DNA of 64,000 nucleotides from Acidobacteriota bacterium (GTDB lineage Bacteria > Acidobacteriota > Vicinamibacteria > Fen-336), in contig QHVM01000087.1 in NCBI GenBank assembly GCA_003223555.1, positions 1 to 64,000 on the forward strand, given 5' to 3'. A model generated the notes under the pieces. That model saw only the letters and a list, made by a program, of their open reading frames with translations, was not told the origin of the DNA and made no database searches. Both the position numbers and the translations under genes were made by a program. Shown one piece after another: positions 1-64,000 of this stretch (position 1 is the stretch's first letter; each line of letters begins with the position of its first letter).

Positions 1-448
1 TGCGGATGGCCAGCGGCAGCTTGCCCACCGCGTTCTGGTCCATCACGGCGCCGAGGGCGGCCTGGTCGGTGCTGAGCAGGCGCCGCGCGGCCTCGACGGT
101 GACCGCCTCGGACATCGTGCCGACCCCGATCGTGAGGTCGAGCCGGGCTCTCTGTCCGACCTCGAGGATCACGGCGTCCACCTTCTTCTCGAAGCCCGCG
201 GCCTCCACCTCGACCAGGTACCTCCCGGGCACGAGGTTCACCGCGAGGTAGGCCCCCTCCGCGTTCGTCTTGAGCCGGCTCGCGACGTTGGTCGCGCTGT
301 TGGTCACGGCCACGCTCGCGTTCGGGACGACGGCTCCCGTCTGGTCGCGCACGACGCCGCTGAGCGTGGCTCGATCCACCTGGGCGTGGGCGAGGGTCGC
401 CACGCCGGCCAGGGCCAGAACGCCGATCAGGGTCAAGGCTCGCTTCAT
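1..448 (-). CDS. TonB-dependent receptor with carboxypeptidase-regulatory domain, N-terminal part only
   Basis: The gene runs off the left edge, so only about 149 N-terminal residues are present; it is absent from the ORF track. The translation starts MKRALTLIGVLALAGVATLAHAQ, a clear signal peptide. A carboxypeptidase-regulatory-like beta-sandwich follows (SGVVRDQTGAVVPNASVAVTN, then YLAVNLVPGRYLVEVEAAGF), then a stretch leading toward a plug domain (VTVEAARRLLSTDQ, LPLAIR). This order is typical of the large outer-membrane TonB-dependent receptors expanded in Acidobacteriota, which are presumed to take up oligomeric nutrients; the substrate cannot be told. An AGGAG lies 6-7 nt upstream of the ATG (455-459 on the plus strand). 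The roughly 240 nt between this start and the next gene shows no other gene and probably holds the promoter. Confidence 0.8.
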   Translation of the reverse strand, partial: MKRALTLIGVLALAGVATLAHAQVDRATLSGVVRDQTGAVVPNASVAVTNSATNVASRLKTNAEGAYLAVNLVPGRYLVEVEAAGFEKKVDAVILEVGQRARLDLTIGVGTMSEAVTVEAARRLLSTDQAALGAVMDQNAVGKLPLAIR

Positions 449-690
449 TGCTCGCTCCTATTAGCTCCGGGCCGGCCGAAGGCTAGCGACGCGCCCGTGA
501 CGGACCGTGACGCAGGCAAGACCTCGGGTGGGCGGTCATCGCTTTCGATCGAGGGGGAGGACACCCGGGGACCTGACGATGGCGCGACGCTACTCGCCCC
601 GGCCGTCACTTGTCAACTGCCCCTTGGCCGTCAATCCAAACGAGTGGATTCGAGCCCGGGGGCGGAAATGGCGCTTCTACGAGAGAGCGG

Positions 691-2394
691 TCAGGTCAGG
701 AGCAGGTCGAGCATCCGTTTGCACAGCACGTATGCCTTCTCCGCCTGCTCCTTGGAGAACGGACCGCTCGGATGGGCCGCCGCGTTCCGCACCTCCCTGA
801 GACCTTTGAAGCTCGGCGACTGACGCACGAGATCCGGATGCTTCCCTACCATCCACGTGCGGAACTCGCTCGAAATGCCCGGGAGCCTGGTGCTCAGCTC
901 GTGCAGCATTGCTCCAAGGCTCAGAACGAGTCCCTCATCGGCAACGAACCTTGCGAGCTGGTTCTTCGAGTCACTGAGTCCCGCCTTAGCCAACGCGATC
1001 TTCTCTGGTGACTTTCGCACGGTGTCTCTGAACGGCAGGAACACTCGCCCTTTGAGCTCTGCCTCGACCGCCTTCGCAAAGGCCATGGCCGCGCTCTTGT
1101 AAAAGTTCGACCGAAACTCAGCGGGCTCACGCAGCCAGCAGAGGCTCCAGCAGCCGAAGAGCCAGTCGGTCGCACTCCCAGGGCCCAGTCTCACGAAGGC
1201 CGGCCACTGCAGTTGTAGGATGGACCTTATCGGTTCGCTCAGCTCCGGATGCGAGCTGAGGTACTTGCCGAGCACTTGATCAAGGTTGCGCGCTGTCACC
1301 GCGACTCCCCCGAGCGCAAGGGCGATCGACACGCGGATGTCTTCCCCCAAATTCGGGTCATTCTCGACCTCGTGACGGAGGCTCTCATATGCGGCGCGGT
1401 AGTCAGCCTCCGGCGGCGCGGTCTGCAGCTTCGCCAGCTCTAACCAGACACCGCGTGCCTTCGGGAACTCGTTGAGCCAGTTCGTAAGCATCGTCTTCGC
1501 CTTGGCGGTGTCACCAGCCTTTGCAAGCGATTCGGCGGTGCTGCTATAGAGCCACTCCTTGAGGAGCGGATCGGCGAAGCCGAGGCTGCTCTCGATCAGG
1601 GACTCGTAGTGCCGCGCGGCTCTCTGGTATTCGCCCAGCACGAAACAGCAACCAGCGAGCACGGCGCGATGCACCGGGCCAAACATCGAGGAGGCCTTTG
1701 CCAACGCCTGCTCCATCTCATGAGCTGCATCCTGCAGCCTCTCACGCCGAGTATCCGGGATCTCCGACAGCGTACTTAGGCCCCGAAGAAGTGTGCGTAG
1801 TCTGTCCTCCAATGGCAGCTCGTCGAAGAGCGTAGGCACCCACCAATCCAGGCCGCCGCTCTTGCCCTTGCGGGGCTTACCTTCCGCACAGGCAACGCGA
1901 AAATGGAACTGCCCGAGGAGGCCTCGAGCCTCGGCATCGGCGAAGTGGGCGACCGCCTGCAGCCGTCCATAGAGCTGTTTCGCGCGGGACCAGTCTGCCA
2001 GCGCGCAAGAGTTCACGATTTCCCAGCGGGCGCGCTTGGGATCGTGGATTGCCGCGACGTCTGAAAGCGTCACGAAGGCCGCGAGATCCGCCTGAAATCG
2101 CGCCAGGCAAGCTTCGAAGTCGAAGCCGTGCTCTACCTCTACAACATCGTCGTCATCATCGTCGTCGTACCAGTGGACAAGCCGGTAGAGGAAATTGAGG
2201 ATAACGAATCGCACGGCGATATCATCCGGGTTGGTGACGGTGTAGCTCCGCAGCAGGGTTGCCCCGCTATCCTCGGAGGCCCACGCCTCCGACAGCGCCC
2301 GATCCATGTCGATCTCAGTGCTATCGATGAGGGGGTAGTCGGTTCTCTGAAGCAGATTCCGGCGGGCCCAATCGACCCACGCCTCGATGTCCAT
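691..2394 (-). CDS. Large helical-repeat protein with C-terminal HEPN-like motif
   Basis: 567 aa, soluble, no signal peptide. Residues about 100-400 read as amphipathic helix pairs of TPR-like type (for example EYQRAARHYESLIESS and AKAGDTAKAKTMLTNWLNEFP). A run of seven Asp sits near residue 75. The C-terminus holds REVRNAAAHPSG, where R-N-A-A-A-H matches the R-x4-H signature of HEPN domains (often RNases or nucleotidyltransferase partners), followed by a predicted helix EKAYVLCKRMLDLLL. HEPN is therefore an inference from one motif. The gene begins 13 nt after the DUF5615 gene, with GGAG before its ATG, so the three genes look co-transcribed. Base composition appears lower in GC than the surrounding genes, which would fit transferred accessory DNA. 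The family is not firmly recognised; a role in stress response or defence is only suggested by context. Confidence 0.7.
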   Translation of the reverse strand: MDIEAWVDWARRNLLQRTDYPLIDSTEIDMDRALSEAWASEDSGATLLRSYTVTNPDDIAVRFVILNFLYRLVHWYDDDDDDDVVEVEHGFDFEACLARFQADLAAFVTLSDVAAIHDPKRARWEIVNSCALADWSRAKQLYGRLQAVAHFADAEARGLLGQFHFRVACAEGKPRKGKSGGLDWWVPTLFDELPLEDRLRTLLRGLSTLSEIPDTRRERLQDAAHEMEQALAKASSMFGPVHRAVLAGCCFVLGEYQRAARHYESLIESSLGFADPLLKEWLYSSTAESLAKAGDTAKAKTMLTNWLNEFPKARGVWLELAKLQTAPPEADYRAAYESLRHEVENDPNLGEDIRVSIALALGGVAVTARNLDQVLGKYLSSHPELSEPIRSILQLQWPAFVRLGPGSATDWLFGCWSLCWLREPAEFRSNFYKSAAMAFAKAVEAELKGRVFLPFRDTVRKSPEKIALAKAGLSDSKNQLARFVADEGLVLSLGAMLHELSTRLPGISSEFRTWMVGKHPDLVRQSPSFKGLREVRNAAAHPSGPFSKEQAEKAYVLCKRMLDLLLT

Positions 2395-2407
2395 CGAAGC
2401 TCCGGGT

Positions 2408-2725
2408 CTATGGTCCCACGCGAGTGACTCGACCTGGCTTGAGCCGTCGAATGAGCTCTCGCACGCGCGGCATGAGGGGACGGAGTACTTCCAAGCGATT
2501 GCTCGGCGCCTTCAGGATGATGACAGCCAGGCGAGAGGGCGGTCGCCGATGGAGGGAGATCGCGGCATCGACGGTCAGGAAGACGTCAAACAGTCCCGCG
2601 GCGAGATCGAGGAGCTCGCTGTTCTTCTTCCCGGCCCAGCCGGCCTCGGGTACGGTTCGTGTCTCGTGGCCCGATAGCTCCGCCTTCAGTTTGCGCGGTA
2701 GGCATTCATCGAGCAGCACGCGCAT
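2408..2725 (-). CDS. DUF5615 PIN-like protein (putative toxin)
   Basis: 105 aa. It begins MRVLLDECLPRKLKAELSGHE and contains TVPEAGWAGKKNSELLDLA and FDVFLTVDAAIS, the expected order for DUF5615, a PIN-like fold with acidic residues at strand ends (D6, E7, and D in LTVD). Members are normally encoded just after a DUF433 gene and are treated as putative ribonuclease toxins. Here the start overlaps the DUF433 stop by 20 nt, as expected for a coupled antitoxin-toxin pair. The acidic residues are present, so it may be active, but its function is inferred from family and context only. Confidence 0.8.
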   Translation of the reverse strand: MRVLLDECLPRKLKAELSGHETRTVPEAGWAGKKNSELLDLAAGLFDVFLTVDAAISLHRRPPSRLAVIILKAPSNRLEVLRPLMPRVRELIRRLKPGRVTRVGP

Positions 2726-2933
2726 CGGCGAGCAACGTCTTCTTCGCGTGCTCCAGGACGGCGATCGCCTGCTGACGACTCACGGTCGGAAAGTCCTCCA
2801 GAAACTCCGTAAGCGACTGTCCCGCTTGTAGATAGTCGAGGAGCGTTTGGACGGGGACGCGGGTACCGGCGAAGACGGGAGTGCCGCCGAGCACTTCGCG
2901 GGAGCGCCGGATCACGGGCTTGGGGTTCGGCAT
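2706..2933 (-). CDS. DUF433 protein (putative antitoxin)
   Basis: 75 aa from the second in-frame Met (MPNPKPVIRRSREVLGG); the longer ORF start at 2969 adds a poorly conserved tail and is less likely. The core GGTPVFAGTRVPVQTLLDYL followed by EFLEDFPTVSRQQAIAVLEH is diagnostic of DUF433, a small winged-helix-type DNA-binding protein usually paired with DUF5615. It is the first gene of a three-gene minus-strand unit (DUF433, DUF5615, HEPN-like protein) and probably represses its own promoter in the gap before 2998. The partner overlaps its 3' end by 20 nt. Confidence 0.85.
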   Translation of the reverse strand: MPNPKPVIRRSREVLGGTPVFAGTRVPVQTLLDYLQAGQSLTEFLEDFPTVSRQQAIAVLEHAKKTLLADARAAR

Positions 2934-2997
2934 GATGATTGGCCTGCGAATGAGAGTATAACGCGGCAACTAGGGTGACGACGACCAGCGCCAGGCG

Positions 2998-4092
2998 TCA
3001 ATCGATGCGACGGCCGGTGGCGGCGTCGAAGTAGAGGACCCGGTCCGTGGTCACCGAGAAGAACAGCGTGCCGCCCGGCTGGGCGGGCAGGTCGGCCGGG
3101 CCGCGGGCCACCACCCGGACGCCTTGCGCGTCGAGGACCACGATCGTCTCGTTGCCCATCGGCTCCACCACGACCACCCGCGCCGTGCCGCGGCCGGCCC
3201 CGGGGGTGGGGGAGAGAGCGACGTCTTCGGGGCGCACGCCCACTTCGAAGCCGCCCGCGCCGGCGAGCGCGGCGCGGCGGGGCGGGGCGACCGCCAGCTC
3301 CCCCCCCGCGGCGCGCACGAGGCCGTCGCCGGCGAGCGTCCCCGGCCACAGATTCATGGCCGGGCTGCCGAGGAACGTGGCCACGAAGCGGTTGGCCGGC
3401 CGCCGGTACAGCTCGAGCGGCGAGCCGACCTGCTCCAGCGTCCCCTGCCTCAGCACCGCCACCCGCGTGCCCATGGTCATGGCTTCGCCCTGGTCATGGG
3501 TCACGTAGAGGGTGGTGGTGCCCAGCTCGTGCTGGAGCCGCTTCAGCTCCCCGCGGGTCTGGACCCGGAGCTGGGCGTCGAGGTTCGAGAGCGGCTCGTC
3601 CATGAGGTACACGCCGGGGTTGCGGACGATCGCCCGCGCCAGCGCCACCCTCTGCTGCTGCCCGCCCGAGAGCTGGGCCGGCTTCCGGTCGAGCAGCGCC
3701 TCCAGCTCCAGACGCCGGGCGGCCTCCTTCACCCGGGTGGCGATATCCGCCTCGGGCACGCGGCGCGCCCGGAGCGGGAAGGCGACGTTGTCGAAGACGC
3801 TGAAGTGCGGGTAGAGCGCGTAGTTCTGGAAGACCATCGCCACGTCCCGCTCCGCGGGCGGCAGGTCGTTGATGCGGCGGTCGCTGATGTACAGGCTGCC
3901 CTCGTCGGGCGATTCCAGGCCGGCCAGCAGGCGCAGCAGCGTCGTCTTGCCGCACCCGGATGGGCCGAGGAGCACGACACACTCGCCCGGCTCCACGTCG
4001 AGGTCGATGGCCCGCAGCGCGAGGTGGGCGCCGAAGCGCTTGCCGACCTTCTCGAGGCGGACGCGCGCCGGTGCCGGCCCGCCGGCCTTCAC
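2998..4092 (-). CDS. CUT1-type sugar ABC transporter ATP-binding protein (MalK/UgpC family)
   Basis: 364 aa from a GTG inside the GTGA that ends the upstream reductase gene; the longer track ORF runs back into that gene. Visible are the Walker A GPSGCGKTT, Q-loop VFQNYALYPH, signature LSGGQQQR, Walker B VYLMDEP, D-loop SNLDA and H-loop VTHDQ, then a C-terminal TOBE/OB region with FEVGVRPEDVAL. This is the full MalK/UgpC layout, and such ATPases power uptake of oligosaccharides or glycerol phosphate. No permease or binding protein lies beside it. The sugar system at 44.4-50.3 kb lacks an ATPase, so this may serve it (inference). Translation is probably coupled to the upstream reductase gene. 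Confidence 0.92.
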   Translation of the reverse strand: MKAGGPAPARVRLEKVGKRFGAHLALRAIDLDVEPGECVVLLGPSGCGKTTLLRLLAGLESPDEGSLYISDRRINDLPPAERDVAMVFQNYALYPHFSVFDNVAFPLRARRVPEADIATRVKEAARRLELEALLDRKPAQLSGGQQQRVALARAIVRNPGVYLMDEPLSNLDAQLRVQTRGELKRLQHELGTTTLYVTHDQGEAMTMGTRVAVLRQGTLEQVGSPLELYRRPANRFVATFLGSPAMNLWPGTLAGDGLVRAAGGELAVAPPRRAALAGAGGFEVGVRPEDVALSPTPGAGRGTARVVVVEPMGNETIVVLDAQGVRVVARGPADLPAQPGGTLFFSVTTDRVLYFDAATGRRID

Positions 4093-4730
4093 TTGCGGAG
4101 GAGCTTGAACGCGTGGTTCCAGGTGCCCGCCCGCGCCCCGTACACGACCCACGCCATGCACATCGGCTCCAGGTAGCGGGACGACTCTATGGGTCCGAGG
4201 TCGGCCGTTCCCCAGCCGAAGTCGGAGAGGATGGCCGCGACCTGCTTCTTCGCGTCGTCGTCATTGCCGCAGATGAACATGTCCGGCGGGCCTCCCGGGA
4301 AGCGGGGACGGAACATGTGGGCGTTCCCCACGGTGTTGAACGCCTTCACGACGCGGGCGCCGGGCAGGAGCCGCTGCACCCGCTCGCCCCCCGAGTCGGT
4401 GTGGCCGACGGCGAGCTGGGGCGCCCCGCCGCTGAAGTCGAGCGGGTTGGTCGCGTCGATGACCACCTTGCCCCGCAGGGTCTGCGGCCCCGCGGCCTTC
4501 AGGGCGCTCTCGTTGGCGGAGCCGAGGGTGGCGAGCACGACCAGCTCGCCGTGGGAGGCGGCCTCGGCGAAGGTCCCGGCCGACGCCTTCCCCCCCGCCT
4601 CCTTCGCCCACCCGACCGCCTTGTCGTTGCCCGCGCTGCGCGAGCCCATCTTCACCTCGTGGCCGAGGACGATGAACCCCCTGCCCAGCGCCTGTCCGAC
4701 GTCGCCCGTGCCCAGGATCCCGATCCGCAT
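4089..4730 (-). CDS. NADPH-dependent F420 reductase family / NAD(P)-binding protein
   Basis: 213 aa starting MRIGILGTGDVGQALGRGF, a Rossmann GxGxxG nucleotide site; it continues with VKMGSRS (the NADP phosphate-binding region), VVIDATNPLDF and VVKAFNTVGNAHM. These are hallmarks of the NADPH:F420 oxidoreductase-like family (pfam03807). Many bacterial members are not shown to use F420, so the cofactor partner is uncertain. The true start is the ATG at 4730; the 429-aa track ORF extends into noncoding upstream frame. It is the first gene of a minus-strand pair with the MalK-like ATPase and is divergent from the ribose-type importer, with only 49 nt between the two starts. Confidence 0.85.
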   Translation of the reverse strand: MRIGILGTGDVGQALGRGFIVLGHEVKMGSRSAGNDKAVGWAKEAGGKASAGTFAEAASHGELVVLATLGSANESALKAAGPQTLRGKVVIDATNPLDFSGGAPQLAVGHTDSGGERVQRLLPGARVVKAFNTVGNAHMFRPRFPGGPPDMFICGNDDDAKKQVAAILSDFGWGTADLGPIESSRYLEPMCMAWVVYGARAGTWNHAFKLLRK

Positions 4731-4779
4731 GACTCCCTCCCGTGCGCCCCCATCGCGGTTATACTCCGCGTCCGAACTC

Positions 4780-6297
4780 ATGGCCACCCCGACGGCTCCG
4801 CTGCTCGAAGTCCAGGGCATCACCAAGCGCTTCGGCGGGCAACCCGCCTTGCAGGACGTGACGATGGGGCTCGCCACCGGCGAGGTCCACGCGGTGGCGG
4901 GGGAGAACGGCGCCGGGAAGTCGACCCTGATGGCGATCCTCTCCGGCGCCCTGCGACCCGATGCGGGCGCACTGCTCTGGGAAGGGCGGCCGGTGGCCTT
5001 CGGCGACGTGCGCGCCGCCCAGGCCCTCGGCATCAGCATGGTCCACCAGGAGCCGCAGCTCGTGGCCAGCCTCAGTGTCGCGGAGAACGTCGGCCTGGGA
5101 CGGCTGCCCTCCCGGCTGGGGCCGCTGCGCGTGGTAGACCGGGGCCGGCTGCGCGGGCAGGCCCTCCAGGCCCTCCGGCTCGTGCGCGCCGAGCTGTCGC
5201 CCGAGCGCCGCGTCGACACCCTCGGCGTGGCGGAGCGGCAGCTGGTGGCGATCGCGCGCGCCCTCCACGTCGGGGCGCGGCTCATCATCCTCGACGAGCC
5301 GACCTCGTCGCTCTCCGCGGCGGAGACCGAATCGCTCTTCGCCACCCTGGGGGCGCTGCGGCAGCGGGGCACCGCCATCGTCTACATCTCGCATCGGCTG
5401 GAGGAGCTGCGCGCGCTGGCCGACCGTGTCACCGTGCTGCGGGACGGGCGCGTCGTCACCACCGTGCCCGTCGCGGAGACGAGCAACGACGCCCTCATCC
5501 TCGCCATGTCGGGACGGGAGCTGGCCGCGGTGGACGCGGCCCGCGACGAGCGGCCGGCGGGCGACGTCGTGCTGGAGGTGCGCGGCCTGACCCGCCGCGG
5601 CCGGCTGCACGAGGTCTCCCTCGAGGTCCGCGCGGGAGAGATCGTGGGCCTGGCCGGCCTGGTGGGGGCCGGCCGCTCGCGGGCGCTGCGCACCGTGTTC
5701 GGAGCCGACCGGGCCGACCGGGGTGAGGTGAGGGTCCTCGGCGCCGGCGGGAGCGGGCGCCGCGTGGGCACGCTGCGGGAGGCGATCGCGGCCGGCGTCG
5801 GCCTGGTGCCCGAGGACCGGCGCTCGCTCGGCCTCGTGATGACCGCCTCGGTGGCCGAGAACATCGGCCTCGTCACGCCGCCGGGCACCCGGCGGCTCGG
5901 TCTGCTGCGCCGGCGGGCGCTGCGCGAGGTCGCGCGCCGGGCGGTGGAAGCGCTGCGCATCAAGACGCGCGGGCTCGACGCCCCGGTGCGGACGCTCTCG
6001 GGCGGCAACCAGCAGAAGTGCGTGCTCGGGCGCTGGGTGGGGCCGGAGTCCCGGGTGCTGCTGCTCGACGAGCCGACGCGCGGGGTCGACGTCTCGGCCA
6101 AGGCCGAGATCCACCGCCACCTGCGGGAGCTGGCCGGCCGCGGCCTGGCCATCCTGGTCTCGTCTTCCGAGCTGCCGGAGCTGCTCGCGCTCTGCGACCG
6201 GATCGTGGTCATGCGCCAGGGCCGGGTCGTCGGCGAGCTGCCGCGGGCCCGGGCCAGCGCGCCCGAGCTTGTGCGGCTGGCCACGGGGACGCGGTGA
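4780..6297 (+). CDS. rbsA-like: Ribose-type (CUT2) sugar ABC transporter, double ATPase
   Basis: 505 aa from ATG 4780 (MATPTAPLLEVQGITKRFGG); the longer ORF is a readback into the divergent gene. It has two tandem ABC domains. Domain 1 has GENGAGKSTLMA, Q-loop VHQEPQL, Walker B LIILDEPTSSLS. Domain 2 has the degenerate P-loop GLVGAGRSRALR, VPEDRR, signature LSGGNQQK and Walker B VLLLDEPTRGVDV. This is the standard RbsA/MglA/XylG organisation and length. It energises the adjacent permease (GTGA overlap). The substrate, probably a monosaccharide or related small molecule, cannot be deduced. A TATACT hexamer about 16 nt before the ATG could be a -10 element, but no matching -35 was seen. Confidence 0.93.
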   Translation: MATPTAPLLEVQGITKRFGGQPALQDVTMGLATGEVHAVAGENGAGKSTLMAILSGALRPDAGALLWEGRPVAFGDVRAAQALGISMVHQEPQLVASLSVAENVGLGRLPSRLGPLRVVDRGRLRGQALQALRLVRAELSPERRVDTLGVAERQLVAIARALHVGARLIILDEPTSSLSAAETESLFATLGALRQRGTAIVYISHRLEELRALADRVTVLRDGRVVTTVPVAETSNDALILAMSGRELAAVDAARDERPAGDVVLEVRGLTRRGRLHEVSLEVRAGEIVGLAGLVGAGRSRALRTVFGADRADRGEVRVLGAGGSGRRVGTLREAIAAGVGLVPEDRRSLGLVMTASVAENIGLVTPPGTRRLGLLRRRALREVARRAVEALRIKTRGLDAPVRTLSGGNQQKCVLGRWVGPESRVLLLDEPTRGVDVSAKAEIHRHLRELAGRGLAILVSSSELPELLALCDRIVVMRQGRVVGELPRARASAPELVRLATGTR

Positions 6298-7271
6298 GCG
6301 AGGCGGCCACCCTGCCGGCGCCGGCGGTCGCGCGGGCCACCTGGTGGCAGCGCGTGGGGCCGCTGCTCGGCCTGGCCCTGCTCTGCGTCGTGCTCGCCGT
6401 CGCTTCGCCGCATTTCCTCACCGTCGACAACCTGCTGAACGTCCTGCGGCAGTCGGCGATCAACGCGATCCTGGCCCTCGGCCAGCTGGTGGTCATCGTC
6501 ACCGCCGGCATCGACCTCTCCATCGGCTCCATCGTGGGGCTCACCATCGTGCTCCTGGCGATGATGATGCGCGGCGGGATGGCGTCCGCCCTCGCCTGCG
6601 TGCTCACGGTGGCGGCGGGGGCGGCGGTGGGCCTCGGCAACGGCCTGCTGCTGACCCGCCTGAAGCTGCCCCATCCCTTCATCTCCACGCTGGGCACGAT
6701 GAACGTCGCCCGTGGCGCGGCGCTGCTGCTCGCGGCGGGCGTGCCCATCAGCGGCCTGCCGAGCGGCTTCCGGGAGACCGTGGCCGGCTCGGCCTTCGGC
6801 ATCCCGTCGCCGGTCGTGGTCGCGGGCGCGCTCTACCTGGTCGGCCACCTCTTCCTCACCCGGACCGTCTGGGGTCGCGACCTCTACGCGATCGGCGGCA
6901 ACCGCGAGGCGGCCCGCCTGTGCGGCATCCCCGTGGACCGCCGGCTCAACCTGGCCTACGCGCTGTCGGGCGGCGCGGCCGGGCTGGCCGCCGTCGTCCT
7001 GGCCGCCCGCATGAACTCCGGCTTCCCCCTCGCCGGCACGGGAGCGGAGCTGGACGCGATCGCGGCGGTGATCGTCGGCGGGGCGAGCTTCTTCGGCGGC
7101 GTGGGGACGGCCGGCGGGACGCTCATCGGCGCCCTCATCATCGGCTTCCTGCGCAACGGGCTGAACCTGCTCGACGTGTCGGCCTACTGGCAGATGATCG
7201 TCATCGGCGCGGTGATCGTGGCCGCGGTCTGCATCGACGTGCTGCGCCAGCGTGTGGGCAGGGAAGCATGA
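6294..7271 (+). CDS. rbsC-like: Ribose-type (CUT2) sugar ABC transporter permease
   Basis: 325 aa starting at the GTG that overlaps the ATPase stop (GTGA). About 8-10 hydrophobic segments are visible, with the family landmarks NLLNVLRQSAINAILALGQ, TAGIDLSIGSIVGL, LGTMNVARGAALL, YAIGGNREAARLCGI and AVIVGGASFFGGVGT. The length is normal for RbsC/XylH/AraH. It forms the inner-membrane channel for the binding lipoprotein encoded next, whose ATG overlaps this stop. Confidence 0.93.
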   Translation: MSEAATLPAPAVARATWWQRVGPLLGLALLCVVLAVASPHFLTVDNLLNVLRQSAINAILALGQLVVIVTAGIDLSIGSIVGLTIVLLAMMMRGGMASALACVLTVAAGAAVGLGNGLLLTRLKLPHPFISTLGTMNVARGAALLLAAGVPISGLPSGFRETVAGSAFGIPSPVVVAGALYLVGHLFLTRTVWGRDLYAIGGNREAARLCGIPVDRRLNLAYALSGGAAGLAAVVLAARMNSGFPLAGTGAELDAIAAVIVGGASFFGGVGTAGGTLIGALIIGFLRNGLNLLDVSAYWQMIVIGAVIVAAVCIDVLRQRVGREA

Positions 7272-8191
7272 GCCGGCGGCCGGCCGCTTTGGCGCTCGCG
7301 GGCGCGCTGGCCGCGGCGGCGTGCCACCGGGGCCCCGAGGAGACCACGGTCGCGCTCGTCACCAAGGCCATGGACAGCGAGTTCTGGCTGATGGTGGCCG
7401 AGGGGGCCCGGACCGCGGCCGCCGCTCACCCCGGCGTGCGCCTCACGATCGTGGCCCCCGACCGGGAGATCAACGTCGACCAGCAGGTGTCGATCCTCGA
7501 GGACCAGGTCCGGCGAGGGGTGAAGGCCCTCGTCGTCTCGCCCGCCGGCTCGGCCCAGGTGATGTCGGCCCTCGAGCTGGCCTCCTCGCGCGGCATCCCG
7601 GTCGTGCTGATCGACACCGACGCGCCGTTCGCGAAGAAGGTCACCTACATCGGCACCGACAACCGCCGCGGCGGCCAGTTGGCGGCCAAGTGCCTCGTCG
7701 ACAAGCTGGGCGGCCGGGGCGACGTGGCCCTCATCAGTGGCGTGCCCGGCAACGAGTCGCAGGATGCGCGGGCCAAGGGCTTCGTGGACGCGGTGGCCGA
7801 GGTGCCGGGCATGAGGCTCGTGGCCCAGCAGCCGGCCAACAGCGAGCGCTCGCTCGGCCTCACGGTCATGGAGAACATCCTCACCGCCCACCCCGAGGTG
7901 AGAGGCGTCTTCGCCACCAACGACCAGATGGCCCTCGGGGCCATGGAGGCGCTCGACGCGCGCGGCCTGCGGGGCAAGGTGGCCATCGTCGGCTTCGACG
8001 CCACCAAGGAGGCCGTGCAGGCCGCGGTGGACGGCAAGCTGGCCGGGTCGGTGGCCCAGAACCCGCGGGCGATGGGCCAGCAGGGCGTGGAGGCGGCCCT
8101 GGCCGCGCTGGAGGGCCGGCCGGTCGAGAAGAGGATCGACACCGGAACCGAGCTGGTGACGAAGGACAACGCGGAGAAGTACCTCAGATGA
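7268..8191 (+). CDS. rbsB-like: Ribose-type sugar ABC transporter substrate-binding lipoprotein
   Basis: 307 aa. The N-terminus MSRRPAALALAGALAAAACHRG is a lipoprotein signal with Cys after AAA. The mature protein is a periplasmic-binding-protein type I fold: VALVTKAMDSEFWLMVAEGA, then VKALVVSPAG, IPVVLIDTDAP, YIGTDNRRGGQLAA, VFATNDQMALGAMEAL, VAIVGFDATKEAVQAV-like, QNPRAMGQQGVEAAL. These are the usual ligand-cleft loops of the RbsB family. It overlaps both neighbours (ATGA) and is the last transporter gene of the operon. The ligand is not determinable from sequence. Confidence 0.92.
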   Translation: MSRRPAALALAGALAAAACHRGPEETTVALVTKAMDSEFWLMVAEGARTAAAAHPGVRLTIVAPDREINVDQQVSILEDQVRRGVKALVVSPAGSAQVMSALELASSRGIPVVLIDTDAPFAKKVTYIGTDNRRGGQLAAKCLVDKLGGRGDVALISGVPGNESQDARAKGFVDAVAEVPGMRLVAQQPANSERSLGLTVMENILTAHPEVRGVFATNDQMALGAMEALDARGLRGKVAIVGFDATKEAVQAAVDGKLAGSVAQNPRAMGQQGVEAALAALEGRPVEKRIDTGTELVTKDNAEKYLR

Positions 8192-9507
8192 TCGCGGCCG
8201 TCGGCCTCCTGCTCCTCGCCGGCCGCCCGCTCGTCGCGGAGAAGCGCTTCCACCTCGATCGGCCCTCGGAGGTGGTGGCGACGCTCACCGCCGGCTGCGA
8301 GGCGTGCGACTGGGGACAGGAGGGGAGGGAAGCCGCGGTCCTCGTCCTCTCCCTCGACGGCAAGTACTCGCAGCATCTGTTCCTGTCCCGCGGGGACCTG
8401 CCGGTGGAGTACCCGGTCGGGCTGGGCAGCCTCGGGCCGGGTCAGCACCGGTTGGAGCTGCACGCCGACCGCGCCGCCTCGGCGCCGAAGGCCGGGAAGG
8501 TCACGATCGACGACATCCGCTTCGCCTTCACGCCCGAGGACGGCCACGACCACGCCCTGCTCGCCTTCGCCCCCATCCTCTACGCCCGGCCGAACACCGT
8601 CGGCCGCTTCACCGACCTGCCGCTCGTCATGTGGTGCGAGAGGGAGAGCACCTCCGGCGGGTCGCGCCTTCGCTACTCGGTCGTGTTCACCAACGAGGAC
8701 GGCGGCACCCCGGTCGACCGCCTCATGGCGACGTGGGGACGCGTCACGGACATCGAGTACGTGTACTCGGTGGAGCTGGACGGGACGGGCAAGGTCGTGG
8801 CCGAGGAGCTGCAGGGCAAGGACCACAAGCTGCTTCCCTTCCGCGGCCCGCACGAGGGCAGCCATCCCCTGGAATGGGTCGTCACCGACAACAACATGGT
8901 CGGCGACCACGGGGAGACCACCCAGCGGTACGCCCTCGTGCCCGAGCTCGCCGACCTCGCCGACGTCTCGCGGGAAGCGGTGATGGACGCCCACCCCTGG
9001 ACCTACCGGCTGAGCGCGCAGGAGGCGCGGCGGGAGGGCCGGGTCGCCGCCGACGCACGGCCGGGCAGCGACCGGATCCCCGACCCGCGGCGCTTCGCCA
9101 CCCTGGAGGCGTGCGGCCGGGTGGAGGACGCCGCGCTCTCCTTCGCCATCGGAGCCGAGGCCGACGGAGGCGAAACGCGGTGGTACGAGTCGGACGGGGG
9201 CTTGCCCCGGTTCCGCGTCTCCCGCAGCGGCTGCTTCCGGAGCGCGGTCGCGCTGCCGGCGGAGGCGGACGGACGGCTCGTCGCGCTCCGCCTGAGGGCG
9301 CACACGAGGCTGCCGCAGGAGGGCGAGGCCCCGCTGCCCCCGGGCACCGGCCGGGCCCGCCTGGTCCGCATCAACAAGCTCTTCCTGCTCGGGGAGGACG
9401 ACGAGCCGGCCGAGAACCTGTTCGCCTGGACGGGCGAGGCGGACCTCGCCGCCGAGGGACCGCCGCTGGAGCTGGCCCTCCGCGCGAGGCCGAAACCTGG
9501 ACCCTAG
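8188..9507 (+). CDS. Exported protein of unknown function, coupled to the sugar importer
   Basis: 439 aa, starting within the ATGA of the binding-protein stop. A short hydrophobic leader (MIAAVGLLLLAGRPLVA) is followed by a beta-rich region that includes VSIDD-like strands and a Cys pair (GCEACDWG), then DLPLVMWCERES and DNNMVGDHGETTQRY, and a region of acidic aromatic repeats (FAIGAEADGGETRWYES). No family is recognised. The fixed overlap with the importer suggests a periplasmic or surface role tied to the same substrate, perhaps carbohydrate binding or release, but no catalytic motif is visible. glnA follows 29 nt downstream and may be on the same message. Confidence 0.75.
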   Translation: MIAAVGLLLLAGRPLVAEKRFHLDRPSEVVATLTAGCEACDWGQEGREAAVLVLSLDGKYSQHLFLSRGDLPVEYPVGLGSLGPGQHRLELHADRAASAPKAGKVTIDDIRFAFTPEDGHDHALLAFAPILYARPNTVGRFTDLPLVMWCERESTSGGSRLRYSVVFTNEDGGTPVDRLMATWGRVTDIEYVYSVELDGTGKVVAEELQGKDHKLLPFRGPHEGSHPLEWVVTDNNMVGDHGETTQRYALVPELADLADVSREAVMDAHPWTYRLSAQEARREGRVAADARPGSDRIPDPRRFATLEACGRVEDAALSFAIGAEADGGETRWYESDGGLPRFRVSRSGCFRSAVALPAEADGRLVALRLRAHTRLPQEGEAPLPPGTGRARLVRINKLFLLGEDDEPAENLFAWTGEADLAAEGPPLELALRARPKPGP

Positions 9508-9536
9508 AACGACTGCAACGACAAGGAGGTAGCGCA

Positions 9537-10961
9537 ATGACGCCCAGGGAGACCATCAAGATGGCCAAGGAGCGGGGAGCCCGGATCGTGGACCTCCGCT
9601 TCGTGGACGTGCCGGGGCTCTGGCAGCATTTCTCGATCCCGGTGGCGGACATGAACGAGGAGCTGTTCGCGGAAGGCATCGGGTTCGACGGGTCGTCCAT
9701 CCGCGGCTACCAGACGATCGACGAGTCCGACATGCTGCTCATGCCGGACCCCTCCACCGCCGCCATGGACCCCTTCACCGCGGTGCCGACCCTGGTGCTC
9801 ATCTGCAACGTCCGCGACCCCATCACGGGCAAGCCGTACACCCGCGATCCCCGCTACGTCGCCCAGAAGGCGGAGGCCCACCTCAAGAAGTCGGGCCTGG
9901 CCGACACGGTGTACATCGGCCCCGAGCTGGAGTTCTTCTTCTTCGACGAGATGCGCTTCGACCAGACGTACAACTGCGGCTACTACTACATCGACTCCGA
10001 GGCCGGCTTCTGGAACGCGGGCAAGGAAGGCACGCCCGGCCGTCCCAACCTCGCCTACAAGCCGCGCTACAAGCAGGGCTACTTCCCGGTCCCGCCCATG
10101 GACAAGTTCCAGGACATCCGGTCCGACATGGTGCTGGCCCTGGAGAGCGTCGGCGTGAAGGTCGAGGTGCACCACCACGAGGTGGCCACCGCCGGGCAGA
10201 CCGAGGTGGACATGCGGTTCAACACCCTCACCCGGATGGCGGACAGCGTGCTCTGGTACAAGTACTGCGCCAAGAACACCGCCCGCCGGCACGGCAAGAC
10301 GGCCTGCTTCATGCCCAAGCCGATCTTCCAGGACAACGGCTCCGGCATGCACACCCACCAGTCGCTGTGGAAGAAGGGCAAGAACATCTTCTACGACAAG
10401 GGCTCCTACGCCGATATCTCCCGCACGTGTCTCTACTACATCTGGGGGATCCTCAAGCACGCCTCAGCGCTCTGCGCGCACATCGCCCCCACCACCAACT
10501 CGTACCGCCGCCTGGTCCCCGGCTACGAGGCCCCCATCAACCTGGTCTACAGCCAGCGCAACCGGTCGGCCTGCGTCCGCATCCCGATGTACTCGCGCTC
10601 CGAGAAGTCGAAGCGGATCGAGTTCCGCACCCCCGACCCGTCCTGCAACCCCTACCTCTCGTTCGCCGCCTGCCTCATGGCCGGGCTGGACGGGGTCGCC
10701 CACAAGACGGACCCCGGCAAGCCGATCGACAAGGACCTCTACGAGCTGCCGGAGGCGGAGGCGAAGAGGGTCAAGCAGCTCCCCGGATCCCTGGACGTGG
10801 TGCTCGACGCGCTGGAGCAGGACCACGACTTCCTGCTCAAGGGCGACGTCTTCACCCCCGACCTCATCGAGACCTGGATCGACTACAAGCGCAAGAACGA
10901 GGTGGATGCGATCCGGCTGCGCCCGCATCCGTGGGAGTTCGCGCTGTACTCGGATATTTGA
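9537..10961 (+). CDS. glnA: Glutamine synthetase, type I
   Basis: 474 aa, the usual length for GSI. It makes glutamine from glutamate, ammonia and ATP. Visible motifs are the beta-grasp start VDLRFVDVPGLWQHF, the D-latch region GFDGSSIRGYQ, metal and substrate residues GPELEFFFFDEM and HHHEVATAGQTEVDMRFN, NGSGMHTHQSLW, the ATP/Glu site APTTNSYRRLVPGYEAP and NRSACVRIP. Near the C-terminus DLYELPEAEAK matches the adenylylation loop with its Tyr, so it is GSI-beta-like and likely regulated by adenylyltransferase. A very strong Shine-Dalgarno AAGGAGGT (9523-9530) sits 6 nt before the ATG, suggesting high expression and some independence from the upstream genes. Confidence 0.97.
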   Translation: MTPRETIKMAKERGARIVDLRFVDVPGLWQHFSIPVADMNEELFAEGIGFDGSSIRGYQTIDESDMLLMPDPSTAAMDPFTAVPTLVLICNVRDPITGKPYTRDPRYVAQKAEAHLKKSGLADTVYIGPELEFFFFDEMRFDQTYNCGYYYIDSEAGFWNAGKEGTPGRPNLAYKPRYKQGYFPVPPMDKFQDIRSDMVLALESVGVKVEVHHHEVATAGQTEVDMRFNTLTRMADSVLWYKYCAKNTARRHGKTACFMPKPIFQDNGSGMHTHQSLWKKGKNIFYDKGSYADISRTCLYYIWGILKHASALCAHIAPTTNSYRRLVPGYEAPINLVYSQRNRSACVRIPMYSRSEKSKRIEFRTPDPSCNPYLSFAACLMAGLDGVAHKTDPGKPIDKDLYELPEAEAKRVKQLPGSLDVVLDALEQDHDFLLKGDVFTPDLIETWIDYKRKNEVDAIRLRPHPWEFALYSDI

Positions 10962-11157
10962 CGTAGCGGGGCGGGCGGGCGCTGCACGAGTGTTTGTTGC
11001 CTACTCGCTGCGCGGCATGCGCAGAAGCTGGGCGCTCGCGATCACGCGGTCCGCGCGTCCGGCCGACGAGACGCCTTCAAGTCCAAGCTGGTCAATGCGC
11101 CATCTGACCCGGCGCCGGCTCGTCGGGGCGGCACGGCGCGTGCTGGGCGTCAGCTCC

Positions 11158-11850
11158 GTGCACAAACAATTCGTCGTCGCCACCAGCATTCGTACCGGCC
11201 TGCTGATCGCTCTCGCCACCCACGCGCTCGCCTCTGATCCGTCGCCTGTGCCCACGCCCCACGAGGGCCGCGGCTTCGTGTTCGGAATCGGCCTGGGTCC
11301 TTCCCAGATGCGCTTCGGCGGCGCCGATGGTCTTGCCCTGGTCATAGGCGGACCGACGGGAACGATCCCCCTGTTGGGGGGCGAATCCCTCGTAGCCAGG
11401 TCCGGTGAAATCGTACCCCTTGCCCTCGTACTTCCCGGTGCCGATGGGGTCGTGCCCATCCCGAAGAGCCAGGGGGGTGCCGCCGTGTCGCTGCAGTTCG
11501 GATGGTCGTTCTCGCGGCGGCTGGCGCTTCTGGCCGATGTCGAGGCGAATGGCGGCTGGGACAATTCCTTCAACCACGTGGTGGGTGGCCTGCCGGTGCG
11601 GTATTCCCCCGTCTGGCGCCTGTGGGTGCAAGCGGGGCCCGCCGCCGGCGCGGTGAAGTACGGCTTCTCGAACTCAGTGGTCGACTTTTCCGGGACGGGG
11701 AAGGGCTTCCTGGTCGCCGCCGGCGTGATCCTGGTGCGAAGGCCGATGTGGCTGCTGGACCTGCAGGCTCGATCGCTCCCCCTCTGGTACGAGCGATTCA
11801 GCGCCACGAGTCTGTCCGTGCAGCTCGGGATCATCCGGAGACGATCCTAG
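11158..11850 (+). CDS. Predicted outer-membrane beta-barrel-like protein
   Basis: 230 aa from a GTG chosen because it gives a good signal peptide (MHKQFVVATSIRTGLLIALATHALAS); an ATG at 11095 in the same frame would add 21 residues, and neither start has a strong ribosome site. After the leader, alternating hydrophobic and polar residues form Gly/aromatic-rich strands: FVFGIGLGPSQMRFGG, VSLQFGWSFSRRLALLADVEANGG, PVWRLWVQAGPAAGAVKYGF, LSVQLGIIRR. This pattern is typical of small outer-membrane barrels, with a final strand at the C-terminus. No specific family is recognised. It lies alone between glnA and frdA; a GC-rich hairpin (CTGCGC-GGCAT-GCGCAG, 11008-11024) before it may end glnA transcription. 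Confidence 0.6.
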   Translation: MHKQFVVATSIRTGLLIALATHALASDPSPVPTPHEGRGFVFGIGLGPSQMRFGGADGLALVIGGPTGTIPLLGGESLVARSGEIVPLALVLPGADGVVPIPKSQGGAAVSLQFGWSFSRRLALLADVEANGGWDNSFNHVVGGLPVRYSPVWRLWVQAGPAAGAVKYGFSNSVVDFSGTGKGFLVAAGVILVRRPMWLLDLQARSLPLWYERFSATSLSVQLGIIRRRS

Positions 11851-11923
11851 CGTGCGCTCATGGCTGCGCGACGGCTAGCGGCCGCCGCCGACGGGCGTTC
11901 CGGGCGGGCGCGCCTGTGACGCC

Positions 11924-11953
11924 TTGACGGTGGCGGGGCGGGCGGCGTAGTGT
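11924..11953 (+). promoter_or_regulatory. Candidate sigma70-type promoter for frdABCD
   Basis: TTGACG (11924-11929) and TAGTGT (11948-11953) are separated by 18 nt and lie 20 nt ahead of the frdA ATG. The -35 box matches five of six consensus bases; the -10 is weaker. It is the only such pair noticed in this 122-nt gap. Promoter rules for this lineage are unknown. Confidence 0.35.
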
Positions 11954-11972
11954 CCTGCTCATAGCCCAAGCC

Positions 11973-13715
11973 ATGGATCTTTTCTCCTGCGACGTCCTCG
12001 TGGTGGGCGGCGGGGGCGCCGGCCTGCGCGCGGCCATCGCGGTGGCGGAGTCGCATCCCCGGCTGCGGGTGGCGGTGATCTCCAAGGTCTATCCCATGCG
12101 CAGCCACACGGTGTCGGCGGAGGGGGGAGCGGCGGCGGTGATCAAGGCCGGGGACAGCCAGGACGCCCACGCCTACGACACGATCTCCGGGGGCGATTGG
12201 CTGTGCGACCAGGACGCGGTGGAGGCCTTCGTCCGGGAGGCGCCGGAGGAAATGCTGAGGCTGGAGCACTGGGGCTGCCCCTGGAGCCGCGAGCCCGACG
12301 GGCACGTCGCGGTGCGTCCCTTCGGCGGGATGAAGGTCGAGCGCACGTGGTTCGCGGCCGACAAGACCGGCTTCCACATGCTCCACACCCTCTTCCAGAC
12401 GAGCCTCAAGTACGATGCGATCCAGCGCTACGACGAGTGCTTCGTCACCCGGCTCCTGGTCGACGAAGGGCGCTGCCAGGGACTGGTCGCGATCGAGCTG
12501 GCCACCGGGAAGGTCCTGGCGATCGCCGCCGGGGCGGTGATCCTCTGCACGGGGGGCTGCGGCAAGGTCTTCCCCTTCACCACCAACGCCAACATCAAGA
12601 ACGGGGACGGCATGGCGCTGGCCTACCGGGCGGGCGCTCCGCTCAAGGACATGGAGTTCGTCCAGTACCATCCCACGGGCCTGCCCTTCACGGGGATCCT
12701 CATCACCGAGGCCGCGCGGTCCGAGGGAGGCTGGCTCCTTAATAAGGATGGCTACCGTTACCTCCAGGACTACGACCTGGGCAAGCCCGAGCCCCGGCCC
12801 GTGCTGCGCTCGATGGAGCTGGGTCCCCGCGACCGGCTCTCCCAGGCATTCGTCAAGGAGCAGGAGAAGGGACGCACCATCGAAGGTCCCTATGGCCACT
12901 ACGTCCACCTGGATGTGCGACATCTCGGCGAGAAGCTGATCGACCGGAAGATCCCCTTCGTCCGGGAGCTGTGCCTGAAGTACATGAACATCGATCCGGT
13001 GAAGGAGATGATCCCGGTCCGGCCGGTCGTCCACTACATGATGGGTGGCATCTCGACCGACATCGACGGGGCCACCCCGCTGGCGGGCCTCTACGCCGCC
13101 GGCGAGGCGGCCTGCGTGAGCATCAACGGGGCCAATCGGCTCGGCTCGAACTCCCTCACCGAATGCCTGGTCTTCGGCGCCCGCGCCGGCCAGGCGGCCG
13201 CGGAGGGCGCGGGCCAGCGGGGCGAGCCGAGTCCGGCGCTCGTCGCCCAGGCCCAGGACGAGCAGCGCCGGATCGAGGAGAGGTTCTTGCACGGGACGGG
13301 AGGAGCGGAAAAGATCGCCACCTTGCGCGCCGAGATGCACCAGACCATGGAGGCGAGCGCGGGCATCTACCGGACGGAGTCGACGCTCAAGGAGGCGGCG
13401 GGGACGCTGGAGGGACTCCAGGAGAGGCTCCCCGACGTCGCGCTGGACGACCACAGCCACACCTTCAACACCGAGCTGACCGCGGCCCTCGAGCTGTCCT
13501 ACATGCTGGACCTGGCCCAGGCGATCGTGCAGTCCGCCCTCGAGCGCCGGGAGTCACGGGGTTCGCACCAGCGCACCGACCATCCCGGGCGGGACGACGG
13601 GGCGTTCCTGAAGCACTCCCTGGCCTATCGCAGCGCGGACGGACGGCCGCGCGTGGAGTATCTGCCCGTGAAGATCACCCGCTGGCCGCCGGGGCAGCGG
13701 GTCTACGGGAGGTAG
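11973..13715 (+). CDS. frdA: Fumarate reductase/succinate dehydrogenase flavoprotein subunit
   Basis: 580 aa. It interconverts fumarate and succinate on the cytoplasmic face of the membrane-bound complex. The FAD-binding start [19 protein letters not shown] is followed by [12 protein letters not shown], which carries the His that covalently holds FAD in this family. Substrate-site elements include [50 protein letters not shown] and [17 protein letters not shown]. The two small unlike membrane subunits downstream make this an E. coli-type (type D) quinol:fumarate reductase. The direction in vivo cannot be fixed from sequence. It is the first gene of a tight operon. Confidence 0.95.
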
Positions 13716-13721
13716 TCGGAC

Positions 13722-14471
13722 ATGCCGCCGACCGTGACGACCGTGACCCTCGACGTGGCCCGCTATCGCCCCGAGCAGGAGTCGGAGCCGACCGTCCAGT
13801 CCTACGAGGTCCCCTTCCGCAAGGACTGGGTGGTGCTCGACGCCCTCAACTACGTCAAGGACCAGCTGGACGGCTCGCTTTCCTTCCGCTGGTCGTGCCG
13901 CATGGGCGTGTGCGGGAGCTGCGGGATGACGGTGAACGGACAGCCCCGGCTCACCTGCGCGGCCTTCCTGTCGGCCGAGCCGTCCGGGCCCATCCGGGTC
14001 GAGCCCTTGCGGTACTTCCCGGTCGTGCGCGACCTGGTGGTGGACATCACCGACTTCATGCGGAAGCTGAAGAAGGTGAAGCCCTGGATCGTCCGGAACG
14101 AGGAGAAGCCGCTGGCGGAGGGCGAGTACCGTCAGACCCCCGACCAGCTCGACGCCTACAAGCAGTTCAGCATGTGCATCAACTGCCTGCTGTGCTACTC
14201 CGCGTGCCCCATCTACGGCTTGGAGCCCAGCTTCATCGGCCCCGCGGCCATCGCCCTGGCCCAGCGCTACAACATGGACTCGCGGGACGAGGGAGCGCGC
14301 GAGCGGCTGCAGATCCTCTCCGAGCACGACGGCATGTGGCAATGCACCTTCGTGGGCGAGTGCACGAAGGCGTGCCCCAAGCACGTGGACCCGGCGGGAG
14401 CCATCCAGCAGTACAAGCTCACGAGCGCCGCCCACTGGTTCAAGACGCTTCTCCCGTGGGGGATGAAGTGA
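13722..14471 (+). CDS. frdB: Fumarate reductase iron-sulfur subunit
   Basis: 249 aa, 6 nt after frdA. The [2Fe-2S] ferredoxin domain has [22 protein letters not shown]. The C-terminal helical domain has [15 protein letters not shown] and [17 protein letters not shown], ligating the [4Fe-4S] and [3Fe-4S] clusters in the standard arrangement. It passes electrons between the flavoprotein and the quinone site in the membrane anchor. Its TGA overlaps the frdC GTG. Confidence 0.96.
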
Positions 14472-14884
14472 GCGCCGGCAGCCATTACACGCCGTACCAT
14501 CCTCGGTGGTATCGCCGCCGGGTGTCGGTCTGGTGGTGGCTGCAGAGCCGGTCCTATACCGGCTTCGTCCTGCGGGAGCTGACGAGCGTCTTCGTGGCCT
14601 TCTTCGCCCTGATCCTGTTGGGCGAGGTCCGCGCCCTGGGCCAGGGGCCGGACGCCTATGCCCGGTTCCTCGCCCGCTTGCGGTCGCCGCTCTTCGTGAC
14701 CCTGGACGCTCTGTCCCTGGCCTTCCTCCTGTTCCATTCGATCACCTGGTTCAACCTTGCCCCGACCGCGATGGTCGTTCGGGTGAGGGGCAAGCGGGTG
14801 CCTGGCCTCGTCATCGCCGGGGCCAACTACGCGGCCTGGATCGTGCTCTCCGCGGCGGTGGCCGCGATCGTGCTGCGAGGCTAG
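14468..14884 (+). CDS. frdC: Fumarate reductase membrane anchor subunit C
   Basis: 138 aa from a GTG within GTGA, overlapping the frdB stop; the track ORF starting at 12971 is a shadow of frdA/frdB. It has three transmembrane helices and the FrdC landmarks [38 protein letters not shown] and [17 protein letters not shown]. coli FrdC is about 130 aa with the same layout. With FrdD it anchors the complex and forms the quinone site, without the heme ligands of SdhC-type anchors (family knowledge). Confidence 0.92.
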
Positions 14885-15235
14885 ATGGCCCGCCCGATCA
14901 CCCCCTTGCTGTGGCTCCTCTTCAGCGTGGGGGGCACCGTCGCCGCCCTGCTGTTTCCCGTCCATCTCTTCCTGAACGGGCTCGCCCTCCCTCTGGGGTG
15001 GCTGCCCGCGCCCGGCTATGCGTCCCTGCGCGCCCTTGTCGAGCACCCCCTGGCCCGGCTCTATCTCTTCGTCCTCATCTCGCTGCCCCTCTTCCACTGG
15101 GCCCATCGCTTCCGCTATACGCTCTACGATGGGCTGCAACTGAAACACCTGACCGCGCTCATCGCCGTGCTCTGCTATGGCGCCGCCCTCGTCGGGAGCG
15201 CGCTCGCCGCCTACACGCTGTGGAGCATCTCCTAG
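14885..15235 (+). CDS. frdD: Fumarate reductase membrane anchor subunit D
   Basis: 116 aa, starting directly after the frdC stop. It has three transmembrane helices with the family patterns LLWLLFSVGGTVAALLFPVHLFLNGLALPLGW and FHWAHRFRYTLYDGLQLKH. E. coli FrdD is 119 aa with the same topology. It completes the four-subunit complex. Confidence 0.92.
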   Translation: MARPITPLLWLLFSVGGTVAALLFPVHLFLNGLALPLGWLPAPGYASLRALVEHPLARLYLFVLISLPLFHWAHRFRYTLYDGLQLKHLTALIAVLCYGAALVGSALAAYTLWSIS

Positions 15236-15259
15236 CGGGAGCTCCCGCCGGAGGCCGTC

Positions 15260-15757
15260 ATGTTCGAGCTCAAGCCGATCACCGACGACGCCATCCCCCG
15301 GGCCCTCGAGAAGGCCGAGCGCTATCGCCTCCTGAACGAGCCGGGCGAAGCCGAGAGCATCTGCCTCGACGTGCTGCGCATCGACCCCGAGAACCAGATG
15401 GCGTTGGTGGTGCTGCTGCTGGCCGTGACCGACCAGTTCGAAGGCTTCGCGGTGGACGTCAGCCGGGCCCAGGCGGTGCTGGGCCGGCTGCAGGGCGAGT
15501 ACGAGCGCGCCTACTATGCGGGGATCATCGGGGAGCGCAGGGCCAAGGCCCAGCTCAAGAAGGGCGGCCCCGGGTCGGGTTACGTGGCCTATGACGGTTT
15601 CCGGGAGGCGATGACCTTCTACGAGAAAGCCGAGGCCCTCCGTCCGCCCGGAAACGACGACGCGATCCTGCGCTGGAACGCCTGCGCCCGCGTCCTGATG
15701 GACCACCCCTCCATCCGGCCGGGGCCGGAGGAGAGGGTCGAGCATCCCCTGGAGTAG
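15260..15757 (+). CDS. Small TPR-like protein of unknown function, end of frd operon
   Basis: 165 aa, soluble, with GGAGG just ahead of the ATG and 24 nt after frdD. The N-terminal half has a TPR-like unit (ALEKAERYRLLNEPGEAESICLDVLRIDPENQMALVVLLLAV), then LGRLQGEYERAYYAGIIGERRAKAQLKKG and MTFYEKAEALRPPGNDDAILRWNACARVL. The spacing suggests co-expression with frdABCD. A chaperone or assembly role is possible but unproven; no cofactor motif is seen. A strong hairpin follows it. Confidence 0.7.
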   Translation: MFELKPITDDAIPRALEKAERYRLLNEPGEAESICLDVLRIDPENQMALVVLLLAVTDQFEGFAVDVSRAQAVLGRLQGEYERAYYAGIIGERRAKAQLKKGGPGSGYVAYDGFREAMTFYEKAEALRPPGNDDAILRWNACARVLMDHPSIRPGPEERVEHPLE

Positions 15758-15774
15758 GCGGCGGCGGGCTCCCC

Positions 15775-15830
15775 GATCCCGGCGGGTCCGGGCCGGGATT
15801 CGAGCGTTCCCGGGCCCCAACGCCGGGATC
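15775..15830 (+). terminator. Long inverted repeat after the frd operon
   Basis: GATCCCGGCG (15775-15784) pairs perfectly with CGCCGGGATC (15821-15830), and the interior is also partly self-complementary (GGGCCGGGA with TTCCCGGGCCC). It lies between the last frd-operon gene and the esterase-family gene. There is no T-run, so it may be a terminator, an mRNA-stability stem or both. Confidence 0.45.
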
Positions 15831-15862
15831 CGATGGTAGGTTGGATCCAGGGAGCGAACGCG

Positions 15863-17188
15863 ATGCCCGACGACGCGGCTCTGGTCAGCCGGCTGCGAAG
15901 CGAGGCGCGGCCGCTCGCCGGCCTCCGGGACGATTACGACGAGCTGCTCGAGCTCGCCCGCTCGGCGCGCTTCGTCCTCATCGGCGAGGCCTCTCACGGC
16001 ACGCACGAGTTCTATCGGGAGCGGGCCGAGATCACGAAGCGTCTGATCTCGGAGGCAGGCTTCTCGGCGGTCGCGGTGGAAGGAGACTGGCCGGACGCCT
16101 ACCGGGTCAACCGGTACGTGCGCGGCGCTTCCCGGGACGCTTCGGCCGACGAGGCCCTCTCCGGCTTCAAGCGCTTCCCGACCTGGATGTGGCGCAACCG
16201 CGACGTGCTCGGCTTCGTGGAGTGGCTGCACGAGCGGAACCGGACCGGCGCGCCGGCGGCCGGCTTCTACGGCCTCGACCTCTACAGCCTCTATGGATCG
16301 ATGGAGGCGGTGCTGGGCTACCTGGACAGGGTGGACCCGGATGCGGCCGGCCGCGCCCGCTACCGCTACGGCTGCTTCGAGCACTACGGCGAGGACACCC
16401 AGACCTACGGCTATGCGGCCGGCTTCGGGCTCGCCGAGTCGTGCGAGCGCGAGGTGATCGAGCAGCTCGTCGAGCTGCGCCGGCACGCCGCCGAGTACGC
16501 CCACCGTGACGGATGGGTGGCGCGCGACGAGTACTTCTTCGCTGAGCAGAACGCGCGGCTGGTCAGGAACGCGGAGCAGTACTACCGCGAGATGTTCCGG
16601 GGCCGCGCGTCTTCCTGGAACCTCCGTGACCGGCACATGGCCGAGACGCTGGAGGCACTGGCCCAGCACCTCGAGGCGGCCTCACCGGCGAAGGTCGTGG
16701 TGTGGGCCCACAACTCCCACCTCGGCGACGCCCGGGCCACCCGGATGGGCGAGGAGGGGGAGCTGAACGTGGGCCAGCTCGTGCGCGAGCGCCAGGGCGA
16801 GGGGGCGGTGCTCGTCGGCCTGACCACCCACGAAGGCACGGTCACGGCCGCCGACGACTGGGACGGCCCGGCCCGCCGCAAGGCCGTGCGGCCGTCCCTG
16901 CCCGGCAGCTACGAGCGCCTGTTCCACGGGACGGGCCGGCCGCGCTTCTACCTGCCGCTGCGCGGCCAGCCCATCGCGGACGAGCTGCGCGGGCCGCTCC
17001 TGGAGAGGGCGATCGGCGTCATCTACCGGCCCGACACGGAGAGGGTCAGCCACTACTTCGAGGCGGACCTCCCGCGGCAGTTCGACGCCGTGCTCCACTT
17101 CGACCGCACGACGGCGCTCGAGCCGCTGGAGCGATGGCCAGCGGCCGAGCCGCACGAGGTCCCCGAGACGTTTCCTTCCGGCGTCTGA
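15863..17188 (+). CDS. Erythromycin esterase family protein
   Basis: 441 aa from ATG 15863 (MPDDAALVSRLRSEARPL); ten upstream residues in the track ORF are unlikely. The family core is clear: FVLIGEASHGTHEFYRERAEITKRLI, VAVEGDWPDAYRVNRYVRG, FPTWMWRNRDVLGFVEWL, FYGLDLYSLYGSMEAVLGYL, VWAHNSHLGDARATRMG. The Glu and His of GEASHGTHEF and the Glu of VEGDWPD match the residues implicated in macrolactone hydrolysis by EreB. Most chromosomal homologs are uncharacterised, and nothing here points to a resistance cassette, so the substrate is unknown. It is convergent with the next gene, 18 nt away. Confidence 0.9.
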   Translation: MPDDAALVSRLRSEARPLAGLRDDYDELLELARSARFVLIGEASHGTHEFYRERAEITKRLISEAGFSAVAVEGDWPDAYRVNRYVRGASRDASADEALSGFKRFPTWMWRNRDVLGFVEWLHERNRTGAPAAGFYGLDLYSLYGSMEAVLGYLDRVDPDAAGRARYRYGCFEHYGEDTQTYGYAAGFGLAESCEREVIEQLVELRRHAAEYAHRDGWVARDEYFFAEQNARLVRNAEQYYREMFRGRASSWNLRDRHMAETLEALAQHLEAASPAKVVVWAHNSHLGDARATRMGEEGELNVGQLVRERQGEGAVLVGLTTHEGTVTAADDWDGPARRKAVRPSLPGSYERLFHGTGRPRFYLPLRGQPIADELRGPLLERAIGVIYRPDTERVSHYFEADLPRQFDAVLHFDRTTALEPLERWPAAEPHEVPETFPSGV

Positions 17189-17206
17189 GCCCGGTCCGTC
17201 AAGGAC

Positions 17207-17842
17207 TCAGGGAGTAGAGCAATCTCCCTGGACCGGGGCGCCGGGATCCGGCAAGCCGTGGCACACGAAATCCTCCGCGCACGCCGGATCGTCCGGTCCC
17301 GAGCACGGCGATGTCGTGGAAGGGTTGGGCTTGTGGAGCTGGACGTTGCCGCCCCCGTTGCCGTCGTTGGCCAGCGGCCGCGTCGAGACGAGGTATCCGT
17401 TGTCGAGTCGGATCCCGAACTCGTCCTTGCAGGCGGCATTGCTCCCTTCCCCGTTGTCGACGAGTCGCACGCGGAAATAGACGGTTTCCCCGGCGTTGGT
17501 CCGGGCGACCCCGCAGATGTCGCGGGAGTTCGGGAAGCTACCGTCCATCAGGTACCCGGTGATCTCCGTGCTGTCCACATGGTAGGGGCTTTTGCTGCCC
17601 GTGTACGGGACCGCGTCGTGGTCCACGTAGTTCACGTGGCCCCACCAGTCACCGTTCTTGCACCCGCCGTGGGCGCCGAAGTTCGCCCGCGCCCCGTCGT
17701 CCTTGAAGACGAACCCGCCGCTGGTGATGAAGTCACAGGGAGCCGGAACGACGTGGGCGCTCACCGGGGTCGCCGGGACCAGCAGCAGTCCGGCCACCGT
17801 GAGAGCTCCCAACGTGAGAATGAAGACGACCGCTCTAGACAT
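17207..17842 (-). CDS. Exported post-COAP-1-domain-like protein
   Basis: 211 aa. The ATG at 17842 is preferred because it has GAGGAGGAA upstream; the track start is the GTG inside that ribosome site. The signal peptide is MSRAVVFILTLGALTVAGLLL...VSA. The mature part has GGFVFKDDGARANFGAHGGCKNGDWWGH, HVDSTEITGYL, DICGVARTNAGETVYFRVRLVDNGE and DEFGIRLDNGYLVSTRPL, which resembles the post-COAP-1 domain that commonly follows choice-of-anchor P domains. Eight Cys suggest disulfides. The gene lies 30 nt after the choice-of-anchor-like gene on the same strand, so what is often one polypeptide appears here as two. Confidence 0.7.
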   Translation of the reverse strand: MSRAVVFILTLGALTVAGLLLVPATPVSAHVVPAPCDFITSGGFVFKDDGARANFGAHGGCKNGDWWGHVNYVDHDAVPYTGSKSPYHVDSTEITGYLMDGSFPNSRDICGVARTNAGETVYFRVRLVDNGEGSNAACKDEFGIRLDNGYLVSTRPLANDGNGGGNVQLHKPNPSTTSPCSGPDDPACAEDFVCHGLPDPGAPVQGDCSTP

Positions 17843-17872
17843 GACGTTCCTCCTCACTGGCCTTCCGGAAAG

Positions 17873-18429
17873 CTACTGGATCCCCGCGGTCGCGGATGCG
17901 ACCACGACGTCGGCCACGCCCGACACGATGGCGTGAAGGGCGTTCACCGTCGTCCCGGCGGCGGAGACGGTCTGCTCGTTGATGACCACCTGGCCGCCCG
18001 GAATCGAGACCGTCTGGTTCGGCTCCCCGGTCACGTCGATCGGCACGCCGTTGATCGACAGGTTCGCGAGGAGCGAGCTGCCGCTCCCGGCGGCCCCGAG
18101 GGACGCCGACGCCGTGGACATGACGACGTCCGCGGGACCACCTGGTCCGGCCAGCCGACCGTCACCGCGTTCAGGACTTCCCCGCTGAAGACGGACGGAA
18201 TGCTCCCCGTCACCAGCGTGGCGTCGAGGCCGTCACCGGGGCCGCCGAGGGCTCCGGTGCTTGCGAGCGTCGTCGTCGTCCCTCCCAAGAGGCCGAACGT
18301 GGTCGCCCGTACGACCTTCGCGTTGCCGACCAGGGTCTGCGCGCCGCCGCTCGCGGGCCATGCCCACAGACCGGCCGCCATCACGGCGGTTGCGATCAGG
18401 CTCCATCGGACAGACTTTGTTTGCCGCAT
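17873..18429 (-). pseudogene. Choice-of-anchor P-like exported protein, frameshifted
   Basis: Two frames together give one protein. The N-terminal frame (from ATG 18429) has a signal peptide MRQTKSVRWSLIATAVMAAG...GGAQ and VVRATTFGLLGGTTTTLASTGALGGPGD up to NAVTVGWPDQV. The C-terminal frame continues ADVVMSTASASLGAAGSGSSLLANLSINGVPIDV through VNALHAIVSGVADVVVASATAGIQ and stops at 17873. The switch falls near 18,130-18,150, within a palindromic GGACCACCTGGTCC; one missing base (or two extra) would restore about 185 aa. The domain resembles the choice-of-anchor P family. It may be a true frameshift or a sequence error. It is probably co-transcribed with the post-COAP-like gene. Confidence 0.65.
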
Positions 18430-18521
18430 GCTGACCTCCGCACTCGAAGATCGGAGGCCGGAGGGCGAAGGACAATCGGGCCGCCCCTGAATCCGTCATC
18501 CGGGTTTTCCGGAATTCCGGG

Positions 18522-19259
18522 TTAGGGCAGGACCTCGTCGAAGCTGCGGACCACGGGATGGGTCGCCTCCGGCCGCACCCTCGGCTCACGTACACAAAGT
18601 GTCGCGTGCAGACCCGCGGCCTCGGCCCCCGTCAGCTCGGCGACGACGTCGGACAGGAAGAGCACGTTCCCGGGCGGCTGGCCGAGCGACGCGGCGATCT
18701 TCCGATAGCTGTCCGGATCGCCCTTGGCGCCGCTCGTGGTGTCGAAGTAGGCGCGGATGAACGGCGTGAGGTCGCCGGCCTCGCTGCACGAGAAGAGGAG
18801 CTTCTGGGCCAGCACGCTGCCCGATGAGAAGATGGCCAAATCGCGGCCCTGCCTCCGCCAGCGGGCGAAGGCGCGCGGGACGTCGGGATACACCTGGCCG
18901 CGCAGCTCGCCGGCCCGATAACCCTCTTCCCAGATGCGGCCTTGCAGAGACTTCACCGCGGTCGACTTCCGGTCGCGGTCCATCAGCCAGTGTAGGTAGG
19001 CGGTCGCGGAATCGCGCTCGGCGGCCGGCGAGCCGTTCCGCCACGGAGGCGGCGAACGGCCTTCTCGCTCGTCCTCCGAGTGCTCGGCGCGCAGCCGGAG
19101 GAGGTCTTCGCGGAGGGCCGGCTCCTGCTCGTGCCGGGCCAGGAAGCTCGGCAGACGCTGGCGGGCGTAGGGGAAGAGCACGCGGGTGACGAACTCCACC
19201 GGCGTCGTCGTCCCCTCGATGTCGAGGAGGAGGGCGAGGATGCGCGGCGGATCCGGCAC
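18522..19259 (-). CDS. mtnC: Enolase-phosphatase E1 (methionine salvage)
   Basis: 245 aa from a GTG. It is a HAD-superfamily enzyme converting 2,3-diketo-5-methylthiopentyl-1-phosphate to acireductone by enolisation and dephosphorylation. Motif I is LLLDIEGTTTPVEFV, motif II LAIFSSGSVLAQKLLF, then FDTTSGAKGDPDSYRKIA and motif IV VLFLSDVVAELTGAEAAGL; all are characteristic of MtnC. The length is typical. It is the last gene of mtnB-mtnD-mtnC; its GTG is one base away from the mtnD stop, so translation is probably coupled. Confidence 0.95.
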   Translation of the reverse strand: MPDPPRILALLLDIEGTTTPVEFVTRVLFPYARQRLPSFLARHEQEPALREDLLRLRAEHSEDEREGRSPPPWRNGSPAAERDSATAYLHWLMDRDRKSTAVKSLQGRIWEEGYRAGELRGQVYPDVPRAFARWRRQGRDLAIFSSGSVLAQKLLFSCSEAGDLTPFIRAYFDTTSGAKGDPDSYRKIAASLGQPPGNVLFLSDVVAELTGAEAAGLHATLCVREPRVRPEATHPVVRSFDEVLP

Positions 19260-19260
19260 G

Positions 19261-19827
19261 TCAGCGCGCGGCGGGCGGGGGCGGGAGGTCGCCGGGGCCT
19301 AGGCAGACCGGCTCGTAGCGGCGGTCCACTCCGCTGTCGGTGTATCGCGGCGTCCAGCCCGACGGGTCCTGGAAGAGGCGGATGGCGCGGATGCGACGGT
19401 CCTCGCACAGGTCGAACCAGTGCCACGTCCCCCGCGGCACGCGGATGAGGTCGCCCGGCTCCACCTCGATGGCGAGGACCGCGCGGTCCTTCGGGTGGAT
19501 GTGGAAGATGCCCCGCCCGTCGATGATGAACCGGACCTCGTCTTCGTCGTGCCAGTGCTCGCTCCGGAACCGGGCCAGCATGCCCTCGAGGCCGGGTGTC
19601 GTCGGCTTGACGTCGATCACGTCGGCGGTGACGTAGCCCCCCTCCGCCTTGAGCCGCGCGATCTCGCGGTCGTAGGCGGCCAGGACGTCTTCCGCCGGGG
19701 CATCGGGAGCCACCGGGTGGGAGGGCTCCCACCGCCGGTACTCGATCCCCACCTCGGCCAGGCAGCGCCGGACGGGCTCGAATCCCGCCACCGTCCGTCC
19801 CTCGTCGGGAAGCTTCACCTTCGCCAT
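19261..19827 (-). CDS. mtnD: Acireductone dioxygenase (methionine salvage)
   Basis: 188 aa from ATG 19827; the 653-aa track ORF is an upstream shadow. It is a cupin metalloenzyme that cleaves acireductone to the methionine precursor ketoacid (Fe form) or off-pathway products (Ni form). The metal-binding set is visible in [23 protein letters not shown] (H, H, E) and [11 protein letters not shown] (H). It sits between mtnB (14 nt away) and mtnC. Confidence 0.95.
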
Positions 19828-19841
19828 GTCCGCTTCTCCTC

Positions 19842-20471
19842 TCAGCCCTCCGGGCGCATCGAGCGCGACCGGCCCATGACCTCGAGCAGGAACTCCAGCA
19901 CCTCGAGGTGCCGCGCCGCTTCGCCCAGGTCGCGGCCCCACGTGTAGAGGCCATGGCGCCGGATGAGGAAGCCGTGGGACTGCGGATGCCGGTCCAGCGT
20001 CGCCTTCACCGCCTGGGCCGAGCCGGCCCAGTCCTGCGAGTTCTCCACGATCGGCAGCCACTCGCGGTGCTCGTGGGTGGACACGCCCTCCAGGCCCTTC
20101 AGCATCTCGTAGCCCTCGATGGCCAGCCCGCCGGCGTCCCCGTGCGCGTCGGAAAGCAGGGTACTCCAGGGCGAGTGCGTGTGCAGCACCGCTCCCGCGC
20201 CGCGCGCGCGCACGACCGCCAGGTGCAGGCTCGACTCCGCCGACGGCCGGCCCGAGCCGCCCAGGGGCCGCGCGTCGCCGTCGATCTCCAGGACCTGGCC
20301 GGGGTCCAGCCGTCCCTTGTCGGCGCCGCTGGCGGTGATGGCCAGCCGCAGCGGCTCCCGGCTGAGGACCGCGCTGAAGTTGCCGCTCGTGCCCAGCACC
20401 CAGCCGCGGCCGTGGGCGAAGCGGCCCAGCTCGGCCAGGCGCAGGGCCAGCTCGGCAAAGGAGGCGGACAC
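19842..20471 (-). CDS. mtnB: Methylthioribulose-1-phosphate dehydratase (methionine salvage)
   Basis: 209 aa from a GTG. It is a class II aldolase-fold zinc enzyme dehydrating methylthioribulose-1-phosphate. Motifs are [38 protein letters not shown] (zinc HxH) and [25 protein letters not shown] (third zinc His). It is the first gene of the mtnBDC unit and is divergent from an exported-protein gene across a 173-nt gap. mtnA and mtnK are not in the window. Confidence 0.94.
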
Positions 20472-20644
20472 CCGGCCATTCTCGGTCCCTCAATTTCCGC
20501 TTGCAAATGCCCCCGATCCGGAAGATGATCCGCTCCACGCCTCCAGGACAGCGGTCCTCTTCCGAGGGGACTCCCTCCTCTGTCACGGCTGGGCGTGGAC
20601 CCTTAACCAAGGCTTCGCTCCCGGCACGCGAAGGGAGGAAGGTG

Positions 20645-21772
20645 ATGACGCGTGAAATGGTCACCCGGGCCTTCGGATGGAAGAGCATGGCCGTGGCGGG
20701 CGTCCTGCTCGTCACGATCGTGGCCGGTGCGCCGGCCGCCCGCCAGAGGCCCAACGACGGCCCCGCCGACGGCGCGCGCGCGCCCATGCCCAACGCCAGC
20801 GACTCGCGCCTGCTGCGGTCCCACGATTGGCTGAGGACCGTCCGGGACGACCCGGGCGGGCCGACGGTGGAGGTCCGGCTCGACGACGTCCTGGGAGGGC
20901 TGGGCCGGGGAGTCGTCCTCGACCGGCCCGCGCTCGGCCGGGTCGTCCAGGAGGTCGTGGGCTCGGACGAGGCCGTGGACGGGCTGCGCGTCGGCGAGCT
21001 CCTCGACCGCGTTCCTCGCGTGCGGGTCAGCTCGCAAGGCCTGTCGATGGTGATCGGCCGGCGGACGCTCACCCAGATCGTCCAGCACGTGGCAGGCCGG
21101 GGCGGCGTGGACGACATGACGGTCGGTGAGGTCCTCGACGGCGTGGCCGGCGCGCAGCTGACCCACGACGGCATGGCCGGCCTCCTCGACCAGGACGCCA
21201 CGACCTCCCTCCTCGGCGCCATCCTGCCCGGCGCGCAGCGCGTCGACCATTCCCGGGACGCGCAGGCCCGGCGGCGGCAGGCGCTCCAGCGCCTCTACGG
21301 CCGCGTCGTGGACCTCGTGCGCCAGGTCCGGCGAGAGGGCTTCGCCGACGCCGACCGCAACGCGGTCTACGAGGAAGCCCACAAGCGATTGCTGGCCGAG
21401 CGGCAGCTCGCCGCCATACCGCTGCTCGACGGACACCTCCGGCTCGAGGAGGAGCTGGCCGCCGCCCAGGTCGGGACGTCGAGCCGGGCGGAGCGGATCG
21501 CGTCCCGCTGGGAGGCGCGCCGCAAGGCCTTCGGCGCGCAGGTGGTGGAGATGCTCTTCAGCCGCGACGAGGCGATGGAGCGTTACGAGGTCGACCGGCT
21601 GGCCCTCGCCGCCGACCTGTCGTTGTCCGACGAGGACCGGGCCCGCAAGCTCGGCGAGCGCCGGCAGGCCCTCAAGGTCGAGCTGGCCGCGCAGGGCAGC
21701 TACGTGAGCTTCCCCGACGAGGCCCGTGACGCCCCCGACCTTGCCGCGGCGGGAGAAGGGAGGCCGCGATGA
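20645..21772 (+). CDS. Exported protein with lipase-foldase-like C-terminus
   Basis: 375 aa from ATG 20645, which has GGGAGG upstream. A signal or anchor segment ([18 protein letters not shown]) is followed by repeated short units ([37 protein letters not shown]) and then a long helical region: [76 protein letters not shown]. This last stretch resembles the C-terminal helical arm of lipase-specific foldases (Lif/LimK). The lipase partner expected next to a foldase is not obvious; the gene downstream, overlapping by ATGA, is a Cys-rich exported protein. The foldase assignment is a pattern match and uncertain. Confidence 0.6.
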
Positions 21773-22767
21773 GACGCCCGGCCTTCTCCCCCTCCCGTTG
21801 GCTCCCGCTCCTCGCCTGCGTGGGCCTGTTCGGCCCGACGCCGGCGGCGCAGGCCACGACCCCGTGCGACACGGACCCCAACCGGGTCCTCTTCACGCCC
21901 ACGGTCGATCCGACCTCGCTCAACAAGCTGCTGTCCCGGCTGGGGAACCAGACGCTGAGGACTCCGAACACCGCGCTCACCCTCCCCGGCGTCTGCGTCA
22001 ACCACCAGATCCCGCTGTCCCTGGGCGTCATCACCCTTCCCCTCGGCAGCGCCCCGTTCACCGTGACGCCGTCGCTGGGTTCGATCCAGGTCGACCTCGA
22101 CCTCCAGGGACCGTTCCAGATCGGGATCGACGGCGGGCGCTACAAGGCCGTCGACTGCGATTCCGCCTGCCAGATCGACATCCCCTACCTGGGCAACATC
22201 GTCAACGGCTGCGAGATCGAGGCCGGGATCGTGGGGCCGATCCTGAGCGGCCTCAACGCGTCGGTCTCGTGGGACGACATCCACGTGACCCAGGTCGCCG
22301 ACACGTGCGTGCTCGGGGACTGCACGGCGGTGCACCCGCTCGAGAGCTCGCGGGTCACCCTGACGAACTTCGACGTCGACCTGACCGGCTTCGGGTCGTG
22401 CAAGGTGTGCCTGCCCGATCCGTTCCCGTCGGCCTGCTTCGACCCCTGCCAGGGCATCGACCCCGTGATCGAGCAGCTCCTGGAGCCCGTCCTCGAGAGC
22501 CAGATCTCGAACGCCTTCGTAAACCGCGCCGGAGAGGGCACCCTGATCAACGTCTTCTCGAACCAGATCACCAAGGACTTCGGCTGCATCCCCATACCCG
22601 AGGTGCGCAACTGCCGGAAGGGCACGGGCGTCGCCCAGGCCGGTCTCGTCCGCGGGCCGAGGGACCACGGCGTGAACGCGCTCTTCTATTCGCTGCCGCT
22701 GGGCGTGGCGGGAGTGCTGGCGCTCAGGCTGCGCCGGCGGGCGGCTCCGAAGGTGCCGCCCGGGTAG
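21769..22767 (+). CDS. Cys-rich exported protein with C-terminal membrane/sorting-like segment
   Basis: 332 aa, ATGA overlap with the foldase-like gene. It has a signal peptide ([21 protein letters not shown]...AQA). The mature part has many Cys (TTPCDTDPN, VDCDSACQIDIPYLG, VADTCVLGDC, GSCKVCLPDPFPSACFDPCQGID) and beta-rich amphipathic strands (SLGSIQVDLDLQGPFQIGIDGG). The C-terminus is FYSLPLGVAGVLALRLRRRA, a short hydrophobic stretch then basic residues, like a protein-sorting tail. No family is recognised. Strict coupling to the upstream gene suggests a client-helper pair. Its last 82 nt overlap lgt on the other strand. Confidence 0.65.
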   Translation: MRRPAFSPSRWLPLLACVGLFGPTPAAQATTPCDTDPNRVLFTPTVDPTSLNKLLSRLGNQTLRTPNTALTLPGVCVNHQIPLSLGVITLPLGSAPFTVTPSLGSIQVDLDLQGPFQIGIDGGRYKAVDCDSACQIDIPYLGNIVNGCEIEAGIVGPILSGLNASVSWDDIHVTQVADTCVLGDCTAVHPLESSRVTLTNFDVDLTGFGSCKVCLPDPFPSACFDPCQGIDPVIEQLLEPVLESQISNAFVNRAGEGTLINVFSNQITKDFGCIPIPEVRNCRKGTGVAQAGLVRGPRDHGVNALFYSLPLGVAGVLALRLRRRAAPKVPPG

Positions 22768-23522
22768 AGAAGGACGGCGGCGGCGCCGGCGAAGGCCCCG
22801 AGCAGGACGCTCGCGAGCTGGGTGAGGCTCAGCACGAACGGTCCGCCGAAGCTCAGGAAGATCCGGGGATCGCCCCGCAGCGTCTCGTGGAAGAAGCGGA
22901 ACGCCGGATAGAGGATCAGGAAGGTCAACGCCAGCTGGCCCTCGAAGCGGCGGCGCGTGCGCATCCACCAGAGGAGGGCGAAGATCGCCAGCACCCCAGC
23001 GGCGTCGTAGAGCTGCGCGGGGTGCGAGCGGATCCCGAAGTTGACGTTGCTCGGAGCGCCACCCGCCACCAGGCCGAACGCACTCGTGGTCGGCCGCCCG
23101 TAACAGCAGCCGTTCAGGAAGCATCCGATCCGGAGGAAGAAGAGGAAGGGCAGCCAGGCCACGGCCAGCGTGTCGGCGGCATCCCACGCCCGCAGTCCCC
23201 GGAGCCGGATGTAGACGAGCCCGGCCGCCGCGGCCAGCAGCAGTCCCCCGTACATCACCATGCCTCCCCGGTCCCACACCGCCAGCAGCGACCACCAGGG
23301 CTCGTCCACGTAGAGGGGGAGGTTGAAGAGCAGGCTGAGGCCGCGCGCGCCGGCCACCCCGGCCGCGAACGCGATGACGGCCAGCGTGAGCATCGCTCCC
23401 GGATCGAGACGCCGCCGCTGGATCTCGCGATAGGTCAGCCAGAAGCCGACCGAGCCGCCCAGGGCCAGCATGAGCGCATAGGAGGACAGCTCGATCGGCC
23501 CCACGTCGAGAACGGGCTTCAT
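22686..23522 (-). CDS. lgt: Prolipoprotein diacylglyceryl transferase
   Basis: 278 aa from ATG 23522 (MKPVLDVGPIELSSYALML); the 864-aa track ORF is a readback. It transfers diacylglycerol from phosphatidylglycerol to lipobox Cys in the inner membrane. About seven hydrophobic segments are visible; GARGLSLLFNLPLY, WDRGGMVMYGGLL, FFLRIGCFLNGCCYGRPT and HPAQLYDA match the conserved Lgt regions including the Lgt signature. It is the last gene of a five-gene minus-strand operon, sharing ATGA with the GT-C gene. The C-terminal tail after LLYPGG is an unusual extension overlapping the convergent gene. Confidence 0.92.
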   Translation of the reverse strand: MKPVLDVGPIELSSYALMLALGGSVGFWLTYREIQRRRLDPGAMLTLAVIAFAAGVAGARGLSLLFNLPLYVDEPWWSLLAVWDRGGMVMYGGLLLAAAAGLVYIRLRGLRAWDAADTLAVAWLPFLFFLRIGCFLNGCCYGRPTTSAFGLVAGGAPSNVNFGIRSHPAQLYDAAGVLAIFALLWWMRTRRRFEGQLALTFLILYPAFRFFHETLRGDPRIFLSFGGPFVLSLTQLASVLLGAFAGAAAVLLYPGGTFGAARRRSLSASTPATPSGSE

Positions 23523-25066
23523 CGTTCCCGCCGGCCCAGGACGGCGAAGTTGTCGCCGGGGTCCCGCAGCACCCACTGGAAGTGGCGGCCCAGGGCCGGA
23601 TCGGACCGCCACCAGGGTTCCAGGATGCTCGCCCAGTCCACGACGAACTGGATCGGCGATTCCAGCACGTAGGCCTGGTGGCGCCGCTTGCGTATGGCGC
23701 TCATCGCTTCGGGATTGACCTTTCCATCGAGGTTGATCGTACGGTCGTGGAAGAACCCGAGCGTCCCGGACTGGAAGGCGCCCACCCAGGTCTCGGCGCT
23801 CACGTGGCTTTCGACCCAGTCCACGTTGCGGAAGAGTGGGCCGCCCCGCCAGGGCCCCCGGACCAGCAGTCCATCCCTCAACACGAAGTTCCCGAGCAGC
23901 AGCGACGCGAGCAGAGGCAGGGCGAGGCGGGCGCGGGAGGCGGACAGGCGGGTCCAGAGCCCGAAAACGAGCGCACCCCATCCCAGGGCAAAGAAGGGCG
24001 ACAGGGGGAAGAGGTAGCGGCGCAGGAAGTAGGGCGCATCGAAGAACGGCACGTAGAAGGCCAGCAGACCCGCCGTGAAGAGCGACGCCATGAGCATCAC
24101 CGGTCCCCGCCGCGGATCCCACGTCCGCCGCCGGAGCGCGGTCCGGGCGGCGATGAGGGCGAGGCCCAACCCACAGACGGCCACGAACCAGCCGCGATGC
24201 TGGACCGGGTCGAACTCGAACGAGGCGACCAGCGTCGCCTGCTCGAAGAGCGCCACCGTGGCCGCGCCCAGGTTGGCGGCCAGCTCGCCCGTCCGCAGAT
24301 GGACGTAGCCGCTGGTGGGGACGATGCTGCCGAAGCGAAGCAGGTTGTAGAGGAGCCAGGGCAGGCTGACCGCGGCCGCGGCCACCGCCATGGCGGCGGC
24401 CTCGGCCAGACGGCGGCGCAGGCTCGTTCCCCCGCCCGCGGTCGCGAGGTGGGCCAGACCCGCGGCCGCCATCAGGAAGACCGCATCGTTGCGGGCCCAG
24501 AACGAGACGCCCAGCAGGACGCCGAGGGCCAGGCAGCGCGGCCACGGCCACGGTGAGCCCCGCGCGTGCCCGCGCGCGAAGAAGAGCGCGACCATCACCA
24601 CCGCGGCGGTGTAGAGGCCCGTCTCGAGCATGTTCATGCTGTGAGACAGGGCCAGGGGGCTCGTGAACCAGACGCAGGCGCCCAGCCCGCTGGCGGCGCG
24701 CGCCCCGTCGCCGGGACCCAGCACCTCCCGGCCCAGACGGTCGACGAGGAACACGGTGGCGGCGGCGATGGCCGTGGAGAAGACGATGAGGAAGCGTACC
24801 GCGGCCGCCCGGTCGCCTCCGACCAGCCAGAAGCACGCGGCCTGCAGCAAGGTGGCGAGCGGCTGGACGCCGTTGGTGGGCAGCGTCCCCGCGGCGGAGG
24901 TGAGGCCGCGGCCGAGGGCGAGGTTCCGGGCCACGGTCAACATGAGGTAGCCGTCTTCGCTGGGGAAGCTGCGGAACATCTCGGCGTCGGGGAAGGCGAC
25001 GGCGCGCAGCCGAGCGAAGAGCCCGAGCAGGAAGAGGCACGCGGCGAAGATCCGCAGCCCGGTCAC
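23519..25066 (-). CDS. GT-C fold (GT39-like) membrane glycosyltransferase
   Basis: 515 aa with about 11 hydrophobic segments. The first loop carries FPDAEMFRSFPSEDGYLMLTVARNLALGRG; the acidic SEDG/Y pattern in loop 1 is what GT-C enzymes use for catalysis and metal binding. A C-terminal soluble domain (HVSAETWVGAFQSGTLGFFHDRTINLDGKVN) ends the protein. Such enzymes use polyprenyl-phosphate sugars in the inner membrane to modify proteins, lipids or polysaccharides; donor and acceptor are unknown. It overlaps both neighbours (ATGA), tying it to the phosphodiesterase-like gene and lgt. Confidence 0.8.
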   Translation of the reverse strand: MTGLRIFAACLFLLGLFARLRAVAFPDAEMFRSFPSEDGYLMLTVARNLALGRGLTSAAGTLPTNGVQPLATLLQAACFWLVGGDRAAAVRFLIVFSTAIAAATVFLVDRLGREVLGPGDGARAASGLGACVWFTSPLALSHSMNMLETGLYTAAVVMVALFFARGHARGSPWPWPRCLALGVLLGVSFWARNDAVFLMAAAGLAHLATAGGGTSLRRRLAEAAAMAVAAAAVSLPWLLYNLLRFGSIVPTSGYVHLRTGELAANLGAATVALFEQATLVASFEFDPVQHRGWFVAVCGLGLALIAARTALRRRTWDPRRGPVMLMASLFTAGLLAFYVPFFDAPYFLRRYLFPLSPFFALGWGALVFGLWTRLSASRARLALPLLASLLLGNFVLRDGLLVRGPWRGGPLFRNVDWVESHVSAETWVGAFQSGTLGFFHDRTINLDGKVNPEAMSAIRKRRHQAYVLESPIQFVVDWASILEPWWRSDPALGRHFQWVLRDPGDNFAVLGRRER

Positions 25067-26703
25067 GGGGAGGCGACGTAGCCGAGGGCCCGCAGCTCAT
25101 CGAGGAGCTGGGCGTCGACGGGGGAGGTCTCCACGCGCCAGCTCGCCATCGTGCCCCAGCTCGGCACCGACCAGACGGGATGGTGGGAGCGGAATTCTGC
25201 CGTGAAGAGATCCGTCCGGGCCTGCCCGGCGAAGTCCTCGCCGGGGGGTAGACCGAGGGCGTACAGGACGGTGGGGGCAAGGTCCAGGACCGAGATCCCG
25301 CCCGCCCGGGCGCCCGGGGCGAGATCGCTGCCCCGGGCGATGAAGATGCCGTTCGTGTGCTCGTCGTGGGTACCGGAGATGCGGTTGATGTACATGACGA
25401 CGTCCTGGTAGGCCTGGCCTCCCGCGCGGACGGTGAGGGAGGGGTTCTCCAGGCTCACCTCGGCCGCCATGTCGGCCTGCGCGGGCAGTTGCGAGCGACT
25501 GATCCGGAGCACGGGTTGGCCCGACTCGTAGGTCAGTCCTTCGAGCGCCTGGGCCAGCCGGTCCAGCTCCGCGCGCGCCTGGTCCGGGGGGACCCTGCCT
25601 CCCGGCTCCCGGCCGGCCAGCGAGAGGCGCAGCCGCTTCAGCCGCGCGTGGTTGGGGCTGTCCACCGGATAGGCGACCGAGCGGGCGAAGTCCACCGCGT
25701 CGCCCTTGCGCACGAGGAAGCCGAGGTGCTCGAGCAGCCGCTCGGTGTTCACGATGACGAAAGGCTGCTCGGGGCCGGACACGAAGCCGTGGTCGGACAC
25801 GACGAAGACGTTGCTCCCGGCGGGGCACGCCGAGAGGAAGTCGCCCAGCGCCCGGTCGGTCGCCTCGTACACGGCGGGGATGACGTGCGACCAGCGAGCC
25901 ACGTCCTCCGGGGTCGTGCCGGGATATTTCTCCGGCTCGAGGAACTTCCAGTAGCGGTGGCTCGCGATGTCGACCGTGCGGAAGTACACGAGGAAGAGGT
26001 CGAAGCCCAGCCCGACGAGGCGGCGCGCCTCGTGGGCCATGATGCGGTCCCGAAACGCCCCGTCCTCCATCCACGGATCGGGGCTGGGCAAGCGGCCGCC
26101 CAGGTCGGGGTACTCGTTGCGGGCCTGCTCCCGCTCGCGCTCGAGGGCGGGGAGATAGCTCGCCGGGTGGACGATGCGGTCGACCGCGAGATGGGCGCGG
26201 TCGGTCACGACCACGCCCTGGATGTCCTCGGCCGGCCAGGAGGCCCACCAGCCGAGCACGGCCGTGCGCAGGCCGGCCCGCGAGGCCATGTTCCAGAGCG
26301 CGGGCACCCGCCGCACGGCGGACGAGACGGGGACCATGCCGTTCCCGCCTCCGACCACGAAGTCGGTGACTCCGTGCTCGGGGGGCGTGCGGCCGGTAGC
26401 GATCGTCGTCCAGATCACGGGCGACGCGCCGTAGGCGGTCTTCAACACGGCCGACGTGCCGGCGTCGGCCAGCCGCCGCAGGTTCGGCAGCCGTCCCTCG
26501 TCCCACAGGCGCCGGATGACGGTCCATTCGGCGCCGTCGATGCCGACGACCACGACCGGGGGACGGGTGCGGTGGCGCGGAGGGAGGGAAGGCAGGGCCG
26601 GCCCGTCGGGGCGGACCCACCGGCACGCCCACGGCAGCAGCGCGAGGAGGGCCAGGCTCAGGTGTCGTGCCCCCCGGCGCGGGTTGGACGGTCGCGAGGC
26701 CAT
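25063..26703 (-). CDS. Alkaline-phosphatase-superfamily phosphodiesterase/pyrophosphatase-like protein
   Basis: 546 aa with an N-terminal hydrophobic leader ending LPWAC (a weak lipobox). The superfamily core is clear: VVVVGIDGAEWTVIRRLWDEGRLPNLRRL (metal Asp), ASPVIWTTIATGRTPPEHGVTDF (nucleophile Thr region), VYFRTVDIASHRYWKF, VFVVSDHGF and SGTHDEHTNGIFIARG (metal His). These match type I phosphodiesterase/nucleotide pyrophosphatase proteins. Placed between a GT2 and a GT-C gene, it may act on a nucleotide- or lipid-linked sugar or transfer a phospho-group in the periplasm (inference). It is 7 nt after the GT2 stop. Confidence 0.85.
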   Translation of the reverse strand: MASRPSNPRRGARHLSLALLALLPWACRWVRPDGPALPSLPPRHRTRPPVVVVGIDGAEWTVIRRLWDEGRLPNLRRLADAGTSAVLKTAYGASPVIWTTIATGRTPPEHGVTDFVVGGGNGMVPVSSAVRRVPALWNMASRAGLRTAVLGWWASWPAEDIQGVVVTDRAHLAVDRIVHPASYLPALEREREQARNEYPDLGGRLPSPDPWMEDGAFRDRIMAHEARRLVGLGFDLFLVYFRTVDIASHRYWKFLEPEKYPGTTPEDVARWSHVIPAVYEATDRALGDFLSACPAGSNVFVVSDHGFVSGPEQPFVIVNTERLLEHLGFLVRKGDAVDFARSVAYPVDSPNHARLKRLRLSLAGREPGGRVPPDQARAELDRLAQALEGLTYESGQPVLRISRSQLPAQADMAAEVSLENPSLTVRAGGQAYQDVVMYINRISGTHDEHTNGIFIARGSDLAPGARAGGISVLDLAPTVLYALGLPPGEDFAGQARTDLFTAEFRSHHPVWSVPSWGTMASWRVETSPVDAQLLDELRALGYVASP

Positions 26704-26710
26704 GGGCGAT

Positions 26711-27589
26711 TCAGGTCCGGTGCTTCTGGGGCGCGGCCACCGCGGCGGGCAGGGCCGGACGCGGCGGCGGCGTCCGGCGTGGAGCGGCCTGCGTGCGGTG
26801 AGCCTGCTGCTCCGCCCACAGGTCGTCGGCGATGAGGACCTTGTCGAGGAACACCTTCAGGAGGATGCACAGGTAGCGGCGGCCCATCTCCCGGATCTTG
26901 AGGTGGGAGCTGCCCCACGTGCGGCCGGACCACCGGATGGGGATCTGCGCGATCGAGAAGCCGCGGACGAGCGCGCTCAGCGACATCTCGATCGTGATGT
27001 TGAAGTGGCTGGCCCGGTAGGGGCCGCATTCCCGGACGACTTCGGCCCGATAGGCCTTGAAGGCGTTGGTGAGGTCGTTGAAGGGCACCCAGAACATGAG
27101 CTGGACGAGCCGGTTGACGATCCGGTTCGCGACCAGCTTCCCGAGCGGGTAATGGTCGACCGAAGCTCCCCGCACGAAGCGCGACCCGAACACGCAGTCG
27201 TAGCCCTCCTCGATCTTCCGGTAGTAGGCGACCACGTCCTCGGGCTCGTCGGAGAGGTCGGCCATGAAGATGACGATGACGTCGCCGGTCGCCGCCTCGA
27301 GGCCGGCCCGGATGGCCCGTCCGAACCCGGCCGGCGGCGGCGGGCTGAGGCAGGAGATCGCGGGATCCTCGTCCGCCCGCGCGCGAACCACCCGCTCGGT
27401 CGCGTCGGTGCTGTTGTCGTTCACGACCACGATCTCGTACGGGATCCGGTGCCGGTCGCGCAGCGTCCGGGTCAACTGGTCCAGGCAGGGCCCGATGTTG
27501 TCCTGCTCGTTGAAGGCGGGGATCACCACCGACAGCTTCAGGCCGCCCGCCGCCGCGCCGTCGGCCGGGCTCAGGCCCCTACTCGGCAC
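26711..27589 (-). CDS. Family 2 glycosyltransferase (polyprenyl-phosphate sugar synthase-like)
   Basis: 292 aa using a GTG at 27589, the last candidate start before the conserved [23 protein letters not shown]; this overlaps the epimerase gene by 19 nt. The GT2 motifs are [43 protein letters not shown] (DxD-like) and [10 protein letters not shown], then [39 protein letters not shown]. This resembles dolichol-phosphate mannose synthases that charge polyprenyl phosphate for GT-C enzymes, which suits its operon. The C-terminal 30 residues are Pro/Ala-rich and look disordered. Confidence 0.87.
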
Positions 27590-28638
27590 CGCAGGCCCTC
27601 GCAGATCTCGGCCATCATGCGCTCGAGGTCGTAGCTGTGATCCCACCCGGGGTAGTGCTCCCGGAAGCGGCGGCTGTCGCTCACGTACCAGATGTGGTCG
27701 CCGTTACGGTTCTGGTCGACGTAGCACGTCCGCATCCGCCGGCCCACCACCTTCTCGGCCAGCTCGATGGCCTCGCGGACCGAGCAGTGGATGCGGCGTC
27801 CGCCGCCCGCGTTGTACACCTCTCCCGGCCGCGGCCCGCGCACGAAGTGGAGGAACATGCGGGCCAGGTCGGCGGCGTGGATGTTGTCGCGCACCTGCTT
27901 GCCCCGGTAGCCCACGACGGGATACTCGTCGCCGGTGATCGCGCACTTGACGAGGTAGGACAGGAACCCGTGCAGGTGCGTGCCCGCGTGGTCGGCGCCG
28001 GTGATGCAGCCGGGGCGGAAGCACACCGTCGCCAGGCCGAAGTAGCGGCCGTACTCCTGCACGAGCACGTCCGCGGCGAGCTTCGAAGCGCCGAGGAAGC
28101 TGTGCTTGCTGCGGTCCACGGACATCGTCTCGTCGATGCCGTGCGCGAAGTAGGGATGGTCGTCGGCGAGCTCCCAGCGCGTTTCCCGCTCCACGAGGGG
28201 AAGCCGGTTCGGCGTGTCGCCGTAGACCTTGCTCGTGGAGGTGAAGACGAAGGCCGCGCGCGGGCAGTGGCGCCGGGCCTGCTCGAGCAGGAGCAGGGTC
28301 GCGCGGGCATTGATGTCGAAGTCGGTCTCCGGCTCGCGGGCCGCCCAGTCGTGGGACGGCTGGCCCGCGGTGTGGATCACGCAGCGGATGTCCCGGCCGT
28401 AGGTGGCGAAGATGCGGGCGATCGCCTCCCGGTCCCGGATGTCCACGTCGTGATGGGTGTAGCCGGGCAGGGTGGCCTCGAGCTCCCGGCGCTTCCAGGC
28501 CGTCGAGGCCTCGCCGCCGAAGAAGACGGCCCGCATGTCGTTGTCGATGCCGGCGACCTGGAAGCCGTTCTCCGCGAACAGCCGCACCGCGGCCGAGCCG
28601 ACCAGACCCGCCGAGCCGGTGACGAGGGCGACGTCCAT
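27571..28638 (-). CDS. NAD-dependent epimerase/dehydratase (CDP-paratose 2-epimerase-like)
   Basis: 355 aa from ATG 28638 ([25 protein letters not shown]). It is an extended short-chain dehydrogenase: the glycine-rich NAD loop, [60 protein letters not shown], then a region where Tyr/Lys of the active site would be replaced or shifted ([23 protein letters not shown]), [25 protein letters not shown], and the C-terminal sugar-nucleotide domain. The [13 protein letters not shown] pattern is typical of CDP-paratose/tyvelose 2-epimerases. It supplies a nucleotide sugar to the glycosylation operon of which it is the first gene. Confidence 0.88.
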
Positions 28639-28830
28639 TGGCGATTCCCGGGCCGCCGCCGGCGGCCCATCGGCACGAAAGCGTGGGAGGGTCCGATAAG
28701 ATAGTACGCCCCGCATCGGCGCGTCAACCGGCTCGACGGAGGGCCGCGAACGGAGTCATGCCCTTGCCCCGCGTCCGGCCCCTGCTGCCCGCCCTCATCA
28801 ACTTGGCCATCGTGGGCGTGATGATCGCGC

Positions 28831-29841
28831 GTGGCATCGGCCAGAGCCGCGAGCGCTACCGGACCGAGCCAGGCCGCCGCGCAGTTTCTCGCCACCCGCC
28901 AGGCGTCCGACGGGTCGTGGGACGACGGTGGCGCCGGGGCGTCGTTCGCGCGGGCCGGCCAGCCGGGACGGGTCGCGCCCACGATGCGTGTCCTCCTGGG
29001 AGTCCGGGCAAGCGGGTACGCGGGCGAGCCGTTCTACCGCCGCGGCCTCGGCTTCGTGCGCCGGCACCAGGAGCGCCTGCGCGGATGGCTTCACGGCGAC
29101 CGCGGCGGCGATCCGGGCGATCTCGAGCCGACGGTGGACGCGCTCGCCATGGGGTCACTGCTGCTCGGGCCGGAGCCGGACGGAGGGGCCGAGCTGCGGT
29201 CGATCCTCCGCGCCCAGCAGACTCCGCGGGGGCTCTATCGCCACGGCCTCGGCCCGCCGGGCGCCGCCGCCGGCCGGCGCGTCCTCGTCGGCGACAACGT
29301 CCTGTTGCTGGGCGTCCTGCCCGCCCTGGGGATGGACACCACGGAGCTCGCCGCCGCCATCCGGAGCGAGCTGGACGAGGTCCCGCCGGCTCCGCCGAAG
29401 ACCTGGATCGTCCTGGCCTACCTCGGCTCGCTGGCGGCCCCGACGGGCGGCGCCGAGGCGCACGCGCTCGTCGCTCGTCTGCTCGACCGCCTCGAACCCT
29501 CCCGGCTCGGGCCGGTGGCCGCGCTCGACGACGTCGCGCTTTCGGCGTACCTCCGCGTCCGCGCCGACCAGTGCCTGCGCGACGCCGACGCCTGCAACGA
29601 CCTCAACGCCGCGGTGGCCGCCCTCCTCGGACGTCGCCAGGGCGACGGGTCGTGGCTGGCCCCGGCCGTCGCGGCGGTCGAGGGCGGCGGGATCGAGCCG
29701 TCCTCCACGGGATCGGCGGTGGAGACGACGGCGCTGGCGCTCGACGGCCTCGCGACCTACCGGCGCATACTCGACGGCCGGGCGAAGGGAATGCTCGGGG
29801 CGTCCCCGGCCGACGCCGCCGGGGCGGTCCTGCGCAGGTAG
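28831..29841 (+). CDS. Toroid-fold (prenyltransferase/squalene-cyclase-like repeat) protein, probably exported; 5' end doubtful
   Basis: 336 aa from a GTG that follows an in-frame TGA. It contains QW-like repeats (FLATRQASDGSW, LLGRRQGDGSW) and helical pairs typical of alpha/alpha-toroids, with YLRVRADQCLRDADACNDLNAAV and SAVETTALALDGLATYRRIL near the end. The protein at 31385-32704 shares these blocks, so the two are paralogs. No DxDD or other cyclase catalytic motif was found, so enzyme activity is unsupported. The paralog is a lipoprotein; here a matching hydrophobic leader (MPLPRVRPLLPALINLAIVG, from ATG 28758) lies in the preceding frame, so a one-base frameshift near 28,850 probably separates leader and body. 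Its 3' end overlaps the convergent GT-C gene by 85 nt. Confidence 0.65.
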   Translation: MASARAASATGPSQAAAQFLATRQASDGSWDDGGAGASFARAGQPGRVAPTMRVLLGVRASGYAGEPFYRRGLGFVRRHQERLRGWLHGDRGGDPGDLEPTVDALAMGSLLLGPEPDGGAELRSILRAQQTPRGLYRHGLGPPGAAAGRRVLVGDNVLLLGVLPALGMDTTELAAAIRSELDEVPPAPPKTWIVLAYLGSLAAPTGGAEAHALVARLLDRLEPSRLGPVAALDDVALSAYLRVRADQCLRDADACNDLNAAVAALLGRRQGDGSWLAPAVAAVEGGGIEPSSTGSAVETTALALDGLATYRRILDGRAKGMLGASPADAAGAVLRR

Positions 29842-31292
29842 AGCCTCTGGGGGGCGCCCCGGGGCCCGACCCGGGGACGGAAGCTGCCCGGTAGCGGCCC
29901 CGCGTAACGGTAGTGCGCCCGCAGCGTTTCGATGAACCGGTAGTCCTCGTAGTCGATCACGACCGCCGAGAAGCGCTCCCGGGCGAACGCCTCCTGGAAC
30001 GCGGGGACGAGGGTCTCGATCACGGACGGGATGCCGCTCTGCAGCGTCGTCAGGAGGTAGCCGTCGTGGGCGAAGCCCACCTTCCCGGCCAGGATCGGGA
30101 GGTAGCCGTGCATGGGCGTGTAGACCTCCCCGGGCAGCGCGCGAAGAGCGGCCACGAAGGCGTCGCCGTCCCTGACGTCCTGCGGGGTGGGGATGTGGCG
30201 GGCCGGATCGTAGGCCAGGAGGCGCAGTTGCAGGGCCGCCACGGCATAGAGGGCGAGGCCAGCCGGCTGCCAGCGGCCGCGGGCCGTACCGGCGTCGTGG
30301 AGGGCCAGGCCGAACAGGATGGCGAGCATGGCGTGGGCCGGCTGGAGCACGTTCAGCCAGCCGCCGCCGTGGAGGCGCGAGATCCAGGACGCCCCCAGCA
30401 TGCCGACGGTGAGGGTCGAGTAGAAGACGAACCCCGACGCGCGCCCGCCCCACGCGTCGCGTAACGCGCGCGAGAGGTGCACGAGGCCCATGGCCACCGC
30501 GGGGGCGAGCGTCCAGCCGATGTCGTCGCGCCAGAAGCCGGCCAGCATCGCCTCCTGGCCGAGGCCGTGCCCGTTCGGGACCCTGACCGTGTAGAAGAAG
30601 TACCACCCGCCGGTGAGGAGGCTGAAGAACAGCGTGGTGCCGGCGATGATGGTTCCACTCACCGCGGGCAGCGCGAAGCGACGCCAACCGGACTGCTCGA
30701 ACATGACGTAGAGCGTCAGGGAGGCCAGCGGGAGCAAGGCGGTCTGCTTCGTCAGGTAGGCGAGGCCCATCATGACGCCGGCGAGCGCCGAGTGCCGGAT
30801 CGAATCTCCGGAGCGCACGAGCAGGAACGCGGCGAGCAGGAAGAAGAGGAACAGGTTGTCGACCCGCCCGATGTCGAACCACGCGCCCGAGAGAGGGTAG
30901 GTGCCCGCCAGGAACCCTGCGCCGGCGAGCCCGCAGAAAGCGCTTCCCGTCTCCCTTCGCACCAGCAAGAAGGTCAGCCCGAGGCACCCGACCGCCGAGG
31001 CAAGCGAGACGAGCCGCGGGGCCAGGAAGCCCACGCCGATGAGGCTGGCCAGCGCGGCCGACGAGTACGTATAGAGCGGCGTGTACGGGTAGGGGATCCA
31101 CTCCACCGAGGGGGCCACGAAGAGGCTCTTTCCTGCCAGCACCCGGCGCACGCTCTCCACGGTCCAGCCTTCGAGCCACTCCAGCTCGTAGGGAAAGCGG
31201 ATGCGGGACAGGGTGGTGTAGGCGAGGAGGACCAGGAGGTACGCGCACGCCGCCCCGAGCAGGACGCGGGCCACGGTTTCCAGACGGTTCAT
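29757..31292 (-). CDS. GT-C fold membrane glycosyltransferase-like protein
   Basis: 511 aa with about 11 hydrophobic segments. Loop 1 has RIRFPYELEWLEGWTVESVRRVLAGKSLF; the EWLEG acidic pair is the usual GT-C catalytic position. Further marks are YPYTPLYTYSSAAL, YPLSGAWFDIGRVDNLFLFF and GLAYLTKQTALLPLASL, resembling PMT/ArnT-type transferases that use polyprenyl-phosphate sugars. The C-terminal soluble part (GDAFVAALRALPGEVYTPMHGYLPILAGK) is like other bacterial GT-C proteins. It is flanked on both sides by the toroid paralogs, converging with one and diverging from the other. Confidence 0.8.
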   Translation of the reverse strand: MNRLETVARVLLGAACAYLLVLLAYTTLSRIRFPYELEWLEGWTVESVRRVLAGKSLFVAPSVEWIPYPYTPLYTYSSAALASLIGVGFLAPRLVSLASAVGCLGLTFLLVRRETGSAFCGLAGAGFLAGTYPLSGAWFDIGRVDNLFLFFLLAAFLLVRSGDSIRHSALAGVMMGLAYLTKQTALLPLASLTLYVMFEQSGWRRFALPAVSGTIIAGTTLFFSLLTGGWYFFYTVRVPNGHGLGQEAMLAGFWRDDIGWTLAPAVAMGLVHLSRALRDAWGGRASGFVFYSTLTVGMLGASWISRLHGGGWLNVLQPAHAMLAILFGLALHDAGTARGRWQPAGLALYAVAALQLRLLAYDPARHIPTPQDVRDGDAFVAALRALPGEVYTPMHGYLPILAGKVGFAHDGYLLTTLQSGIPSVIETLVPAFQEAFARERFSAVVIDYEDYRFIETLRAHYRYAGPLPGSFRPRVGPRGAPQRLYLRRTAPAASAGDAPSIPFARPSSMRR

Positions 31293-31384
31293 GAGAGTTG
31301 CGCCGCGAGACGGCTCGCCGCCTCCAGCCGAGTCGGACTATGCTATGGCGCGCCCGACATTTATTTCAAGAAATGGGAGGCCAC

Positions 31385-32704
31385 GTGCCGGACCGGAGCC
31401 GTGCCGCTGCGCTCGCGTGCCGCCGGATCGTGTCTTGCGCGATCCTGGCCGCGCTCGGACTGCTCGCCTGTCGCGGCCGCACGGAGCCTCCGCCCTCTCC
31501 CGGCGAAGGAGCCGGCCAACCGGGGCATTCACCCTCGGCGGAGGAGGCGAACCCGCTCGATACCTACATCGACAAGGCGGGCGGATACCTCGTCTTCACC
31601 CAGGCCGAGGACGGCTCCTGGCCCTACTTCCACAGCCGGACACCCGACTTCGCGAACCCCGAGCCGCACGCCAACCTCTTCGGCACCATCGTCACGCTCA
31701 TGAACATGACGCATACCGGCTTCGAGGCCTCGTCGGCCTTCAAGCGGGGCGCCGACTTCGTCCGGGGGCGCATGACGGAGGGGTATGTGTGGTCGCTCTA
31801 CGAGCCTGGCAAGTTCGGGGCCGAGTCCTGGCTTGAGCCCGACGCCGACACCACTGCGGTCGCCCTCACCATGCTCTCGGGAAGGCTCGACGTCAAACCA
31901 CCCCAGCTCAAGAAGCTGCGTACACTCTTCGATCGCTACCGGACGGCCGACGGTCTCTACCGCACGTACTTCGACGGGTTCCACGGGACGAAAGGCTTCG
32001 TCCTCGACCGCAACGTCCCATCGACCGGAGTGAACCTCAACATCCTCGGTTTTTTCGGCAACTACGAGATGCCGCGGGCGAGCCTCGTCGAGGGCCTGCG
32101 CTCCGCGATGCAGCCGGACCGGTATTGGGAGAAGACGCCCTTCTATCACTCGCTCGCGGTCCTGGCCTGCCTCGCCTCCAACGCCGTCGAGCACGGCGCC
32201 CCCGAGGCCGGCGAGCTGCAGCGGAAGCTGCTGGCCGATTTCGCCGCCGGCCCGGGCAAGGACCCGTCCTTCGCTGAGAACATGCCGACCCTGGAGCTGG
32301 CGGCCTACGTCAAGGCACGCAGCCACGCCTGCCTGCTCGATCAGTCCCCTTGCCCGGACCTGGACATGAACGTCTTCCAGCTCGCGCGCCGCCGCAAGGC
32401 GGACGGATCCTGGGCGGCGACGCCTTTGTACGAATACGACATCAACCAGCAGGCCCTCGAGGCGTTCATGCAGCGGCGGGACTTCGTGATCCGCCGCAAG
32501 CGGGGCGGCGCCGCCTACGACGTCGAGCGGGCGCTGGCCGCCCCCGGCACGGCCCATTACTACGATGGCTCGCCGGCCGAGACGACATCGTTTGCGCTCA
32601 AGGCGCTGGTCTTCTATCGCGAGCTGCTCAACCACCGCAGCGCGTTCATGCTCCAACCGGGCCGCAGTCCCGGCACCCCCAGCCCCTCCGCCACTCCTCA
32701 TTAG
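31385..32704 (+). CDS. Toroid-fold lipoprotein of unknown function
   Basis: 439 aa from a GTG with GGGAGG four bases upstream; ATGs at 31340 and 31373 lack a ribosome site and would spoil the signal. The leader ends ILAALGLLACRG, a good lipobox, followed by a Pro/Gly/Ser linker. The body has YLVFTQAEDGSWPYF, RTADGLYRTYFDGFHG, NVPSTGVNLNILGFFGNYE, ARRRKADGSWAATPLYEYD and SPAETTSFALKALVFYRELL, a helical toroid pattern as in squalene-cyclase/prenyltransferase folds but without their catalytic motifs. HACLLDQSPCPDLD aligns with QCLRDADACNDLN of the paralog at 28.8 kb, suggesting a conserved disulfide. Function unknown; GT-C neighbours suggest a cell-envelope role. Confidence 0.72.
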   Translation: MPDRSRAAALACRRIVSCAILAALGLLACRGRTEPPPSPGEGAGQPGHSPSAEEANPLDTYIDKAGGYLVFTQAEDGSWPYFHSRTPDFANPEPHANLFGTIVTLMNMTHTGFEASSAFKRGADFVRGRMTEGYVWSLYEPGKFGAESWLEPDADTTAVALTMLSGRLDVKPPQLKKLRTLFDRYRTADGLYRTYFDGFHGTKGFVLDRNVPSTGVNLNILGFFGNYEMPRASLVEGLRSAMQPDRYWEKTPFYHSLAVLACLASNAVEHGAPEAGELQRKLLADFAAGPGKDPSFAENMPTLELAAYVKARSHACLLDQSPCPDLDMNVFQLARRRKADGSWAATPLYEYDINQQALEAFMQRRDFVIRRKRGGAAYDVERALAAPGTAHYYDGSPAETTSFALKALVFYRELLNHRSAFMLQPGRSPGTPSPSATPH

Positions 32705-32851
32705 GGGCCCGCCGCCCTGGCCAACCCGCTGCCGCTCTCGTGCGCGCTGCTGGTCCTGGCCCTGCCGGGGCTCGTCCTGTTCGGCGGTCGGCTCACCGAT
32801 GGGCTCGGGACGCCACCGCGCGCGCGGTGGCTGCTCGTCCCTGCGGCCGCG

Positions 32852-34588
32852 GTGGCCTCGTTCCTGGTGGCGGTGGCGATCTCCGGACGCGCCTCGGGCT
32901 CGTTCCTCATCGGCCTCTGGACCGGCACGCTGGTTGTGGCGGTCGCGGGCCTGGTGTGGAGCGTGCAGCGACGGCCGAGCGGTCCCAGGGACTCGGCCGA
33001 GCCCGCGCCGAAGGCACCTCGCCCCGGCTCTCTGCGATGGATGCTGCTGAGCGGCCTCGTCGCGCTCCTGCCCGTCGCGTACTTGACCCTGGCCGGCGAC
33101 TTCTTCGACGACTTCAACGCGATCGGCCATCGCAGCCTGATCGCGCAGTTCCAGAACGACGTCTTCCCTCCGCGGCACCAGGTCTTTCCCGAGTACCCGT
33201 TCCGCTACCACTACGGGTTCAACCTCCTGGCCGCGGCGCTGACCGCCCTCTTCCGGCTGTCCGTGCCGTGGGCGATCGACCTCCTCGTGATCGTCTGCTT
33301 CCTGTGGAGCTGGTGCCTGGCCTGGGTCCTGGGGGAGCGGCTGACCCGGTCGGGGAGCGGGGGCTGGACCGCGCTCGCGTCGCTGGGGGGAGGCGGCGCG
33401 TTCTTCTGGCTCATCGCCCACGCGCACTGGGCGAGCCAGGGGGCGGTCGGGATCGTGATCGGCGGCAACCGGATCAACTTCCCGGTGGTCATGTACTTCT
33501 TCCAGAAGCCCTTCACGCTCGGCTTCCCCCTGGCCCTGGCGGTGATGCTGGCGGCCTCGTTCCCAGCCCCCGGTCTCGGGTGGCTGCGGCGCAGCTCTCT
33601 CCTGGCCGTCCTGCTCGCGTCGCTCTACCTGGTGCAGGAAGAGCTGTTCGTGACCGTCGGCCTGAGCCTCGCCGCGCAGGAGCTGCTGCGCGAGCGGCAC
33701 CTGCGCGCCCTGGTGCCCGTGGCGGCGTCGTTGCCCCTGGCTGTCCTGATGGGCGGAGTGCTCTTCACGCCGATGCCCGAGCGGCACGGCGAGCTGCTCC
33801 GCGTGCGCTTCTGGCCGGCCCAGGGCGACCCCTGGGGGGTCCTGGCCTGGTACGCCCTGACGAGCGGGCTGCTGCTTCCGCTGGGCATCGCGGGCCTTTT
33901 CGCGACGCGGCGCCTGCGCACGCTGCTCCTGCTGCTCATGCTGGGCAGCTTCGGCGCGCCGCTGTTCTTCGAGAACCCCTACTCGTGGGACATCGTCAAG
34001 CTGGCGACGATCGGCGAGCTGGCGGCGGGCCTGGCCGCGGGATCGGTCCTGGCCGCGCTGGCCGAGAAGCCCACCTGGCCGCGCGCCTCCCTCCTGGCCG
34101 TGCTCGTGATCCTGCTGGTGGCGAGCCCGGTCGGCTACCTCGGCTACTGGATCCGCGAGATGGTCCGCCCGACGCCGGAGATCGGCCAGCCGCTCGCCAT
34201 GCAGCGCGACCTGCCCCGCGTCGACGACTGGGAAAAGGTGCTCCGGTGGCTGCGCGGGCAGCGGTCCCTCGAAGGCACGATCTACGCCATGAACCCCCGG
34301 CTCTCGCAGATGATCCTGCTCGCCGGCCTGAACGGGGCGGGCCCGCCGCGCTGGATCGACCTGGAGTTCGGCGTCCCGCAGGACCGCATCGACCGCCGGA
34401 GCGTCCTCCTCAAGGAGCTTCCGCGGGACCCGCGGGCGTGGCGGCGAGAAGGCGTCTCCTGGTTCGTGGTCGGGCCCGGAGAGCCCGTCGCGCCGACGGT
34501 GCAGGCCTGGGTCGCCTCGCGAGCGGCGCGCGCCGTCAAGGCCGCCGGTCCGTGGACGATCTATCACCTCGAGGCGCCCTCGCGCTGA
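32852..34588 (+). CDS. Polytopic membrane protein, GT-C-like
   Basis: 578 aa from the first standard start (GTG 32852), with about 12 hydrophobic segments. Loop 1 has DFFDDFNAIGHRSLIAQFQNDVFPPRHQVFPEYPFRYHYGFNLLAAAL, with acidic residues where GT-C enzymes keep theirs. Later come GGNRINFPVVMYFFQKPF, a soluble tail with DDWEKVLRWLRGQRSLEGTIYAMNPRLSQ and RREGVSWFVVGPGEP. Membrane-protein coding potential extends upstream in frame right to the TAG ending the toroid gene (LPLSCALLVLALPGLVLFGG), but that stretch has no ATG, GTG or TTG, so the real start is unclear. The exact family and sugar donor are unknown. Confidence 0.7.
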   Translation: MASFLVAVAISGRASGSFLIGLWTGTLVVAVAGLVWSVQRRPSGPRDSAEPAPKAPRPGSLRWMLLSGLVALLPVAYLTLAGDFFDDFNAIGHRSLIAQFQNDVFPPRHQVFPEYPFRYHYGFNLLAAALTALFRLSVPWAIDLLVIVCFLWSWCLAWVLGERLTRSGSGGWTALASLGGGGAFFWLIAHAHWASQGAVGIVIGGNRINFPVVMYFFQKPFTLGFPLALAVMLAASFPAPGLGWLRRSSLLAVLLASLYLVQEELFVTVGLSLAAQELLRERHLRALVPVAASLPLAVLMGGVLFTPMPERHGELLRVRFWPAQGDPWGVLAWYALTSGLLLPLGIAGLFATRRLRTLLLLLMLGSFGAPLFFENPYSWDIVKLATIGELAAGLAAGSVLAALAEKPTWPRASLLAVLVILLVASPVGYLGYWIREMVRPTPEIGQPLAMQRDLPRVDDWEKVLRWLRGQRSLEGTIYAMNPRLSQMILLAGLNGAGPPRWIDLEFGVPQDRIDRRSVLLKELPRDPRAWRREGVSWFVVGPGEPVAPTVQAWVASRAARAVKAAGPWTIYHLEAPSR

Positions 34589-36084
34589 GCCGCAGGAGAA
34601 GCAGGGACACCCCGGACAGGGCGAGCAGCCCGGCGTCCTGGACGCCGCGCGACACCCCGTAAACGTCGAGGAGCGGGACGCGCGGGCCGCCGGAGACGAG
34701 CAGCCTCGTCACGTAGGCGAGCGGGAACCGCAGCTCCGGCCCGAAGGCGTAGGTGGACATGACCACGTCGCTGAACATCGTGCCGGCCACGTTGACGGCG
34801 CACGAGACCAGCAGCAGCGCCCACGCGAGGAGCCTCGCCGCGCGTCGCCGCCAGTCGAACTCCACCAGGCCGATGGCGAGGAACGGCACGACGGCATAGA
34901 GATAGCGTGGCCCCCACAGGACGCTGAGCCCGCCCCAGAAGTACCGCCCGAAGCCGGGGACATGCGTCCCGAGCATGCTGTTGAAGACGAGATAGCTCGC
35001 GAACACGGCCAGGCAGAAGAGGTGGACGCTCCGGTGCCCGGCGGCGCGGAGCCCTTTGAGGTTCCCGGCGAGGCCCAGCAACAGCACCGGGCTGTAGAGG
35101 AACAGCCCCTTGAAGCGGCCGAAGCACAGCCGGGCCATGACCGCCGGGCTCGGCGCGTTCAGGCCCACCGCGGCGCCTTCCTGGAACGCCGCGAGGTCGA
35201 GGCCCTGGCGGGCCAGGGGCTCCGGCGTGATCCAGAACCGGAAGTGGTAGGGAGTGGCGAAGGGAGAGCCGAAGGCGGCCTGATGGTAGGCCGCCAGCAA
35301 AGCGAGGAGAGCCAGGAGCGGAAGCATCACGAGCAGCCTCGTAGAGAGCAACGAGGATCGCGCTCGGGTAGTCGATCGCGACCGCCGCGCCGAGCAGCGC
35401 GCCGCCGAGGAGGCAGGCCCGTCGGCGCGGACCACCCGACTCCGCCAGCCAGAGGATCGCGTGCCACGCCAGGCCGTAGGCCAGCGCCTGGCGCGAGTAC
35501 ATCGCGCTGTAGTAGAGGACCATGCTGCCGAGGCCGGTCGCCACGGCGGCCGCGGTGGCCGGCGCCCGCTCGACGCCATGGGCGGTCAAGAACCCGACGA
35601 GCCGGGCGCCGAAGGAGGCGGACAGCGGAGCCACCAGCAGCGCGGCCAGGAGGATCTGCAGGAGGTAGACGTCCGCGAGATGACGGGGGCCTGCCCCCGG
35701 CAGCGTCGCGGCATTCCTCAGGTAGTAGTTGCGGAACCTCCGGTTCGCGACGACGCGGTCGTCAAAGCGCGACAGCACCGGCTTCAGCGCCGCGTAGAAG
35801 GGCGCGGCGAGGACGGTCGCGCCCGGTCCTACTCCGGAGTAGACCCGTCCCTCGCGGACGCTGATGTCGTAGGCCTCGGTCAGGAAGACGACCTTCGGGT
35901 CGCGCTCGTCGCTGAGGACGAAGGTGTGGTCGTCGACGAGCCGGATGGCGGCCCGCAGCACCGAGTCCGACATCGATGGGCCGGTGGGGGCCACCAGCAC
36001 GACCGGCCAGGCCAGGAGCAGGAGGAACAGCGGCGCACCGCCGCGGGCGAGGGGCCGGGGCGGCTCAGCCGGCGGACGTGACAT
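34536..36084 (-). pseudogene. GT-C-like membrane protein, frameshifted
   Basis: The N-terminal frame (ATG 36084) encodes a leader, SGVGPGATVLAAPFYAALKPVLS, membrane helices and GLAWHAILWLAESGG up to AVAIDYPSAILVALYEA. The protein then continues in another frame as LLVMLPLLALLALLAAYHQAAFGSPFATPYHFRFWITPEPLA, HVPGFGRYFWGGLSVLWGPRYL and ends at 34536. The shift is near 35,340-35,360 (one extra or two missing bases). Repaired, it is about 515 aa with roughly 11 helices, similar to uncharacterised bacterial GT-C-like proteins. It overlaps UbiA by 20 nt and the convergent membrane protein by 53 nt. Whether the lesion is biological or a sequence error cannot be decided here. Confidence 0.65.
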
Positions 36085-36952
36085 CGGGGTCTGCGGCCGG
36101 GGAGCCGCCGGCCGGGCCGGTCATCGCGATGGCGCGGGAGAGCGCGAGCGTCACGATCAGGATGGCGAACAGCAGGCGGTAACGGCGGCGGAAGCGCAAG
36201 AGGAGGCCGGGGTCGTCGAGCGCTCGCGGCAGGCCGGCCACGAGCCCGGTGTAGACGGCGGCCGCAGCCGCGCACGCGGCCCACATCGCGACGGACGGCT
36301 GGTAGGCGGCCAGCAGCGCGAGCGCCCCGTAGTGGATGGCGACGACGAGGCCCAGGGCCCGCGTCCGCCCCGCGCGGACGACGAGGTGCCGCAGCGAGGC
36401 CTTGCGGTCGGCGTCCCAGTCCATGATCTCGTTGAAGGTGCCCCCCGAAAGGTAGAGGAGCCCGAAGAGGACGCCGCCCGGCCAGTGGCGGCGAAGATCG
36501 CCCCCGGCCACGAGCACGCCGGCCGCGAAGTAGCTGAAGCCCGCGGTGAAGTGGGCCAGCTCGCTGCCGAGAAGCCGCCGCTTCAGCCGGATGGTCGGAT
36601 GAGAGTAGGCCATGCACACGACCTGGCTTCCCAGGAGCAGGATGCGCACGCGGGACGGCAGGAAGAGCACGCTGGCCAGGAAAACCGCGGTGAGGACGAG
36701 CGTCTGGTTCCTCAACCGGGGCAGGCGGCGGGGGCCGGCGACCGATTTCCTCGGGTTGAGCGAATCGGTGTCGTAGTCGCACAGGTCGTTGAAGGAATAG
36801 ACCGAGAGAACGTGAGAGGCGTAGGCGACAGAGTAGAGGAGCAGGAGATGAAGGGCGGGAAGGCCCGGCTGGCTCAGGACCCCCACCGCGCCGGGCACGA
36901 GGACCTGGCCGCTCTCGTAGAGCCGGAGATGCTCGAGGGCCTTCACCCTCAC
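36065..36952 (-). CDS. UbiA-superfamily prenyltransferase
   Basis: 295 aa from a GTG within GGTGAG that overlaps the stop of the upstream GT-C gene (another GTG lies two codons on). It has about eight hydrophobic segments and the two Asp-rich diphosphate-binding motifs: FNDLCDYDTDSLNPRKS (NDxxDxxxD) and FNEIMDWDADRKASL. Members condense a prenyl diphosphate with aromatic, ribose-phosphate or glycerol-phosphate acceptors. Its position inside a GT-C operon favours a lipid-carrier or lipid-modification role, for instance making a polyprenyl-phosphate sugar like decaprenyl-phosphate phosphoribosyltransferase, but the acceptor is unproven. Confidence 0.88.
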   Translation of the reverse strand: MRVKALEHLRLYESGQVLVPGAVGVLSQPGLPALHLLLLYSVAYASHVLSVYSFNDLCDYDTDSLNPRKSVAGPRRLPRLRNQTLVLTAVFLASVLFLPSRVRILLLGSQVVCMAYSHPTIRLKRRLLGSELAHFTAGFSYFAAGVLVAGGDLRRHWPGGVLFGLLYLSGGTFNEIMDWDADRKASLRHLVVRAGRTRALGLVVAIHYGALALLAAYQPSVAMWAACAAAAAVYTGLVAGLPRALDDPGLLLRFRRRYRLLFAILIVTLALSRAIAMTGPAGGSPAADPDVTSAG

Positions 36953-38772
36953 CGCTCGGCTCCCGCCGTGGGCGGCCAGCCGAAGACCGTCACCTCGGGC
37001 GACGAGGCCAGGGCGACCAGCTCGGCCGAGCCGGCCAGCTTGTCGTAGAGGCCCTCTTCCCCCGGCAGCTCGAGCGAGCGGTGATAGACGACGTAGTCCA
37101 CGCCGAAGGCGCGCAGGCCCGCGAAGGCCTCCGGCGCCGGCAGGGCGTCGATGAGCCTCTGGGCCTGCAGCCGGGTGCGGGGGAAGTAGCCGTGGACGCC
37201 GTTGACGATGTTCTGCCGGTGGTAGGTCTGCCGGTTCATGTAGACGAGCTCGCGGTTCCACTCGAAGAGGTCCTGGCTGTCCCGGTAGAGGGCGCCGCCG
37301 GGCCGGCTGGGCAGGTCGAGCAGCACGTGTCCCCGCTGCCCGGCGAAGAACACGCTGACCAGCGGCTCCGGCGTGGCTAGGCGGGAGCCCACGAACGACT
37401 TGAGGGGGAGCGGGACGTTCTCGGCCAGCACCACCAGCGTGACAAGGAGCAGGATGAGCCGGCGGCGGGACGGCGGTTGGAACGCCGGAGAGGCGAGGAG
37501 CCGTTCCAGGCCGAGGGCGGCCGCGAGCACCACCGCGAGGACGCTGAGCGCGAAAGCGCGGCACGGCACGCGCAGGACGCCGGCCGCGGGCAGCCAGCGG
37601 TACGCGGGCAACATCAGGTTCGGCAGCAGGCGATGGCCGACGGAGAGGAACGGGCCCAGGGCCACGACGAGGCCGGCGAGGTACAGCGTGAGCAGCTCCA
37701 GCCGGAAGCGGCGGGCCGCGCCCAGACCGATTCCGGCCAGCACGTAGAGGCCGAACCCCAGGAAGGCGCAGCGGCGCGTGTAGACGAAGTATTTGACGTC
37801 GTCCGGGCTCGACAGGCGGCCGAACACGGTCACCGCGTCCTCGCTCTGCAGGCTCTGCGGCTGCACCGCGCCGGCGTGGATCATCTGCCGCGTGCGCTCG
37901 GCGATCTCGGCCGCCACGACCGGCCAGCTGAAGGGATAGACGAGGTTGTTCTCGAGCGTCCGCAGCAGGTCCGCCGGCTCCAGGCTGTGCACCTCGGCCA
38001 GGAAGACCGGGTCCCAAGGGTTGGTGAAGTTCGCGCTCGCCCTGGCCGCGGCGTAGAAGCCGAAGAAGGGGGCGGCCACCGCGGCGAAGAGCAGTCCCGC
38101 GACGGCGAGCGACGGAGAGTCGATGCGCGGCCGGGGCCGGCGTGCCGACAGATGGCCCCCGAGCAGGGCGAGGGCGGCGAGGAGGCCGAAGAGAAAGACG
38201 TAGGCCGAGAAGTACACCTGGACCGCTCCCAGGACGGCGGCGATCGTCAGCCGGCGGCGCTCGCCGGTCGCCAGGTAGCGCTTCCAGTCGGCGAGCGCCA
38301 GCAGGGCGACGAAGAAGAAGCTCGTGTGCGGGCTGTCGATGTTTCCCAGGACGTAGTTGGAGGCCGGGAAGGCGAGGCCGGCGAACGCCGCCGCGGCCGC
38401 GTCACGCACGTACAGGCGCGCGAGCAGGAAGACGCCCAGCGCGTCCAGGGCGAGCACGGTGGACAGGAATAGGCCGTACGCGCGGGCGTCGTCGCGCGCC
38501 AGGAGCTTGAAGCCGATGAAGAGGGCCGAGGTGCCGACCGCCGACTCGCCAAAGCCGAAGACGCCCGTCGCCGGATAGAGCGGCCGGCCCACGTCCTCGT
38601 GCCGGACCGCCCCCTCGATCCGGCTCAGCATGTAGTTGGGCAGGGCGATGCCGTTGAGCCAGGTGTCGCAGTTGCCGGGGAGCCGGCCGTGGAGCGCCGG
38701 CGGCAGGAGCAGGAGCGCGAAGAAGGCGAGGTAGGCCAGGCCGGCGATCCCCGGCCGAGGGCCGCCCTTCAT
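36949..38772 (-). CDS. GT-C/YfhO-like membrane protein (paralog 2)
   Basis: 607 aa from ATG 38772; the 880-aa ORF includes upstream shadow. About 12 hydrophobic segments. Loop 1 is HGRLPGNCDTWLNGIALPNYMLS, later AGLAFPASNYVLGNIDSPHTSFFF, VYFSAYVFLFG and the C-terminal soluble domain with ELVYMNRQTYHRQNIVNGVHGYFPRTR and FGVDYVVYHRSLELPGEEG. These same blocks occur in the adjacent gene at 38769-40589, so the two arose by tandem duplication. YfhO-like proteins are implicated in glycosylating lipoteichoic acids or lipids, but for this lineage the role is unknown. The genes share ATGA. Confidence 0.78.
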   Translation of the reverse strand: MKGGPRPGIAGLAYLAFFALLLLPPALHGRLPGNCDTWLNGIALPNYMLSRIEGAVRHEDVGRPLYPATGVFGFGESAVGTSALFIGFKLLARDDARAYGLFLSTVLALDALGVFLLARLYVRDAAAAAFAGLAFPASNYVLGNIDSPHTSFFFVALLALADWKRYLATGERRRLTIAAVLGAVQVYFSAYVFLFGLLAALALLGGHLSARRPRPRIDSPSLAVAGLLFAAVAAPFFGFYAAARASANFTNPWDPVFLAEVHSLEPADLLRTLENNLVYPFSWPVVAAEIAERTRQMIHAGAVQPQSLQSEDAVTVFGRLSSPDDVKYFVYTRRCAFLGFGLYVLAGIGLGAARRFRLELLTLYLAGLVVALGPFLSVGHRLLPNLMLPAYRWLPAAGVLRVPCRAFALSVLAVVLAAALGLERLLASPAFQPPSRRRLILLLVTLVVLAENVPLPLKSFVGSRLATPEPLVSVFFAGQRGHVLLDLPSRPGGALYRDSQDLFEWNRELVYMNRQTYHRQNIVNGVHGYFPRTRLQAQRLIDALPAPEAFAGLRAFGVDYVVYHRSLELPGEEGLYDKLAGSAELVALASSPEVTVFGWPPTAGAER

Positions 38773-40589
38773 CGGCGCACGCGGAAGACCGCGGTGTCGG
38801 CCGATTCGAGCACCGGCTCCAGCCGCGGCGTGCGGCGGAGCTGGGCGAGCGACGGCCCTTCGCCCGGCAGCACGAGGCCCTTGTTGAACGCGACGAAGCC
38901 CACGCCCAGGCGGGCGAGGCCGACGACGGCCTCCTCGCTCGGCAGCCGCGCGGTGAGCTTCTGCACGCCGATCCGCGACCACGGGATGTAGCCGTTGACG
39001 CCGTTCACGATGCTCTGCCCGTGGTAGGTCTGCCAGTTCATGTAGATCAGCTCGCGGTCGAAGACGTACAGGTCGTCGGCGGAGCCGGCCAGGCCGTAAC
39101 CGATGCCGCTCGGCAGGTTGAGGATCACCGCGCCGCGCTGGGCGGCGAAGAAGCGCTCGTAGTCGGCGGGCGGCCTGACGTAGGCGGCGCCCGCGAACGA
39201 GCGCATGGGGAAGGGCACGTTCTCGACCACCACCGCCGCCGCGAGGAGCAGCGCAAGGGCGGCCGCGCGCGGACCCGAACCCGCGCGGCACCGCTGCTGC
39301 AGCCGCTCGATCCCCCGGGCCGCACCGACGTCGAGGGCGAGCAGCGCGAGGGCGAACGCGCGGCCCGGGATACGGAAGACGTAGGCCCCGGGCACGAGAT
39401 GGTAGGCGGCATAGAGGGGCATGGGCACCATCACGCCGCCCACGGTGATGAGCGGACCCAGGGCGAGCACGAAGCCGACCACGAAGAGCCAGAGCAGCTC
39501 CCGGCGCCCGGCGAAGGCATTCCATGCGCCCGCCAACGCGAGCAGGTAGGGAAGGACGCCCACGAAGGCGCGCCGCCGCGACGAGACCCACAGCGACTCC
39601 TCGCCCTCCCGCGGGCTGGCGCCCACCATCAGCGCGAAGTCCTCGGTCCGGAACGCGGGGTCGCTGCGGCCGAGGCGCTTCTGCAGCGCCATCGCGTCAC
39701 GGTGATCGAAGCGGTGGCCTTCGGGATAGATCAGGTTGCCCGGCATCGCGTTCGCGAGGTCCTGGGGATCGAGGCTGTTGAACTCCGCGAAGAGCACCGC
39801 CTGCGACCGCCAATCGAAGTGGTCGGTGAGACGGAACAGGTAGAAGAGGAAGAAGGGCGCCACCATGAGGGCGGCGGCGCCGCCGGCCGCCCCGAGCCGG
39901 AGAAGCGCGCCCCCGCGCCGGCGCAGCTCGCCGAGGTTGGCCAGGCCGAGGACGGCGAGGGCGACGGCCAGCAGCAGGAAGACGTAGGACGAGAAATAGG
40001 CCTGCGCCCCGGCCAGGCTCGCCGCCCACCACAAGTCCCGGGCGTGGCCACGCAGCAGGTAGCGCTTGAAGAAGTACAGCGACAGGAACGCGATCCCGAA
40101 GAACGAGGTGTGGGGGCTGTCGATCGTGGAGAGGAGGAAGTTGGAGGAGGCGAACGCCAGGCCGGCCAGCGCGGCCGCCGGCCGGCTGCGCACGTACAGC
40201 GTGGCGAAGAGGTAGGTCGCCAGCGCGGTGCCGGCGTAGACCGCCGAGATGAACACGTAGTGGCTGGCGATCTCGCCGAGCCCGCAGGCGCGCAGCAGCA
40301 TGGGCAGGAGCGCGAGCGCGACCGAGGTCTCCCCGTAGGCGAAGGGATGGGGCGACGGGTACAGGAATCCTCCGTAATGGCCCAGCCCGAGCAGCTCCCT
40401 GACCGCGTTCAGGTACAGGTTGGTGAAGGCGACTGCGTACCACGTGTCGCAGTTGCCGGGCAGGCGGCCGGCCCGCGGGAACTGCGAGAAGAGGGCGAGG
40501 AAGTACGCCAGGTAGAGGCCGCCCGCCGCGAGCGGGCCCGGAAAAGCGGCGGCGAGATCGCTCTCGCGCTCGGCAGGCGGGCCGGCCAT
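38769..40589 (-). CDS. GT-C/YfhO-like membrane protein (paralog 1)
   Basis: 606 aa from ATG 40589, first gene of the minus-strand operon paralog 1 - paralog 2 - UbiA - frameshifted GT-C. The matched blocks with paralog 2 are AGRLPGNCDTWYAVAFTNLYLN, FASSNFLLSTIDSPHTSFFG, AYFSSYVFLLL, ELIYMNWQTYHGQSIVNGVNGYIPWSR and RLGVGFVAFNKGLVLPGEG. About 12 helices; the CDTW Asp in loop 1 is in the GT-C catalytic position. Donor and acceptor unknown. Confidence 0.78.
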   Translation of the reverse strand: MAGPPAERESDLAAAFPGPLAAGGLYLAYFLALFSQFPRAGRLPGNCDTWYAVAFTNLYLNAVRELLGLGHYGGFLYPSPHPFAYGETSVALALLPMLLRACGLGEIASHYVFISAVYAGTALATYLFATLYVRSRPAAALAGLAFASSNFLLSTIDSPHTSFFGIAFLSLYFFKRYLLRGHARDLWWAASLAGAQAYFSSYVFLLLAVALAVLGLANLGELRRRGGALLRLGAAGGAAALMVAPFFLFYLFRLTDHFDWRSQAVLFAEFNSLDPQDLANAMPGNLIYPEGHRFDHRDAMALQKRLGRSDPAFRTEDFALMVGASPREGEESLWVSSRRRAFVGVLPYLLALAGAWNAFAGRRELLWLFVVGFVLALGPLITVGGVMVPMPLYAAYHLVPGAYVFRIPGRAFALALLALDVGAARGIERLQQRCRAGSGPRAAALALLLAAAVVVENVPFPMRSFAGAAYVRPPADYERFFAAQRGAVILNLPSGIGYGLAGSADDLYVFDRELIYMNWQTYHGQSIVNGVNGYIPWSRIGVQKLTARLPSEEAVVGLARLGVGFVAFNKGLVLPGEGPSLAQLRRTPRLEPVLESADTAVFRVRR

Positions 40590-40635
40590 GGGTGGACACG
40601 AATTCTATGCGCGAAGCTTCGTGATCCCGCCCTGA

Positions 40636-41604
40636 TCAGCGGGCGAGGCTCAGGGGGTCGATGCCGGCGTCGAGCGTGAACGACGCCCCCACCGCCCCGA
40701 CCATGCAGTGGCGGCGGTCGAGGCCGAGCCGGGAGCGGAGGTGGTACACCGCCTCGAGCCCCGTGCAGTGCGCGCCCAGCAGGTCCGCCACGCCGAACTC
40801 GCGCAGCCGGTCACCGGTCCAGTCGAGCGTGGCGTCGTCCTTCTGGAACAGGTGGAGCCCGCCCAGCACCGCGAGGACCGGCGCGTCGCGGACGGTCCGC
40901 CGCGCGTAGGCCAGCGTGTTGACGACTCCCGCGTGGCCGCAGCCGAAGAGGGCGACGAGACCGCGGTCGGTGTCGAAGACGAGCGCCTGGTCCTCGGGGA
41001 GGTTGTCTTCCACCGTCCCGTCATCGGTCGAGATCCGGCCGGCCGCGGGCCAGTTTCGCTCGGGATGGACCCGGGGGACCGGGCCCGTGATCCACACGCC
41101 GGGGAACAGCTCCCGGGGCTGGTCGAGCTCCACGAACCGGCCGCCGGCCGCCTCGTACCCGCTCTTCACCGCCGTCATCATGCCGACGTAGGGCCCGGCG
41201 GCCCGGGGCAGGAAGATGCCGCGGCCGACCCAGGCCCGGCCGAGCGCCTCGGGGTCCGCCTTCGCGTACTCGCGCCGGAGCGTGACGAGGCCTCCCGTGT
41301 GGTCGCCGTGGTGGTGGCTCAGCACCACGTCCCGGACGCCGGCGAGGTCGACCTTCAGCTCCCGGGCGTTCTGGAGGACCGTGTCGGGCCGGGCGCCGGT
41401 GTCGAAGAGGATCCGGTGGCCGTCGGCCTCGACCAGGGCCGCGAAGCCCCACTCGCCGATGCCCGCGTCGGCCAGCATCGTGGAGAGGACGACGATCTTT
41501 ACGGCGCCGACGCGCGAGGTGGCCGGTCGTGGGCTCGCCTCCTGCGCATGGAGGCGGGCGAGCGGCAACGCGAGAAGGAGAGCGAGGGAAACGAGGCGCG
41601 CCAC
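40636..41604 (-). CDS. Metallo-beta-lactamase-fold hydrolase, exported
   Basis: 322 aa from a GTG giving the signal peptide MARLVSLALLLALPLARLHAQ; the 471-aa track ORF reads through the repeat array. The metal site LSHHHGDHTGG, DTGARPDTVLQNARELKVDL, FGCGHAGVVNTL and GAHCTGLEAVYHLRSRLG match the group that contains dihydropterin-6-yl-methyl-aminobenzene-phosphate-synthase-like enzymes, whose physiological substrates are mostly unknown. With a leader it should act in the periplasm. It diverges from the glpF leader region; the 85 nt between holds a possible AT-rich GATATAGA element just before the first repeat. Confidence 0.85.
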   Translation of the reverse strand: MARLVSLALLLALPLARLHAQEASPRPATSRVGAVKIVVLSTMLADAGIGEWGFAALVEADGHRILFDTGARPDTVLQNARELKVDLAGVRDVVLSHHHGDHTGGLVTLRREYAKADPEALGRAWVGRGIFLPRAAGPYVGMMTAVKSGYEAAGGRFVELDQPRELFPGVWITGPVPRVHPERNWPAAGRISTDDGTVEDNLPEDQALVFDTDRGLVALFGCGHAGVVNTLAYARRTVRDAPVLAVLGGLHLFQKDDATLDWTGDRLREFGVADLLGAHCTGLEAVYHLRSRLGLDRRHCMVGAVGASFTLDAGIDPLSLAR

Positions 41605-41689
41605 GCGCGCATCTTGCGCCGGCCACGGGCGGTCTGGCAAGCGTCCGCACGGGGCGGCCGGGCGCGGACCGTGATATAGAAGAGCCCCC

Positions 41690-41755
41690 ATGAGACCCGC
41701 AGGCGGCGTCTCCTTCGCGTCCGAAGCGGGATGCATTCCCGCGAGGATGCATTGA
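41690..41755 (+). CDS. Putative micro-ORF in repeat unit 1
   Basis: 21 codons beginning MRPAGGVSFASEAGC and ending at TGA before the unit end. It is repeated in units 2 and 3. No ribosome site is clear before this first copy (AGAGCCCCC precedes the ATG). It could be a leader peptide or noncoding; there is no direct evidence of translation. Confidence 0.25.
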   Translation: MRPAGGVSFASEAGCIPARMH

Positions 41756-41783
41756 CGAAGAACGCGCCGCCGAGGACGCGAAA

Positions 41784-41852
41784 ATGATGAGACCCGCAGG
41801 CGGCGTCTCCTTCGCGTCCGAAGCGGGATGCATTCCCGCGAGGATGCATTGA
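41784..41852 (+). CDS. Putative micro-ORF in repeat unit 2
   Basis: 22 codons; it starts ATGATG, 7 nt after GAGGA, then the same MRPAGGVSFASEAGC sequence as unit 1. Having a well-spaced ribosome site makes this copy more believable than unit 1. Confidence 0.3.
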   Translation: MMRPAGGVSFASEAGCIPARMH

Positions 41853-41880
41853 CGAAGAACGCGCCGCCGAGGACGCGAAA

Positions 41881-41949
41881 GTGACGAGACCCGCAGGCGG
41901 CGTCTCCTTCGCGTCCGAAGCGGGATGCATTCCCGCGAGGATGCATTGA
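41881..41949 (+). CDS. Putative micro-ORF in repeat unit 3
   Basis: 22 codons; it starts with GTG then ACG (ATG lost by one base change), 7 nt after GAGGA, followed by RPAGGVSFASEAGC. It stops 31 nt before the glpF ATG, close enough for ribosome reinitiation or for ribosome stalling to affect folding of the glpF start. Confidence 0.28.
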   Translation: MTRPAGGVSFASEAGCIPARMH

Positions 41950-41980
41950 CGAAGAACGCGCCGCCGAGGACGCGAAAGTG

Positions 41981-42747
41981 ATGCTCAGCGGGACGAGCCG
42001 CGAGGCGGCGGCCGAGTTCCTGGGAACGTTCGTCCTGATCGTCTTCGGCACTGCCGTCGTGGCCCAGGTCGTGCTCAGCGGGGGCAGCCACGGCGGCTAC
42101 CTGTCCATCAACATCGGCTGGGGGCTGGCGGTCGTGATGGCCGTCTACGTGGCCGGCGGCGTGTCGGGGGCCCACCTCAACCCGGCGGTCACGCTGGCGC
42201 TGGCGGTGCACCGGCAATTCTCCTGGCGCAAGGTGCTCCCGTACTGGGCGGCCCAGGTGGCGGGGGCGTTCGCCGCCTCGGCGGTGACCTTCGTGACCTA
42301 CCGGGAGGCCTTCGACCGCTTCGACGGCGGCGTGCGGCAGGTGGCCGGTCCGCGCGCGACAGCCGGCATCTTCGCCACCTACCCGCAGGAGTTCCTGAGC
42401 AACGTTCCCGGCGGCCTGGTGGACCAGGTGGTGGGGACGGCCCTGCTGCTCCTGCTGATCTTCGCCCTCGTCGACCGGCGCAACTCCGCCCCCGAGGCGG
42501 CGCTGGCGCCCGTGCTGATCGGACTAGCGGTGGTGCTCATCGGCATGACCTTCGGGTACAACGCCGGCTACGCGATCTCTTCACCGCGGCGGCCGGCTGG
42601 GGCGGCGAGGTCTTCCGGGCCGGGCACCATTGGTGGTGGGTGCCGATCGTCGGCCCGTGCGTCGGCGCCGTCGTGGGGGCGGCGGCCTACGACCTCTTCA
42701 TCACGCGCCACCACCCGCAGCAGGAGCGGGCCAAGGAGGTGGCATGA
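41981..42747 (+). pseudogene. glpF: Glycerol facilitator/aquaporin, internal deletion
   Basis: From ATG 41981 (or the GTG three bases earlier) it encodes an MIP channel: AEFLGTFVLIVFGTAVVAQ, GAHLNPAVTLAL (first NPA), and up to FGYNAGYAI at 42577. The expected second half-site NPARDxGPR is missing, and the frame changes to LFTAAAGWGGEVFRAGHHWWWVPIVGPCVGAVVGAAAYDLFI, ending at TGA 42745-42747. About 28 nt are absent, removing the second NPA motif that lines the pore, so the product would not be a functional channel. The change is larger than a typical base-call error. The gene is followed immediately by mini-ORFs and glpK. Confidence 0.8.
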
Positions 42748-42871
42748 GGCCCGCAGGCCGCGCCTCCTTGCCGCCTGAGCGCGATCTATTCGCGCGAGGG
42801 CGGAACTCTCTGGAAGCGCGCGGCCGAGGACCGGAGATCCGATGAGGCCCGCGGGCCGGAAGACTCGATGA
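42744..42871 (+). repeat. Degenerate MRPAG-type unit linking glpF to glpK by ATGA overlaps
   Basis: ATGA at the glpF stop opens a 33-codon ORF ([14 protein letters not shown]..., 42744-42845). Its TGA overlaps the ATG of a 9-codon [12 protein letters not shown] (42842-42871), whose TGA overlaps the glpK ATG at 42868. The DNA follows the same plan as the 97-bp units (ATGAGGCCCGCAGGC start, CGGCCGAGGAC near the end). Translation of the mini-ORFs is inferred from coupling only. Confidence 0.6.
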
Positions 42872-44361
42872 CCCGCTACGTCCTCGCCCTCGACCAGGGG
42901 ACGACCTCCAGCCGCGCCATCGTGTTGGGCCGGGAGGGGATCGTGGTCGCCTCGGCCCAGCAGGAGTTCCCCCAGATCTTCCCCGGCCCCGGCCACGTGG
43001 AGCACGACCCGGAGGACATCTGGTCGTCGCAGCTCCAGGTGGCGCGGGACGCGATGGCACGGGCCCGCATCGGCGCCGCCGACCTGGCCGCGGTCGGCAT
43101 CACGAACCAGCGCGAGACGACGGTCCTGTGGGACCGCCGCTCCGGCAAGCCGGTCGCCAACGCCATCGTCTGGCAGAGCCGGATCAGCGCCGGGATCTGC
43201 GACGCGCTGAAGGCGGCCGGCCACGAGGAGCTGTTCCGCTCCCGCACCGGGCTCGTGGTCGACGCGTACTTCTCGGGAACCAAGATCAAGCACCTCCTCG
43301 ACACCGTGCCCGGCCTGCGCAGCCGGGCCGAGAGAGGAGAGGTCCTCTTCGGCACCGTGGACACGTTCCTCATCTGGCGGCTGACCGGCGGCCGCGTCCA
43401 CGTCACCGACGTGAGCAACGCCAGCCGGACGCTGATCTTCAACATCCATGACCTGGAATGGGACGACGAGCTGCTGAAGGTCCTGGGCATCCCCCGGAAG
43501 ATGCTGCCCGCGGTGAGGGCCTCCAGCGAGGTCTATGGCGAGTGCGAAGAGGGTCTGCTCGGGGGCCGGATCCCCATCGCCGCCGCGGCGGGCGACCAGC
43601 AGGCGGCCACCTTCGGCCAGGCGTGCTTCGAGCCGGGCAGCGCCAAGAACACCTACGGCACCGGCTGCTTCATGCTCCTCAACACCGGGAAGGAGCCCGT
43701 GCCGTCGCGCAACGGCCTCCTCACCACGGTGGGCTGGAAGCTGGGGGGCGAGGTGACCTACTGCCTGGAGGGCTCGGTCTTCGTGGCCGGCGCGGTGGTG
43801 CAATGGCTGCGGGACGGCCTCGGCCTCATCCGCTCCTCCTCGGAGGTCGAGCGGCTGGCGGCGAGCGTGCCCGACTCGGACGGCGTCTACGTGGTGCCCG
43901 CCTTCGTCGGCCTCGGCGCGCCGTACTGGGATCCCTACGCGCGAGGCGCCGTGCTGGGCCTCACGCGCAACACGAAAGCGGCCCACCTCGCGCGGGCGGC
44001 GGTGGAGTCGATGGCCTACCAGACCCGCGACGTCCTCGACGCGATGCAGCGCGACGCGGGCCTGGCCCTCGCGCACCTGAAGGTGGACGGGGGCGCGGCG
44101 GCCAACGACGCGCTCCTGCAGTTCCAGGCCGACCTGCTCGGGGTGCCCGTCCGCCGGCCGGTCGTGGCGGAGACGACCGCGCTCGGCGCCGCCTACCTGG
44201 CCGGCCTCGCGGTCGGCTACTGGAAAGACGCCGCCGACGTGGCCGGCAACTGGGCCCTCGACCGCGAGTTCACCCCCGCGATGGCCGGCCCCGAGCGCGA
44301 TCGCCGGCACCGCGATTGGCTGAAGGCGGTCGGCCGCTGCCGCGACTGGCAGGATCATTGA
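42868..44361 (+). CDS. glpK: Glycerol kinase
   Basis: 497 aa, standard length. It phosphorylates glycerol to sn-glycerol-3-phosphate. The N-terminal FGGY start is [18 protein letters not shown]; then [43 protein letters not shown]-like and [72 protein letters not shown] and [27 protein letters not shown] with [18 protein letters not shown]. All glycerol-kinase signatures are present. Its ATG overlaps the stop of the MRPAGRKTR mini-ORF. It is intact, unlike glpF. Confidence 0.97.
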
Positions 44362-44380
44362 GTTTTCCCCACGTCGCTCC

Positions 44381-44401
44381 GCGCCGGGGTGAACCCGGCG
44401 C
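44381..44401 (+). terminator. Hairpin between convergent glpK and mannosidase
   Basis: GCGCCGGG, loop GTGAA, CCCGGCGC: a perfect 8-bp stem in the 47-nt gap between two converging genes, so it could stop transcription from both sides. There is no strong T-run on either strand. Confidence 0.45.
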
Positions 44402-44408
44402 TCCGCCG

Positions 44409-47144
44409 CTACAGGCTTCTTGTCGGTACGAGCTCGAACGTGGCGATACGGGCGGGGCCCAGGACCGCCTCGGCCGCGCCTCCGCCGAGTAGCAGCTCTG
44501 TCTCTCGCCGCTCGAGGAGGTCGAGGGCGAAGGCCTGGGCCAGACCTGTTCCGGCGTGGATCCGCACCCGGGCTTCAGTGTCTTGCGGGTTGAAGATCCG
44601 GACCACCAAGGAATCGCGGTCGTCGGTCTTCTTGACGGCACTCAGGGCCACTCCTGCTTGCTCGGGCTCGATGCGGAGGAACGACCGCGGGGCCTGCGTG
44701 GTGCCGGCGGCGTCCGGGGCCGCGACCATGCGCGGCGGGACCAGGAAGGCTCGGGACCAGGCGTAGAGCTGGCCGGCCTCGGGGGGCGCACCGCGCGGCA
44801 CCATCGCGAAGCGGAAGATGTGACGGCCGGGGCACTGCGCGCCCGGCGTGGGCAGCGCGGGCCCGGCGTGGCCGCGCCGGGTCCGGAGGCCGTCGCGGGA
44901 CAGCGCGCCCACGCACCGTAACAGCGTGATCGCGACGCGCGCGGGACCCGGCTCCGCGACCACCTCGTACTCGGCCAGCCCCTCGGCGAGGACGAAGACC
45001 CCCGCCTGTCCGTCTCCCGCGTCCACGAAGCCCTGTAGAGGAGCCGTGCCGACCGGGTCTTCGAGGGCGCCGGGCGGAGGAGGCGAAGGTCGCGCCGGGC
45101 GGTCGACGACACCAAAAGCAGTCGCGGCGCGAGCCGAGGTGACCGTGGCCGCAGCCGTCGGGAAGAGGACGCGGAGCCGGTGGTCACGGGCGGCGTTGTC
45201 GACGGTCATCGTCCATTCGACGCGCGGCGATCCGGCCTCCAGGCTCACGCGGATCGAGACCGGCAGCATGACGGTGTCGTCACGGCGGCCGCAACGATCG
45301 TCGGTGGCGGCGGAGGGGACCGGAAGCTCGAGATCGATGCGCAGGGTCGCCCGCAGCGGTCCGGGTTCGATCCGGCGCACGACCGGCAAGCGGGCTTCCG
45401 CGCTCGTGACCAGGCGGTCCGAGACGGGAGGCGAGAACGTGTACTCGTCGCCCACGTCGCCGGCGTCCTCCAGTTCGCCGCAGCGGGAGTAGACGGCGGC
45501 CCTGCGGAGGTCCCTGACCTCCAGGGTGCCGTCCGGGCCCGCCGCCACCCGCACCAGGCCGTTGTCCATCCAGTCCTCACCGGATGCGACGGGAGCCGGC
45601 GCGGGAGGCGCCGCCGCCGCTTCGCCGACCGCCAGGCGGAGGTCACAGGCCGCGTAACCGCAGGCGGGCACGGCCGGGACCCAGATGGCGAGCTGCAGAC
45701 GGCGGGCGCGCACCGGCCACGGCGGCTCGAAGCGGCTCGTGAGGTGCACGAGCACGTCCTCTTCGGCGAGGACCTGGAACGCCACGCGGCGTCCATCCGC
45801 ATCCGTGACCGCGGTGAGGCGCGCGTCCCGCGGGACGAGGCGGGCCGGCCGGTCGAGCCGCTCGGGCGCCACCGTCCGCCCCGGATCCGCGCTCGCGAAG
45901 GGAAGGTCGACGGTGCCGGTGACCACGCCGCGGTAAGGCGCGGCGTCGGTGTTCACGAGCACGACCCGCAGCGCGCCCTCCGGCGGCGGCTCCACGCGGC
46001 GGGCGAGCGCGGCCAGGGCCCGCTCGGCGACACCCTCGGCGACCTCGGTAGCGCGGGCGAACCGGGTGAGGTTCTCGGCGTGGACGGCGTCGACGCTGCA
46101 GCCGCAGATGCTGTCGTGGGGATGGTTCTGGAGCAGCGTCTTCCACCCGTAGGCGAGGAGGCCGGAAGGGTACGGCTCGCCGAGCATCCAGGCGAAGACC
46201 GAGAGCGGCTCCGCCCACACCTCGAGCGCGGTCTGGGCGCGCGCGTTGGCCAGCTTCAGGTGGCTCCGTGCGGAGAGGACACCGGGCAGCAGAAACGCGT
46301 GGTCCTGGCCTCCCCGCAGCTCTCCGCGAACCGTCTCGAGCAGGTCCGGTCCGCCCCGCGCACCGAGGGCCCAGCGCACGCCCTCCACGTACGCCGGAAG
46401 CGTCGAGAGACGTGCGCGCGCGCCGGGCTCGGCGGCCAGGCAATCCACGAGATCGGTCAGGCCCGGATGCGGCTCGACGTGGTCGACGCCGGCCATGAAG
46501 AGGACCTGTCCCACCGAGCTGCGCGCGCCTTCCCGGGCGAGGAGCTCCCGCGCGCGCGACCGCATCTCGTCGGGCGGCAGCGATGGAAGCCGCATTGCGT
46601 TGGCGTAGCCCTCGCGCGGAAGATGCAGCAGCAGGACGCGCGAGCCGTCCAGGCCCTCCCAGAGAGACTCGGCCTTCGACCCCCCGACTCCGCGCCAGAG
46701 CACCGCGTTGTCGAGGCCGAGCTGGCGCAGGATCTGCGGCATCTGGGCCACATGGCCGAAGGGATCGGGGATGTAGCCGACCGGCATCGCCTTGCCGAAC
46801 CGCTCGGCGATGCGGTGGCCGAGGGCGAGGTTGCGCACGAGAGCCTCGCCGCTCACCAGGAACTGGTCCGGCATCACGTACCACGGACCGACGAGCAGCC
46901 GGCCGGCGGCCACGTGCCCCCGCAGCCGCTCCTCGTGCTCCGGCCTCACCTCCAGGTAGTCCTCGAGGACGATCGTCTGGCCGTCCAGGTGGAAGGCGGT
47001 GAACCGCGGGTCGGAGTCCAGCCGGTCGAGGACATGGTCGACCAGGTCCACCAGCCGCAGCCGGAACTGCTCCCGCGTGAGGTACCACTCGCGGTCCCAG
47101 TGCGTGTGGGAGACGACGTGCACCTCCACCTGGTCGTCCGCCAC
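44409..47144 (-). CDS. GH38 alpha-mannosidase
   Basis: 911 aa from a GTG at 47144, 5 nt after the permease stop; the 1182-aa ORF includes shadow sequence. It hydrolyses alpha-mannosyl linkages. The zinc and catalytic elements are VVSHTHWDREWYLTREQFR (His, Asp), GPWYVMPDQFLVSGEALVRNL, VGYIPDPFGHVAQMPQILRQLG (nucleophile Asp region), LWRGVGG, and NHPHDSICGCSVDAVH (zinc His/Asp). The beta-sandwich C-terminal half is complete (for example RLRVLFPTAAATV, IRIFNPQDTEARVRI-like). With no leader it is cytoplasmic and likely acts on sugars brought in by the adjacent importer. It is the last gene of the 12-gene minus-strand run. Confidence 0.93.
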   Translation of the reverse strand: MADDQVEVHVVSHTHWDREWYLTREQFRLRLVDLVDHVLDRLDSDPRFTAFHLDGQTIVLEDYLEVRPEHEERLRGHVAAGRLLVGPWYVMPDQFLVSGEALVRNLALGHRIAERFGKAMPVGYIPDPFGHVAQMPQILRQLGLDNAVLWRGVGGSKAESLWEGLDGSRVLLLHLPREGYANAMRLPSLPPDEMRSRARELLAREGARSSVGQVLFMAGVDHVEPHPGLTDLVDCLAAEPGARARLSTLPAYVEGVRWALGARGGPDLLETVRGELRGGQDHAFLLPGVLSARSHLKLANARAQTALEVWAEPLSVFAWMLGEPYPSGLLAYGWKTLLQNHPHDSICGCSVDAVHAENLTRFARATEVAEGVAERALAALARRVEPPPEGALRVVLVNTDAAPYRGVVTGTVDLPFASADPGRTVAPERLDRPARLVPRDARLTAVTDADGRRVAFQVLAEEDVLVHLTSRFEPPWPVRARRLQLAIWVPAVPACGYAACDLRLAVGEAAAAPPAPAPVASGEDWMDNGLVRVAAGPDGTLEVRDLRRAAVYSRCGELEDAGDVGDEYTFSPPVSDRLVTSAEARLPVVRRIEPGPLRATLRIDLELPVPSAATDDRCGRRDDTVMLPVSIRVSLEAGSPRVEWTMTVDNAARDHRLRVLFPTAAATVTSARAATAFGVVDRPARPSPPPPGALEDPVGTAPLQGFVDAGDGQAGVFVLAEGLAEYEVVAEPGPARVAITLLRCVGALSRDGLRTRRGHAGPALPTPGAQCPGRHIFRFAMVPRGAPPEAGQLYAWSRAFLVPPRMVAAPDAAGTTQAPRSFLRIEPEQAGVALSAVKKTDDRDSLVVRIFNPQDTEARVRIHAGTGLAQAFALDLLERRETELLLGGGAAEAVLGPARIATFELVPTRSL

Positions 47145-47149
47145 CGGCC

Positions 47150-47980
47150 TCAGCCTTTCACCGCCCCTGCCGTCAGGCCGGCCACGAAGTAGCGCTGGAG
47201 CAGCACGAAGGCGGCCATCACCGGGACGAGGCCGATGAAGCTGGCCGCCGCCACCAGGTGCCAGTCGGTCTCGTAGCCGCTCTGGAAGCTGAAGATGCCC
47301 ACCGGGATCGTGAAGCGCTGCTGCGAGTCGAGCAGCACGAGGGCGAGGGAGAACTCCGCCCAGTACGAAGCGAGGTCGAAGATCGCGACCGCGGCCAGGC
47401 CGGGCGCGGCCAGGGGCAGGACGATCGACCACAGCGTGCGCAAGCGCGAGGCCCCGTCGAGGCGCGCGGCTTCCAGTACCGAGGCGGGCAGGGCATCGAA
47501 GAAGCTCTTGAGGACCGAGATCGTGAAGGGGAGCTGGACCGAGGCATAGACGAGGACGAGGCCGGCGTGGGTGTCGAGCAGGCGCAGCCCGGCCACCAGT
47601 CCATAGATCGGCACCAGCAGCACCATCGGCGAGACCATCTGTACGGCGAGCAGCGCATGGACGGCGGCCTCGCGGCGCGGGAAGCGCTCCCGGGACAGGA
47701 CGAAGGCGGCCGGGACCCCGGCGAGCAGCGTGAGGGCGGTGGCGAGCCCCGCCACCTTGGCGCTGTTCCAGAGGTACCAGGGGACCTGGGTCCGGGTCAG
47801 GACGAAGCGGTAGTTGGCCAGCGACGCGTCCCGGGGCAGCCAGCGGGGAGGGAACTCGAAGACGCCCGCCTTGTTCTTGACGGAGATGGAGGCGAGCCAG
47901 AGCTGCGGGAGAAGGAAGGCCGCGGCCACCAGGGCCAGGCCGAGCCGGAAGCCCCACCGGCGCGGCGTGGACAGTTTCAT
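47150..47980 (-). CDS. CUT1 sugar ABC transporter permease (MalG-like)
   Basis: 276 aa from ATG 47980, which overlaps the stop of the fused binding protein-permease gene. Six helices; the EAA loop that docks with the ATPase is ASVLEAARLDGASRLRTLWSIVLPLAAPG. PPRWLPRDASLANYRFVL near the N-terminus is typical of MalG-type permeases. It pairs with the MalF-like domain of the upstream fusion to form the channel. Confidence 0.92.
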   Translation of the reverse strand: MKLSTPRRWGFRLGLALVAAAFLLPQLWLASISVKNKAGVFEFPPRWLPRDASLANYRFVLTRTQVPWYLWNSAKVAGLATALTLLAGVPAAFVLSRERFPRREAAVHALLAVQMVSPMVLLVPIYGLVAGLRLLDTHAGLVLVYASVQLPFTISVLKSFFDALPASVLEAARLDGASRLRTLWSIVLPLAAPGLAAVAIFDLASYWAEFSLALVLLDSQQRFTIPVGIFSFQSGYETDWHLVAAASFIGLVPVMAAFVLLQRYFVAGLTAGAVKG

Positions 47981-50256
47981 GCGGCGGGGCGCGGCCGGCT
48001 GAGCGCTTGCGCCGCGGCCACCGCCAGCGCGAGGTTCAGGGCCAGCATCACGACCGCCACCGCCGCCGCCCGTCCCGCCTCCAGCTCGTAGAAGGCCGAT
48101 CGGTACATGTAGAGCGAGATCACCTCGGTGCGGCGGGCGGGGCCGCCGGCGGTCAGGGGCAGGATGAGGTCGAACGTGTTCAGGGTCTGGATGGTGATGA
48201 GGGCCAGGTTCAGCGCGACGACCGGGGCGATCATCGGCAGGACCACCATGCGGAAGCGCGGCCAGGCCCCGAGCCCCTCCAGGTCGGCCGCCTCGTGCAG
48301 CTCGCGCGGGATGCGCTGCAGGCCGGCGAACTGGAGGATCATGCTGAACGCGCAGCCCCGCCACGTGTTGGCGGCGATGACGGAAGCCATGGCCAGCGTC
48401 GCCGAGGACAAGAGCGGCAGCGGCCCCACACCGGCGAGCGACAGCCAGTAGTTCACGATCCCGGCCCGGTTCTCGACGAGCAGGATCCGCCACAGCACCC
48501 CGACCAGCACTCCGGGGATCACCCACGCGCTCACGACCGCCAGCCGGGCGCCGAGGGCGCGGGCCGCTCCCCGCCGGCGCGCGGCGTCGATGAGCAGCGC
48601 GATCGCGAGGCCGAGGCCCAGCTGCAGCACGACCGAGCTGGCCACGAAGACGAGGGTCACTCCGATCATGCCGTAGAAGGCGGGGTCGGTGAGCAGGTCG
48701 CGGAAGCTCGCCAGCGTGTACGCGTAGGCCGTCCCGTGCGTGCGCGTGTCGGTGAAGGACAGGCGGACGAGGTCGAGCATCGGATAGACGAGGGCCACGC
48801 TCACCAGCAGCAGCGCGGGGGCGATCCAGGCGCGCAGCCCCGACTGGCGGCCCCGCAGCGGGGCGAGAACGGAGAGGGCGAGGAGCATGGCCAGCGCGAC
48901 CGGCAACAGGGTAGCGGGGTCGAAGGCGCGTCTTCCCGGCGGCGGAGCGCCGCGCTGGCGCGTGTCGACCTCCTGCACCGCTCGCCACGCATCGTCGAGC
49001 GCCCGCTCGGGCGTCTTCTCCCCCGACACGGCGTAGCCGACCGCGAGCTGGAGCTGCGCCGAGATCGCCGGGTAGATCGGCACCGCGGGGCGGGCCCGGC
49101 CGTGGACGAGCATCTGCCCGAAGCGCGCGTACCACGGGTTGTCGCGGAAGAAGGCGAAATCGCGGTAGACGCTGCGCCGCACCGGGAGCTGGCCGGTGAT
49201 CTGGCTGATGCGGCCCACGTTCGTCGGCGACTCGACCGTGAGCAGGAACTCCGCCGCCGCCTTCTGCCGCTCGGGATCGCGGGCAAAGACGACCCACACC
49301 CAGCCTCCGGTGCCGGTCGCTTCCGGGCCGGCGTCCTTCTGCGGGATCGGCGCGATGTCCCACTTCGCGAACTCGGAGGCGGAGAGGCCCGTCCTCAGGT
49401 CGGGGAGCTGCCAGCTCCCGCCGAGGAACATCGCCACGTCGCCGGCGACCGCGGCCGACGTGAGCTGCTGGTAGTCGTTGTTGGCGAGCACCGAGCGGGG
49501 CGAGGCGCCGCTGCGGATCGTGTCGCGGAGGAAGGCGAGGACGTTCAGCATCCGCTCCCGGTTCGGCGGTGCGCCGAAGACGGGCCGGCCGGCCGCGTCC
49601 ACCAGCTCGCCGCCCTGGGCCCAGAACATGGGCAGGTGGTCGAACACCGCCGCCTCCCAGCGGCCCGCGTTGTAGAGGTAGCCGGCGATCCTGCGCTCGC
49701 GGGATATCCGGCCGGCGTCCTCGAGCAGCTCGGCCCAGGTCCGGGGCGGCGCCGGGAGCAGGTCCTTCCGGTAATAGAGGACACGGCAATCGGTGCCGTG
49801 CCAGACGCCGTAGACGTTGCCCGCGCCGTCCGAAAGCGTCTGGATCGTGAACGGCAGGAAGTCGGCCCGGTCCGCCTCGGGCCACCAGGCGTTCAGGGCC
49901 TGGACGTGGCCGCCGGCCATGAACAAGGGCATCCAGAAGCTGTCGACCGAAGCGATGTCGGGCAGGCGGCCCGCGGCGGCGGCCAGGAGCAGCTTGGCCT
50001 TGTGCTGCTCGAGGGCGGGCATGACCGACACGCGGAGCTGCACTCCGGGGTGGGTCGCGGCCCATTCGCGGAACACGTCGTGGAAGATGCCCGCGATGGC
50101 GGGCCGCGCGGCCAGGTGCGAGTAGTCCTGCTGGGCCCACACCGAGAGCGTCAGGGGCGCGTCGGCGCGCCCGACGCGCATCGGGGTGACGAGCGCGTCG
50201 TCACCCAGGGCCGGCCCCGCCGCGGCGGCGGCGAGGAGGAGCAGCGTGGCGACCAC
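47977..50256 (-). CDS. Sugar-binding protein fused to MalF-like permease
   Basis: 759 aa from a GTG 8 nt after the methyltransferase stop, with GGAGGG upstream. A leader (MVATLLLLAAAAAGPALG) precedes a CUT1 solute-binding domain (about residues 30-420): LSVWAQQDYSHLAARPAIAG, LLLAAAAGRLPDIASVDSFWMP, YYRKDLLPAPPRTWAELLEDA, GDVAMFLGGSWQLPDL, GGWVWVVFARDPERQKAAAEFL. A hydrophobic linker (LLPVALAMLLALSVLAPL) leads to a permease of about 290 residues with IAPALLLVSVALVYPMLDLVRLSFTDT and the EAA loop ELHEAADLEGLGAWPRFRMVVLPMIAP. There is no stop or frame change between the parts. Fused binding protein-permeases are known in other ABC families (GlnP, OpuABC) but are unusual for CUT1. No ATPase is encoded nearby. 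Confidence 0.9.
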   Translation of the reverse strand: MVATLLLLAAAAAGPALGDDALVTPMRVGRADAPLTLSVWAQQDYSHLAARPAIAGIFHDVFREWAATHPGVQLRVSVMPALEQHKAKLLLAAAAGRLPDIASVDSFWMPLFMAGGHVQALNAWWPEADRADFLPFTIQTLSDGAGNVYGVWHGTDCRVLYYRKDLLPAPPRTWAELLEDAGRISRERRIAGYLYNAGRWEAAVFDHLPMFWAQGGELVDAAGRPVFGAPPNRERMLNVLAFLRDTIRSGASPRSVLANNDYQQLTSAAVAGDVAMFLGGSWQLPDLRTGLSASEFAKWDIAPIPQKDAGPEATGTGGWVWVVFARDPERQKAAAEFLLTVESPTNVGRISQITGQLPVRRSVYRDFAFFRDNPWYARFGQMLVHGRARPAVPIYPAISAQLQLAVGYAVSGEKTPERALDDAWRAVQEVDTRQRGAPPPGRRAFDPATLLPVALAMLLALSVLAPLRGRQSGLRAWIAPALLLVSVALVYPMLDLVRLSFTDTRTHGTAYAYTLASFRDLLTDPAFYGMIGVTLVFVASSVVLQLGLGLAIALLIDAARRRGAARALGARLAVVSAWVIPGVLVGVLWRILLVENRAGIVNYWLSLAGVGPLPLLSSATLAMASVIAANTWRGCAFSMILQFAGLQRIPRELHEAADLEGLGAWPRFRMVVLPMIAPVVALNLALITIQTLNTFDLILPLTAGGPARRTEVISLYMYRSAFYELEAGRAAAVAVVMLALNLALAVAAAQALSRPRPAA

Positions 50257-50264
50257 GCCGGATT

Positions 50265-51239
50265 CTACCCTCCGGGGACCCGGGCGGTGCCCCGCCAGCT
50301 GTTGGCGTTGCGCGCGCTGACCACGATGTCCTCGAGACGCGCCTTCTCGAACCAGCCGCGGAACTCGTCGCGCGGGTAGTAGTGGGCGATCGGGGCCGAG
50401 AGGTGGTCGAACACGACCTGCTGGGTATGGGGGAACGGGAAGCGGGCCAGCCAGCTCAGGTAGGCCCCGTAGGGAAGCCGGGCGCCGGACCGCCGTCGAT
50501 AGAGGACGCGGAGGGCGAGATGGAGCGGAGCCGCCAGTGCGAGCGCCGCCACCCGGAGCACGGCGGGCGGAAGGCGCGACGTGAGGCGCTTCCGGACGGG
50601 ATCGACGAAGCGCAGCAGCCACTCGTTGCCCTCGCGGCCGTAGACCCAGGCGTGGACCCGTCCGCCCGGGCGCAGGTGGCGCACCAGCGCGGTGAAGCCC
50701 TCTTCTCCGTCGGGCAGGTGATGGAGGACGCCGATGGTGAAGACGAGGTCGAACGGCTGCCGGAAGGGGAGCCGCAGCAGGTCCGCCTGCACGATGCCCG
50801 CGTTGGCGCGGTGCCGCACCAGCTCCTGGGCCGCCTCGACGCTTTCCGAGAGGTCCGCCCCCACCACCATCCGCGCGCCCAGGGATGCGGCCACGTCGGT
50901 GAAGCGGCCCCCGCCGCAGCCGGCGTCGAGGACCACCCCCCCGCGCAGGTCGGCCTCGCCGAGCGGCGCCATCCAATCGAGGAAGGCCTCGCGGTATCCG
51001 GGAAGACGGTCGCGGAAGGCCCGCCACTGGTAGCCGAAGCGCTCGACCGTCGATCGCGCTTCCGGCCGGGCCGGCCCCCGGGCGAAGCGAGGGATGCCGC
51101 CGCGGACGGGGAACTCCGCGCCGCAGGCGCAACGCAGGAGGCCGGTCTCGATCTCGCCGGCTTCCGTCTGGTCGGCGCGCGCGGCCAGTTCGCCCGCGCA
51201 TTCGGGGCAGGCGAGCAGAGCGAGCAGCCAGGGCTTCAT
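50265..51239 (-). CDS. Class I SAM-dependent methyltransferase with Trm112-like zinc ribbon
   Basis: 324 aa. The first 55 residues form a Trm112-like domain (LLACPECAGELAAR, LLRCACGAEFPVRGGIPRF) with two CxxC/CxC pairs. The methyltransferase core is VVLDAGCGGGRFTDVAASLGARMVVGADLSES (motif I), VQADLLRLPF, FDLVFTIGVLHHLPD (motif IV) and LRPGGRVHAWVYG. Such two-part enzymes often modify small molecules or glycans. Within this operon the substrate is unknown. It lies 22 nt after asnB. Confidence 0.87.
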   Translation of the reverse strand: MKPWLLALLACPECAGELAARADQTEAGEIETGLLRCACGAEFPVRGGIPRFARGPARPEARSTVERFGYQWRAFRDRLPGYREAFLDWMAPLGEADLRGGVVLDAGCGGGRFTDVAASLGARMVVGADLSESVEAAQELVRHRANAGIVQADLLRLPFRQPFDLVFTIGVLHHLPDGEEGFTALVRHLRPGGRVHAWVYGREGNEWLLRFVDPVRKRLTSRLPPAVLRVAALALAAPLHLALRVLYRRRSGARLPYGAYLSWLARFPFPHTQQVVFDHLSAPIAHYYPRDEFRGWFEKARLEDIVVSARNANSWRGTARVPGG

Positions 51240-51261
51240 GGCGGGGCCGGACGCGCGCCGG

Positions 51262-52977
51262 TCACGACAGCGGGCTCTCGCCTCCGCGGTCGATGAAGGT
51301 CCGGAACCACAGCTCCAGGCTCACCTTGGTGAAGAGCGTGCGGTCGAACTCCCCCCGGTCGTGGGCGGGCGTGATCTCGATGCCGCGCCGGCCGAGGGAG
51401 GCGGCCAGCTCGTCAGCGAGCGGCCGCAGCTCGCCGGCCAGCCAGCGGCCCACCGGCAGTCCCAGCCCCTTCTTGTCCCGGCGATCCACGACGGCGTCCG
51501 GCACCAGGCCGCGCGCCGCCCGGCGCAACACGGCCTTGGTCGTGAGGCCGCGGACCTTCGCTTCGGCGGGCAGGCGGAAGGCGAACTCGACGACCCGGTG
51601 GTCGAGGTAGGGCGTCCGGTTCTCGAGGCCGTAGGCGGCCGCCGCCCGGTCGTTCATCAGGATGAGTGACGGGAACGTGAGGGCCAGGTCGGCCGCGCCC
51701 ATGTGGTCGACGAGCGAGCCCGGGCGGGCGAAGAGCCGCCGCACGGTGTCGAGGCCCGCCTCCGCGCCCTGCCCGCGCCGCAGGAGCCGGAAGTAGCGCG
51801 CGGCGGGATCGGTGAAGGCGTCGGGTCCCCACAGCGCCCGGGCCAGCGGATGGTAGTCGCGGAGCAGGTCGGCCTCGGCCAGCCGGCGCTCCTCGGCCAG
51901 GAGCACGTAGCGGACGTAACCCCCGAAGATCTCGTCCGCGCCCTGTCCGCCCAGCGCCACCTTCACGTGCTCCCGGGCCGCGCGGGCGAGGGCGAACTCG
52001 GCCGCGCTCGAGGCGGTGGCGATCGGCTGGTCGAGGTGCCAGACGATGCGGGGCAGCTCGCGCGCGAAGTCCCGGGCCGTGACGGTGACGCAGACCTGCT
52101 CCGCCTCGAGGGCCTGGGCCACCGCGCGCGCGTGCTCGTGCTCGTCGAAGGCGGAGCCGTAGGGCAGGCGGCAGGTGAAGACGACCCGCGGGCGGGCGAG
52201 CGCGCCCAGCAGCGCGGAATCCAGTCCGCCCGAGAGGAACAGCCCGATCGGGACGTCGCTGCGCAGGCGGAGCCGGACCGACTCGGCGAGGAGCGCGCGC
52301 AGCTCCTCGGCCAGCTCGGCCTCGGGCCGCGCGTCGACCGGCCCTTCGGGCAGGTCCCAGTAGCGCCGGACCTCGACCTCGCGCCCGTCGTAGCGGAGCC
52401 AGTGGCCGGGCTCCAGGCTGTAGATCGACTTGAAGAGGGTCTCCGGCTCGACCGCCGCCTCCAGCACCGCGAAGCGCTCGTCCAGGTTCGGCTCCGGCGG
52501 GACCTCGGCGAGCAGGGCCTTGATCTCGGAGGCGAAGAGGAACCGGCCGCCCTGGCGGGCGTAGAAGAGCGGCTTCTCGCCCAGGCGGTCGCGGGCCAGG
52601 AAGAGCTGCCGGCCGTCCCAGATCGCGAAGGCGAACATGCCCACGAAGCGCCCGAGGCAGTCGGCGCCCCACTGCTCGTAGGCCGCCGCCACGACCTCGG
52701 TGTCGCTCCGCGTGCGGAAGCGGTGGCCCTTGCCTTCCAGCTCGCGCCGCAGCTCGAGGAAGGTGAACAGCTCGCCGTTGAAGGCGATCCAGAGCCTCCC
52801 GCTGGGGCTCGAGAGCGGCTGGTGGCCGGTCTCCAGATCGATGACGGCCAGCCGCCTGACCGCGAGCTGGACGGGACCCTCGCGGTAGACCCCTTCGTCG
52901 TCGGGCCCGCGATGGGCGATCCGCCGGACCATCGCCTCGACGTCGCCCGCTCCGTGGATCCCGGCGATGCCGCACAT
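51262..52977 (-). CDS. asnB: Glutamine-dependent asparagine synthetase family protein
   Basis: 571 aa from ATG 52977 (MCGIAGIHG; Cys2 is the glutaminase nucleophile). N-terminal amidotransferase motifs are AHRGPDDEGVY, RRLAVIDLETGHQPLSS and AFNGELFTFLELRREL. The synthetase domain has the P-loop PIGLFLSGGLDSALLGAL and LGGQGADEIFGGY, with YLDHRVVEFAFRLPAE and TKAVLRRAARGLVPDAVVDRRDKKGLGLP. The length is slightly short of E. coli AsnB-type proteins and typical of the sugar-locus homologs, which may amidate a metabolite or glycan instead of aspartate. Its ATG overlaps the GT2 stop by one base. Confidence 0.9.
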   Translation of the reverse strand: MCGIAGIHGAGDVEAMVRRIAHRGPDDEGVYREGPVQLAVRRLAVIDLETGHQPLSSPSGRLWIAFNGELFTFLELRRELEGKGHRFRTRSDTEVVAAAYEQWGADCLGRFVGMFAFAIWDGRQLFLARDRLGEKPLFYARQGGRFLFASEIKALLAEVPPEPNLDERFAVLEAAVEPETLFKSIYSLEPGHWLRYDGREVEVRRYWDLPEGPVDARPEAELAEELRALLAESVRLRLRSDVPIGLFLSGGLDSALLGALARPRVVFTCRLPYGSAFDEHEHARAVAQALEAEQVCVTVTARDFARELPRIVWHLDQPIATASSAAEFALARAAREHVKVALGGQGADEIFGGYVRYVLLAEERRLAEADLLRDYHPLARALWGPDAFTDPAARYFRLLRRGQGAEAGLDTVRRLFARPGSLVDHMGAADLALTFPSLILMNDRAAAAYGLENRTPYLDHRVVEFAFRLPAEAKVRGLTTKAVLRRAARGLVPDAVVDRRDKKGLGLPVGRWLAGELRPLADELAASLGRRGIEITPAHDRGEFDRTLFTKVSLELWFRTFIDRGGESPLS

Positions 52978-53714
52978 CAGCCGCGCCGGCCCCGGCGCGT
53001 CCGCACCCGGAACTCCCAGACCGCCTTGGGCACGTCCGCCATCGCGCTCAGGCCGAAGCGGAAGGGAGAGCGGATGAAGGACTCTCCGCCCTGCCGCTTC
53101 CAGAAGATGACCGGTTCCTGCCGGATGCGGAATCCCCTGGCCGCCGCGTTGACCACGATGAAGTGCTGGGGGTGGCGGTAGCGGCATCGGGTCTCCAGCA
53201 TCCGGCCGAAGACCCCGCGTCTCGCGCAGAGGAACCCGCTCTTGATGTCGCGCAGCCTCGTGCCGAAGAGGCGGTTGAGGAGGAAGCTGAAGCTCACGCT
53301 CAGCACGTACCGGTAGGTGTCGCGGTAGTCGTGGGCGATCCGCCAGCCCTGGACGACGTCGGCCCCTTCGTCGCGCAGCCGCTCGTAGAGGCGGGGAACG
53401 TCCTCGGGCGCGTATTGGAGGTCGGCGTCCATGATGAGGACGACCGGGCCGCGGACGGCGGCCAGGCCGGTCTTCCACGCTTCCGCGATGCCGCGGTTCT
53501 CGGCATGGCAGAGGCCGCGCACCTCGGGGTGCTCGCGGGCGGCGGCGGCGATGGCGGCCCGGGTCCCGTCGCGGCTGCCGTCGTCCACCAGGATCAGCTC
53601 GGCCGCGATCCGGTGGCGGATGAGGGCGGCCAGCGTCCTCCGCACCAGCTCCGCCACGTTGGCCTCCTCGTCGTGGCAGGGGACGATGATGGAGAGGACC
53701 GGCTCGAGGCCCAT
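52977..53714 (-). CDS. Family 2 glycosyltransferase
   Basis: 245 aa. GT2 A-fold: LSIIVPCHDEEANVAELVRRTL, ELILVDDGSRDGTRAAI, NRGIAEAWKTGLAAVRGPVVLIMDADLQYAPED (DxD), GWRIAHDYRDTYRYVLSVSFSFLLNRLFG, DIKSGFLCARR and FIRSPFRFGL. It resembles dolichyl-phosphate mannose synthase/undecaprenyl-phosphate glycosyltransferases, without a transmembrane tail. It lies 4 nt after the dienelactone-hydrolase-like gene and overlaps asnB. Confidence 0.88.
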   Translation of the reverse strand: MGLEPVLSIIVPCHDEEANVAELVRRTLAALIRHRIAAELILVDDGSRDGTRAAIAAAAREHPEVRGLCHAENRGIAEAWKTGLAAVRGPVVLIMDADLQYAPEDVPRLYERLRDEGADVVQGWRIAHDYRDTYRYVLSVSFSFLLNRLFGTRLRDIKSGFLCARRGVFGRMLETRCRYRHPQHFIVVNAAARGFRIRQEPVIFWKRQGGESFIRSPFRFGLSAMADVPKAVWEFRVRTRRGRRG

Positions 53715-53718
53715 GGCG

Positions 53719-54552
53719 TCAGCGCCGGCCCTCGAGGTGCTGGCGCAGGAACGAGATCGTGCGCGGCCAGGCCTGCGCGGTCGCCTTCGCGTTCGCGTCG
53801 CGGCCGGCTTGCGCGCGCAGGAAGCCGTGGCCGGCTCCGTCGTAGGTGTGGGTCTCGAAGCTCTTGCCCAGCCGCTTCATCTCCGCCTCGGCCGGCGGCA
53901 CGGTGGCGCCCACGCGGGCGTCGTCGCCGCCGTAGAGGCCGAGCACGGGCGCGTGGATGGCGGCCAGCGCCGCGCTCTCGGGCGAGGTGCCGTAGTAGAC
54001 CACCGCGGCGTCCAAGGCGGGCTGGGCCGCCGCGTAGGCGAAGCTGCGCCCGCCTCCCCAGCAGAACCCGATCGTCGCCACCTTCCCGTTGGCGGCGGGC
54101 AGCTTGACCGCGTAGTCCCGCACGGCGTCGAGGCGCGTCACCGTCTCCCCAGGGGTGATCTCGCGCACCAGCTTCACGACGTCGTCGCGGCTGCCCGCGG
54201 CGTCGGTCCCCCCTCCGCCCGGCGCGTGGCCGGAGACGAGGTCGGGCGCGACCGCGATGAAGCCCTCCCGGGCGAGCTGGTCGGCGACGGCCCGGATCCA
54301 ATCGCTCAGGCCGAAGATCTCGTGGATGACGATCACGACGCCGGCCTTGTCCTTCCGCTCCGGGTATGTGATCCACGTCCGGATCGGCGCCCCGCCCGCC
54401 GCCCTCACATCGACGTACTCGCCGTGCCGGGGCGAAGACTCGAGGGCGGCCTTGGCGGTCTCCTCGGGCGCGGGGAGGTTGGGATCCCGGGCGGCGGAGG
54501 GTGACGGCGAGGGGACGGCCGGAACCAGGACGGCGAGGAGGAGAGCGATCAT
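53719..54552 (-). CDS. Dienelactone-hydrolase-family protein, exported
   Basis: 277 aa with a signal peptide (MIALLLAVLVPAVPSPSPSA). Alpha/beta hydrolase core: VVIVIHEIFGLSDWIRAVADQLAREGFIAVAPDLVSG, VATIGFCWGGGRSF (nucleophile Cys, as in dienelactone hydrolases), VLGLYGGDDARV (Asp) and TYDGAGHGFLRAQAGRDANA (His). The full Cys-Asp-His triad is present. The true substrate may be a lactone or ester; exported members are common and uncharacterised. Confidence 0.88.
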   Translation of the reverse strand: MIALLLAVLVPAVPSPSPSAARDPNLPAPEETAKAALESSPRHGEYVDVRAAGGAPIRTWITYPERKDKAGVVIVIHEIFGLSDWIRAVADQLAREGFIAVAPDLVSGHAPGGGGTDAAGSRDDVVKLVREITPGETVTRLDAVRDYAVKLPAANGKVATIGFCWGGGRSFAYAAAQPALDAAVVYYGTSPESAALAAIHAPVLGLYGGDDARVGATVPPAEAEMKRLGKSFETHTYDGAGHGFLRAQAGRDANAKATAQAWPRTISFLRQHLEGRR

Positions 54553-54604
54553 TTCTTGGCCTCCGGAGGGGTGAGGGGGGAGCCGGATTGTACCGCGGCC
54601 GGGG

Positions 54605-56065
54605 TCAGCGGATCTTCCTCGCCGTCCCGGACACCTCGAGGTACACGGGGTTCGTCAGGACGACGAGGCCGCCGTCGGGGGCCCGGAGCTCGACGCGCAG
54701 GTAGCCGCTGGCCGTGGCCGCGCGGCGGAAGCGGGCGGGAGCGCCGGTCGAGAGCGGCGCTTCGCCCGCCGGCTCGCCGTTCCAGACCAGCTCCGCCCGT
54801 CCTCCGGCCGCCCCGCCGACCACCGCCGGCACTTCGACCTCCACCGTCTGCCCCGCGCTCAGCCGCAGCGTATCGCCGATCCCGGCCGTCGCGCCCCCCG
54901 CCCGGACCGTGATCCCGGGGGCCGGCGTGCGGGCGTCGCCCATGACCACGACCCGGCCCTCGCGGATGGCGCGAAGGATCGCCGCCCTGGACAGCTCGCT
55001 GGCCCTCACCCTCACGCTGCCTCGTCCGAGCGGCGCGCGCGGGCGATGCCAGTCGCTCGACCCCACGCCGGTGATGCGGCGTCCCTCGCGCAGCAGGCGG
55101 TCCCACAGCGCGATGGCCCGCGTCTGGGGCCCGAGCGGCCCGTTCCACACCTCCAGCGCGGCCACGCCGGGCGGGATCGCATGCTCCCAAGAGCAGCCGT
55201 CGCACTCGAGGAACGGGTGGTTGATCGAGAAGAGCGCCCCGCGCGAAGCGGCGGCCTCGACCAGGGAGTCGATCCGTTCCCGGCCGGGAAGCACGCGGAA
55301 GTCGATCTCGCTGCGCCAGCCGCTCAGCCCCCAGACGTTGGCGTGGCCGCCGGGTGTGGTCACCTCCTCTCCCGCGATCACCAGCAGCTCGGGATCCTCG
55401 GTCCGCTCGAGCTGGTGCGTCGTGTTGTTGTGGTCGGTGATGGCGATGAACTCCAGGCCGGCCGCGCGTGCCGCGCGCGCCACCTCGGCCGCGGTCTCCG
55501 TCCCGTCGCTGTGCAGCGTGTGCACGTGAAGGTCGCCGCTATACCAGCTCAGCGTCCCCCTTTGCTGCAGCGGCTCGGCCGGCCGCGGGGCCAGGCCGGG
55601 CGTCGGCCCGGCGGCGGCGCTCGACGTCCCGACCGTGAGGTCGACATCCACCCCCGGGGGGGCGACCTTGTAGAGACCGAGCACCACCTGCCACTCGCCG
55701 GCGGGCAGCGGGCCCGGCCAGTAACCGGGGGTGGCCTCGTCCACCGCGACGACGACGTGTTCCCGGCTGCCGCCGCTCCAGCCGCGGAAGCCGGCGCGGC
55801 CGAGGTCGAGCGGGCCCGGCTCGAACAGGCCGAGGTCGATCGCGTTGCCGCCGTCCGCCTTGTCGTAGCGGTAGCCGACCTCCAGCCTCGTGCACCCGGC
55901 CGGCACGCTCACCGGCACGTACTGGTAGCGGCCGGCGTCGCGCTGGGCGGGCGTGTAATGCAGCCGGAGCGGGCGGCCCTCCGGCGCCTTCTCCGGCGGC
56001 GCCGGCGAGGGCGCGAACGAGACCGCGGCGGCCGCCGCGAGCAGCGCGCCGAGCAACCGGCTCAC
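54605..56065 (-). CDS. CehA/McbA-like PHP-domain metallohydrolase, exported
   Basis: 486 aa from the GTG that overlaps the cupin stop. It has a leader (MSRLLGALLAAAAAVSFAPSP), an N-terminal beta domain (residues about 40-170), then the PHP metal site: WYSGDLHVHTLHSDGTET, LEFIAITDHNNTT, VIAGEEVTTPGGHANVWGL, LFSINHPFLECDG, and VGSSDWHRPRAPLGRG. This His/Asp set matches CehA/McbA-family phosphoesterase-like hydrolases. A C-terminal beta region of about 120 residues follows. Substrate unknown; it is expected in the periplasm. Confidence 0.85.
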   Translation of the reverse strand: MSRLLGALLAAAAAVSFAPSPAPPEKAPEGRPLRLHYTPAQRDAGRYQYVPVSVPAGCTRLEVGYRYDKADGGNAIDLGLFEPGPLDLGRAGFRGWSGGSREHVVVAVDEATPGYWPGPLPAGEWQVVLGLYKVAPPGVDVDLTVGTSSAAAGPTPGLAPRPAEPLQQRGTLSWYSGDLHVHTLHSDGTETAAEVARAARAAGLEFIAITDHNNTTHQLERTEDPELLVIAGEEVTTPGGHANVWGLSGWRSEIDFRVLPGRERIDSLVEAAASRGALFSINHPFLECDGCSWEHAIPPGVAALEVWNGPLGPQTRAIALWDRLLREGRRITGVGSSDWHRPRAPLGRGSVRVRASELSRAAILRAIREGRVVVMGDARTPAPGITVRAGGATAGIGDTLRLSAGQTVEVEVPAVVGGAAGGRAELVWNGEPAGEAPLSTGAPARFRRAATASGYLRVELRAPDGGLVVLTNPVYLEVSGTARKIR

Positions 56066-56430
56066 CGGCGGTCGGGCTTGCGTTGGAAGTACGTGTCGGT
56101 GCCGTCCAGCCAGTCCTGGCGGATGGGGCTGAACACGTCGACGTCGACGGTATCCTCGAGCGCCTCCGCGCGGTGGGGCACGTGGGGCGGGATGACGACG
56201 AAGCGGCCCGGCTCCAGCGTCACCTCCTGCTCCGGCTCCCCGATCCACAGGCGCAGCGCGCCCTCCAGGATGTAGGTGATCTGCTCGCTCACGTGCGAGT
56301 GGGTGGGCACGACCGCCCCTTTCTTGAGCAGCACCCGGGCGATCATCTCGTTCTGCCCGGTCACGACCTGGCGGGAGATCTCGGACGTCACCGGCTCGAC
56401 GGGGACCGTGTCCCAGCTGAGAGCCTTCAT
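56062..56430 (-). CDS. Small cupin-domain protein
   Basis: 122 aa, a single cupin: VVPTHSHVSEQITYILEGALRLWIGEPE (motif 1: H, H, E) and GRFVVIPPHVPHRAEALEDTVDVDVF (motif 2: H). The metal-binding set is intact. It starts four bases inside the glycosidase gene stop and ends inside the PHP gene start. Such cupins may be sugar isomerases or sensors; the function is not established. Confidence 0.85.
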   Translation of the reverse strand: MKALSWDTVPVEPVTSEISRQVVTGQNEMIARVLLKKGAVVPTHSHVSEQITYILEGALRLWIGEPEQEVTLEPGRFVVIPPHVPHRAEALEDTVDVDVFSPIRQDWLDGTDTYFQRKPDRR

Positions 56431-57695
56431 GCCTCCCCCTCGCGTCTCGCGAGCATGTCCACGACGATTCCCGTCCACGAGAAGTCGTGGGCGCCGGCTC
56501 CCGCCCCGGTGAGCGGATCGTAGTACTCGCGGAAGCCGTGCTCCTCGACCAGCCGGGCCGAGCGGTCCTCGATCGCCGCCGCCAGGTCGGCCCGCCCATG
56601 GCGGCGCAGCCCCCGACAGAGGTACCAGTTGGTGTTCATCCACGCCGGGCCCCTCCAGACGAGCTTGCCGACCGGGCCGGCCGAGAAGGACGGCGCGCTC
56701 ATGGCCACCGAAGGCACCGGGAAGGGCGCCGCGTACTCCCGCGGGTCCTCGAGGTGGGCGATGAGCGAGGCCGCGAGGGGCCCCGGCAGCTCGGGCAGGA
56801 CGAGGGGCATGAGCGAGGAGATGCTGTTCGTGCGCAGCATCTCTTCCTCGGCGCCCGCCAGGTCGAAGAACAGGCCGGCCTCGCGGTCGTAGCACTTGTC
56901 GACGAGGGCGGTCGCCGTGCGGCGGGCCCGGCGGCGCATCTCGTCCGCCCCCCGGGGGTCGCCGGCGCCGTCGAGGAGGTCGGCCAGGACGCGCTCGTTC
57001 TCGGCGTAGATCGTGTTGACGAGCACGTCCTCCACCACGAAGAGGTCGAGTCCGAACATGCGCGCGGGGTCCCGCCCCACCTCCGCGTACGGCCCCGCCA
57101 CGCGCTCCCAGGCCGCGGTGAACTGTTCCGGGGCCAGGACGGAGATCCCGAGATAGGCGTCGTACTTCGGCGCGTGGTCGAGCCCGGACTCGTCGGGCTG
57201 CAGGATGGCAATGAGTCCGTCGCGGTCGGGGTCCCGCACGCGGTCGAGCCAGTCGAAGTAGCGGCGCGCCGCCGGCAGCACGTCGGCGAGGAACGCCGCC
57301 CCGCCCTCCCCGCGCGCCGCGGCCTGCACCGCCTCGGCCAGCACCGGCGGCTGGATGCAGTCGCTCAGGTAGGGCGTCCGATAGGCGATCGAGTACGTGG
57401 CCAGCATGTCCTCGTAGCGCTCGCGCTGCCAGAAGGTCACGTGGGCCACGAAGCCGTCCGGCTGGGCGTTGGCGAGGAGGCTGCGCACCTCGGCCCGCGC
57501 CCGCTCCGGGTCGAGATGGGACAGGGCCACCGCGTGGAAGCAGGAGTCCCAGAACCACTGGAACGGATAGGTGCCCATCGAGGGACAGACGAAGTCGTAT
57601 TCCCGGTCGCACCACTCTGCCGTCCCGCGCTGGCGGTTGCGGTCGTAGAGCGATCCCACCGCCTCCCGCATCCGTTCGAGCCGTGACGAGCTCAT
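56427..57695 (-). CDS. GH63/MGH1-like glycoside hydrolase ((alpha/alpha)6 barrel)
   Basis: 422 aa without leader. [110 protein letters not shown] and [15 protein letters not shown] follow the (alpha/alpha)6 pattern of mannosylglycerate hydrolase-like and glucosidase I-like enzymes (WDSCFHA and RGPxWxNxNW are the best marks). The exact substrate is unknown; a cytoplasmic mannoside or glucoside fits the neighbouring GH38 and importer. ATGA overlaps with both neighbours. Confidence 0.85.
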
Positions 57696-59823
57696 GGCCC
57701 TTCGTACGCCTCGACCTTCCGGCCCTGGAGGTACTTGTCGAACCACGCCACGATGTGCTGCAGCCGCTCCACCCGGTGCCACGGCTTGCCCGAGCGGCTG
57801 AGCTCGTGGCTCTCGTCGGGGAAGCGGACCATGACCGTCGGCTTCTTCAGGAACTTGAGCGCCCGGAACATCTGCTCTCCCCCCGCCGCCGGAGGCGTGC
57901 GGTAATCGGCCTCGCCTTCGATGAGCATCAGCGGCGTCTTCACGCTCGCGATATGGGTGATGGGGGAGCGCTCGGCGTAGTCCCCCGGGTCCTGCCACGG
58001 CGCGCCCCGGAACCAGCGCGGCGTGAAGAGCGTGAAGTCGGCGGTCAGCCAGAACGCGGCCCAGTCGGCGATCGAGCGCTGGGCGACGGCGGCCGCGAAG
58101 CGGCCGGTCTGGGTGATCGTCCAGTTGGTCAGGATGCCGCCTCCGCTGCCGCCGGTCACCCCCAGACGCTTCGGGTCGACGTAGCCGCGCCGGATGAGCT
58201 CGTCCACCCCCGCCATCAGATCCTTGTAGTCGTCGCCCGGGTAATGGTACTGGATGACGTTGCCGAACTCCTGGCCATAGGCCGAGCTGCCCCGCGGGTT
58301 GGGGTACAGCACGACGTAGCCCCGCGCCGCCATCCACTGGAACTCGTGGTCGAACGTGTAGCCGTAGGCCGCGTGCGGGCCACCGTGGATGTTCAGGATG
58401 AGGGGGTATCTCTTCCCGGGGTCGAAGTCGGGCGGCTTCTGGACCCAGGCCTGGATCTTCTTCCCGTCGAAGCTCGGGTAGGTGATCTCCTCGGGCGCGG
58501 TGAGGTTCAGCTCCGAGAAGAGCGCGTCGTTGAATCGGGTCAGCTGCCGGCGCCGGCCCGGGTCGGGGTCGAGGACGAAGAGGTCCCCGACGGCGGTGGG
58601 GGTGGAGATCACGAGCGCGAAACGCGACGCGCCGGGTGACGCGGTCGCGCTCATCACCTCCTGGTCGCCGGCCGTGAGCGGAGCGACCTTGCCGGTCGCG
58701 GCGTCCACCCGCTGCAGGTTCGCCCGGCCGCGCTCGGAGCTGACCACGACGATCGTCCGGCCGTCCTTCGTCCACGCGAGGACCAACGGGCCGGCGCCCC
58801 GCGGAGCGCGCTGGTCGCCGGTGAGACCGCCGCCCACGTCGTAGTCGTAATCGGCGGTCAGGTTGCGCGCGGCCGACCCGGACGCGCGCTCGACCACGAA
58901 GAGGTCGGGCTGGTCGTACGAGCGGGCCGGGCTGCCGTTGAGGGTGCCGCGGAAGGCGATGCGCCGGCCGTCGGGGCTGAACGCGAACTCGCCGATCGGT
59001 CCCTCGATGCTGGCCACCCGTCGCAATTCGCCTCCGCCCGCGGGAACGGCGTAGAGGTCGGCGTCGGGAGACTGGTAGTAGGGCTCCTTCTCACGGTCGG
59101 AGGTGAAGAAGATCTCGGCTCCGTCGGGGGCCCAGCGCAGGTTCTCCTCGTCGAACTCACCGGTGGTGATGCGCTTCGGCGTCGGGAGACCCGCCTCCTC
59201 GGCGCGGGCGGGGACCGTCCAGATGTGGCTCGGCCGCTCCGGGTCGAGGTAACCACGGCCGTTGAAGCGGTAGACCGCCCGCGTGATCACGCGGACGTCG
59301 CTTTCCCGGTCGGCCTCCGCCGGCTCGTCCTTCTTCGCCGGCTCCGGCCGCGACCTCCTGGCCAGGTCCTTCTCGTTGGTCCCCGAGGTGAAGGCGATGG
59401 TGGCGCCGTCGGGAGACCACTCCGGCGTCCCCGCTCCCTTGGGCAGGTCGGTCAGGGCCCGGGCCTCCCCTCCGGCGCTCGGGATCAGGTAGAGCTGGGC
59501 CGGCTGCGGCTTCCCTTCCTTTTCCGTCGCGCGGGTGAAGACGATCCACTTCCCATCGGGCGACCAGCGCGGCGACGCGTCCTGGGGGCCGCTCGTGCGC
59601 TGCCGTCGGCGGCCGCCACCCAGACCGCGCTCGCATAGCCGTCCTTCTTCTTGTCGACCGCGACCCGCACGAAGGCGACCTGACTCCCCTCGGGCGAGAT
59701 CTGCGGGTCGGCGACCCACACGAAGCGGAACAGGTCCGTCTCGGCAATCGGCCGCGTGAGGGCGGCGGCCGAAGCGGCGGAGACGGCGAGCAGCGCCGCG
59801 GAGAGGATGAGGCGGGCGGACAT
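57692..59823 (-). pseudogene. S9 family prolyl oligopeptidase-like peptidase, frameshifted near N-terminus
   Basis: The N-terminal frame (ATG 59823) has a signal peptide and [34 protein letters not shown] up to [10 protein letters not shown]. The next residues continue in another frame: [22 protein letters not shown] through the beta-propeller ([29 protein letters not shown]) to the catalytic domain [29 protein letters not shown] (Ser), EGEADYRTP (Asp) and [11 protein letters not shown] (His). The shift is around 59,590-59,605 and one base would repair it to about 710 aa. All catalytic residues remain. It may be a real lesion or a sequence error. The gene heads the 12-gene minus-strand run. 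Confidence 0.78.
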
Positions 59824-59942
59824 CGGACGGCCCCCTTCGGGAGGGGACTATCCTACCCGAGACCGGTCGTTTCGCTCGCGGGCGGTCTTCCCCTATCCCG
59901 GCGAGGAAGCACGGAAGTGGGTTATCCTCGCGGAGGGACGTG

Positions 59943-62477
59943 ATGACCCTCCTGGACCGGTTCCGCACCCGCCCCGCCTGGCAGAGTCCAGATCCGCAGG
60001 TGCGGGCGGCCGCCGTGCGGCACCTCGGCGCCGACCAGTCCGACCTGCTCGCTTCCATCGCCCGCGACGACGCCGACCCGCGGGTGCGACGCGCGGCGGT
60101 GCAGAGGCTGGAGGACCCCACGGCGCTGGCCGAGCGCGCGAGGGAGGACGGTGACGAGTCCGTGCGTCAGGAAGCCGCCGGCCGCCTGCTGCACATGGCC
60201 GAGGCGGCCGAGGATCCGGCGACCGCCGAGGCGGCGCTGGCCGGGCTCGGCGACGCCCGTCACCTTTCGGCGCTGGCCCGGGCCGCCCGGCTGTCCTCGA
60301 TCCGGTTCGCCGCCGTGGCGCGGCTCGACGACCCGCGCGCGCTGGCCACGGTCGCCAAGGCCGCCGCCGATCCGGCCACCCGCCAGGCGGCCCTCGAAGC
60401 GATCCGCGACCCCGCCGCGCTGGCCGAGGTCGCCCTGAAGAGCGAGCACAAGGACGTGGCGGTGGCGGCGGTGGCCCGGCTCGACGATCGGGACACCCTG
60501 GAAGCAGTGGCCGCCCGCGCCCGCAACTCCGCCGCCGCCCGGCGGGCTCGGGCCGCGCTCGACACGCAACCGGCGCCGCCCCCGCCCGCTGCCGAGGCGG
60601 CTCCGGTCGCGACCGTCGCCGAAGCTCCGCCGTTGCCGGCCCAGCCGCCCCTCCCCGAGCCGCCGGCCCCCGAGCCGGCGCCTTCCGTCGAGTCGCCGCG
60701 GGCCGCGCCCGGGCCCGCCGTGCCCGACGCGCGGGAGCGTGAGCGGGCGGAGCGTCTCTCGCTGTGTGAGAAGGTCGAGTCGCTCCGGGGCGAGGACGCC
60801 CTCGATCGCCTCGAAGAGGCGCGGGCCGCGTGGGAGGGCATGGCTCCCCTCATCGACCCCCCCGAGTTGGAGGCGCTGAACGGACGCTTCCAGCGGGCGC
60901 TGGCGGAATGCCGGCAGCGGCAGCAGGATGAGGCCGCGCACCGCGCCGTCGAGAAGGAAGCCGCCGAGCGCGAGGCCAGGGAGAAGGAGGCGCAGGCCCG
61001 GGCCCGGGAGGCCGAGCTGCGCCGGCGCCAGCAGACGCTGGCCCGGGCCCAGGCCCTGGCGGCCAGGCTGGAGGCCCTGGCGCACGCCGAGAAGCCGGGC
61101 CTGCGCGAGGTGGAGCGCGCGCTCCGCGACGAACGCAGCATGCTGGACGCCCTGGCCACGCTGCCGGAGAGGAAGGAGCGCGAGGCACTGGCCGAGCGCT
61201 TGAGGGCGGGGCGGGCCGCTCTCTTCCCGAAGGCCCAGGAGCTGCGCGAGGCCGACGAGTGGACGCGCTGGACCAACGCGGCCAAGCAGGAGGAGCTGTG
61301 CCGGCAGGCCGAGGCCCTGCTCGCCGAGGAGGACCTCGAGAAGGCGCTCCGCAGGCTGCGCGAGATCGACGCGGCCTGGCGGGAGGTCCGCCAGGCCCCC
61401 CGCGACCAGGCCGAGAGCCTGTGGAAGCGGTTCAAGGCGGCGCGCGACCAGCTCCACGCCCGCCTCGACCCGTACCTCGCGAAGAAGAAGGAAGAGGGCC
61501 GGGCCAACGCCAAGCGCAAGGAGGAGCTGGCCGCGCGGGCGGAGGCGCTGGCCGGATCGACCGACTGGCTCAAGACGGCCGAGCAGTTCCGGCGGCTGCA
61601 ATCGGAGTGGAAGCAGGTGGGCCCGACGCCGCACCGGACCTCGCAGGTGCTCTGGGAGCGCTTCCGCGCCGCCGCCGACCGCTTCTTCACCCGGCGCAAA
61701 GAGGACCTGGACCGGCGCAAGCACGAGTGGGCGGCCAACCTGCAGCGCAAGGAGGCGCTGTGCGCGCGGGCGGAAGAGCTGGCCACCTCCGCCGACTGGG
61801 AGCCCGCGGCGGCGGAGATGAAGCGGCTGCAAACGGAGTGGAAGACGGTGGGCCCCGTGCGCAAGAGCAGGGCGGAGGCGGTCTGGCAGCGCTTCCGCAA
61901 GGCCGCCGACGCGTTCTTCGAGCGCTATGCCCAGCGGGAACAGCTCGAGCGCGCGGCCGCGGTGGCGGAGCGCGAGGCCCTTTGCCTCGAGATGGAGCAG
62001 ATGGCGTCGGGGACGGCGCCGTCCGGCGTGGGGCCGCGCGTCCTGGAGATCGTGAACCGCTGGCGTCAGGCCGGCCCGCCTCCGCGCGAGAGCGCCGAAG
62101 CGCTGTCCCGCCGCTTCGCCGACGCGCGTAACCGCGTCGTGGAGGCCCGCCCCGAGGCGTTCCGCAAGACGGAGCTGGACCCGGAGGCGAACCGCGCGCG
62201 CATGGAGAAGCTGTGCGCGAGGGTGGAAGCGCTGCTGCCCCGCGCGGAGGCCGCCGGCGCCTCGCTGGCCGAGCGGCTGAAGGAGGCGCTGGCCGCCAAC
62301 ACGATGGGCGCCCGCGGTGAGGCCGAGGCGCGCTGGAAGGCCGCCGCGGCCGAGGTCGAGGCGGCGCAGACCGCCTGGAAGCGGCTGGGTCCGGTGCCGG
62401 GCGAGGCCGGGCGGGCCCTGGCCGAGCGCTTCGAGGCCGCCTGCCACCGCTTCCTCGACAGCCGTCCGCGGAAGTAG
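59943..62477 (+). CDS. DUF349-repeat protein with N-terminal HEAT-like repeats
   Basis: 844 aa from ATG 59943, with GGAGGG upstream (a GTG lies one codon earlier). Residues 1-210 are short HEAT-like repeats ([57 protein letters not shown]). A Pro/Ala-rich linker and a charged coiled-coil stretch (residues about 260-400) follow. Then come several DUF349 units: [103 protein letters not shown]. The family is widespread with no settled function. It is monocistronic and divergent from the S9 gene. Confidence 0.85.
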
Positions 62478-62555
62478 ATCGGGGCTTGATTTCCGCGGCG
62501 GGGGAAGATAGCGTCGGTCCGTTCCCGGTCGCGACCCCTGAAGGAGGGCCGCCCG

Positions 62556-62708
62556 ATGCTCGAGCTGGTGATCGTCGTCCTGATCGTGCTCTGGCTGCTC
62601 GGCTACTTCGGTCCCGCCCGGGTGCCCGCCATCCCGCGGACCGGGAACCTCATCCACCTGCTTCTCGTCATCATCCTGATCTTGATCGTCGTCCGGCTGC
62701 TGCGGTGA
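62556..62708 (+). CDS. Tiny two-helix membrane protein (lmo0937-like)
   Basis: 50 aa, too short for the track. AAGGAGG lies 8 nt before the ATG. The translation starts MLELVIVVLIVLWLLGYFG and ends LIHLLLVIILILIVVRLLR: two hydrophobic helices joined by a Gly/Pro loop, the pattern of the small lmo0937/DUF5670 membrane proteins of unknown function. Often stress-associated in other bacteria; no direct evidence here. Confidence 0.8.
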   Translation: MLELVIVVLIVLWLLGYFGPARVPAIPRTGNLIHLLLVIILILIVVRLLR

Positions 62709-62749
62709 GGTCCGCCGCCCGCCGGACCCATCTCCATCGAGGAGGATCC

Positions 62750-63547
62750 ATGCGGCTGCCGACCTGCGCGCTGGCGCTCGCCTTCCTGGCCGCCCTGCCC
62801 GCGGCCGCGGAAGACCTCACGATCGTCTCGAAAGTGAGCCGCGACGGCGGCCCACCGACGACCGCGACCAGCTACCTCACGAGCGACCACGTCCGCATCG
62901 TGCAGGCGGACGGTCGGGAGTTCATGATCGATCTCAAGTCGGGCGACATGACGGTCGTGGACGGCCGCCGGCGCCAGTACTTCGTCGTCACCCGGCAGGA
63001 CCTGGAGCAGGCCCGGGCCCGCATCCAGCAGCAGATGAACAACCCGCAGATGAAGGAGGCCCAGGAGCGGATGAAGAACCTGCCGCCTGACGTCCAGAAG
63101 AAGATGCAGGCGGCGATGGGCGGGCTGGTGGGGGCGGTGACCGTGCAGAAGGCCGGCACGACGCGCAAGGTCGCCGGCTACACGTGCGAGGACTGGACGA
63201 TCGCCTTCGGCCAGATCTCGAAGACGGAGGAGTGCCTCACGAGCGACCTGCCGCTCCCCGCCCAGTCGTGGGAGAGGTACCGCGAGTTCGCGGAGAGCAT
63301 GCGCAACATGATGGCGGCCATGGGGCCGATGGGGAAGGGCATCTCGGACCTGCAGGAGAAGATGAAGGACATGAAAGGGTTCCCCCTCGTCATGAAGACC
63401 ACTGCCGGCCTGATGGGCCGCACCTCGACCACCTCCAGCGAGGTCGTCGAGATCAAGCGCGGACCCATTCCCGCCTCGGCCTGGCAGCTCCCGGCCGGCT
63501 ACACCCGGGTCGAGAACCCGATGCTCAAGGGCGGACCGGGGATGTGA
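62750..63547 (+). CDS. DUF4412-like exported protein
   Basis: 265 aa from ATG 62750 with GAGGAGGA upstream. A signal peptide (MRLPTCALALAFLAALPAAA) precedes a beta-rich domain (LTIVSKVSRDGGPPTTATSYLTSDHVRIVQADGREFMIDLKSGDMTVVDGRRRQYF), a Met/Gln-rich helix (QQQMNNPQMKEAQERMKNLP), and VAGYTCEDWTIAFGQISKTEECLTSDLPL. This matches DUF4412 proteins, often found in Acidobacteriota and Bacteroidota; function unknown. It may be co-transcribed with the tiny membrane protein 41 nt upstream. Confidence 0.82.
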   Translation: MRLPTCALALAFLAALPAAAEDLTIVSKVSRDGGPPTTATSYLTSDHVRIVQADGREFMIDLKSGDMTVVDGRRRQYFVVTRQDLEQARARIQQQMNNPQMKEAQERMKNLPPDVQKKMQAAMGGLVGAVTVQKAGTTRKVAGYTCEDWTIAFGQISKTEECLTSDLPLPAQSWERYREFAESMRNMMAAMGPMGKGISDLQEKMKDMKGFPLVMKTTAGLMGRTSTTSSEVVEIKRGPIPASAWQLPAGYTRVENPMLKGGPGM

Positions 63548-63572
63548 CCTGCGGCGCGGCCGGAAGAGTTCC

Positions 63573-64000
63573 ATGAACGGCATGCTGGCGACGGTGCTCG
63601 GGGTCGGGTTCGTGCTGGGGCTGCGCCACGCCCTCGACCCCGACCACGTGGTGGCGGTCACCACGATGGCCAGCGAGAAGACGGGCGTGCGGCGCACTTC
63701 GATGATCGGGGCTCTCTGGGGTCTCGGCCACGCGCTCTCGCTGGGCCTCGCGGGCGGAGCGATCCTGGCCCTGCGCCTGAGCGTGCCGCCGTCGATGGGC
63801 GAGGCGCTGGAGGCGTCGGTCGGGCTGATGCTGGTGGCCCTGGGCACGGTGGCGGTTCGGCGGGCCCTGCGCTGGCGCCTGCATGCCCACCCTCACGCCC
63901 ATGACGGAGAGGTCCACGTCCACTTCCACGCCCATTCCCCCGGCCGGCCGGAAGCCCACCATCACGCTCATCTCCTCGGCGGTGGCCTGCGGCCGTTCCT
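63573..64000 (+). CDS. Nickel/cobalt transporter-like membrane protein (NiCoT/UreH/RcnA-type), truncated
   Basis: 142 residues remain before the right edge. The first helix carries LGLRHALDPDHVVAVTTMAS, the HAxxxDH metal motif of NiCoT/UreH-type transporters, followed by a second helix GALWGLGHALSLGLAGG (GHxxS-type motif). A cytosolic or periplasmic His-rich loop (HAHPHAHDGEVHVHFHAHS) lies between helices, as in RcnA/UreH-like exporters or importers. Direction of transport and metal are not decidable from the fragment. Confidence 0.82.
   Translation, partial: MNGMLATVLGVGFVLGLRHALDPDHVVAVTTMASEKTGVRRTSMIGALWGLGHALSLGLAGGAILALRLSVPPSMGEALEASVGLMLVALGTVAVRRALRWRLHAHPHAHDGEVHVHFHAHSPGRPEAHHHAHLLGGGLRPF

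Follow-up and report, generated by a model that had tools for sequence, protein, structure and literature searches.

What might two related, exported toroid proteins be doing on either side of a glycosyltransferase gene? The window, which is the whole 64,000-nucleotide stretch of DNA analysed, comes from a soil Acidobacterium and encodes such a pair, here called P1 and P2 (Table 1). A sequence-only reading had described them as paralogues with a squalene-cyclase or prenyltransferase fold that lack catalytic motifs, one of them a lipoprotein, with a possible connection to isoprenoid-linked glycans. Taken as a whole, that description holds for the paralogy, the fold, the lipoprotein and the link to GT-C enzymes and isoprenoids, but not for the missing motifs in P2. 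The answer that we tentatively prefer, at a little less than an even chance, is that P1 and P2 are free exported domains of class II terpene-cyclase fold, acting together with GT-C and UbiA-family enzymes on a prenylated, glycosylated lipid or glycan of the cell envelope.

Two toroid paralogues and their gene neighbourhood

P1 and P2 are paralogues. BLASTP aligns them at 28% identity over 370 columns, nearly all of P1 (85 bits, E=1e-22), and the alignment takes in every sequence block by which they had been matched before: QAxDGSW, GLYR, the CLxDxxxCxDL cysteine pair and the C-terminal ETTxxALxxLxxYRxxL. Neither protein reached a family cut-off in Pfam, in NCBIfam or among PDB sequences, and a known-family identity, the outcome named in advance as counting against the earlier reading, was not found. 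Against the squalene-hopene cyclase (SHC) models, P1 scored 13.6 bits with PF13243 (Pfam; cut-off 26.1, E=0.035) and 18.2 bits with TIGR01787 (NCBIfam; cut-off 322.7, E=7.5e-4), and P2 matched neither. A first scan of genome contigs with both proteins returned no relatives, P2 was not found in 59 close relatives, and an SHC match is absent from the genome that encodes the pair. Two of the weak phylum matches, L003-L006, were discarded as relatives: one, L006, proved to be an ordinary SHC, and the other, L005, resembled noise.

The most likely start of P2 is the GTG at 31385, which has GGGAG just 5' of it, and the LLAC lipobox that follows identifies P2 as the lipoprotein of the pair. A homologue of Lgt, the prolipoprotein diacylglyceryl transferase, is encoded in the same envelope region (22689-23528, minus strand; Pfam LGT E=4e-48), adjoining a GT-C gene, and is possibly relevant because P2 is a lipoprotein.

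For P1, the start had been placed at 28758, but the ATG at this position is out of frame with P1, whose first in-frame start in the assembly is GTG 28831. As assembled, P1 has no signal. A hydrophobic segment (MPLPRVRPLLPALINLAIVGVMIAR...) does begin at ATG 28758, in a different frame from P1. GC content by codon position switches at about 28850 from the 28758 frame to the P1 frame, and two TGA stops lie immediately upstream in P1's own frame, so that a frameshift near 28850, either a sequencing error or real, probably links MPLPRVRPLLPALINLAIVGVMIAR to P1. Judged from this change of coding frame, the hydrophobic segment is probably part of the intact P1 gene, and P1 would then be exported or anchored. 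Together, the breaks in P1 and in the GT-C-like gene at 34536-36084 suggest assembly indel errors or decaying genes.

The GT-C gene reported between the two proteins is real, and neither P1 nor P2 is fused to a GT-C protein; both are separate exported proteins with GT-C genes adjoining. Elsewhere in the region, a protein of the type I phosphodiesterase/nucleotide pyrophosphatase family with a signal-like start is encoded at 25063-26703 (minus strand; Pfam E=1.5e-30). The interval 36949-40589 (minus strand) holds two adjoining long multi-TM ORFs, one reaching to about 38700 and the other at 38769-40589, without a Pfam match; by eye they look paralogous, with RLPGNCDTW near the N-terminus of both.

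Table 1. Features of the P1/P2 region, with positions in the window
Feature	Position	Strand	Basis
Further GT-C-like gene	23519..25066	-	Pfam PMT_2 E=4.7e-6; NF047440 E=1.5e-7
GT2, polyprenyl-phosphate sugar synthase-like	26711..27646	-	Pfam GT2 E=1.4e-27; best NCBIfam ArnC-type PRK10714, sub-threshold
NAD-dependent epimerase/dehydratase, nucleotide-sugar type	27571..28716	-	Pfam Epimerase E=1.3e-37
Putative P1 signal/anchor segment (MPLPRVRPLLPALINLAIVGVMIAR...), other frame, frameshift needed	28758..28850	+	GC3 switch, upstream TGA stops
P1, stand-alone toroid protein, 336 aa as assembled	28831..29841	+	BLASTP to P2; sub-threshold SHC matches
P1 TVDAL at the DxD(D/T)T column, motif lost	29131..29145	+	Alignment; pattern search without match
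GT-C glycosyltransferase between P1 and P2	29757..31292	-	Pfam PMT_2 E=1.2e-8
P2, toroid lipoprotein, 439 aa, GTG start	31385..32704	+	LLAC lipobox; fused-toroid HMM 41 bits; AF2 and Foldseek
P2 DADTT, class II terpene cyclase DxDTT motif	31841..31855	+	PDxDD(T) column of fused relatives
Multi-TM GT-C-like protein downstream of P2	32852..34588	+	ORF, no Pfam match, sequence character only
GT-C-like gene, frame change near 35340	34536..36084	-	GC3 switch
UbiA-family prenyltransferase, NDLCDYDTD and DWDAD motifs	36065..37012	-	Pfam UbiA E=1.5e-20

Relatives fused to GT-C proteins and their UbiA partner

Among 297 genomes of the phylum, the best non-self matches of P2 are fusions (E 1e-8 to 1e-9). 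These ORFs are about 920-1114 aa long, and in them P2 matches a C-terminal domain of about 320 aa, preceded by a multi-TM GT-C-like protein. Searching back with one fused domain gave P2 as the sole match in its genome (E=8e-8), and the fused-toroid HMM gave it 41 bits, making P2 a reciprocal-best homologue of the fused domain. The same HMM scores P1 directly at 1.6 bits, and P1 is linked to the fused domain solely through P2. Of 66 strongly conserved positions in the fused domain, 19 are retained in P2 and 24 in P1.

With an enlarged alignment as query and one genome per species, the fused domain was found at 74 loci in Acidobacteriota, Proteobacteria, Verrucomicrobia and Planctomycetes, and on no plasmid record. 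Its carriers include Acidobacteriota MAGs and cultured Mesorhizobium, Variovorax, Acidovorax, Hydrogenophaga, Tahibacter, Pseudomonas and Verrucomicrobium. Almost without exception, the complete relatives are fusions, mostly with 7-10 predicted TMs followed by the toroid. Their GT-C half matches the NCBIfam model of the LA_3751/LA_3752 putative glycosyltransferases (NF047440; E down to 1e-18), but below its curated cut-off of 200 bits and with no toroid in the matched model region; an open-access search found no paper describing LA_3751/LA_3752. For five of the six GT-Cs in the window, no direct orthology with the GT-C half of the fusions could be found, and only the frame-broken gene at 34536-36084 matches it in part, the fused-half HMM scoring its C-terminal half (the 35579-frame) at 17.4 bits (E=1.2e-7 in a two-sequence search).

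Surface-glycan genes lie near the fusion in several loci, among them those of Mesorhizobium and Pseudomonas, and encode GT2 and GT4 enzymes, GDP-mannose dehydratase, sulfotransferases and methyltransferases; the neighbours checked at L048 are not surface-glycan genes. Very long ORFs for multi-domain glycosyltransferases with a C-terminal GT4 recur near the fusion (L062, 3606-6209, minus strand; similar in 46 loci). A separate group of exported-looking alpha/alpha toroids in the phylum (L169, L170 and L175) has a cytochrome-like motif (CxxC/CxxCH) and lacks DxD[DT], and was set aside as another kind of toroid.

The most regular partner of the fusion is a UbiA-family prenyltransferase, present in 69 of 73 partner loci, nearly always immediately downstream on the same strand and almost always in a reading frame that opens at, or just ahead of, the fusion's stop, an operon-like linkage. 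The connection to GT-C enzymes and isoprenoids that had been guessed from the window is thus much stronger than expected. The first motif of the partner UbiAs is mostly NDxxGxxxD and the second is DxxxD, which is typical of UbiA enzymes that use prenyl diphosphates. The UbiA of the window, 3.4 kb from P2, scores 62 bits on an HMM of these partner UbiAs, whereas no non-module UbiA from the same genome or from six others exceeds 35. A tree of 53 UbiAs resolves it as sister to, and not inside, a clade of 26 module UbiAs with support of 99/96, although its long end branch makes the exact placement less sure than these values suggest. A genuine module UbiA is found at a contig end in a genome of the same family (G005). 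In the window, the parts (P2, P1, several GT-C genes and UbiA) are unfused and on both strands, so their co-function there rests on proximity.

Could UbiA and GT-C instead form a pentofuranose three-component system, consisting of a polyprenyl-phosphoribose synthase and a GT-C, with the toroid as an accessory? A UbiA-type enzyme together with a periplasmic GT-C bearing an extra extracytoplasmic domain is indeed the layout of the GT136 systems and of mycobacterial arabinosylation (PMC11127046). In the GT136 systems, however, the UbiA is a polyprenyl-phosphoribose synthase accompanied by a MATE flippase, and a CBM rather than a toroid forms the extra domain (PMC11127046). The partner UbiAs have DxxxD rather than R..E as their second motif and score low on DPPRS models, and placing the window UbiA in the DPPRS-like (phosphoribosyl-type) clade was rejected (p-AU 0.019), which makes this explanation very improbable.

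Toroid fold and cyclase motif

The AlphaFold2 model of P2 has a pLDDT of 66, and in Foldseek its best matches are class II terpene cyclases: AsDMS (E=4e-7), a drimenol synthase, the small SHC 8pak and MstE (E=1e-5). The full Mesorhizobium fusion was modelled at a pLDDT of 90 and comprises GT-C, beta-sandwich and toroid parts; its toroid matches 8pak (TMt 0.60), drimenol synthases including AsDMS, and MstE, and its GT-C part matches AftB, STT3 and PimE. The models place P2, whose own model is of moderate confidence, and the fused domain in the class II terpene-cyclase (TC-beta) toroid fold, in agreement with the squalene-cyclase-like fold proposed earlier. At the sequence level, the toroid has no significant profile match among terpene cyclases (best PDB HMM E=0.015, family cut-offs unmet). 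HMMER weakly pairs PDxDDT with PDVDDTA of SHC, and HHalign of the fused domain with SHC aligns one QW repeat at a probability of 4% and does not reach the DxDD region; for this reason, we do not claim sequence homology to SHC.

In 70 fused domains, the P and first two D of a PDxDD motif are conserved at 100% and the last D at 99%; many W/Y positions are invariant, as is WVYY. P2 has DADTT at this conserved column, and the chance of finding the motif anywhere in a shuffled P2 is about 1.7%. P1 has TVDAL there. The lack of catalytic motifs that had been stated for both proteins is therefore true of P1 and not of P2. DxDTT is the class II motif of the bacterial drimenol synthases (PMC9128629), in which its middle Asp is essential (PMC9128629, PMC12365925). 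The catalytic pair of AsDMS, D333 and Y427, is spaced by 94 residues (PMC12365925), and invariant Tyr residues lie 95-96 positions beyond the middle Asp of the fused domain.

A toroid may also be a carbohydrate-active lyase, hydrolase or epimerase that edits the glycan built by the GT-C. Carbohydrate enzymes with alpha/alpha toroids do appear among the Foldseek matches (AprG, cellobiose 2-epimerase, GH105, GH76 and MmpH), with AprG, cellobiose 2-epimerase and GH76 lower in the P2 list, and the glycan gene neighbourhoods would suit such an activity. Terpene cyclases nevertheless head the list for two models, the motif that is conserved belongs to terpene cyclases and no CAZy-type Pfam match exceeded its cut-off; we think this function improbable.

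In the main rival explanation, the toroid catalyses nothing and serves the GT-C as a module that binds its acceptor, a glycan or a lipid; DxDD would be a structural or binding relic, and P1 and P2 would be free-standing binding partners. We lean against it while regarding it as a serious contender. Extracytoplasmic binding domains are common in GT-C enzymes, for example the C-terminal CBMs of EmbC and of ORF12 in the GT136 system (PMC11127046), and the beta-sandwich beside the toroid in the fusions, the surface-glycan neighbours in Mesorhizobium and Pseudomonas and the loss of the motif in P1 all fit a binding role. Yet about 40 columns, the acidic motif among them, are invariant across 64-70 diverged domains; many hold polar, acidic or aromatic residues, and together they look like an active site. 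A binding role also leaves the UbiA partner unexplained.

A possible pathway and its known counterparts

If P1 and P2 are indeed terpene-cyclase-fold partners of GT-C and UbiA, a sequence of events can be proposed. UbiA would move a prenyl group from a prenyl diphosphate onto an acceptor at the cytoplasmic face of the membrane, and the prenylated product would then reach the periplasm. There the toroid would hold the prenylated substrate in an aromatic-lined cavity, and in the fusions and P2 the middle Asp of DxD(D/T)T may protonate and cyclise the prenyl chain. The adjoining GT-C would attach a sugar, drawing on a polyprenyl-phosphate donor that GT2 enzymes, such as the one encoded at 26711-27646, would supply. 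P1, which has lost the motif, may be a non-catalytic partner.

Parts of this scheme have counterparts in known systems. One is the merosterolic acid synthase MstE (6sbb-6sbg), a single-domain toroid of about 345 aa whose substrate is a prenylated head group, so that a prenyltransferase partner would be expected; unlike the proteins described here, it is biosynthetic, with no known tie to export or GT-C, and no significant sequence similarity to it was found. The HAD-TCbeta drimenol synthases, which include the best PDB fold match of P2 (AsDMS, 9m7d), share DxDTT, an Asp-Tyr spacing close to that of the fused domain and the fusion of a TC-beta domain to an unrelated enzyme, but their partner is a HAD phosphatase rather than a GT-C and their substrate is farnesyl diphosphate (PMC9128629, PMC12365925). 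Squalene-hopene cyclase (PF13243, TIGR01787) has the toroid fold, QW repeats and DxDD, but has two toroid domains in about 630 aa, and its cut-offs are unmet by P1 and P2.

The components of the GT-C/toroid/UbiA module are of known kinds. An open-access literature search found neither an account of their combination nor a paper that links a GT-C with a terpene cyclase. The unfused lipoprotein form in the window is a further variant of the module. In terpenoid metabolism, class II terpene cyclases are known as enzymes that work in the cytoplasm or face it, and we know of no extracytoplasmic example. The boldest form of the proposal, in which a cyclase domain within a GT-C cyclises a UbiA-attached isoprenoid outside the cytoplasm in a widespread envelope pathway, with the window as its dispersed form with a lipoprotein cyclase, seems to us rather unlikely. 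If true, it would mean extracytoplasmic terpene cyclisation coupled to glycosylation: a conserved, motif-intact cyclase outside the membrane, joined to a GT-C and accompanied by a prenyltransferase, would establish a novel class of modification for glycolipids or glycans. Such a module is encoded in Mesorhizobium, Variovorax, Pseudomonas, Tahibacter and Acidobacteriota, and its architecture points to an undescribed envelope pathway that unites sugars and isoprenoids.
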